DNA of 32,573 nucleotides from Nitrospira sp. (GCA_016873615.1 VGWX01000023.1:1-32573); one strand, 5' to 3'. Counted from the first letter of the stretch, positions 1-32,573 are shown. Notes: a model not told the origin generated them from the letters alone. Numbers and translations are program-made.

Positions 1-728
1 GATGGATAGATGGCTATCAGGTCGCTCTCAAGGGTGGTATGTATATTCTGTTCTAATGTGAGATAGAAGAGATCTTTATTTTTATACTCATTAAAATAAG
101 GATAATATCCATATTCGAGGTAATCCTTGAAAAGGGCAAGTATTTTTTTATCTTTTTTTTCTACTGAGTTGATGATATCATCTGCTGTGCGCTGATGGTT
201 CCTGGTTATCTCCTCAAGGCTGAAGCTTTTGAGACTAATTCCAAGCACAAGCTCGATAAATTCCCTGAATGACATTCCGAACATCCTGTAAACCACAGCT
301 CTTCTGCTCAAATCGCGGCTGCCTTTATAGATTTCCAGAGCAGAACTGCCTGAGGCTACTATTGTGAGCTTTGGGAATGTGTCATAGATACTCTTTAATT
401 CAGTTGACCAGGTATGATATTTATGTATTTCATCAAAGCATATCATTTCGCCACCGAGATTATAAAACTGCTCGGCTATTTCATAGATGGAACGGCTGCC
501 GACAAGGAAATGGTCTGCCTGAATGTAAAGTGCTTTTTTTGTAAATATATCATTGTCATAAAAGGCCAGAATATTCTGAATAATGGCTGTGGTTTTCCCT
601 ACACCCCTCTGACCAACAACAATAGAAAAACGGTTTTTCAAGGGATTTGATTTCAGGAAATACCTTATGTAATCCCTGTTGTTTATCTTAATAAAATTCT
701 GGCTGAGACGGATTAATTCTTCCAGCAT
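1..728 (-). CDS. AAA-family ATPase (AAA_14/DUF4143 type), 3' end outside window
   Basis: This is a partial gene: 242 codons are visible and the C-terminus lies beyond the window edge. The start at 728 is supported by an AGGAG ribosome site just upstream. The protein shows a Walker A motif GQRGVGKT at residues 39-46, a Walker B-like segment MICFDEIHK near residue 95, and a sensor-like VASGSSAL segment. These features and their order are those of the predicted AAA_14 ATPases that usually carry a C-terminal DUF4143 nuclease-like domain. That second domain would be outside the window. The family is widespread in mobile or accessory regions and its biological role is poorly defined. It is probably transcribed from the palindrome-rich region at 741-800. 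Related copies, mostly decayed, lie at 23-26 kb. Confidence 0.85.
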   Translation of the reverse strand, partial: MLEELIRLSQNFIKINNRDYIRYFLKSNPLKNRFSIVVGQRGVGKTTAIIQNILAFYDNDIFTKKALYIQADHFLVGSRSIYEIAEQFYNLGGEMICFDEIHKYHTWSTELKSIYDTFPKLTIVASGSSALEIYKGSRDLSRRAVVYRMFGMSFREFIELVLGISLKSFSLEEITRNHQRTADDIINSVEKKDKKILALFKDYLEYGYYPYFNEYKNKDLFYLTLEQNIHTTLESDLIAIYP

Positions 729-740
729 ATTCTTCTCCTG

Positions 741-800
741 CTGTTAGTAATATGTTACTATCGTAACAGAATATTAATAGTAATGCAATACTATTAATAT
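741..800 (-). promoter_or_regulatory. Palindrome-rich promoter/operator region of the ATPase gene
   Basis: A perfect inverted repeat with 12-bp arms (771-782 and 789-800, ATATTAATAGTA over a 6-bp spacer) is followed toward the gene by smaller palindromes (GTTAC-GATA-GTAAC). On the minus strand TTGCAT and TACGAT lie 17 bp apart, a plausible but weak sigma70 promoter whose -35 sits at the 12-bp palindrome. The arrangement suggests an operator for a dimeric repressor; the regulator is not identified. Confidence 0.45.
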
Positions 801-1048
801 TTATTTTGCAACCATTTAGGAAGGATTGAAATTGGTAGTTGCAAGGCACGAAAGCTTTCGGGATTAGCCTATGTTAATGAGGAGAAAATATTTAGGAAGG
901 AGGTTGCCATAGTGTAACAGCACGCAAGTGGAGACAGTTCACGCTTGTTTTATGCACCTGCCTGCCAAATTGTACCGGTGATTTTTCATTCATGAGAGCT
1001 AATGTTATATTATTCAAATACCATTTTTTCAGCGAGGACGGATTGGGC
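801..1048. other. Intergenic, no gene seen
   Basis: No credible coding sequence was found. Two short similar stretches (ATTTAGGAAGGA near 818 and 889) are the only visible structure. It probably represents eroded sequence between accessory genes. Confidence 0.5.
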
Positions 1049-1469
1049 ATGGACCTTATCGTAAAAATGAAATTCGGTTCTCATCTTTATGGAACGAGTA
1101 CATCGAAATCCGATGTGGACTATAAGGGAGTTTTTTTGCCTTCAAAGAATGAGGCGCTGTTGGAAAGAATCCCGAAATGCCATAATTATTTTTCCAGCAA
1201 TTCCAAAGCAAAAAACACGCCCCATGATATTGATGTGTAGATTTATTCATTGCATTATTTCATCAACCTTGCGTGCGAGGGGCAGACAGTGGCTCTTGAT
1301 ATGCTCCACGCACCTGATTCGGTCAGAAATAGACAGTTCGGCCATTTTCGAAGACTATTTGATGAGCCAGTTGTCAGAATTGTCTCTCTGCTCATTTAAA
1401 AAGACCGCAAAAGAGGCGCTGGAATCTTTTGACGTGCTTTTTAGAAAGATGCTGAAGATAGTTTGTTGA
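1049..1469 (+). pseudogene. Nucleotidyltransferase (COG3541/RlaP-like) remnant
   Basis: The first 63 codons read as the N-terminus of a DNA polymerase beta-superfamily nucleotidyltransferase of the COG3541/PF10127 type, with the signature GSHLYGTSTSKSDVDYKG (GS followed by a DxD pair). An in-frame TAG at 1238-1240 interrupts the frame. The same frame then continues with recognisable family sequence (YSLHYFINLACEGQTVALDM) until about 1320. After that the homology is lost, and later sequence reads in other frames up to about 1469. Family members are much longer (roughly 250 aa or more), so this is a degraded 5' fragment. The identification rests on motif memory, not a search. Confidence 0.65.
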
Positions 1470-1553
1470 CCTCAGCGAAATTGTCTGATCCCCTTTCAGC
1501 ATTTCCTGATTCCCAATGTCCATCTGAATAGCCGACCGTTTGCAAGAAGAATA

Positions 1554-1832
1554 TTAAAACTTTTTCCTTATTTCTCCGATTCGCATTATTTTTACATCAC
1601 GCTTTTTTCTGGTGAATACAAAAGGTTTTTGCAATTGGTTAAGAGGCTGAAGGATATATAACGGGAGGTCGAAAAATATTTTACCAATAAAAACTTCATT
1701 ATAAGAAAGGAGGAGAACAAGATCGCTGTCCTGTATTTGAGCATGCGGCTCGACAAGAAGCAAATCCCCCTCAGTGATATAGGGGGAACATGCAAGGGGA
1801 ACAGTTCCCTTCAGGAAAAAAGCTGAGTCTCT
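1554..1832 (-). pseudogene. LexA/S24-fold C-terminal domain fragment (repressor remnant)
   Basis: The minus frame is open from 1832 to a stop at 1554 and reads like the C-terminal domain of LexA or phage CI-type repressors. It has an SPYITEGDLLLVEPHAQI segment, then DSDLVLLL, then NEVFIGKIFFDLP and a final IMRIGEIRKKF. The order and spacing match LexA (IMDGDLLAV ... GQVVVARIDDEVTVKRL ... LAVGVIR). The catalytic Ser of the SM motif is replaced (Ala-Cys precedes SPY) and the Lys is displaced by one residue, so self-cleavage is not expected. No helix-turn-helix part was found upstream because the frame closes at 1833-1835. It could be a C-terminal remnant of a regulator of the accessory region. 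Confidence 0.5.
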
Positions 1833-2020
1833 TCAAAATATTCTTATGGGGATGAAAGAGTATTACAGGACAACAAAGCGTACCGGAAATAAAATCATTT
1901 TCCAGGGTAAAAAGGAAATGATCAAGGAAAATATATGCTGGGACGATATCATATTGCCTGATGCCCTGAAAAATGACATACGACGGAAGAAAGATATTGC
2001 CTCTTATGTTTTTTGTGCTG
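1783..2020 (+). pseudogene. Possible AAA-ATPase fragment
   Basis: A plus frame is open from 1783 to 2160. Residues from about 1852 (KEYYRTTKRTGNKIIF, then ICWDDIILPDALKNDI) resemble the linker that precedes the Walker A motif in some AAA ATPases (WDDIVLP-type sequence). No Walker motifs follow. The frame then runs into the 3' end of the minus-strand AbiEii gene, so the likely coding part ends before about 2020. It is a fragment at best, and no start or ribosome site is evident. Confidence 0.25.
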
Positions 2021-2027
2021 GAGGAAA

Positions 2028-2666
2028 TTATTTTATCAGACTTCGAAAGGCATTCTCAAAATCCTGGATATGGCTTACAAAAAAGTTCTTTATATCCTGC
2101 CAGGATATGGTTTTGTCTAACATCATGGGCTCCGGGCTTCTCTCGGCATCTTCGAAATAAGTGATCCCCTTCAACAGATGAAAATAATTAAGACGTTTAC
2201 CGAATTTTTTTCCGGCAAGTTCTACAACATTCTTAATGCCAAGTTTCTGTACCCCGCAATAGAGGTCATAAAAGTCTTTTTTTTGACCTCTTTCGCTGAC
2301 CGTACGCAATTTTTCAGCTGTAATATCGCGCCAGTCCGCAATATTGAGAGTGTTTAACTCTATAAAGGGAAAGATTATCAGGCCGTCATAGAAAATAAAC
2401 GATGATTTTACCCTTTCGAGAATACAGTAAAGTGTTCCATGGCCTCGCATTTCCCCTTCTGAATAAATATGGTGATTTTTTATGAGGGAAGATAGGTTTT
2501 CAGGGGAGAATTCCCTGTTTGTAAAGAAATCAAGATCAAAGGATTTCCTGTGGCCAATTTGAAGGGCAAGTCCTGTTCCTCCGGCAAGATAGAAAGAAAG
2601 ATCCTGCAAAAACCTCAATTTGGTGCTTAGCAGGAGCATATTTTTATCTGCTGTCTCAGGATGCAT
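2028..2666 (-). CDS. AbiEii-type nucleotidyltransferase toxin
   Basis: A 212-aa protein of the nucleotidyltransferase AbiEii/AbiGii family, the toxin of type IV toxin-antitoxin and abortive-infection systems. Family toxins act in the cytoplasm as nucleotidyltransferases. Seen here are AGGTGLAL (28-35) and HRKSFDLDFF (39-48, with the D44/D46 pair), then AEKLRTVSERGQKKDFYDLY with the Lys and Asp expected of motifs III-IV. The ATG at 2666 gives an N-terminus (MHPETADKN) like homologues. A GTG at 2681 is an in-frame alternative without a better ribosome site. The gene overlaps the upstream DUF6922 gene by 11 nt, so translation is probably coupled. All motifs are intact, unlike its neighbours downstream. 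Confidence 0.85.
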   Translation of the reverse strand: MHPETADKNMLLLSTKLRFLQDLSFYLAGGTGLALQIGHRKSFDLDFFTNREFSPENLSSLIKNHHIYSEGEMRGHGTLYCILERVKSSFIFYDGLIIFPFIELNTLNIADWRDITAEKLRTVSERGQKKDFYDLYCGVQKLGIKNVVELAGKKFGKRLNYFHLLKGITYFEDAERSPEPMMLDKTISWQDIKNFFVSHIQDFENAFRSLIK

Positions 2667-2889
2667 AGCCTGAAGTGTCACAGAAGGATCGAGTTCTGGG
2701 GGAGAGAATTCTGCTTTTTTGAATGGTATCTTTGATTTGTTCTTTTGAGAAACTATTTTTCATCCAAATCAGATCATCGATATCGCCAAACTCAAGAATC
2801 CGCTCAATAATGAAAAACCAGTCATTTTCACAGGAAAGATGATCCCTGTCGACGTCCCAGAAAAGGGTTTTTTTATCGAGGGTTTTCAT
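2656..2889 (-). CDS. DUF6922-like protein, probable antitoxin partner of AbiEii
   Basis: A 77-aa protein starting MKTLDKKTLFWDVDRDHL, with IIERILEFGDIDDLIWM and a C-terminal KSRILSPRT. This matches the short DUF6922 proteins found just upstream of AbiEii-like nucleotidyltransferases, where they are taken to be the antitoxin or a targeting partner. The family usually continues with FWxxxxG after SPxT; here it ends CDTSGYAS, so the last dozen residues may have drifted or follow a small frameshift. The ATG at 2889 is chosen because the family's conserved N-terminus begins there. No Shine-Dalgarno is visible and a good -10 box lies only 6 nt upstream, which suggests a leaderless mRNA. Confidence 0.7.
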   Translation of the reverse strand: MKTLDKKTLFWDVDRDHLSCENDWFFIIERILEFGDIDDLIWMKNSFSKEQIKDTIQKSRILSPRTRSFCDTSGYAS

Positions 2890-2895
2890 GATGTT

Positions 2896-2924
2896 ATTAT
2901 AACAGCCGGGAAGCAAAGTTCCAA
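2896..2924 (-). promoter_or_regulatory. Sigma70-type promoter of the DUF6922-AbiEii pair
   Basis: On the minus strand TTGGAA (2919-2924) and a perfect TATAAT (2896-2901) are separated by 17 bp. The -10 ends 6 nt before the ATG at 2889, so transcription is predicted to start at or next to the start codon. Confidence 0.7.
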
Positions 2925-2973
2925 CAGGAAGCAGGCGCCGATAAACAGATAATAACCAATAACCAATTCATAG

Positions 2974-4236
2974 TTACGAATCAAGATTATCCAACGGCAG
3001 CCGTATACTGAATGTCGTCCCTTTCTCACTGCTGTCAACAGAAATACTTCCTCCGTGAGAGACAACTATCTTGTGAACTATTGCAAGACCGAGGCCTGTT
3101 CCCTGTTCTTTGGTGGTAAAAAATGGAAGAAAGATCTTATCCTTTATATCTTCCGAAATACCATGACCTGTATCAGATATCAGAATATCCATAAAATCCC
3201 CTGTTGAAGGTAGAGCCTTAATCTTCAGATCACCTCCCTGAGGCATTGCATCGACAGCATTCTGGATAAGGTTTATAAAAGCCTGTCTTAAAAGCACTTC
3301 ATCCACTTTGAGAGCAGGCAGCGCATTTATATCGATATTCAGACTAAAATCTGTTCTTTTCCCTGCGACTGATGTGACACAGTTTTCTATAATTGCCTTA
3401 AGATTGCTCTTGGTTAAATTTAGTTCAGCCGGTTTTGCGAAAGATAGAAAATCAGAGATAATCCTGTCCATGACAACGATTTCCCTGGATATGGCTTCTA
3501 CAGTAGGTTTGAGAGAGTTATCAGCCTTTTTTGACAGGAGTTTTGTGTACCCTGCAATAACGCCCATAGGGTTTCTGAGCTCATGCGCAATCCCTGCTGA
3601 TATCTCACCGAGGCTCGAAAGTTTGTCCCTGAGCTTTATCTGTGACTCAACAGCCTTGAGATGGGTAAGGTCTGTAAAGACGAGTATCTGGCCGATTATC
3701 ATGCCCTCCCTGTCTTTTAAAGGGGATAGTGTGAGACCTAACCATATTCTCTTCCCTGACGGCGTTGTATACGCTACCTCACCTCTTTCAATTACCTTTC
3801 TGTCGTTTAAAAAATCGATTATTGGTTTGTTCAATACAGCTGTGTGATATTCACCGGTAATATTCTCTTCTCTGACCTCCAGTATCTTTTCAGCAGCGAG
3901 ATTGACTTTTGTTATTCTCATCTCCTGGTCAAAACTGATTACCCCGCTTGGAACACTCTGAAGTATATTTTCATTGTAACCTTCGATTGCTATCGCTCTG
4001 TCTTCTGCCTTTTTCCCCAGGATCTCAAGTTCTTTTTCTTTTTCTTTGAGTTGCGATACCAGTTCATGAAATGTATCAACTACAAAACCGACCTGAGATG
4101 CGTCCTTTTGTTTCAGATTTTTACTTGTCCGGTAAAAGCCGATGAATAGCCTGATGAGATATAAAAGAATGATGAGGACAATAAGGAACAGGATCGAATA
4201 GAAAAATATTATTCCGGTATCCAGCGAATTATTCAT
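2974..4236 (-). CDS. PAS-domain sensor histidine kinase (NtrB/PilS-like)
   Basis: A 420-aa membrane sensor kinase with one N-terminal transmembrane segment (about residues 8-33), a coiled coil (about 55-85), a PAS domain (about 88-195) and a complete kinase core. The H-box is AHELRNPMGV with the phosphoacceptor H218, followed by the N-box NLIQNAVDAM (about 322-331), G1 DTGHGI (355-360), FFTTK and G2 GTGLGLAIV (379-387). The core resembles NtrB/PilS/AtoS kinases, which usually partner NtrC-family sigma54 activators. Its start overlaps the pilD stop by 4 nt (ATGA), so it is the last gene of the rimP-nusA-recG-pilD operon. No response-regulator gene follows; the AbiE patch begins instead, so the partner is elsewhere or lost. 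Confidence 0.93.
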   Translation of the reverse strand: MNNSLDTGIIFFYSILFLIVLIILLYLIRLFIGFYRTSKNLKQKDASQVGFVVDTFHELVSQLKEKEKELEILGKKAEDRAIAIEGYNENILQSVPSGVISFDQEMRITKVNLAAEKILEVREENITGEYHTAVLNKPIIDFLNDRKVIERGEVAYTTPSGKRIWLGLTLSPLKDREGMIIGQILVFTDLTHLKAVESQIKLRDKLSSLGEISAGIAHELRNPMGVIAGYTKLLSKKADNSLKPTVEAISREIVVMDRIISDFLSFAKPAELNLTKSNLKAIIENCVTSVAGKRTDFSLNIDINALPALKVDEVLLRQAFINLIQNAVDAMPQGGDLKIKALPSTGDFMDILISDTGHGISEDIKDKIFLPFFTTKEQGTGLGLAIVHKIVVSHGGSISVDSSEKGTTFSIRLPLDNLDS

Positions 4237-5009
4237 CTGTCAAAATACCAGTAAAGTATTTCCTGGCCATAAAAGAGCGTAATCAGTGCGCCGAGGGCAA
4301 GGAATGGTCCGAATGGAATCTTGGTCTTTCGACCTTTGCCTTTGGCAATCATGAGGAATATTCCCAGGACAGCTCCGGAAATACTGCCGAGAAATGTTGT
4401 CAGAAGCACGGATTTCCATCCCATTAAGGAGCCTACCATTGCCATCATCTTTATATCACCGCCGCCCATTCCACCCCTGCTTAGAACAGCTATAGCATAG
4501 AAGAGCCCTCCGCCAACCAAAAAACCGATGATTGACGCCTTTATTCCAAGTAGAGAATGCCTCATGAACGGGTCAGGCATCAGGAACGATCCTGTAACAA
4601 GTCCTATCAATATCCCCGGAAGGGTTATTCTGTCAGGGATTATCTGAAAGTCCAGATCAATGAAGGTTATTACAATGAGCGCAGAACAAAATATGGAAAA
4701 GACGATACCCTGCAACCCTAAACCGAATCTCCATAAGACTAATACATAAAGCAATGCATTCAGAGACTCGACCAGAGGATATATAAGCGATATCCCGGCC
4801 TTGCATACCCTGCATCTGCCGCCAAGAAAGATATAGCTTAGTATCGGGATATTATCATAGGGTTTTATAGGGATATTGCATGAAGGACACCGTGAGGACG
4901 GTGAGATTATTGAGAGATTTCTCGGTAGTCTGTAAATGCATACATTCAGAAATGAACCAATAGCAGAACCAAATATAAAAAATATTATATATGGAATTAT
5001 ATTCTGCAT
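4233..5009 (-). CDS. pilD: Prepilin peptidase/N-methyltransferase
   Basis: A 258-aa inner-membrane aspartic protease that cleaves and N-methylates type IV prepilins and type II secretion pseudopilins. The N-terminal domain has the GSFLNVCIYRLP signature and the four zinc-type cysteines C41, C44, C66 and C69. The catalytic aspartates are visible in FIDLDFQIIPD (D118/D120 region) and MGGGDIKMM (D185). Several hydrophobic segments are consistent with the eight-helix topology, and the length is normal for the family. It overlaps the downstream histidine kinase by 4 nt and follows a small coiled-coil gene by 13 nt. No pilin genes are in the window. Confidence 0.96.
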   Translation of the reverse strand: MQNIIPYIIFFIFGSAIGSFLNVCIYRLPRNLSIISPSSRCPSCNIPIKPYDNIPILSYIFLGGRCRVCKAGISLIYPLVESLNALLYVLVLWRFGLGLQGIVFSIFCSALIVITFIDLDFQIIPDRITLPGILIGLVTGSFLMPDPFMRHSLLGIKASIIGFLVGGGLFYAIAVLSRGGMGGGDIKMMAMVGSLMGWKSVLLTTFLGSISGAVLGIFLMIAKGKGRKTKIPFGPFLALGALITLFYGQEILYWYFDR

Positions 5010-5022
5010 TATTCAGAATAGC

Positions 5023-5331
5023 TTACGTGCTGCTTATTTCTGAGGCCTTCTTTTTGGTCGATTCTATCTCACTGTCGATCTTTGCGATCTCATCCATGGC
5101 GTCCATGATGAATCTGTCTTTAAGTATGGACCTCTCAGATGATTCTTTCAGCTCACAAACCCGACTGCCTATGCTTTTCATCAGTTCATCTCTTTTTTTC
5201 TCAAGCTGATCTGACTGATAGAGCAGTTTTATTAAGGAAAACTCTATCTTCAGTCTGTCCGAGAGTATCGATGAAAACCACTTTATCTTTTCAACTCCGG
5301 TGTCGAAATTAGTTCTTAGTCTCTTTATCAT
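5023..5331 (-). CDS. Small coiled-coil protein of unknown function
   Basis: A 102-103 aa hydrophilic protein, rich in Lys, Glu and Ser and predicted to be largely helical, with heptad-like stretches such as LYQSDQLEKKRDELM and MDEIAKIDSEIESTKKKA. I do not recognise a family. The ATG at 5331 is preferred because a GGGAG ribosome site lies 3-7 nt upstream, next to the recG stop. A TTG at 5343 is in frame but has no ribosome site. Its position between recG and pilD in an overlapping operon argues it is a real gene. It could be a structural or chaperone-like accessory protein, but there is no direct clue. Confidence 0.75.
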   Translation of the reverse strand: MIKRLRTNFDTGVEKIKWFSSILSDRLKIEFSLIKLLYQSDQLEKKRDELMKSIGSRVCELKESSERSILKDRFIMDAMDEIAKIDSEIESTKKKASEISST

Positions 5332-5339
5332 GCTCTCCC

Positions 5340-7430
5340 TCAACCGGTCTTGAACAGTTCGATCTTTCCTGCCCAGAAATTTTCGAGAGATTCCCTCATG
5401 AGTGGATATCCCTTAAGGTCCGGGTCTTTGTCAATTAAGGTAAAAGCCTCTTTCCTTGCTTCATTCAGGAGTATAGCATCTCTGACAATATTTGCAATTC
5501 TCAGGTCCGGAATGCCTGATTGACGGGTTCCGAAGAATTCTCCGGGCCCCCTGATATTCAGGTCTTCTTCGGCTATCCTGAAACCGTCATTGCTCTTTAC
5601 CATTATATCAAGTCTTCTGCGCGCTTCATCTCCGTAATGTTCATATGCCAGTAATATACAATATGATTGATATGCTCCCCTGCCGATCCTTCCTCTCAGC
5701 TGATGAAGCTGGGAGAGGCCAAACCTCTCTGCATGTATTATAATCATAAGTGTGGCATTTGGCACGTCTACGCCTACCTCAATTACGGTCGTGCTTACAA
5801 GTATATCCATCTCTCCCTGTTTAAAAGACGCCATTATATCTTCTCTTTCCTGCGCCTTCATCCTTCCGTGTATAAGACCTATCCTGAATTCAGGAAACAG
5901 TTTTTCCAGGCCGCTCTTGCCTGTTGTTGCCGACCTTAGATCAGTCTTTTCAGATTCCTCGATGACCGGATAAACCACATAAACCTGTCTTCCCTTTTTT
6001 ACCTCTTCTCTAATAAAACGGTAGATGGATTCCTTTTGTTTTTCATGAAATAAAAGAGTAGTCACAGGTCTTCTGTCAGGAGGCAGTTCGTCGATAACAG
6101 AGTAATCGAGGTCGCCATAAAGGGTAAGCGCAAGTGTCCTCGGTATAGGAGTTGCTGTCATGACAAGGACGTCAGGGTTCATAGCCTTTTTCTTGAGCAA
6201 GGCCCTCTGCATGACGCCAAACCGGTGTTGTTCATCTATGACGGCAAGGCCGAGGTTTTTGAATACCACTCCTTCCTGTATCAGGGCATGGGTTCCGACG
6301 ATCAGATCAATCTCTCCTGAAGCAATGCTGTCGAGGGGCCTTTCTTTTTTGCTTCCTGTCAAAATGCATATTTTCAGACCCATATCCTCAACGATTCTGT
6401 ATATATTAATGAAGTGCTGTTCCGCGAGTATTTCCGTCGGCGCCATAAGGGCTGACTGATAACCGCATTCGGCTGCTATCATCATCGCCATCAATGCAAC
6501 AACTGTCTTTCCACAACCAACATCGCCCTGTATCAGCCTGTTCATTGGGTGGGGCCTTTTCATATCAATCAGTATGTCATTGAAGACCCTCTCCTGAGCT
6601 TTGGTCAATCTGAATGGAAGCATGCTGAGGAGCTGTTTCAAAAGCCTCTTCTCAGGATTAAAAGCGATTCCTTTTTCGAGTACGTTTCCCTTTTTCAGTG
6701 CGGCAAGGCCGAGCTCAAGCATAAAAAGCTCATCAAACGAGAGCCGTTTATGAAATTCAGTCGCTCCTCTGTTGAGAAGTTCGAGATCAGTATTTATTTC
6801 AGGGAAGTGTACCTGTGCAAGACTTGCAGAGATATCCGGCAATGCGTACCTTTTCAGAATCTCTCCGGGGATTGTCTCGCAGACATCCTTAATACAGGTA
6901 TGTGCCATGTTGTACATTATTGACCGCATCTGTCTTGAGGTTAGGCCGCTGGTCACCCTGTATACAGGAACAATTCTGTTCATATGAATAAAAGAATCTC
7001 CGGCATTGCTGATGATCTCATACTCAGGATTGTCCATCTCGAGTCCGATTCCCCAGTAAGGATTTCTCCTGACATTTCCGCAGAGCAAAACTTCCTGTCC
7101 TGTCTTGAAGTTCTTTTTCATAAAAGGCTGATTGAACCATTTGCCCTTTAAAAGAGCGCTGCCGTCGTTAACAGTGAGCTCAAATATCTTCAGATTCCTG
7201 CCCGGCAACTTGATGACTTCAGCAGAAATTACTTTTCCATATGCGGTTTGAAGATTGCCGTATGTGAGGTCGCTTATTTTTTTGATATTACTTCTGTCTT
7301 CATATCTGTAAGGAAGGTAATAGAGAGCGTCTTTAACTGATTGAATACCGAGCCGGTTGAGAAGTTTTGCCCTGTGAGGTCCTACGCCTTTTATATACTG
7401 GATTTGAAAATCTGATAGGTCTTTAGGCAT
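5340..7430 (-). CDS. recG: ATP-dependent DNA helicase RecG
   Basis: A 696-aa superfamily 2 helicase that remodels stalled replication forks and branched DNA. The N-terminal wedge/OB region includes IQYIKGVGPHRAKLL and YLPYRYEDR. The helicase core shows Walker A GDVGCGKT (302-309), motif II DEQHRFG (399-405), TATPIPRTL, and motif VI QLRGRIGRG. The length equals that of well-studied RecG proteins. The start at 7430 overlaps the nusA stop by 8 nt and lacks a strong ribosome site, implying translational coupling. recG downstream of nusA is not the usual order, where infB follows. Confidence 0.97.
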   Translation of the reverse strand: MPKDLSDFQIQYIKGVGPHRAKLLNRLGIQSVKDALYYLPYRYEDRSNIKKISDLTYGNLQTAYGKVISAEVIKLPGRNLKIFELTVNDGSALLKGKWFNQPFMKKNFKTGQEVLLCGNVRRNPYWGIGLEMDNPEYEIISNAGDSFIHMNRIVPVYRVTSGLTSRQMRSIMYNMAHTCIKDVCETIPGEILKRYALPDISASLAQVHFPEINTDLELLNRGATEFHKRLSFDELFMLELGLAALKKGNVLEKGIAFNPEKRLLKQLLSMLPFRLTKAQERVFNDILIDMKRPHPMNRLIQGDVGCGKTVVALMAMMIAAECGYQSALMAPTEILAEQHFINIYRIVEDMGLKICILTGSKKERPLDSIASGEIDLIVGTHALIQEGVVFKNLGLAVIDEQHRFGVMQRALLKKKAMNPDVLVMTATPIPRTLALTLYGDLDYSVIDELPPDRRPVTTLLFHEKQKESIYRFIREEVKKGRQVYVVYPVIEESEKTDLRSATTGKSGLEKLFPEFRIGLIHGRMKAQEREDIMASFKQGEMDILVSTTVIEVGVDVPNATLMIIIHAERFGLSQLHQLRGRIGRGAYQSYCILLAYEHYGDEARRRLDIMVKSNDGFRIAEEDLNIRGPGEFFGTRQSGIPDLRIANIVRDAILLNEARKEAFTLIDKDPDLKGYPLMRESLENFWAGKIELFKTG

Positions 7431-8511
7431 CAGCAGAAGGAGGAGAGAATGTCTTGTCCGCTTCTTCTATGCGCATCTTGGAATATTCGGATTCACTAAG
7501 TATATCGATATCCCAGCCTGTAAGTTTCATCGCAAGTCTGACATTCTGACCTCTTTTGCCTATAGCGAGGGAGAGCTGCTGGTCGTTCACAACAACCATT
7601 GCTGTCTTGGATTCTTCATTAATTCCTATTTTGTCCACTGTTGCCGGGCTCAGCGCCCTTGCAACAAGCTGTCTTGGGTCATCAGTCCATGCGATGATAT
7701 CGATCCTTTCTCCCCTGAGTTCACGAACTATTGACTGAACCCTTGTGCCTTTCATGCCGACACATGCGCCTACCGGGTCAATAGACGGATTTTTTGAAAA
7801 TACAGCGAGTTTTGTCCTCTCACCGGGTTCTCTGACAGTATCTTTAATAATAACAAGTCCGTCATTGATTTCCGGAACTTCCATTCCGAATAAGGCAGCA
7901 ACAAATTGCGGGCTTGACCTTGTCACCATAATAGCCGGTCCCTTTGGGGTAATCCTGACGTCTTCTATATATGCCCTGATAGTATCGCCTCTCTTCAGGT
8001 TTTCATTCGGAAGGATATCTTTTACCGGAAGCAATGCCTCTGTTTTGCCGATATTCAGGAAGTATATTCCTTTTTCTTTTCTCATGATTGTACCACCGAT
8101 AACCTGACCGACCTTGCCCTTGAATTCATTGTAAATTACATCCCTTTCCGCCTCGCGCACCCTCTGAAAAATAACCTGTTTTGCTGTTTGGGCAGCGATT
8201 CTGCTGAAGTCACGCAGATCCAAGGGAATATTGACTGTATCACCCTCTGCTGCCTCTGGAGAAATCTTTCTTGCACTATCAAGGGAAATTTCTTCATCTT
8301 TATCTGATACCACCGACACAATCTTTTTTATCTCAAATGCTGATATGTCACATGTCCTGGGATCAATTGTGAGGTCGATATTTGTTCTGCCGCCGAACTT
8401 TTTCCTTGCAGCTGAGAGCAAGGCAGAGCGTAAGGTTTCAAGAAGCACATCTCTTGTTATACCTTTCTCTCTGCTGATCTGGTCTACTACATAACAGAGT
8501 TCTTTGGACAT
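7423..8511 (-). CDS. nusA: Transcription termination/antitermination factor NusA
   Basis: A 362-aa RNA polymerase-binding factor that modulates pausing, termination and antitermination. It contains the N-terminal polymerase-binding domain (1 to about 125), an S1 domain (about 132-200, GQVIGGTIMRKEKGIYF), KH1 (VGMKGTR, about 251-257) and KH2 (IGKRGQNVRLA, about 317-327). The C-terminal acidic AR repeats of enterobacterial NusA are absent, as in most bacteria. The start codon shares one base with the rimP stop (TAATG). The gene sits second in the operon, directly after rimP as is typical. Confidence 0.97.
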   Translation of the reverse strand: MSKELCYVVDQISREKGITRDVLLETLRSALLSAARKKFGGRTNIDLTIDPRTCDISAFEIKKIVSVVSDKDEEISLDSARKISPEAAEGDTVNIPLDLRDFSRIAAQTAKQVIFQRVREAERDVIYNEFKGKVGQVIGGTIMRKEKGIYFLNIGKTEALLPVKDILPNENLKRGDTIRAYIEDVRITPKGPAIMVTRSSPQFVAALFGMEVPEINDGLVIIKDTVREPGERTKLAVFSKNPSIDPVGACVGMKGTRVQSIVRELRGERIDIIAWTDDPRQLVARALSPATVDKIGINEESKTAMVVVNDQQLSLAIGKRGQNVRLAMKLTGWDIDILSESEYSKMRIEEADKTFSPPSADA

Positions 8512-8966
8512 TAAATCTCTATCTCCAGTTTTGCCTTTGATATCTTATCAAATGGTATATCTATTTCCTGGTTGTTCACCAGGAGTTTTACAAAATTGCC
8601 GCTGACTGACGATATCCTGCCGCTGAAGAAATTCTGGTTATTGATCTTTTCAGCGGTAACAATTCGCGCCGGTTTCCCCTTATGTTTCTCGAACTCCTGT
8701 AAGCTCCTCAAAGGTCTGTCGATGCCGGGAGAAGAAACCTCAAGGTTATATCGTCCGGGAAAGATGTCTTCGACATCGAGCAGAGCCCCAAAAGCTCTGC
8801 TGAAATTCTCACAGTCATCGAGAGTAACGCCTCCCTCTCTATCTATACTGACTCTGAGCAATAGCTTCCCCTTTCCTAACAGCTCAATATCAAAAATTTC
8901 TACACCCTGCTCATCAGCAACCTGTTCAGCAAACATAAAAACCTTTTTCTTAATGCTGTCGTTCAT
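8511..8966 (-). CDS. rimP: Ribosome maturation factor RimP
   Basis: A 151-aa protein that assists 30S subunit assembly. It shows the family layout: an N-terminal domain with GVEIFDIELLGKGKLLLRVSIDREGGVTLDDC, the conserved LEVSSPGIDRPL stretch, and a C-terminal SH3-like domain with the IPFDKISKAKLE ending. The ATG at 8966 is chosen because it starts the conserved domain; a GTG at 9014 is in frame but lies inside a terminator-like hairpin. It heads the overlapping operon rimP-nusA-recG-orf-pilD-kinase. Only 30 nt separate the start from the hairpin at 8997-9018. Confidence 0.93.
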   Translation of the reverse strand: MNDSIKKKVFMFAEQVADEQGVEIFDIELLGKGKLLLRVSIDREGGVTLDDCENFSRAFGALLDVEDIFPGRYNLEVSSPGIDRPLRSLQEFEKHKGKPARIVTAEKINNQNFFSGRISSVSGNFVKLLVNNQEIDIPFDKISKAKLEIEI

Positions 8967-8987
8967 ATAGAAACCTGAAAAAGCCCT

Positions 8988-9018
8988 ATAAAACAAAAGA
9001 GTGGGACGACCCACTCTT
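8988..9018 (-). terminator. Intrinsic terminator or attenuator directly upstream of rimP
   Basis: A perfect 9-bp stem (8997-9005 with 9010-9018, AAGAGTGGG) closes a 4-nt loop and is followed on the minus strand by a T-rich run (CTTTTGTTTT). It lies between the lipoprotein gene's own terminator and rimP, only 30 nt before the rimP start. There is little room for a full promoter after it, so it may attenuate the nusA operon rather than simply end an upstream transcript. Confidence 0.75.
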
Positions 9019-9060
9019 CGAATAAACTAATAATAGGATTTTAAAAAATATACCAGTTTT

Positions 9061-9114
9061 TAATAAAAAAAGCAAATTCAGGGGATAAGTACGAATTGCC
9101 TATCCCCTGAATTT
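9061..9114 (-). terminator. Intrinsic terminator of the lipoprotein gene
   Basis: A perfect 14-bp inverted repeat (9074-9087 and 9101-9114, AAATTCAGGGGATA) with a 13-nt loop is followed on the minus strand by a seven-T run. It begins 12 nt after the lipoprotein stop codon. Confidence 0.88.
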
Positions 9115-9125
9115 CTACACATAAA

Positions 9126-9317
9126 TTATTTTTTTGCTGGTTTCTCCGGTGCCGGTGCCGGCGCTGGCGCTTCAGCCGGCTTCTCCGGTGCTGGTACCGG
9201 CGCTGGCGCCTCGGCTGGCTTTGGAGCCTCAGGTTTTGGTGTCTCCGCCGGCTTGCAACCAACGGTAAATGCCACTAATAACATTAATGATAAAACTAAT
9301 GCTATAATCTTCTTCAT
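9126..9317 (-). CDS. Small Pro/Ala/Glu-rich lipoprotein
   Basis: A 63-aa protein with an N-terminal lipoprotein signal: MKKIIALVLSLMLLVAF, then a lipobox ending in VGC near residue 21. The mature part is almost only Pro, Ala, Glu and Lys, with two 13-residue imperfect repeats (PAEAPAPVPAPEK and PAEAPAPAPAPEK). It should be lipid-anchored with a stiff extended tail in the periplasm or at the outer membrane. The start at 9317 is set by a near-perfect AAGGAGGTGAT ribosome site; an in-frame start at 9338 has none. It has its own promoter (extended -10) and terminator, so it is monocistronic. The strong ribosome site suggests high expression. The function is unknown. Confidence 0.85.
   Translation of the reverse strand: MKKIIALVLSLMLLVAFTVGCKPAETPKPEAPKPAEAPAPVPAPEKPAEAPAPAPAPEKPAKK
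9142..9219 (-). repeat. 39-bp tandem duplication in the lipoprotein gene
   Basis: Units 9142-9180 and 9181-9219 differ at five positions and encode the two 13-residue Pro/Ala/Glu repeats. The changes are largely synonymous, so the protein repeat has been kept. Confidence 0.85.
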
Positions 9318-9349
9318 TAAAATATCACCTCCTTCCAAGAATACTTACT

Positions 9350-9397
9350 TAATATCTTAAAAAGATATTATAACAGCGAATCTTTATCAAATGTCAA
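9350..9397 (-). promoter_or_regulatory. Extended -10 promoter of the lipoprotein gene with overlapping palindrome
   Basis: On the minus strand TGTTATAAT (TATAAT at 9367-9372, extended -10) lies 19 bp downstream of TTGACA (9392-9397). A 9-bp inverted repeat TAATATCTT/AAGATATTA (9350-9358 and 9362-9370) overlaps the -10 and the expected start site and could be an operator. Confidence 0.65.
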
Positions 9398-9506
9398 ATG
9401 CAGGAAATTTTATAACGTATCTTTTTTAAAAATCAAGATAATTTTTCATACAATGATATCATCAAGTATATTTTATTATAAAAAATTAACGTATGCTAAA
9501 AAACTC

Positions 9507-9536
9507 TTTACCTGAAAAATATAATTATGTTATCAT
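9507..9536 (+). promoter_or_regulatory. Candidate promoter of the Wood-Ljungdahl operon
   Basis: TTTACC (9507-9512) and TATCAT (9531-9536) are 18 bp apart, with a TG one base before the -10 (extended -10). Transcription would start near 9543 and give a leader of about 119 nt before acsE. No alternative is clearly better in this AT-rich stretch. Confidence 0.4.
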
Positions 9537-9571
9537 AAAAACCCTCTCTTTAATTAAAGGAAGAGTGAGAG

Positions 9572-9640
9572 ATGAAAAGTTTCTTGCATGTAATAAATTA
9601 CAGGGGCGATTATCGAAGATTCTCGAATCGCCCTTTATAG
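9572..9640 (+). CDS. Possible 22-codon leader peptide upstream of acsE
   Basis: A short open frame (MKSFLHVINYRGDYRRFSNR plus two residues) begins 7-13 nt after a GGAAGAGTGAG purine tract and stops 21 nt before acsE. Its second half lies in a strong hairpin. It has the layout of a leader peptide, but it may be chance. Confidence 0.25.
   Translation: MKSFLHVINYRGDYRRFSNRPL
9604..9633 (+). promoter_or_regulatory. Hairpin in the acsE leader
   Basis: The arms GGGCGATT (9604-9611) and AATCGCCC (9626-9633) form an 8-bp stem, with a further TCGA/TCGA pairing inside. It ends 12 nt before the AAGGAG ribosome site of acsE. It lacks a proper T-tract, so it is more likely a regulatory or stabilising structure than a terminator. 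Confidence 0.5.
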
Positions 9641-9661
9641 TCGGAAAGGAGCATCATAAAA

Positions 9662-10444
9662 ATGTTAATCATCGGTGAAAAGTTAAGCATAATAGCAAAA
9701 ATAGTAAGAGAAGCCATGATGAAAAAAGATAAAGGCCCCATACAGGATATCGCAATTTTTCAATGGAAATCAGGCGCAGGGGTGATAGACGCTAACATAG
9801 GACCGGCTGAAGACGGCGGTGAGGATTTAATGCAATGGATGGTTACTGCCATACAGGAGGTTGTCCCTTTGCCGGTTTGTCTTGATACAACAAATTATAA
9901 AGCGGTAGAGGCCGGTCTACGGGTTCATAACAATCAATGGGGGAGGCCTTTGATAAATTCTACATCAAATGATCCTGAAAGATTTGCAATGCTTGAACTT
10001 GCAGCCAGATATAATTCTCAGATAATCGGCCTTACAGTAGGCAAGGGGGGATTGCCTGCAGATGCAGAAGAAAGGGCTGCCATTGCTGCGGATATCATGG
10101 CAAGGGCTGCAGAATATGGAGTAGCGCTCGAGGATTTATACCTCGACCCGCTTGTCCTTCAGGTAGCAACTTCCCAGGACCATGCATTACATGTTATTAA
10201 GGCGGTTAAGATGTTTCAGGAACTGAATGATCCGCCTATGAAAACGGTTGTTGGTCTCAGTAACGTCTCAAATGGCTGCCCGAAACACTTGAGACCTGTC
10301 CTGAACAATTATTTTCTTTCTCTCTTGATGTATGAAGGTCTTACTGCTGCCATAGCAGATGCGCATGAGATATCACCAATAGTTAAGACTATAGATGTGC
10401 TGCTGGGTAAAACACTGTATGCACATTCATATATGGAAATGTAA
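9662..10444 (+). CDS. acsE: Methyltetrahydrofolate:corrinoid/iron-sulfur protein methyltransferase
   Basis: A 260-aa cytoplasmic TIM-barrel enzyme that moves the methyl group of methyl-tetrahydrofolate to the cobalt of the corrinoid Fe-S protein AcsCD in the Wood-Ljungdahl pathway. It aligns by eye over its whole length with Moorella AcsE: MLIIGEKL start, DANIGPAEDG, LPVCLDTTNYKAVEAGL, INSTSNDPERF, DLYLDPLVL and GLSNVSNGCP (the Asn of SNVS contacts the folate in the family). The AAGGAG site 10 nt upstream fixes the start. It is the first gene of the operon and is followed by acsD after an 87-nt gap filled by a hairpin. MetF/MetV and the upstream folate enzymes are not in this window. Confidence 0.95.
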   Translation: MLIIGEKLSIIAKIVREAMMKKDKGPIQDIAIFQWKSGAGVIDANIGPAEDGGEDLMQWMVTAIQEVVPLPVCLDTTNYKAVEAGLRVHNNQWGRPLINSTSNDPERFAMLELAARYNSQIIGLTVGKGGLPADAEERAAIAADIMARAAEYGVALEDLYLDPLVLQVATSQDHALHVIKAVKMFQELNDPPMKTVVGLSNVSNGCPKHLRPVLNNYFLSLLMYEGLTAAIADAHEISPIVKTIDVLLGKTLYAHSYMEM

Positions 10445-10450
10445 TAGATA

Positions 10451-10511
10451 GGGTTCAAGGGTTCAAGTGAAAGTAACACACGAATCCTTGACCTCTTGAA
10501 CCCTTGAACCC
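10451..10511 (+). repeat. Intergenic tandem-unit hairpin A (acsE-acsD)
   Basis: A perfect 17-bp inverted repeat (10451-10467 and 10495-10511) in which each arm is two copies of an 8-bp unit (GGGTTCAA GGGTTCAA G). The loop is 27 nt. The right arm ends about 11 nt before the acsD ribosome site. There is no T-tract, so it is not a classical terminator. Confidence 0.9.
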
Positions 10512-10531
10512 TTAATTTCAGAGGAGGAGAC

Positions 10532-11479
10532 ATGGCTTTGGCGCTGCCGAAAGAAATTTATTCAGGTAAGGTCAATTCTGTAACAATCGGTACCGGCCCC
10601 GGGGCGCTTACCTTCGGGGGTGAAAATGTTCTTCCATTCCATACCTTTGAAGGTTCATCGTCAAATAGTCCGGTTATAGCCTGCGAAATACAGGATATTC
10701 CACCGGATGACTGGCCTGAGGAAGTACAGAAGCCTTATAAGAATGTATCGCATAATCCTGTAACATGGGCCAAATTCTGTCAGGAAACATTAAAGGCAAA
10801 GGCTATTGCACTCAGGCTCACAGGCACCCATCCCGACAGAGAGAATCGCTCACCGGAAGAAGCGGCAAAAACCGTCAGGGATGTGATTTCAGCGACTGAG
10901 CTCCCCCTGATTATTCTTGGAAGCAATCACACAGAGAAAGATGCTTCTGTTTTAATCTCTGCAGCAGAGGCTGCCAAAGACAGGAATTGTATCATCGGCA
11001 AAGCACAGGAAGCGAATTATAAGACGATCGCTGCTGCTGCAATGGCTAACAACCATAAACTGATCGCAATGTCAGAGCTTGATATCAATCTCTCGAAGCA
11101 GTTGAATATTCTTATTACACAGATGGGGTTTGATAAAGAGAGAATTATCACAGACCCAATGTGTTCTGCTCTCGGGTATGGTCTTGAATATACATATTCG
11201 GTTATGGAGCGGATACGGCTTGCTGCGCTTACACAGAATGATTCTACCATGCAGCAGCCGATGCTGGGTGATGTAGGCATGTACGTCTGGAAGGTTAAAG
11301 AGACCCAGGCTGCTGAATCAGATGTCCCGCAATGGGGAAGTCTGGAAGAAAGAGGGATAGCATGGGAGGCAACTACTGCCATGGCCCTGCTTATGGCTGG
11401 AACTGAGCTTCTCATCATGAGACACCCAAAGGCAATTGAAGCAGTGGAAAAAGTAATCGGTGAATTAACTAAAGGTTGA
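10532..11479 (+). CDS. acsD: Corrinoid/iron-sulfur protein, small subunit (CODH/ACS delta)
   Basis: A 315-aa TIM-barrel protein that, with AcsC, forms the corrinoid Fe-S protein carrying methyl groups from AcsE to acetyl-CoA synthase. Recognisable family segments are TIGTGPGALTFGGENVLPFH, EIQDIPPDDWPE, ALRLTGTHPD, IIGKAQEANYKTIAAAAMAN, SELDINLSKQLN, ITDPMCSALGYGLEYTYSVM and QQPMLGDVGMYVWK. The length matches bacterial AcsD (about 310-325 aa). A GGAGGAG ribosome site lies close before the ATG at 10532. The stop codon lies within the left arm of the next intergenic hairpin. It should interact with AcsC, AcsE and AcsB. Confidence 0.96.
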   Translation: MALALPKEIYSGKVNSVTIGTGPGALTFGGENVLPFHTFEGSSSNSPVIACEIQDIPPDDWPEEVQKPYKNVSHNPVTWAKFCQETLKAKAIALRLTGTHPDRENRSPEEAAKTVRDVISATELPLIILGSNHTEKDASVLISAAEAAKDRNCIIGKAQEANYKTIAAAAMANNHKLIAMSELDINLSKQLNILITQMGFDKERIITDPMCSALGYGLEYTYSVMERIRLAALTQNDSTMQQPMLGDVGMYVWKVKETQAAESDVPQWGSLEERGIAWEATTAMALLMAGTELLIMRHPKAIEAVEKVIGELTKG

Positions 11480-11523
11480 GACTGAGGTTGAGGCTAAGTT
11501 TTTCTTAACCTTAACCTTAACCT
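11473..11523 (+). repeat. Intergenic tandem-unit hairpin B (acsD-acsC)
   Basis: The left arm is four hexamer units of the GGTTGA/GACTGA/GGCTAA type (11474-11498, including the acsD stop). The right arm is three perfect TTAACC hexamers (11504-11523). They pair imperfectly with G-U wobbles across a short T-rich loop. The right arm ends about 9 nt before the acsC ribosome site. Confidence 0.8.
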
Positions 11524-11543
11524 GATATTTTCGGAGGTTTATA

Positions 11544-12887
11544 ATGGCTTTAACCGGCGTAGAAATATTCAAACTCCTGCCAAAGACAAATTGTAAGAAA
11601 TGCGGCTTCCCTACCTGCCTTGCCTTTGCTATGAAACTTGCTCAGAGACAGGCAACTCTTGACGCATGTCCTGATGTCTCTGAAGAGGCAAAACAGAAAC
11701 TCGGCGCGGCCTCAGCTCCACCTGTAAGACCAATTATCATGGGGACAGGTGAGAAGGCAGTCAAACTCGGGGAAGAGACAGTGCTTTTCAGGCATGACAA
11801 GCGATTTGTCAATCCGTGTGTTTTTGCGCTTGAGATACAGGATACGCTCCCGGATTCTGAAATCGATCTTAAGATTAAGGAGGTTCTTGATTCTGAGATT
11901 GACAGGGTAGGTCAGAAGCTGAGGATTGATGCAATTGCACTGAAGAATACTTCAAATGACACAGGCAGATTTGAGTCTCTTGCAAAAACTGTTGCGGCAA
12001 AGGCGCCTGAAGTCCCTGTTATTATATGCGCGACAAACCCCCGGTCTGCCGAGACCGCAGCAGTAGTATTCTCAAACAAGAAACCGGTCATTTACGGAGT
12101 GAATTCAGAAAATGCAGAAGCAATGACAGGCATTGCAAAGACATATAAAACAGCGCTCGGTATTATGGCAAAGGGGCTGGATGAACTTGCTAACCTTACT
12201 GAGAAAATCAAATCACTCGGTGTTGAAGATATAATAATGGATTCCGGTGCAAGGAAGGCGAAGGAAATTTTAGAGCACAATACATTAATCAGGAGAGCTG
12301 CTATCAAGAAGAATTTTAAGCCCCTCGGATATCCGGTGATAACTTTTGCACAGCGTGAAGACAGTCTTGTTGAATCACTCATTGCATCCATAGGCGTCGC
12401 AAAATATTCTTCAATAGTTGTCCTTAGCAGCATAGAAAAATGGAAGAATCTTTCTCTGTTCACCTTAAGGCAGAATATCTACACAGACCCCCAGGTGCCG
12501 ATGCAGGTCGAGCAAAAGATATATAAGATAGGAGAACCGAATCCGGAATCGCCGCTCATGATCACAACAAACTTCTCACTTACATATTTTATCGTCTCAG
12601 GAGAGATTGAAAACAGCAGGGTACCGGGTTATCTCGCTGTTATGGACTGCGAAGGCCTGTCTGTGCTTACAGCATGGGCAGCAGGGAAATTTACAGCATC
12701 AAAGATTGCACAATTTATTAAAGAAAGCGGGGTAGAGAGCAATATAAAACACCGGGAGCTTATTATCCCTGGTTATGTTTCGATACTGAGCGGAGCAATA
12801 GAAGATAAACTCGATGGATGGAAGATAACAGTCGGGCCCAGGGAGGCAAACGGATTGCCTGCATTCCTGAAATCAAGGGCAGCATAA
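11544..12887 (+). CDS. acsC: Corrinoid/iron-sulfur protein, large subunit (CODH/ACS gamma)
   Basis: A 447-aa subunit that holds the cobamide and a low-potential [4Fe-4S] cluster used to reactivate Co(II). The N-terminal cluster ligands are C17, C20, C25 and C42 (NCKKCGFPTCLAFAMK ... DACPD). They are followed by a TIM-barrel domain (about 90-320) and the C-terminal corrinoid-binding domain (about 325-447), with MITTNFSLTYFIVSGEIE and the ending WKITVGPREANGLPAFLK that is typical of the family. The length is normal (about 445 aa). A GGAGGTT ribosome site precedes the ATG. Together with AcsD it would shuttle methyl groups from AcsE to AcsB. Confidence 0.96.
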   Translation: MALTGVEIFKLLPKTNCKKCGFPTCLAFAMKLAQRQATLDACPDVSEEAKQKLGAASAPPVRPIIMGTGEKAVKLGEETVLFRHDKRFVNPCVFALEIQDTLPDSEIDLKIKEVLDSEIDRVGQKLRIDAIALKNTSNDTGRFESLAKTVAAKAPEVPVIICATNPRSAETAAVVFSNKKPVIYGVNSENAEAMTGIAKTYKTALGIMAKGLDELANLTEKIKSLGVEDIIMDSGARKAKEILEHNTLIRRAAIKKNFKPLGYPVITFAQREDSLVESLIASIGVAKYSSIVVLSSIEKWKNLSLFTLRQNIYTDPQVPMQVEQKIYKIGEPNPESPLMITTNFSLTYFIVSGEIENSRVPGYLAVMDCEGLSVLTAWAAGKFTASKIAQFIKESGVESNIKHRELIIPGYVSILSGAIEDKLDGWKITVGPREANGLPAFLKSRAA

Positions 12888-12893
12888 AATAAA

Positions 12894-12943
12894 GTAGACA
12901 GTAGGTTGTAGACAGTAAACAGCATTTCCTGTCTACTGTTTGC
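12894..12943 (+). repeat. Intergenic tandem-unit hairpin C (acsC-acsB)
   Basis: GTAGACAGTA occurs twice (12894-12903 and 12908-12917, 14-bp period) and is followed by a right arm CTGTCTACTGTTTGC (12929-12943) that can pair with either copy. The pairing is imperfect, with transitions. It starts 7 nt after the acsC stop and fills the space up to about 14 nt before the acsB ribosome site. Confidence 0.75.
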
Positions 12944-12967
12944 TATCCACTAAATGAGGAGGTTGGG

Positions 12968-15166
12968 ATGTCTAAGTTAATAGCCTCAGCTGCTATAAGA
13001 GGCGCACATAAACTTGTAATACAGGCTGAAGAAATGCTTGAAAAGGCTATTACTGAAAAGGGTGGAGGTTTTCCTTTTGAATTCCCTGATACAGCATATT
13101 ATCTTCCCATGATATATGCCATGACTGGTTTTCCTGTAAAGACACTGTCAGATATGAAAGTCGCGCTCGGGATGGCAAAGGAGTTACTTTATGCAGAACC
13201 TGAAGAACACCTCTGGAAACCTTATTTAGGTGAGGCGCTTGATTCCGGCATGGCAGCGCTTTTTGCTGAAGAAATTATTATGGCATTACGCTATATCAAT
13301 GGACTTGAGCCGGTTGTAGATCCTGAAACAGGGTATGTCTATAATGGTTTTATTACAGATACTATTCAGAGGAATTTAGGCATCCAGCTTGTTGACGGGA
13401 CAATGCCTGGTTTTGCTGCGGTCATCGGAGCAGCGCCTGATGACGATACTGCAGTAAAGATAATAAGAGAACTCCAGGAGAAGAATATCCTTACCTTCCT
13501 CTCAGGCCACACCAATGGTAATAGTGTAACGAAACAGCTTCAGAGAAAAGGTGTTGAACTGGGCTGGGATACGAGAATCGTTCCTCTTGGCTATGATACA
13601 GAACATACACTTTATGCCCTTGATTGGGCAATAAGGGCATCACTTATTTTTGGAGGCAAAAAACCGGGAGATTTTAAGGAGCATCTAAAGTACCAAAAAG
13701 ACAGGGTCTTTGCATTTGCAATTGCCCTTGGAGATTTAGACGACATTAAATGGTCAACAGGAGCCGGCGCTATAAATATGGGGTTCCCTGCTATTTGTGA
13801 TACGGATGTGCCGGTCATACATCCGACCGGTGTATGTATATATGAAGAGGTTGACAAAGAGTTTGACCATAATAAGATTGTACAGAAGGCGATTGAAGTC
13901 AGAGGTTTAAAAATTACTGTTGAGAAGCCTCCAATACCGGTTGCATACGGGCCTGCATTTGAAGGTGAGAGGATAAGAAAAGAAGACATGTTTATAGAAT
14001 TCGGCGGGAATCGTACACCTTCATTTGAATGGGTAAGGATGAGAGAAATGGAAGATATCGAGGATGGCAAAGTCACCGTGATTGGCAATAACTGGCAGGA
14101 ACAGTATGAGAAAGGCGGGAAGATGCCTTTGGCCATTGTCATTGATGTGGCAGGCAGAAAGATGCAGAAGGACTTCGAACCGGTTATGGAAAGAAAAGTC
14201 CATTCAAATATCAACGAGGCCCAGGGCATATGGCACATGGGGCAGCGTGATATAAACTGGATCAGAATAAACAATAACGCTAAGAAAGAAGGATTTAGTC
14301 TCGAGCACCTTGGAGTCATTAATGCAACTATGACTCACAGCAGGTTCAAATCAATTGTTGATAAAGTCCAGGTGACAATTTATACAGATGAAGAAGACGT
14401 CCTGAAACTCCAGGATGAGGCAAGGAAGTCATACAGGGAACGCGACCAGAGGCTTGCCGGTCTTATAGATGAGGCAGTCGACACATTCTATTCATGTCTA
14501 CTCTGCCAGTCTTTTGCGCCGAGTCATGTATGTGTAATAAGTCCCGAAAGACTCGGTCTTTGCGGGGCATTCAACTGGCTTGACTGTAAGGCTGCATTTG
14601 AAATAGATCCGACAGGCGGAAATCAGCCTATACAGAAAGGCGATCTTGTAGATACACGATATGGAAGATACACTGGCATTGATGAATATTTAAAAAAGGC
14701 ATCAGGTGGTGCAGTAGAAACACTGAACCTCTATACCATAATGGAAAATCCGATGACCTCTTGCGGTTGTTTTGAGTGCATTATTGCGATCGTTCCGGAA
14801 GCAAATGGGATAATGATAGTCCAGCGCGGCCATACCGGAATGACGCCTGTAGGGATGAAGTTTTCCACATTGGCGGGCAGTGTTGGCGGAGGCACTCAAA
14901 ACCCTGGATTCATGGGCATTGGCAGGAACTTTATTGTCAGCAAAAAGTTTCTCGCCGGTGACGGAGGAATCAAAAGGATTGTCTGGATGACAAAAAACCT
15001 TAAGGAAAGTCTTAAGGAAGAGTTCGACAAAAGGGCAGCAGAGGAAGGGGTTCCAGACCTTCTTGATAAAATTGCAGATGAGACAATCTGTGAGGATTCT
15101 GAAAAATTACTCGAATTCCTCTCAAGTGTCGGACACCCGGCGCTTGAGATGGAACCGATACTATAA
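12968..15166 (+). CDS. acsB: Acetyl-CoA synthase catalytic subunit
   Basis: A 732-aa nickel/iron-sulfur enzyme that joins CO, a methyl group from AcsCD and CoA into acetyl-CoA. It has the full bacterial length (Moorella: 729 aa), with the N-terminal CODH-docking domain that archaeal CdhC lacks. The A-cluster ligands are all present and sit at a constant offset of +4 from Moorella numbering: C510, C513, C522 and C532 for the [4Fe-4S] cubane and C599-G600-C601 for the distal nickel (SCGCFEC). Other landmarks are the GFPFEFPDTAYYLPMIYAMTG segment (in part) and the glycine-rich GSVGGGTQNPGFMGIG. The ribosome site GAGGAGG sits close before the ATG. It should form a complex with the CooS product of the next gene. 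Confidence 0.97.
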   Translation: MSKLIASAAIRGAHKLVIQAEEMLEKAITEKGGGFPFEFPDTAYYLPMIYAMTGFPVKTLSDMKVALGMAKELLYAEPEEHLWKPYLGEALDSGMAALFAEEIIMALRYINGLEPVVDPETGYVYNGFITDTIQRNLGIQLVDGTMPGFAAVIGAAPDDDTAVKIIRELQEKNILTFLSGHTNGNSVTKQLQRKGVELGWDTRIVPLGYDTEHTLYALDWAIRASLIFGGKKPGDFKEHLKYQKDRVFAFAIALGDLDDIKWSTGAGAINMGFPAICDTDVPVIHPTGVCIYEEVDKEFDHNKIVQKAIEVRGLKITVEKPPIPVAYGPAFEGERIRKEDMFIEFGGNRTPSFEWVRMREMEDIEDGKVTVIGNNWQEQYEKGGKMPLAIVIDVAGRKMQKDFEPVMERKVHSNINEAQGIWHMGQRDINWIRINNNAKKEGFSLEHLGVINATMTHSRFKSIVDKVQVTIYTDEEDVLKLQDEARKSYRERDQRLAGLIDEAVDTFYSCLLCQSFAPSHVCVISPERLGLCGAFNWLDCKAAFEIDPTGGNQPIQKGDLVDTRYGRYTGIDEYLKKASGGAVETLNLYTIMENPMTSCGCFECIIAIVPEANGIMIVQRGHTGMTPVGMKFSTLAGSVGGGTQNPGFMGIGRNFIVSKKFLAGDGGIKRIVWMTKNLKESLKEEFDKRAAEEGVPDLLDKIADETICEDSEKLLEFLSSVGHPALEMEPIL

Positions 15167-15174
15167 ATGAAACA

Positions 15175-15219
15175 AATCCCCCCATTCCCCCCTTTACTAA
15201 AGGGGGGTTAAGGGGGATT
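15175..15219 (+). repeat. Intergenic hairpin D, C/G-run type (acsB-cooS)
   Basis: A 21-bp inverted repeat with a short mismatch (left 15175-15195, right 15199-15219): AATCCCCCCATTCCCCCC pairs with GGGGGGTTAAGGGGGATT around a 3-nt loop. Similar C-run/G-run repeats occur dispersed in many bacterial genomes. It ends about 8 nt before the cooS ribosome site. Confidence 0.85.
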
Positions 15220-15235
15220 ATAGGTTGGAGGTTAT

Positions 15236-17221
15236 ATGGATAAGGTTATAAAAAGTGCAAATGAAGCTTCAGAGAAGATAATAGAGTGGAGTGAATCTCA
15301 GAAGATAGAAACATGCTTCGACAGAGCGCAGAAACTGAAACCGTGTCCTATCGGTGTTACAGGAGCGTGCTGCAAGATATGCCACATAGGACCATGCAGG
15401 TTTGTAGGGCAGAATGCAGAGGAGGAAGCGAGGGGTGTGTGCGGAGCAACACTACCTACAGTTGCATCAAGGAATTTCCTGAGAATGGCGGTGGCAGGGA
15501 CTGCAGCTCATTCAGATCACGCGAGGGATATGGCATTTACATTGCTTGCAGTTGCAAACGGAGAAACAAGCGATTTTAAGATAACTGATGTGAAAAAGCT
15601 TTACAAGATTGCAGGTATACTCGAAATAGAGTTTGAAGGCCGCACAGTCAATGATGTTGCGCGGGATGTTGCCATGAAACTGATTGAGGACTTTGGTCGT
15701 CAGAAGGGCGTGCTGAATTACATCAAAAGAGCTCCCCAAAAAACACAGGAAAGATGGAAAAAATGGGGCATAACCCCAAGAGGCATTGATAGAGAGATCG
15801 CAGAGGCAATGCACCGTACGAATATGGGCGTTGACCATGAACCGGATAACCTTCTTTTAAGCGCTCTTAAAGTTTCCCTTGCTGATGGCTGGGGCGGTTG
15901 CATGATTTCGACAGACATTACAGACATCCTTTTCGGAACTCCCAGACCGGTGAAGGCAGAGGCAAGTTTCGGGATATTCAAAGAAGACGAAGTCAACCTT
16001 GTAGTTCATGGACATGAGCCTACACTGGCAGAGATAATCGTCGATGTGGTTAATGAACCGGAGATGATCGAATATGCGAAATCAAAAGGCGCAAAAGGCA
16101 TCAATCTTGGGGGTATGTGTTGTACTGCAAATGAAGTCTTAATGAGGCATGGGATTCCAACAACAGGAGGTTTTACAAATCAGGAACTCGCAGTTTTAAC
16201 AGGACTTGTTGATGCAATAACAGTGGATGTTCAGTGCATAATGCCTGCATTAGCTGAACTTTCAAAAAAGTTCCATACAAAAGTGATTACAACATCGCAC
16301 AAGGCGAAAATGCCCGGAGCAACTCATATTGAATATGATGAGCACAAGGCAAGAGATATAGCAAGGCAGATCGTCAGACTGGCTATCGATAATTTCACGA
16401 ACAGGAAAAAAGAGGGCAGTCATATAACTGAAAAATTCCCTCTTATTGCCGGCTTTTCACATGAATATATAGAATACATGCAGGGTGGACGTTGGAGGGC
16501 CTCGTTCAGACCCCTGAATGATGCTATCATAGCGGGAAGGATTCGAGGCGTGGTTGGTCTTGCAGGCTGTGATAATCCAAGGGTCCCCTCACAGGGTCTT
16601 CATCGTTTTCTTGCGGTTGAATTGATTAAAAATGATGTGCTTATCGTCTCAACCGGATGTGGCTCGGCAGCATGCGGGACTGCCGGATATTTAACGCCTG
16701 AGATGGCGTTGGAAAATGCAGGCCCGGGATTACGGGAAGTTTGTGAGGCAATAGGCATTCCTCCAATCCTTCACCTTGGCGCATGTGTGGATAACTCAAG
16801 GATCCTGACAATTGCATCTGCTATGGCTGAAGAAGGCGGCCTCTCTGACGAGATAGGCGGCATGCCGGCGGTAGGCATTGCACCGGAGTGGATGTCTGAG
16901 AAGGCAATTGCTATCGGATGCTATTTTGCAGCCTCGGGCGTACCTGTTATCTTCGGAGGAGAATCTCCTGTTGCGGCGAGCGAAGAAGTGACCAGGATAA
17001 TGACAGAGGTCTGGCCTGAAAGGTTTAGGGGTGCGTTGCATTTCGAGCAAGACCCGGAGAAAATTCTCGAGCTTACTCTTAAATATATTGATATGGCAAG
17101 GGAAGCGCTGAAACTGAAAAAGTACGAGCCCGGCAAGTTCGGCGCTGAGAGGGTATTGATGGATATGGCAGCGCGTCGTGAAATAGAGAGGTCAGCAAAA
17201 CCTCATATCGGGATATATTAA
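15236..17221 (+). CDS. cooS: Ni,Fe carbon monoxide dehydrogenase catalytic subunit
   Basis: A 661-aa enzyme that interconverts CO2 and CO and supplies CO to the acetyl-CoA synthase (acsA when part of CODH/ACS). The N-terminus has the D- and B-cluster cysteines C37, C45, C46, C49, C54 and C69 with the family spacing. The C-cluster ligands are visible in order: the His of VVHGHEP, then Cys in LGGMCCTAN, DVQCIMPA, GLAGCDNPR, STGCGSAACG and LGACVDNSR. The length is normal. The GGAGGTT ribosome site defines the ATG. No CooC nickel-insertion ATPase is nearby, so maturation factors must be encoded elsewhere. Confidence 0.97.
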   Translation: MDKVIKSANEASEKIIEWSESQKIETCFDRAQKLKPCPIGVTGACCKICHIGPCRFVGQNAEEEARGVCGATLPTVASRNFLRMAVAGTAAHSDHARDMAFTLLAVANGETSDFKITDVKKLYKIAGILEIEFEGRTVNDVARDVAMKLIEDFGRQKGVLNYIKRAPQKTQERWKKWGITPRGIDREIAEAMHRTNMGVDHEPDNLLLSALKVSLADGWGGCMISTDITDILFGTPRPVKAEASFGIFKEDEVNLVVHGHEPTLAEIIVDVVNEPEMIEYAKSKGAKGINLGGMCCTANEVLMRHGIPTTGGFTNQELAVLTGLVDAITVDVQCIMPALAELSKKFHTKVITTSHKAKMPGATHIEYDEHKARDIARQIVRLAIDNFTNRKKEGSHITEKFPLIAGFSHEYIEYMQGGRWRASFRPLNDAIIAGRIRGVVGLAGCDNPRVPSQGLHRFLAVELIKNDVLIVSTGCGSAACGTAGYLTPEMALENAGPGLREVCEAIGIPPILHLGACVDNSRILTIASAMAEEGGLSDEIGGMPAVGIAPEWMSEKAIAIGCYFAASGVPVIFGGESPVAASEEVTRIMTEVWPERFRGALHFEQDPEKILELTLKYIDMAREALKLKKYEPGKFGAERVLMDMAARREIERSAKPHIGIY

Positions 17222-17222
17222 A

Positions 17223-17344
17223 GACAGGTAAAGGTATAGGTACAGAATAGAAGACAGGTAAAGGCAGAGAATGAAAAACAGGCGGAGGTATATGTATGAA
17301 AAGTCTTTTTCTGTACCTGTACCTCTACCTCTTCCTTCACCTGT
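17223..17344 (+). repeat. Intergenic tandem-unit hairpin E (cooS-nuoE)
   Basis: The left part contains hexamer-phased runs of AGGTNN (17223-17245, partly repeated at 17253 and near 17279). The right arm at 17311-17344 is the complement, made of ACCTNN/ACCTCT units. Pairing is imperfect. The element fills nearly all of the 140-bp gap and ends about 8 nt before the ribosome site of the next gene. Confidence 0.75.
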
Positions 17345-17361
17345 AGTTTTTTGGAGGATCG

Positions 17362-17850
17362 ATGAAAGTTGAAGAGATTGATATTGACGAACAGATAGGT
17401 GAAGTAGGCAGGATACTTGCAGATAAAGAGAAGAACCGGGGAGTATTAATACATGTTCTGCATCATATACAGGAAGACAATGGTTATTTGCCGGAAGACA
17501 TGTTAAGGAGACTTTCAAAAAACCTGAATATATCACTATCCGAAATTTATAGTGTGGCAAGTTTTTATAAAATGTTTCACTTTAAACCGAGGGGAAAAAA
17601 AGTAGTGAAGGTGTGTCTTGGCACAGCCTGTTATGTGAGGGGATCAAAGAAGCTTCTCACCTCACTCGAAGATAAGTTTAATGTCAAAAGCGGTGAAACT
17701 ACAGAAGACCTTGCAATGACTCTTGAAACAGTTGGATGTGTCGGTTGCTGCGGTCTTGCGCCTGTAGCTACAATCAATGAGGATGTTATCGGTGAAATAA
17801 CAGGAAGCAGGAAATTAGAGGGCTTAATCAGATCTATAAGAGAAGGTTAG
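17362..17850 (+). CDS. NuoE/HydC-like [2Fe-2S] subunit of an NAD(P)H oxidoreductase
   Basis: A 162-aa thioredoxin-like [2Fe-2S] protein of the NuoE family (also HndA, HydC, HoxE). The cluster ligands are C85 and C90 (VCLGTACYVRG) and C126 and C130 (VGCVGCCGLAPV), in the expected CX4C and CX3C arrangement. The N-terminal helical bundle includes VLHHIQEDNGYLPEDML and SEIYSVASFYKMFHFKPRG. A GGAGGATCG site precedes the ATG. The family passes electrons to or from the NuoF flavoprotein, encoded 37 nt downstream. The gene is separated from cooS by a hairpin element but reads in the same operon direction. Confidence 0.93.
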   Translation: MKVEEIDIDEQIGEVGRILADKEKNRGVLIHVLHHIQEDNGYLPEDMLRRLSKNLNISLSEIYSVASFYKMFHFKPRGKKVVKVCLGTACYVRGSKKLLTSLEDKFNVKSGETTEDLAMTLETVGCVGCCGLAPVATINEDVIGEITGSRKLEGLIRSIREG

Positions 17851-17887
17851 TTGCAGTCAGCACATGAAAACTGCTAAAGGAGATAGT

Positions 17888-20248
17888 ATGCTCATGGAGA
17901 GGTTAAACAATATACAAAAGCTCAAGAGTGTTGATGACCTTCTTGCTTTCAGAGAACTCCTATCAAAAGAAGGGGTTTTAGCTCCTGGTAAAAAGAGGAT
18001 AAGTGTTTGTTGTGGAACAGGATGTCGGGCGAATGGCTCTCTCAAATTAGCAGAGGAGTTTGAAAAGGGAATCAAAAGAAACGAGATGGATATTGAAATA
18101 GTAGAAACAGGCTGTCAGGGCCTATGCCAGAAAGGTCCTGTCATGAAGATAGAACCATATGGATATTTTTATCAGAAGGTAAAACAGAATAATATAAATG
18201 AGATTTTTTCCACCACATATTTGGCGAATGCCCCTGTGAGACATCTCCTCTATAAGGGTAGTTTTCTCGATAAGCCCGTTGAGATGATGGAAGACGTGCC
18301 TTTCTACAAAAAGCAGATGAGGATTGCACTCAGGCATAACGGGATCGTTGACCCAACTAATATTTATCATTATATTGCTATTGGTGGTTACAAAGCTGCT
18401 GAACATGTGTTCACCTCCATGGACTCTGAAAAGGTGATTGAAGAAATAAAGAAGGCTAATCTCAGAGGCAGGGGGGGTGCTGGATTTCCTGCCGGCGTGA
18501 AATGGGCACACTCAAAGAGAGCCCGTGGTAAGATTAGGATGGTCATAGCGAATGGCGATGAGGGCGACCCAGGCGCTTTTATGGACAGGTCGATCATGGA
18601 AGGCGACCCCCACAGTCTGCTCGAAGGGATGCTTATCTGTGCCTATGCAATCGATGCTCATTATGGATTTATCTATGTCCGTCATGAATATCCGCTTGCT
18701 GTCAGGAATTTGAAAATAGCTATCGAACAGGCGGAAAAAATAGGCTTGTTAGGTAAAAACATCCTTGGAACCGGTTTTGATTTCACAGTTCATATCAGAG
18801 AAGGAGCAGGCGCTTTTGTTTGTGGAGAGGCAACGGCGCTTGTCGCTTCATTAGAAGGTAAAAGAGGTTTTCCTCACGCAAGACCTCCGAGAGTGTCGGA
18901 ACCAGGTGGGGGCCCGTGGGGTTATCCGGCTAATTTGAACAATGTAGAGACCTATGCGTGCGTTCCCCCGATAATTGAAAAAGGCGCAGACTGGTTCCTG
19001 AGCATCGGAACAGAAACATCACCTGGCACAAAGGTATTTGCCCTGACAGGAAAAGTTAATAATACAGGGCTTGTTGAGGTTCCCATGGGAATTACCCTGA
19101 GGGAGATCATATTCGATATCGGCGGAGGAATCATGGGGCAAAAGAAATTCAAGGCTATACAGACAGGAGGACCTTCCGGCGGATGTATACCGGAGCAGTA
19201 TCTTGATCTGCCTGTGGATTTCGATTCTCTCCGGAAGGTTGGATCCATCATGGGTTCCGGTGGCATGGTTGTTATGGATGAAGACAACTGCATGGTTGAT
19301 ATAGCCAAATTCTTCCTTTCTTTTACACAGGCAGAGTCATGTGGAAAGTGTCCGCCATGCAGGATCGGCACATACCGGATGCTGCAGATACTTGAAAAGA
19401 TAACCTCCGGCAACGGAGAAGAAGGCGACATAGAGAGGCTTGAACGTCTTGGGAAACTTGTCCAAACCGGATCTCTCTGTGGTCTTGGCCAGAGCGCGCC
19501 AAATCCTGTTCTCACAACGATTAAATATTTCCGTGAAGAATACGAAGAACATATTTATGACAAATACTGCAGGGCAAAAGTATGCAACCTTGGCATCTTT
19601 ATAATAAACCATGAGGAGTGCATACTTTGTGGACTGTGCAAGCAGGCATGTGCTTTCGATGCAGTAAAGGAGACGAGGAGGAGTTTCTTTATTGATCGTG
19701 ATTACTGTACACACTGCAAGGCGTGTTATAACGTCTGTCCTGTAAATGCAGTAAAGATAGTAAGGAGTCTGTATGAAAGACTTGAAGAAGAATTGAAGCT
19801 ACCCGCTGAAGGTTTAGAGGTCATTGAAAGGAGGCGCAGTATGACATTGAGGGATATTTTAGAATCAAGACCGTATGAGATTGTGAAGATTAACAGGAAT
19901 TGTCATATTTCGGATGCAGTGAGAATGATGAGCGAGAAGAATGTCAGCGGCATATTCGTAGTTGATGAGAATGACAAACTGGCAAGCATTTTTACAGAAA
20001 GAGATATCGTCCGCTGTGTTTTTAATAATATCCCTACAGACGAATATCTGAAAAATCTCGTAATGCGTGATATCGTAACCTTTGACCCGGCAACAGGAGT
20101 TAGTTCAGCAATATCTATTGCATCCAGAAAAAAGATCAGACATCTGCCGGTGGTTGAGGGCGACAAGATAATAGGTATGATTACATATAGAGACTTAGTC
20201 GCGTATCTGCTTCCGGAGATCTGTTTCATGGCAGAAACCATGTATTAA
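17888..20248 (+). CDS. NuoF/HydB-like FMN-NAD(H) subunit with ferredoxin and C-terminal CBS-pair domains
   Basis: A 786-aa soluble flavoprotein subunit. Domains in order: a thioredoxin-like [2Fe-2S] domain (about 36-85; CCGTGC, CQGLC), the NAD(H)/FMN core (about 190-390; RGRGGAGFPAGVKW, NGDEGDPGAFMDR, EGAGAFVCGEATAL), an SLBB domain, and the NuoF [4Fe-4S] domain (ESCGKCPPCRIGT near 483, then a fourth Cys in GSLCGLGQSAPNP). Next come two ferredoxin [4Fe-4S] motifs (CILCGLCKQAC near 578, CTHCKACYNVC near 607) and finally two CBS motifs (about 651-786; SGIFVVDENDKLASIFTERD, HLPVVEGDKIIGMITYRDL). The ferredoxin-tailed layout is known in HydB/HndC. The CBS pair is unusual and suggests adenylate sensing. 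The start is placed at 17888 because AAAGGAGAT lies 4 nt upstream; an ATG at 17864 has no ribosome site. Confidence 0.93.
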   Translation: MLMERLNNIQKLKSVDDLLAFRELLSKEGVLAPGKKRISVCCGTGCRANGSLKLAEEFEKGIKRNEMDIEIVETGCQGLCQKGPVMKIEPYGYFYQKVKQNNINEIFSTTYLANAPVRHLLYKGSFLDKPVEMMEDVPFYKKQMRIALRHNGIVDPTNIYHYIAIGGYKAAEHVFTSMDSEKVIEEIKKANLRGRGGAGFPAGVKWAHSKRARGKIRMVIANGDEGDPGAFMDRSIMEGDPHSLLEGMLICAYAIDAHYGFIYVRHEYPLAVRNLKIAIEQAEKIGLLGKNILGTGFDFTVHIREGAGAFVCGEATALVASLEGKRGFPHARPPRVSEPGGGPWGYPANLNNVETYACVPPIIEKGADWFLSIGTETSPGTKVFALTGKVNNTGLVEVPMGITLREIIFDIGGGIMGQKKFKAIQTGGPSGGCIPEQYLDLPVDFDSLRKVGSIMGSGGMVVMDEDNCMVDIAKFFLSFTQAESCGKCPPCRIGTYRMLQILEKITSGNGEEGDIERLERLGKLVQTGSLCGLGQSAPNPVLTTIKYFREEYEEHIYDKYCRAKVCNLGIFIINHEECILCGLCKQACAFDAVKETRRSFFIDRDYCTHCKACYNVCPVNAVKIVRSLYERLEEELKLPAEGLEVIERRRSMTLRDILESRPYEIVKINRNCHISDAVRMMSEKNVSGIFVVDENDKLASIFTERDIVRCVFNNIPTDEYLKNLVMRDIVTFDPATGVSSAISIASRKKIRHLPVVEGDKIIGMITYRDLVAYLLPEICFMAETMY

Positions 20249-20257
20249 AAAAGCAAA

Positions 20258-20313
20258 GAGCTATGAACTATGAGCTATGAGCTAAGAGCTATGAGCTAAG
20301 AGCTAAGAGCTCC
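20258..20313 (+). repeat. Eight-unit heptamer array F
   Basis: Eight head-to-tail 7-bp units (GAGCTAT, GAACTAT, GAGCTAT, GAGCTAA, GAGCTAT, GAGCTAA, GAGCTAA, GAGCTCC) fill the gap between the NuoF-like gene and the next gene. No complementary arm follows, although each unit contains the self-complementary AGCT. The unit GAGCTAA recurs in the array at 29462. Confidence 0.95.
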
Positions 20314-20330
20314 ACAGTTGGAGATGATTA

Positions 20331-20948
20331 ATGAGTGAAGAAATAGGGACAGAAGAAAAAGGAAAGAAACTCGAGGATATAAGAAAAGAGGCTGAAGAAA
20401 AGGCCTGTCCTGTTCAAAGGACTCTCTATTTTATTAAAGAGTTCATCGAAGGGCCGATGTGCAGTAAATGTTATCCCTGTTCGCTCGGCACTGGAGAGGC
20501 GAAGATCAGATTAATCAGGATCAGCCAGCATTTGAAGAATGTCGATGGGGCGGATATTCAGGTGTTAAAAAGAATAGGATTAAATATGATAGAGGGCTCA
20601 TTCTGTAAAAAAGGGAAAGATACGGGCAAGTTTATTCTCGAGGCGCTTGCCAATTCAGAAGGAGAATTCAGACAACATCTTTCCGGTATTTGTCCCAAAA
20701 AAGAATGTGCAAGCCTTGTTGAATATGCAATCAATCCTGAACTGTGTATCATGTGCGGTAAATGTTCAGAGGTATGTCAGTACGGCGCTATAACAGGTGA
20801 AAAGAAGCAACCTTATCTTTCTGGATATATTCCTTTTGAGATACGGCAAAAGAGATGCACAAAGTGCGGTGAGTGTATTGCAGTTTGTCCCACAGTGGCA
20901 ATAGAGGTTACAACAATACAAAAAGAGGAATTGGTCGGTAAAGAATAA
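20331..20948 (+). CDS. Stand-alone Fe-S protein resembling the NuoF C-terminal region
   Basis: A 205-aa cytoplasmic electron-transfer protein. Residues 44-92 carry C44, C47, C50 and C92 (MCSKCYPCSLGT ... GSFCKKG), the arrangement of the NuoF N3 [4Fe-4S] domain. After it come two ferredoxin clusters, C139/C142/C145/C149 (CIMCGKCSEVC) and C176/C179/C182/C186 (CTKCGECIAVC). The protein is thus a copy of the C-terminal half of the preceding NuoF-like subunit without the NAD/FMN core or CBS domains. It may be a separate electron-exit or ferredoxin-docking subunit. A GGAG site precedes the ATG. It is 24 nt from the NuoG-like gene, so the two are likely co-translated. Confidence 0.85.
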   Translation: MSEEIGTEEKGKKLEDIRKEAEEKACPVQRTLYFIKEFIEGPMCSKCYPCSLGTGEAKIRLIRISQHLKNVDGADIQVLKRIGLNMIEGSFCKKGKDTGKFILEALANSEGEFRQHLSGICPKKECASLVEYAINPELCIMCGKCSEVCQYGAITGEKKQPYLSGYIPFEIRQKRCTKCGECIAVCPTVAIEVTTIQKEELVGKE

Positions 20949-20972
20949 CTGTATGATATGGAGGAGGTTTGA

Positions 20973-23027
20973 ATGGAGAAACTGGTTAAACTCCAAATAG
21001 ACGGGATAGAGATTAAAGCGCCGGCGGGCATGAATCTCATAGATGCAGCGGAGCGTGCAGGAATTCATATACCAAATCTCTGTTACCTCAAAGGGATAAA
21101 AAGTATTGGTGCGTGCAGGCTTTGCCTCGTTGAGGTTGAAGGACTGAAGGCTCCTGTTATAGCATGCAATACCAGAGTCAAAGAAGGTTTAGTTGTCAAT
21201 ACGAAGACTGATAAGATACAGGAAGTCAGAAAATTTGTTATCGATCTTATACTTTCAATGCACCCGCTCGACTGCATGACGTGTACAAAGGCAGGGGTTT
21301 GCAACCTTCAGAAATATGCATATGATTTTGAGCTTAAGGAATCATCTTTTACAAGGAAAAAGTTCGGGTACCCCGTTGACGAAACAAATCCCTTTATCAG
21401 GAGAGACCCGGATTACTGTATCCTCTGCAGCAGATGTGTCAGGGTATGCAAGGAGCAGGATACAAATGTCCTTGAATTTATGGGAAGGGGCATTGAGTCA
21501 AAGGTTCTCACTGCAAACGGCAGACCGCTGCAGGAATCTGAATGCACTTTCTGCGGAAGCTGTGTTGACGCATGCCCTGTCAATGCGCTTCTTGAATCAG
21601 ACAGATGGCGCAAGGGGAGAGAATGGGAGTACGAGAAAGTAAATTCCACATGTCTTCTCTGCGGAAACAGTTGTGATATAACAGTAAGCACGAAAGACGG
21701 CAGGATACAGAAGATTAATTCAGGCGCAGCAGCGGATTCTGCTGAAAAATATCTCTGCGCCTATGGCAGGTTCGGCTTTGACTCTATTGAGGCAGAGTCG
21801 AGGCTTACAGTTCCCATGAAAAGGATAGAAGGTGGACTCCAGGAGACTACCTGGGAAGATGCACTTACCATAGTTGCTGATAAACTCAGGAAGGCCGGTA
21901 AAGAAGCAGGTTTTATAAGCGTTGCAGGCATAGAAAACGAAGATGCGCTGATATTAAAAAAGATAGCTAAAAACATTGTCAAAACAAAAAACTATGATAC
22001 AACAATAAGTCTGTATGGAGATAGTGAGTCTTTCAGGAACTCTCAAAAAGCAGATATTGATAAGGCTGACCTTATTATGCTTGTTGACCTTAACCCCTCA
22101 CAATGGGATAGGGTTTTGCCTGCTCTCGATGCATCTGTGAGAAGGAGGGTTAACAGGGGAGCAAAACTCATTATCATTAATTCATCTGATACAAAAATAG
22201 AAGAGGTCGCAGCAGTAACTCTCAAAGGAAATGTCACATCCGGTCTGAAAGGTATTGCAAAGGCTTTAACAGGAAAAGGATTAAAGGCAGACAAGAAGAT
22301 CTCTGCTGCTGTGAAAGATGAAGAGATTAGCGAAGATATTGAAAAGGCAGCAACCCTTATTGCTGAAGCTAATGAACCCTTAATATTATCTTCTCCTTCC
22401 ATGTTTGAGGCTTCGGCCAATATTGCACTGATAAAAGGAAAAGTGATATCTGTCGGGCTTGAAAGCAATGTGCGCGGTGTCGTATTGATGGGTCTGACAA
22501 CCGAAGGTAAAACGTATAAAGAGATGGCCGGCATAGAATCGGGGAAAGGGCAAGGCGCAAAGAGCGCTGTTAAAGTCCTTTATGCAGTTGGGGAAGCGCC
22601 ATTGCAGGCAAGGCCTGAGGGACTTGAATTTCTTATTGTGCAGAACTCACATCTTACTGACCTTGCAAGGCAGGCTGATATTGTTCTGCCTTCAGCAACA
22701 TTCCTCGAAGCTGCCGGCACTATAGTTGATTACATGGGAAGGCTGAAATATTTGCCCAAAGTAATAGAGCCTCAGGAAGAATCAAAAAGCCACAGAGAGA
22801 TTTTCATCGCTCTTGCGAAGACAATGGGCACGAAAATAAAACTGCCCACAGAGGCTGAGGTTAATAAGGCAGTGAAAGTGAAGACCAAGCTCTCATTCAA
22901 CCCCTTTGAAAAAAGGGAAGGCATCGATATTTCAGCTGCTGAATTCATAGAATCCATCAATGCATCGGTTATCAAGGGTTCAAGACTCTTATGGCTCAAA
23001 GAGGCTGAAAAAACCGTGTCAGTTTAA
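20973..23027 (+). CDS. NuoG-like iron-sulfur/molybdopterin-fold subunit
   Basis: A 684-aa protein of the NuoG family. The N-terminal [2Fe-2S] ligands are C37, C48, C51 and C65. They are followed by the His/Cys [4Fe-4S] motif (HPLDCMTCTKAGVCNLQ), two ferredoxin clusters (CILCSRCVRVCK and CTFCGSCVDACPVN) and the extra cluster CLLCGNSCDI ... YLCAYG at the start of the molybdopterin-oxidoreductase fold. The catalytic Cys/Sec region of formate dehydrogenases is not seen and the fold is short, so it is probably a non-catalytic electron wire as in complex I or HoxU/NuoG-type hydrogenase complexes. The ribosome site GGAGGAGG is strong. It is the last gene of the operon. Confidence 0.92.
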   Translation: MEKLVKLQIDGIEIKAPAGMNLIDAAERAGIHIPNLCYLKGIKSIGACRLCLVEVEGLKAPVIACNTRVKEGLVVNTKTDKIQEVRKFVIDLILSMHPLDCMTCTKAGVCNLQKYAYDFELKESSFTRKKFGYPVDETNPFIRRDPDYCILCSRCVRVCKEQDTNVLEFMGRGIESKVLTANGRPLQESECTFCGSCVDACPVNALLESDRWRKGREWEYEKVNSTCLLCGNSCDITVSTKDGRIQKINSGAAADSAEKYLCAYGRFGFDSIEAESRLTVPMKRIEGGLQETTWEDALTIVADKLRKAGKEAGFISVAGIENEDALILKKIAKNIVKTKNYDTTISLYGDSESFRNSQKADIDKADLIMLVDLNPSQWDRVLPALDASVRRRVNRGAKLIIINSSDTKIEEVAAVTLKGNVTSGLKGIAKALTGKGLKADKKISAAVKDEEISEDIEKAATLIAEANEPLILSSPSMFEASANIALIKGKVISVGLESNVRGVVLMGLTTEGKTYKEMAGIESGKGQGAKSAVKVLYAVGEAPLQARPEGLEFLIVQNSHLTDLARQADIVLPSATFLEAAGTIVDYMGRLKYLPKVIEPQEESKSHREIFIALAKTMGTKIKLPTEAEVNKAVKVKTKLSFNPFEKREGIDISAAEFIESINASVIKGSRLLWLKEAEKTVSV

Positions 23028-23055
23028 CAGTATCCCCTGTTCTTATTGACAAATA

Positions 23056-23085
23056 TTTCGTCATTTGACATGATATATGACGAAA
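23056..23085 (+). promoter_or_regulatory. Inverted repeat overlapping the start of a decayed ATPase gene
   Basis: The arms TTTCGTCAT (23056-23064) and ATGACGAAA (23077-23085) are perfect 9-bp complements over 12 nt. The right arm contains the first ATG of the pseudogene, and TTGACA motifs lie at 23045 and 23065. It looks like an operator or self-regulatory site of the former gene. Confidence 0.5.
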
Positions 23086-23639
23086 CACATGGCAAATGAA
23101 CTAAAACAGGAAATCCCTCCTTATATTGAGCGGATCCTTGATCCAACGGAGCTTCTCAATAAAAAGTCTTATTTTCTTCTTGGTCCCCGCCAGACCGGTA
23201 AGACCTTCTTAATACGTCATAGACTCGAAAACACAAGGGTCTATGATCTGCTTGATACATAGGTGTTGTATCAGTCTTGCAAGATAGAGAATTTAGAATT
23301 GGTACGCCGGAATTCGGTGAGGCTTTCGAAACATACCTGATGCATGAGTTGAGATGTTACTCTGATTATCTTTCAGGTGAACCATTGAATTACTGGCGTT
23401 CAACTTCAGGGTTTGAGGTAGATTTTATCCTTGGCGAGCATACGGCTATAGAAGTAAAAGCAAAAAAAAATATATCTCCATATGATATTAAATCACTTAA
23501 AGCTATCGCCGAAGAAGGCAAGCTAAAGAGGTTTATATGTGTGAGCCTTGAGAAACATGCAAGAAAATTTGAAGGGGTAACTGTTATGCCCTACAAGGAA
23601 TTTTTAGATGCACTCTGGGCCGGCGAGTATTCAAACTAA
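23077..23639 (+). pseudogene. DUF4143 ATPase with internal deletion
   Basis: The first 61 codons are the N-terminus of a DUF4143-type ATPase with an intact Walker A (GPRQTGKT) and end at a TAG at 23260-23262. A second frame (open before 23277, to 23639) is the C-terminal DUF4143 nuclease-like domain, with RIGTPEFGEAFETYLMHELR, YWRSTSGFEVDFILGEHTAI (PD-(D/E)XK-like E/D residues) and EVKAKKN. The middle, probably 200 residues or more including Walker B and the sensor motif, is missing and the halves are out of frame. It is best explained as one gene broken by an internal deletion. Confidence 0.85.
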
Positions 23640-23689
23640 TGTTTCTTCAGAGAACTATGTGGATAGGTAATAGTTTTTTCGATCGCTTT

Positions 23690-23995
23690 TTTCTTTTGTA
23701 ATTATTCCTGCCGGTATCACGGCTTTAACGCCGTAAGTTCCCGCTGCCCTTTGCCTACTTCTCCAAGTTTCCCTGCCTCATATGCCTTGACCCAATACCT
23801 GATCGTTGATGGCGGCAACTGCAACCTCCGGCCCACCTCCGGAATCGATATCTTCTCTTCAATGATCATCCGTACTGCTTATTCCCGAAACTCCTTCGTA
23901 AACTTCCCTCTCGGAATCCTCTCTACTGCCATTTCAACACCTCCGTATTAAGTTGTTTTAACTCATACTTTGGTGTCCGGCTTTTCAATCATACC
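23690..23995 (-). mobile_element. IS3-family insertion sequence remnant
   Basis: The segment contains a truncated, stop-interrupted orfA (23717-23932). At its upstream edge near 23970-23990 is a sequence with a CCGGACACC motif, like the terminal repeats of some IS3-group elements. It abruptly cuts into an ATPase remnant at about 23997. orfB and the other end are missing; the inner border is a guess. Confidence 0.6.
23717..23932 (-). pseudogene. IS3-type transposase OrfA remnant
   Basis: The minus frame begins MAVERIPRGKFTKEFRE, then has a TAA at codon 18, and continues with a helix-turn-helix region typical of IS3-family OrfA (VRMIIEEKISIPEVGRRLQL, then STIRYWVKAYEAGKLGEVG). It ends early at a TGA after 71 codons, where intact proteins continue with a leucine zipper. 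The GGAGGTG ribosome site before the ATG is still intact. It is dead through both the stop codon and the missing C-terminus. Confidence 0.8.
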
Positions 23996-23997
23996 TC

Positions 23998-24115
23998 ACT
24001 TTTTACCCTTATGTTTTTCCTTGAACATATCGATGGCATGAAGGTATCTTTTGTCCCAGGTTTTTGCGTTTTTGATTTCTACAGGTATGGGTCGTATATT
24101 CTGCCTATGATTCTT
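23998..24115 (-). pseudogene. Deleted second copy of the 24805-26151 ATPase gene
   Basis: The segment is nearly identical to two separate parts of the intact ATPase gene. 24000-24090 matches the part near its 3' end (coding for the IPVEIK-AKTWDKRYLHAID region). 24080-24115 matches its 5' end (RIYDPYLQK region). The two parts join at a shared GATTTCTRCAGG. About 1.1 kb has been lost between these microhomologies. The distal end is cut by the IS3 remnant. Confidence 0.85.
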
Positions 24116-24152
24116 AAGCTATTTAGTGTCTGTCCATAAAGTCCGTATTTTT

Positions 24153-24268
24153 TGTCATTCCGGCTTGACCGGAATCTTTCTGATGGCTTTACAGAAGGAT
24201 TCTCGCCTCGGCGAGTCGCTGAGGCGACCCGACGCCCCCGTATCAAGTACGGGGTTGCGGGAATGACA
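24153..24268. repeat. Dispersed TGTCATTCC-type repeat, copy 1
   Basis: Bounded by TGTCATTCCGGC and its near-complement GCGGGAATGACA. The left half (CGGAATCTTTC, GATGGCTT, AGAAGGATTC) matches the copy at 28113-28190. The middle carries extra palindromic segments. It looks like a non-coding REP/MITE-like element. Confidence 0.85.
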
Positions 24269-24356
24269 GTAAATACGCAAAAACCGATTCTGAGATTCTA
24301 ATAATTTGAGTGATAAATAAAGCCTTCAGTGAAGGATTGTATATCATAAGCCCTTC

Positions 24357-24796
24357 TTAGCCTCCCCTTATCTTATGGGAAGGAATGAACATACTCATAC
24401 TTGCCAATACTTTATTTATCAATAACTCCAATGGTACCGCACTGACTCCGGGTCTGAGCGCAGCAAATGAAGGTTCAGCTTTTGAAGACCGGTGAACGAT
24501 TAAACTTTTTACAGAATAATTCGGGATAGCCTTCATCAGACGTTGCAACGGTTCTGCCATTCCAGGAACAACTGTACGGCTTGCCTTTGCTTCAAGAAGC
24601 ACAAGCTTTCGATCACCGACAGGAAGAATAAAATCGATTTCAAGGCCCTGCTAATCCCGGAAATAATAGAGTTCCTTTGGTCTGCCTGAATTTATTTGAT
24701 ACTTTATAATTTCTGCAGCGATAAACCCTTCGAATACAGGGTCGAGAAAGGGCGAATGATTCAACATCTTGTCTGAACGGATGATCGGCTGTCAGG
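24357..24796 (-). pseudogene. DUF4143 ATPase C-terminal fragment with in-frame stops
   Basis: The minus strand encodes a DUF4143-type C-terminal domain: HSPFLDPVFEGFIAAEI, a region ending KELYYFRD, then QGLEIDFILPVGDRKLVLLE with the nuclease-like D and E-x-K residues, continuing to 24357. It has a TAG at 24651-24653 (between RD and QGLEID) and a TGA at 24792-24794. No N-terminal ATPase part is present. It is a different subfamily from the intact ATPase next door, so it is a separate decayed gene. Confidence 0.8.
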
Positions 24797-24804
24797 CGAG
24801 TATA

Positions 24805-26151
24805 TCAGCATAACATCCATATAGGGATGCAGAAAACGTCTTCTCTCGGCATGAGAAAATCCCCCTGATAGACAATAAGTGAAAAAGGGATTTCTATCTT
24901 TTTACCCTTGTGTTTTTCCTTGAACATATCGATGGCATGAAGGTATCTCTTGTCCCAGGTTTTTGCGATTTTGATTTCTACAGGGATTATATATCCGCCC
25001 GAGCTTATAACGATGTCGATTTCGGATACGTGACTTTTCTCCCAAAAATAAAATGAAGGCGGTTTTTCAAGGTTAGTCCCCCATTTTATGAAATCCGTGA
25101 TCACAAGATTTTCAAAATAATGTCCGGCTTCACCGCTTGCTTCAATAATTTTTCGCTCCTTGAACCCTGTTAGTGCCCATACAAGCGCATTGTCAAAGAA
25201 ATATACCTTTCTCGACTTCTTAATCCTTGTCGCGACATTCAAATAAAATGGTGACAGGAGAAATCCTATAAGGCTCTCCTGCCAGATCGCAACATACTTT
25301 TTTGCTGTTATCTGATTTATGCCGGAGTCGGTTCCCAGACTGAGATATTCAAGAAGATTGCCGACCCTCGCCGATAATTGCATAATGACTTTTCGGTACC
25401 CTTCGATATTCCCGATTTCTTTAACATTGCGCATGTCTCTTTCGATATAGGTGTCGATATAATCAATAAGCCACCGGGAAATATCATGCTCTTCAATCTT
25501 CGAAAAAGTCGGTGGGAAAAGGCTCCTTGTAATCAGCTTGTCAATAAGTTGCATTTTTCGGGCACTTTTCGGTTTTGATTCTTTGAGCAGTAGTGAGAGA
25601 GTTTTTTTATTCAAATCCCCTGAGAATATGGACTTGTAGAGTGACTCGGCAGGTTCTGATCCGCCAATGTTTTCATAACGTGAGGCTTCGCTCATTGTAA
25701 AAGGATATATCTTCAGTATCCGGACCCTGCCTGCCAGTGTTTCAGCAGTTTTGTCAAGAAGCTCAAGGCCTGATGAACCGCTTATGGTAATCTTAAGAAT
25801 GTTCGGATATTTGTCATATAAAATCTTTACCGTCTCAAAGACAAAAGGTAGCTTTTGCGCTTCATCAATGAAAAGATAAAAAGTTTCTCTTAAATTCTCT
25901 AATGTAAATCCCAATACCTCCTCTATTTGTTCCTTCAGATAGTGCTCATTATTCCTGACCCGTTCTCTCTCGAAAGAAGAATCCAGATTGAGATAGAATT
26001 TCCTGTTATCCTGAATATTTTCGAGAAGGCTGTTTGCTGAAGTAGTCTTGCCGGATTGTCTTGGTCCTATCAAAACTGTAATGAGAGGGCTTCGCAATGA
26101 TTTCTGCAGGTATGGATCATATATTCTGTCTATGATTTTTAAATTCTTCAT
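24805..26151 (-). CDS. AAA-family ATPase with DUF4143 domain
   Basis: A complete 448-aa protein. The N-terminal ATPase has Walker A GPRQSGKT (29-36), Walker B YLFIDEAQ and a sensor-like TISGSSGLELL. The C-terminal DUF4143 domain holds a PD-(D/E)XK-like site (SEIDIVI ... YIIPVEIKIAK). The family is common in archaea and bacteria in variable regions. Suggested roles include defence or selfish-element functions, but none is proven. The start at 26151 matches the family N-terminus. There is no Shine-Dalgarno and a consensus promoter ends 8 nt upstream, implying a leaderless mRNA. Three decayed relatives lie just to the left and another related gene at 1-728. Confidence 0.9.
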   Translation of the reverse strand: MKNLKIIDRIYDPYLQKSLRSPLITVLIGPRQSGKTTSANSLLENIQDNRKFYLNLDSSFERERVRNNEHYLKEQIEEVLGFTLENLRETFYLFIDEAQKLPFVFETVKILYDKYPNILKITISGSSGLELLDKTAETLAGRVRILKIYPFTMSEASRYENIGGSEPAESLYKSIFSGDLNKKTLSLLLKESKPKSARKMQLIDKLITRSLFPPTFSKIEEHDISRWLIDYIDTYIERDMRNVKEIGNIEGYRKVIMQLSARVGNLLEYLSLGTDSGINQITAKKYVAIWQESLIGFLLSPFYLNVATRIKKSRKVYFFDNALVWALTGFKERKIIEASGEAGHYFENLVITDFIKWGTNLEKPPSFYFWEKSHVSEIDIVISSGGYIIPVEIKIAKTWDKRYLHAIDMFKEKHKGKKIEIPFSLIVYQGDFLMPREDVFCIPIWMLC

Positions 26152-26159
26152 ATTACAAT

Positions 26160-26187
26160 ATTATAATTGTTATTTAATTATTGTCAA
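26160..26187 (-). promoter_or_regulatory. Consensus sigma70 promoter, leaderless ATPase gene
   Basis: On the minus strand a perfect TTGACA (26182-26187) and a perfect TATAAT (26160-26165) are 16 bp apart. The -10 ends 8 nt before the ATG at 26151, so transcription should start within a few bases of it. Confidence 0.85.
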
Positions 26188-26273
26188 GCAATAGTAATAT
26201 TAAAACATAACTATAGCTGTCAAATGCAATTTGAAAAGTAAGATTCTATCACGTCTCAGTCCGATAATCCGGG

Positions 26274-27119
26274 TTAGAACTTTTGTAAAAATTCATTCAT
26301 CGTTTTCCAGTACTCTGCGTTATCATGGATTGTGTTATGGTCTTCGCCTTCTATAATTTTGAAAGAATGCGGTCCGCCCCATTTTTCCGCGAGTCTTTTT
26401 GAAAACTTAAGAGGGATTATCGTATCGTCTGCTGCAGTTATCACAAGTAATGGCGCTGATATCAGGGGCGCTCTTGAGAGTGAATCAAACCGGTGCCGGA
26501 GGAGAAGATTAACAGGCAGAAAAGGATAGTGATGTTTCCCTATACTTATGATGCTGTCATAAGGAGAGACGAGCATCAAGGCCTTTACAGGCCTCATCTG
26601 TGCAAGGTATGTGGCTACACCGGTGCCCAGGCTCCTTCCAATAAGAACTATTCTTGCATTATCAATATCGTCTCTTTTAGAAAAATAATCATAGATATAA
26701 ACTGCATCAGCGTATAAATCCTTTTCAGAGGGTTTTCCTTCACTTAAGCCATAGCCCCTGTAATTTATCAAGGCCAGTGACCAGCCTTTAACTTTATCTG
26801 CATAATAGATCAGATATGACAATTCCTCTGCATTGCCGCCAAAATATATGATAAGGGGAGATTTTGTGAGGTTTGAATTTTTTACAAGCCATCCCTTAAT
26901 GCTGATGTTATTCCCGGTTTTGAGATTTATATTTTCAATGTGAGAATATCTTTTCGAGAGTCTGTCTGCTTCTTCCTTAGGAAGTTTCTGCGGAAAAAAG
27001 ATCAGCTTGTCCTGAAGAAAATACAGAAGAGCCAGTAACGCCAATAAACCAATTAAAATTCCAGCCATGATCCTTAGTGATGAAAGCAATAATGTTCTAA
27101 ATCGTTCCGCATCCTTCAT
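26274..27119 (-). CDS. Membrane-anchored alpha/beta hydrolase
   Basis: A 281-aa serine hydrolase with one N-terminal transmembrane helix (about 15-35) and a catalytic domain outside or at the membrane. The catalytic triad is likely S163 in GRSLGTG, an Asp in ITAADDTII (231/232) and H261 in EDHNTI. The oxyanion region is IYFGGNAEEL and the INYRGYGLSEG segment is typical of the YfhR/ABHD13-like (COG1073) branch. The substrate is unknown. It is divergent from scpA, and the two promoters overlap back-to-back between 27133 and 27190. No clear Shine-Dalgarno precedes the ATG at 27119. Confidence 0.88.
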   Translation of the reverse strand: MKDAERFRTLLLSSLRIMAGILIGLLALLALLYFLQDKLIFFPQKLPKEEADRLSKRYSHIENINLKTGNNISIKGWLVKNSNLTKSPLIIYFGGNAEELSYLIYYADKVKGWSLALINYRGYGLSEGKPSEKDLYADAVYIYDYFSKRDDIDNARIVLIGRSLGTGVATYLAQMRPVKALMLVSPYDSIISIGKHHYPFLPVNLLLRHRFDSLSRAPLISAPLLVITAADDTIIPLKFSKRLAEKWGGPHSFKIIEGEDHNTIHDNAEYWKTMNEFLQKF

Positions 27120-27132
27120 GCTTTTTCATTAG

Positions 27133-27161
27133 AATATACAGGAAAAAAAGCATTTGGGCAA
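27133..27161 (-). promoter_or_regulatory. Promoter of the hydrolase gene
   Basis: On the minus strand TTGCCC (27156-27161) and TATATT (27133-27138) are 17 bp apart. The start site would be near 27126, giving a leader of only about 7 nt. Confidence 0.55.
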
Positions 27162-27163
27162 CA

Positions 27164-27190
27164 TTGTCATTCTGCTTTTTGTTGTATAAT
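27164..27190 (+). promoter_or_regulatory. Promoter of scpA
   Basis: TTGTCA (27164-27169) and a perfect TATAAT (27185-27190) with a short 15-bp spacer. The start site would be near 27197, about 6 nt before the scpA ATG at 27203. Confidence 0.6.
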
Positions 27191-27202
27191 ACATATCGGA
27201 AA

Positions 27203-27976
27203 ATGGATGAAAGCATTAACATAAAAATCCCTGTCTTTGAAGGGCCGTTTGATCTTCTTCTCCACCTTATCAGGGAAAACAAGCTTGATATCTATGATAT
27301 ACCCATTGCTGTAATCACAGGCCAGTATCTACAGTATATCGAAATGATGAAAGAGCTTAACCTCGAAATAGCAGGGGATTTTATCGTCATGGCAGCAACC
27401 CTTATCCATATCAAATCGAGGATGCTGCTTCCGCCTGACGAAGAAACTCCTTCAGAAGAGCAGGAGGACCCAAGGCTTGAACTTGTTCAGAGGCTTATTG
27501 AATACCAGAAATATAAGGAAGCAGCAGGCGACTTCAGAAAAAGAGAGGATGAGTGGTTAAGGGTATTTCGGCGTGAACCGTTATCTGAGTCAGATGAAAA
27601 AGAAGGCGGAGAACTGTACCTCTTTGATCTCAGCCTTTTCGATCTTATCGACGCCTTTAAAAAAATACTCGATAAGGTTCCTCCGGAAATGGGTTCGATT
27701 ACTAAAGAGACCCTGACTGTAAAGGATAAGATGTCGATAGTAATGGAGATCATCGAAGGACATGATTCGATCAGATTTGAAGAGCTTTTTAAGGATGAAA
27801 TAACAAGGATTCAGATTATCATAACTTTTGTAGCGCTTCTTGAACTCATCAGGCTCGGTCTTGTCAGGGTTTATCAGGAAAAAACATTCGGAAACATATG
27901 GGTTATTAACCCTGCAAAACAGTCGGCTGCAGCACAGCATACCTCAGAAATTAATCCTTTATCTCCAACCAGTTAG
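27203..27976 (+). CDS. scpA: Segregation and condensation protein A
   Basis: A 257-aa kleisin subunit that bridges SMC heads in the chromosome-condensing SMC-ScpAB complex. The conserved N-terminal motif is VFEGPFDLLLHLIRENKLDI, followed by PIAVITGQYLQYIEMM and AATLIHIKSRMLLP. The C-terminal winged-helix region includes FVALLELIRLGLVRVYQ. The start MDESINIKIP at 27203 matches the family; the frame is open further upstream (27164) but that lies in the promoter. scpB, which often follows, is absent here: the next 470 bp are non-coding. Confidence 0.95.
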   Translation: MDESINIKIPVFEGPFDLLLHLIRENKLDIYDIPIAVITGQYLQYIEMMKELNLEIAGDFIVMAATLIHIKSRMLLPPDEETPSEEQEDPRLELVQRLIEYQKYKEAAGDFRKREDEWLRVFRREPLSESDEKEGGELYLFDLSLFDLIDAFKKILDKVPPEMGSITKETLTVKDKMSIVMEIIEGHDSIRFEELFKDEITRIQIIITFVALLELIRLGLVRVYQEKTFGNIWVINPAKQSAAAQHTSEINPLSPTS

Positions 27977-28112
27977 CGACTAATCATCAAGTAAAATATC
28001 AGATAAAGATTTACTTGCCCCAAATGCAGTTGTTGGCAGGTATGCATACAGAAAAACCTTTACAAATCGCAATCTGGCGTTAAAAAGCATATGTCTTTTC
28101 TTGCCGTTTGTT

Positions 28113-28190
28113 TGTCATTCCGGCTTGCCCGGAATCTTTCCGATGGCTTCATAGAAGGATTCCCGACGCGCTTCGCTTGCGGGAATGACA
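28113..28190. repeat. Dispersed TGTCATTCC-type repeat, copy 2
   Basis: It starts TGTCATTCCGGCTTGCCCGG and ends GCGGGAATGACA. It matches the outer parts of the copy at 24153-24268 but lacks that copy's central insert. The termini are 12-bp inverted repeats with one mismatch. Confidence 0.85.
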
Positions 28191-28270
28191 GCCTTTAGAT
28201 TTTTCCATTATTTATAAATAGACTCTATTCAGAATTGCATTTTTGTGGTTAAGTGATTTATTATTGATAA

Positions 28271-28287
28271 ATTAAGCTAAAGCTAAT
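28271..28287. promoter_or_regulatory. Candidate enhancer site for a sigma54 activator (cytochrome 1)
   Basis: ATTAAGCTAAAGCTAAT is a near-palindrome that closely resembles the perfect palindrome at 31046-31061 upstream of the third cytochrome. Its centre is about 160 bp before the predicted start site. Confidence 0.45.
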
Positions 28288-28413
28288 AATAGTTACTGGT
28301 TGGGAATAATAAACATATAAATAAAAATATAATTAAAATATGTATTTATATAATAATAAAAGCAATACTTTATTAAAAAATGAACATTTATTTTTCATAA
28401 AATATTCGAATGC

Positions 28414-28429
28414 TGGCATAATTTGTGCA
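28414..28429 (+). promoter_or_regulatory. Sigma54-type -24/-12 promoter of cytochrome 1
   Basis: TGGCATAATTTGTGCA has the invariant GG (28415-28416) and GC (28427-28428) exactly 10 bp apart and most of the TGGCAC-N5-TTGCA consensus. Transcription would start near 28440, about 8 nt before the ATG. Confidence 0.6.
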
Positions 28430-28447
28430 AATGCTATGTAGTAGAGT

Positions 28448-29464
28448 ATGCAAAAAAAGAAAAGACTTATAATCAATATTCTGTTTCTATGTCCATTATT
28501 TATTATTTTATACTCAGGTATTTGTATCGCTGAAGTGGGCGGAGACTGTGATTCGTGCCATGCCCTTTATCCGGGGATGACTGAAAAACCTTCGCTTGTT
28601 AAACCCTTCACATATGTCAACAGAGAAGTCTTCTGCATAAACTGCCATTCGCATAATACCAGCGATACCATAAAAATTATCGGCGGAAATAAAGTGCCGG
28701 TGGTTTTCAATAACATAAAACCGGTTTATCCTTTGGCCGGCGGGAATTTTCATTATGTTGCCAAAGATTTCGGAGACAGGAAAGGACATAATGTGAGTGG
28801 CATAACTTCCATTGATTCAAAGTTCAGGGGATATCCGCCGGGTTACAACAGGTCATTTGATCCATCAAATAAGGGTTATAATCCTGGAAAACCGCTTGCG
28901 TGTGCGGGTTCAAACGGCTGCCATGGCAACAGGGATATCGAGGATCCTTTTGAGGCTATTTACGGGGCCCATCATGCGGTCGATAAGCCTGTTGACGGGA
29001 GTACAACAGCGAGAAGTTACCGTTACCTGAAAAATACCGATAGAGTAAAAGGTGTTACAGGTCTTGAAGATTCTGAATGGAACTGGAATGGAACTTCAAG
29101 CAGACATAACGAATATTCTTCTTCTGTTGATGTATTCTGCGAAAGCTGTCACGGAGATTTCCATAATAAAAACAAGAAAGGAAAAAACGGGTCATGGTTC
29201 AGGCATCCGACAGGGATGCCCTTGCCAGACAAAGGGGAATATGCTGCTTATAGCATATACAATCTTGATGCGCCTGTCTCAAGGGAGAGCCTTCCATTGA
29301 AACCGAGCGATGTGGTTATGGGTGGAAAAGACGCTGTGACCTGTCTTTCATGCCATGCAGCGCATTCAAGCCCCTATGATTCTGCTCTGAGGTGGGATTA
29401 TGACAATATTTTTACAGGTGAGGAAGGAAAAAGCGGTTGTCTTATATGTCATACAGGGAAATAG
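28448..29464 (+). CDS. Hexahaem c-type cytochrome, OmcS-like (paralogue 1)
   Basis: A 338-aa secreted cytochrome with a Sec signal peptide (basic MQKKKR, hydrophobic core, cleavage near residue 28). Haem motifs in order are CDSCH (34-38), CINCH, a non-standard CAGSNGCH, CESCH, CLSCH and CLICH, so five CXXCH plus one CX5CH. Shared landmarks with its two paralogues are GAHHA, HNEY, ESCHGDFH, RHPTG, CLSCHAAH and the final ICHTGK. The order, including the ECH-x-x-H, RHP and CLSCHxAH segments, matches OmcS of Geobacter. Of the three it has the least typical first haem region (ALYPGM instead of TMHNS). Extracellular electron transfer is the inferred role. It is driven by a sigma54-type promoter, and its 3' end overlaps the next gene. 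Confidence 0.9.
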   Translation: MQKKKRLIINILFLCPLFIILYSGICIAEVGGDCDSCHALYPGMTEKPSLVKPFTYVNREVFCINCHSHNTSDTIKIIGGNKVPVVFNNIKPVYPLAGGNFHYVAKDFGDRKGHNVSGITSIDSKFRGYPPGYNRSFDPSNKGYNPGKPLACAGSNGCHGNRDIEDPFEAIYGAHHAVDKPVDGSTTARSYRYLKNTDRVKGVTGLEDSEWNWNGTSSRHNEYSSSVDVFCESCHGDFHNKNKKGKNGSWFRHPTGMPLPDKGEYAAYSIYNLDAPVSRESLPLKPSDVVMGGKDAVTCLSCHAAHSSPYDSALRWDYDNIFTGEEGKSGCLICHTGK

Positions 29465-30582
29465 CTAAGAGCCAAGAGCCAAGAGCTAAGAGCCAAGGAG
29501 CAAGGGTTTTCTATATTTTACTCTTTGCTCTTTGCTCTATGCTCTTTGCTTCTGCTGTTGATGCAAGGGTAAAAGGGAAATGCAAAGATTGCCATAGCAT
29601 GCATTACAGTTATGAGGGAAAGGAAATGACTTATGGAGGTCGCCATGGGCCATTCCCCGCGCTGACACAGGGCGGCTGTATCGGCTGTCATGGCCAGGCT
29701 CCTAACGGCACGAAAAGCATCATCACCAATGGCAAAACCAGGATTCCACAGGTACTGCATTATCCGGTGAACGATAATCTGGCCGGCGGGAATTTTTATT
29801 ACGTTGCAGACGAGTATAATCCTGATTATTCAAAGGGCCATAATATTAAAGGCATTTCAAGGCAGGAAAACCCGCCGATGGATGTCCCGCCCGGGTTTAT
29901 GAATAGCATACTGATACCGGGTGGAACAGGTCCTGCATATTGGCCGGGTCAGCAGCAGCTTGCCTGTGCCGGCACCTGGGGTTGCCATGGCAACAGAACA
30001 ATAGAAGACCCCGGCAGTTCCATTCATGGCGCGCACCATGCTGATGACAGTATCATCGATGGATCGACAGCGGGAAAAAGTTATCGATTTCTTTACGGAA
30101 TAACCGGAAAAGAGCATAAGGATTGGGAATACATGGCTACTGTCAATAACCACAATGGATATAAAGGAAGCATAGATCATGCTGCTATGGACACCATAAG
30201 TTATCTCTGCGGAGAATGTCATGCAAAATTCCATCCCAGCCCGAATCTCGGAGGCAGCAAAGAAGTCGGACATGCTTACAATTCGATATGGCGCAGACAT
30301 CCTTCTGATATTTCCTTTGCATCTGTACATGGCGGTTTTGCAGGTTCTGAGTATCAGGGGTATGTTACGTACAGTCTCGAAGCTCCTGTTGCTTTCAGCA
30401 ATCCCACAGGTGCAGAAGATATTGTTAATTCAGACAGTGTAATTATGTGTCTTTCCTGTCACAGGGCTCACGCAGGCAGACATCCTGATATTTTAAGATG
30501 GGACTATTCTAAAATAACTGCCGGCGCCGGCAAGTCAGGCACAGGCTGTCTCGCCTGCCATACAAGGAAGGGGCATGAGTGA
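29446..30582 (+). CDS. Hexahaem c-type cytochrome, OmcS-like (paralogue 2)
   Basis: A 378-aa secreted cytochrome. Haem motifs in order are CKDCH, CIGCH, CAGTWGCH (CX5CH), CGECH, CLSCH and CLACH. It shares PQVLHYP, LAGGNFYYV, GHNIKG, GAHHADDS, HNGY, RHPSD and CLSCHRAHA with its neighbours. The start is uncertain. ATG 29446 gives a 19-nt overlap with paralogue 1 and a long basic n-region before the hydrophobic core (VFYILLFALCSMLFASAVDA); an upstream TTG at 29437 is also in frame and no good ribosome site is seen. The n-region and the core are both encoded by the heptamer repeat element at 29462-29555, which is odd. It is probably co-transcribed with paralogue 1. Confidence 0.88.
   Translation: MSYREIAKSQEPRAKSQGARVFYILLFALCSMLFASAVDARVKGKCKDCHSMHYSYEGKEMTYGGRHGPFPALTQGGCIGCHGQAPNGTKSIITNGKTRIPQVLHYPVNDNLAGGNFYYVADEYNPDYSKGHNIKGISRQENPPMDVPPGFMNSILIPGGTGPAYWPGQQQLACAGTWGCHGNRTIEDPGSSIHGAHHADDSIIDGSTAGKSYRFLYGITGKEHKDWEYMATVNNHNGYKGSIDHAAMDTISYLCGECHAKFHPSPNLGGSKEVGHAYNSIWRRHPSDISFASVHGGFAGSEYQGYVTYSLEAPVAFSNPTGAEDIVNSDSVIMCLSCHRAHAGRHPDILRWDYSKITAGAGKSGTGCLACHTRKGHE
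29462..29555 (+). repeat. Heptamer hairpin G overlapping the start of cytochrome 2
   Basis: The left arm is about six 7-bp units (TAGCTAA, GAGCCAA, GAGCCAA, GAGCTAA, GAGCCAA, GGAGCAA), starting at the cytochrome 1 stop codon. The right arm is five units (CTCTTTG, CTCTTTG, CTCTATG, CTCTTTG, CTTCTGC; 29521-29555) complementary in phase. They pair imperfectly over an AT-rich loop. The right arm codes for the LLFALCSMLFAS core of the next signal peptide. Confidence 0.9.
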
Positions 30583-30649
30583 AGCCTGAAATAAAGCGTC
30601 ATATCATTGCATTGCATTGCTTTCGATAATCCGGAAACTACATTTAAGA

Positions 30650-30843
30650 AACCACAGAGGTCACAGAAACAAATATAATAATTTTAAAACTTCCTTATTT
30701 TCAGATACTTCTCTGAGTTCTCTGTATAAATATTTCTTAGAAATTATAAATCAATTTTTGCATGAAAGAGTGCACAGAGAAAGAGCCTGAAATCTGCTTT
30801 TTTTCTTACTTAATAATTACATTCCTCTGTGCACTCTGTGGTT
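30650..30843. repeat. CACAGAG-type long inverted repeat H
   Basis: The outer arms AACCACAGAGGTCACAGA (30650-30667) and CCTCTGTGCACTCTGTGGTT (30824-30843) are near-complements, each with two CACAGA-like units. An inner pair (TTCTCTGAGTTCTCTGT near 30710 and GCACAGAGAAAG near 30772) nests inside. Similar ACCACAGAG repeats are known as dispersed elements in various bacterial genomes. Confidence 0.8.
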
Positions 30844-31045
30844 AATTGCATTATCGATACCGACAAATATATTCCATAAGCCCCTGCCGGTCTCAATCAT
30901 TCTCATATTAGAAAAAAACGATTCTCATATCTGAAAAACAAAAACAAGCTTCTGTTAAATCTGAAAACAGGCATTAAGACAGCCTGTTCAAAATTAATCA
31001 AATGATAATAAAAGTTGACTTTTATGGTTTTTGGGCATTAATATA

Positions 31046-31061
31046 ATTAGCATAAGCTAAT
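31046..31061. promoter_or_regulatory. Candidate enhancer palindrome for a sigma54 activator (cytochrome 3)
   Basis: ATTAGC-ATAA-GCTAAT is a perfect 6-bp inverted repeat. It lies 42 bp before the -24 element, centred about 75 bp before the predicted start site. The similar site at 28271 precedes the other sigma54-type promoter. Confidence 0.5.
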
Positions 31062-31102
31062 AAAATTTATGTGTTTTGAACGGCTGTAACTTTATTATTT
31101 AC

Positions 31103-31118
31103 TGGCATAAAGATTGCT
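31103..31118 (+). promoter_or_regulatory. Sigma54-type -24/-12 promoter of cytochrome 3
   Basis: TGGCATAAAGATTGCT matches TGGCA-N6-TTGC(A/T), with GG (31104-31105) and GC (31116-31117) exactly 10 bp apart. Transcription would start near 31129 and leave a leader of about 190 nt. Confidence 0.7.
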
Positions 31119-31182
31119 TATTTATTATTTATTTATAAAATGCATTTTAACAGGTCCGGTAAAGCTTATTTTACAAGAACTG

Positions 31183-31230
31183 AGGTATTAAGCAAAAAGT
31201 AATTAGAGGTATTAAGCAAAAAGTAATTAA
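31183..31230 (+). repeat. 24-bp tandem duplication in the cytochrome 3 leader
   Basis: Units 31183-31206 and 31207-31230 (AGGTATTAAGCAAAAAGTAA plus four bases) are identical except for the last base. They lie downstream of the predicted start site and so in the mRNA leader. Confidence 0.95.
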
Positions 31231-31319
31231 AGGATAGTAACAGCTATGAATCATGTAGCTGAAATTCTGAAGGTTTTGTTTTCAATGTAAAAATTCAAAA
31301 AGAAAGGAGGTGAAAAGAG

Positions 31320-32444
31320 ATGAAAAAGACACTGATTGCAGGTCTTGTAACTTTATTTGCACTCACTCTGATTTCAAGTTCAGCTCATGCCGTTGTTCAG
31401 GGTGCATGTGTGAATTGCCACACGATGCATAACAGCCAGGGCAATGCTCCAATGAACTGGGATAGCAGTGCAACCCCCAACGAAGCCTTATTGAGAGGCA
31501 GCTGCATTGGTTGTCATGGACAAGCGCCATCGGGAGCAAACAATATCATAACCAACATTCCTCAGGTACTGCACAATGCTGCAACGGATCTCGCTGGTGG
31601 TAATTTTGCCTATATAACAACTTCTTCCAAGCGTGATGCTGCGGACTCAGGCGCCACACAAAACTCTGTTGGGCACAATGTTATTGATCTCGGTGGTGCT
31701 TATCAGGAAATCATTTTAACATCCCCGCCTGGTGACGAAAACACTACAGGAATAACAAACACTAACTTTACGTGCGGAGGCGTGAGAGGATGTCATGGGG
31801 ATCGTACACAGACAGGTTCATATGCTGCTGTAAGAGGCGCTCATCATGCGAATGACAGTGTTCTTAAATTCGGCACTATTAGTGAAGCTGGACAGGGTGG
31901 TACTACAGCCCTTAGCTACAGGTTCCTGAAAGGCGTAAAAGGTGGAGAAGTTAGCAACTGGCAAAACACTAACGCAACCAATCACAATGAATACAAGGGA
32001 GCAACATCTCGCGGTGCAGAAAGTACAGCAACAACCCCGGGTGGTGGAACTATCAGCGGGCTGTGCGCTGAATGTCATGGAGACTTTCATGGCACAGGCA
32101 GTGGTGATATAGGCACTGCTTCTCCATGGCTGAGACATCCTACGGATATTGTTCTGCCAAGTGACACTGCAAAAGAATATTATCTGTACAATGGCGGCGC
32201 AGGTTCTGATAACCCGTACAGCGTTGATGCACCTGTTGCAAGGGCGACTATCCCTAATGCTATAAGTGGCGTTGTAAACCCCGGAACAGATGATTCCATT
32301 GTCATGTGTCTCTCCTGTCATGGCGCTCATGCAACTAAGAATGCGGACATCCTCAGATGGAACTACTCGACGATCAATGCAGGCGGCGGCAGCAATGCTA
32401 CGCGTTGCTTTATCTGCCACACAACAAAGGATACAGGCTCATAA
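31320..32444 (+). CDS. Hexahaem c-type cytochrome, OmcS-like (paralogue 3)
   Basis: A 374-aa secreted cytochrome with a clean Sec signal peptide (MKKTLIAGLVTLFALTLISS, cleavage after SAHA). Haem motifs in order are CVNCH (followed by TMHNS, as in OmcS), CIGCH, CGGVRGCH (CX5CH), CAECH (GDFH), CLSCH (GAHA) and CFICH. Extra histidines for axial ligation are in VLHNA, GHNVI, GAHHAND, NHNEY, DFH and LRHPTD. The length is close to that of OmcS (about 400 aa, six haems). The ribosome site AAGGAGGTGA is ideal and the leader is long, so this is probably the most highly expressed of the three. It has its own sigma54-type promoter. Polymerisation into filaments is inferred from similarity, not shown. 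Confidence 0.92.
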   Translation: MKKTLIAGLVTLFALTLISSSAHAVVQGACVNCHTMHNSQGNAPMNWDSSATPNEALLRGSCIGCHGQAPSGANNIITNIPQVLHNAATDLAGGNFAYITTSSKRDAADSGATQNSVGHNVIDLGGAYQEIILTSPPGDENTTGITNTNFTCGGVRGCHGDRTQTGSYAAVRGAHHANDSVLKFGTISEAGQGGTTALSYRFLKGVKGGEVSNWQNTNATNHNEYKGATSRGAESTATTPGGGTISGLCAECHGDFHGTGSGDIGTASPWLRHPTDIVLPSDTAKEYYLYNGGAGSDNPYSVDAPVARATIPNAISGVVNPGTDDSIVMCLSCHGAHATKNADILRWNYSTINAGGGSNATRCFICHTTKDTGS

Positions 32445-32463
32445 TGTTCGTAACTTTTTTCAT

Positions 32464-32490
32464 GGGAGGGAATTTTACAAGTTCCCTCCC
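32464..32490 (+). terminator. Hairpin after cytochrome 3
   Basis: GGGAGGGAA (32464-32472) and TTCCCTCCC (32482-32490) form a perfect 9-bp stem with a 9-nt loop, 20 nt after the stop codon. The downstream GTCTTACTCT is only moderately T-rich, so it may be a weak terminator or a 3'-end stabilising hairpin. Confidence 0.6.
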
Positions 32491-32573
32491 GTCTTACTCT
32501 GAAGGATGAAAGACTTTTTGAAAAGCGGCCGTAAAGGAAAAGTAATTTGTAGAGTGTGAAACAAAGAATGATA

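Follow-up and report, generated by a model that had tools for sequence, protein, structure and literature searches.

The window analysed here, a stretch of 32,573 nucleotides, ends in three tandem genes (P1, P2 and P3) for hexahaem cytochromes of a family that shares its predicted fold with the filament protein OmcS. The first of the three, P1, consistently has Tyr or Phe in place of a His that is retained in P2, P3 and most of the family. We consider it reasonably probable that P2 and P3 are filament subunits, that P1 is an end or conduit-adapter subunit, and that the locus as a whole serves electron export.

Three cytochrome genes at the end of the window

The genes, their haem-1 and haem-3 motifs and the flanking features are as follows (window coordinates unless a contig is given).

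28448..29464, plus strand: gene P1, OmcS-like hexahaem cytochrome, predicted secreted; the OmcS His16 equivalent is Tyr
28547..28570, plus strand: P1 haem-1 motif CDSCHALY, with Tyr in place of the His16 equivalent
28901..28924, plus strand: P1 haem-3 motif CAGSNGCH (CX5CH)
29437..30582, plus strand: gene P2, OmcS-like hexahaem cytochrome; start uncertain (TTG 29437 or ATG 29446)
29581..29604, plus strand: P2 haem-1 motif CKDCHSMH, His16-equivalent His present
29965..29988, plus strand: P2 haem-3 motif CAGTWGCH (CX5CH)
31320..32444, plus strand: gene P3, OmcS-like hexahaem cytochrome with signal peptide; ribosome-binding site AGGAGGTG upstream
31407..31430, plus strand: P3 haem-1 motif CVNCHTMH, in which the His16-equivalent His is H37
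31773..31796, plus strand: P3 haem-3 motif CGGVRGCH (CX5CH)
32445..32573, no strand: contig end, 129 bp after P3; an NHL-propeller gene stands here in related genomes
G000:C2:71462-72337, minus strand: truncated NHL gene at the C2 contig end; the remaining cluster genes and family member L003 come after it

The N termini of all three proteins have a hydrophobic stretch of the signal-peptide type, and the proteins would be exported c-type cytochromes encoded at the 5′ end of a locus of roughly 25 kb. Each carries five CxxCH motifs and, at the third site, one CX5CH. Because shuffled sequences average about 0.02 CxxCH (means of 0.015–0.027, maximum 2, 5,000 shuffles), the clustering of five in each protein is not due to chance. 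Above the cut-offs in NCBIfam and Pfam the proteins match only the general doubled-CXXCH domain, with the addition of cytochrome c7 for P3.

A first-pass annotation had given each protein six haem-type motifs in the order and context of OmcS. Order and contexts hold, but the CX5CH at site 3 of P1, P2 and P3 rules out six CxxCH motifs per protein. The haem-1 context CxxCHTMHNS is that of P3 (CVNCHTMHNS), whereas P1 reads CDSCHALYPG. At haem 4 the CxxCH, an additional His and a subsequent RHP are present as described, except that the His lies four residues past the motif His (CHGDFH) and does not form CHxxH. The CLSCHxAH of haem 5 and the C-terminal CxxCH as last motif are both present in the translated ORFs.

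Heptamer repeats occupy the P1/P2 junction (29460–29555) and blur the start codon of P2. They also occur in the window at 20252–20311, between two genes downstream of CODH subunits, and in locus L085 at 12082–13461 and 15577–16977. AGAGCCA-type heptamers are followed by TTTGCTC-type heptamers, giving an imperfect inverted repeat, and the repeats seem to encode SQEPRAKSQ-like N termini in other genes of the same genome. About 90 bp upstream of P3 lies a perfect 24-bp tandem repeat, GAGGTATTAAGCAAAAAGTAATTA, in two copies (31182–31229), which could be a regulator site.

A family sister to OmcS with an altered haem-3 site

The genome that contains the window (2.9 Mb in 216 contigs) has five family members: P1, P2, P3, L003 (contig C2) and L004 (contig C1). 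The three same-strand ORFs form the tandem array originally described, but the array is part of this larger set and its cluster resumes on another contig. Searching a genome collection yielded 79 loci, and 126 distinct proteins were gathered from all of them. The MAG record labels of these loci span Nitrospirota, Desulfobacterota and related groups, Deferribacterota, Aquificota and others; one locus is labelled Heimdallarchaeota and may be contamination.

When a profile built from 99 family sequences was run against the PDB, OmcS (6EF8) scored E 1.2e-27; the next matches, nitrite reductases, reached 4e-4. A single-sequence phmmer search with P3 gave no PDB match, and only the family profile found OmcS. 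AlphaFold2 models computed with no templates (pLDDT 81 and pTM 0.80 for P3, pLDDT 84 and pTM 0.80 for P1) were compared with OmcS using VIA-align 2, giving Z 14.4 and 4.2 Å over 273 residues at 26% identity for P3, and Z 17.4 and 3.8 Å over 259 residues for P1, for which the next chain was OmcE at 3.9. Foldseek retrieved OmcS with the P1 model at E 1.5e-4; with the P3 model OmcS was not among the matches at E ≤ 10. The first-pass comparison with OmcS was therefore right, and the predicted folds, on whose failure to superpose it was to be abandoned, do superpose.

The resemblance to Geobacter sulfurreducens OmcS covers nearly the whole chain of the predicted fold and extends to the order of the six haem sites, and the CxxCHTMHNS, GHN, RHP and CLSCHRAH contexts are common to both. 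The proteins are nevertheless not OmcS itself. A search for OmcS in 146 genomes from the class of Malonomonas rubra found relatives in 35, and the retrieved relatives have CxSCHxPH[GS] at haem 3 (CxSCHDPHG, with CSSCH, in OmcS), as opposed to CX5CH in P1, P2 and P3. Six non-motif His are conserved in OmcS orthologues, one near the N terminus and the others at 16, 110, 147, 257 and 335. Counterparts of four (H16, H110, H257 and H335) are conserved in the window family, that of H16 being absent from P1. The N-terminal His and H147 have no counterpart, and GAHH, HN and FH are conserved instead, the invariant GAHH and HN His being new relative to OmcS. In the tree, one clade (support 96) unites the CX5CH rows and another (support 100) the OmcS orthologues; the window family sits on a long branch. 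The OmcS haem-3 pattern, the N-terminal His and a place inside the OmcS clade are all absent from the window proteins. Judged by sequence, they are a family of the OmcS-type fold in a sister clade, not OmcS orthologues. Some relatives have seven CxxCH motifs (L063 4251–5345, L072 2661–3785, L020 9193–10275 and L064 8197–9333), which suggests heptahaem versions of the OmcS fold.

Across the 99 family rows, haem 3 keeps its second Cys and its His without exception (99/99), and the position of the first Cys gives CX5CH in 76 and CxxCH in 23. Since the CX5CH rows form one clade, the three-residue insertion probably arose once. The site very likely still binds haem, because the corresponding site reads CxxCH in sister proteins, L003 and L004 among them; from sequence only, the five CxxCH and the CX5CH have enough conserved His for bis-His ligation. 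An additional synthase devoted to CX5CH is not supported: a single ResB-type synthase component occurs in the genome (contig C15), suggesting that no second synthase is needed. In several genomes, by inspection, a ResB/CcsA-like cytochrome c synthase pair and a 7- or 12-haem gene follow OmcS-like genes (L129 876–5263, L010, L011 and L067). A literature search for CX5CH turned up no open paper, although the motif may nonetheless have been described. A CX5CH where sister proteins have CxxCH would be a clean case for studying c-type haem maturation.

Conserved neighbours and published cassettes

In five related genomes (G011, G005, G012, G003 and G008), P1, P2 and P3 are followed by an NHL propeller, a propeller lipoprotein and a predicted outer-membrane barrel, and then by three CsgG/LpoB/GNA1162-like lipoproteins, a PPIase, and 26-haem and 16-haem cytochromes. 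Where the locus reaches beyond the 16-haem gene, another OmcS-like paralogue and a 7/8-haem gene come next. This gene order is unbroken in G011 and G005 and contiguous up to the locus cut in G012, G003 and G008. In the genome studied here an assembly break probably hides the rest of the locus. The junction between the window's contig (C23) and C2 is drawn from gene order, no sequence overlap joining them having been found at the contig ends.

The same neighbour genes recur around family members in many phyla, lending support to the earlier proposal of an extracellular electron-transfer locus. The 26-haem and 16-haem cytochromes and the β-barrel probably constitute a trans-outer-membrane conduit; the barrel-like protein matches no family, and the 16-haem and 26-haem genes lie beside OmcS-like genes. 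The SurA-like PPIase and the CsgG/LpoB-like lipoproteins are putative folding or export helpers, and the locus also has two β-propellers. The three small lipoprotein-like genes, with weak similarity to CsgG, LpoB and GNA1162, are a fixed part of the locus in related genomes (L085 16971–19472; L120 12164–14564) and could possibly encode filament export or anchoring parts.

The concept of a nanowire cassette is already known, since Murali et al. describe cassettes in sulfate reducers that carry OmcX, OmcS-like and Apc2a genes (PMC10553843), and a second study reports OmcS genes called by FeGenie in Thermodesulfovibrionia MAGs (PMC8478452). The oetABI cassettes of the former resemble the window-type locus in setting OmcS-like cytochromes beside a porin–cytochrome conduit in sulfate reducers, and our genome has dsrA. 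They differ in that Desulfobacterota are treated, and a P1-like Tyr/Phe version was not found in the part of that source available to us (PMC10553843). The name OetABI would apply to the window-type conduit by analogy, and any one of the names OmcX, OmcS-like and Apc2a may apply to the window proteins. The Thermodesulfovibrionia MAGs belong to the same broad lineage, and our locus L018 bears the label of DeMMO, the site of that study; by contrast with the present analysis, its accessible part gives OmcS presence only, with no motif, cluster or paralogue analysis found there (PMC8478452).

Loss of the His16 equivalent in P1

Orthologues of P1, at 59–66% identity, occur in 10 of the 20 genomes searched, our own included, and two more were added from named Nitrospirae records. 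At the OmcS His16 position, all 11 aligned P1 orthologues have Tyr or Phe and all 50 other aligned members have His (Fisher p 2e-12, a value that ignores shared ancestry, P1 being one clade). That clade has a support of 100 in the tree and its own signature, CxxCHxL[YF]PG. Family-wide, 94 of 99 members retain the His; outside P1 it is also absent from L013 and from the P2 of L024, which looks shortened there. Two second-in-tandem OmcS relatives, L155 and L156, likewise have no His at this position. P1 retains the CLSCHxAH of haem 5 and lies immediately before P2 in the nine same-family regions that we read, the window's among them.

The ligand that passes between OmcS subunits is reportedly His16, as Wang et al. 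are said to have described in Cell in 2019, and its acceptor is presumably the haem of His332. One of the 12 axial His ligands in OmcS, that at haem 505, is supplied by the neighbouring subunit (PMC6584659). Of the three genes earlier described as an OmcS-like nanowire set, P2 and P3 keep the His16 equivalent, whereas P1 and its orthologues lack it.

In our proposal P2 and P3 most likely form an OmcS-type filament by head-to-tail assembly, and the His that follows haem 1 (H37 in P3) would ligate haem 5 of the adjoining subunit. If His16 is the donor, P1 can accept the His of a neighbour but cannot donate one, and would therefore lie at one filament end. With its haem-5 accepting end kept and Tyr or Phe for the donor His, it would likeliest terminate the filament at its haem-1 end, acting as a cap or as an adapter to the cell-surface conduit, and electrons would pass to an extracellular acceptor. 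Because the locus occurs without any P1 in other lineages, a P1-like cap would not be generally needed. The narrower claim, that in Nitrospirota-type loci P1 is a dedicated end subunit created by exchange of a ligand for Tyr or Phe, together with a CX5CH fixed once in the clade, is tentative and in our view doubtful. If it is true, the wire ends in, or joins the conduit through, a haem-1 face unable to dock another subunit. None of the papers that we read explains how cytochrome nanowires begin, terminate or connect to an outer-membrane conduit, and P1, first in the operon with fold and accepting end kept and donor His lost, would be a direct handle on wire ends.

The complete loss of the His among P1 orthologues, and their separate, conserved clade with its own signature, could also mean that P1 has left the filament role altogether and is not an end piece, being instead a specialised cytochrome that is soluble or bound to the conduit, or having a redox-catalytic site. 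This is a serious possibility, though we think the balance lies against it: the haem-5 acceptor motif, the fold and the remaining ligands are kept, and P1 directly precedes P2 wherever the region was read. Alternatively, P1, P2 and P3 might all be non-polymerising extracellular or periplasmic electron carriers, serving the conduit as monomers or short oligomers and sharing only their fold with OmcS. Besides the His16 equivalent, seven non-motif His are conserved in the family; with six haems to serve, they could ligate haem 5 from inside the subunit and no neighbour would be required; the two distal His missing relative to OmcS (N-terminal and H147) are also in keeping with such carriers. We nevertheless judge this unlikely, because persistence of the His16 equivalent across phyla would be unexpected if it had no role, and because the locus has export or folding helpers and a conduit, as PMC10553843 proposes for filament cassettes.

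A specific tie to carbon metabolism, with the cytochromes acting as an electron sink or source for the Wood–Ljungdahl pathway, is very improbable. The CODH/ACS cluster (9662–23027) does lie about 5.4 kb upstream of P1, the distance on which the first-pass annotation had built, but this closeness carries little weight; the conserved partners flank the cytochrome genes on the opposite side. In between are scpA, a hydrolase and a DUF4143 ATPase on mixed strands, and among related genomes, in 20-kb views, only G008 has a CODH-cluster homologue (a 684-aa Fe–S/molybdopterin protein), and G011 shows only the hydrolase and scpA. We accordingly rejected a functional CODH/ACS link as the main point of the locus. 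The presence of dsrA, together with DsrMKJOP and Hmc genes read by inspection only, is fitting for a sulfur-cycle anaerobe with the Wood–Ljungdahl pathway. Judging from the closest named loci, the host probably belongs to Nitrospirota, near Thermodesulfovibrionia.

The same genome has a second multihaem cluster on contig C10 (L087 10109–19263), with two 12-haem genes, one 11-haem gene and one 7-haem gene, an unclassified 648-aa protein, perhaps a barrel, and a NiFe-hydrogenase small-subunit gene nearby. At 2028–2681, close to the window's opposite end, lies a gene for an AbiEii-type nucleotidyltransferase of the type IV toxin–antitoxin toxin family.
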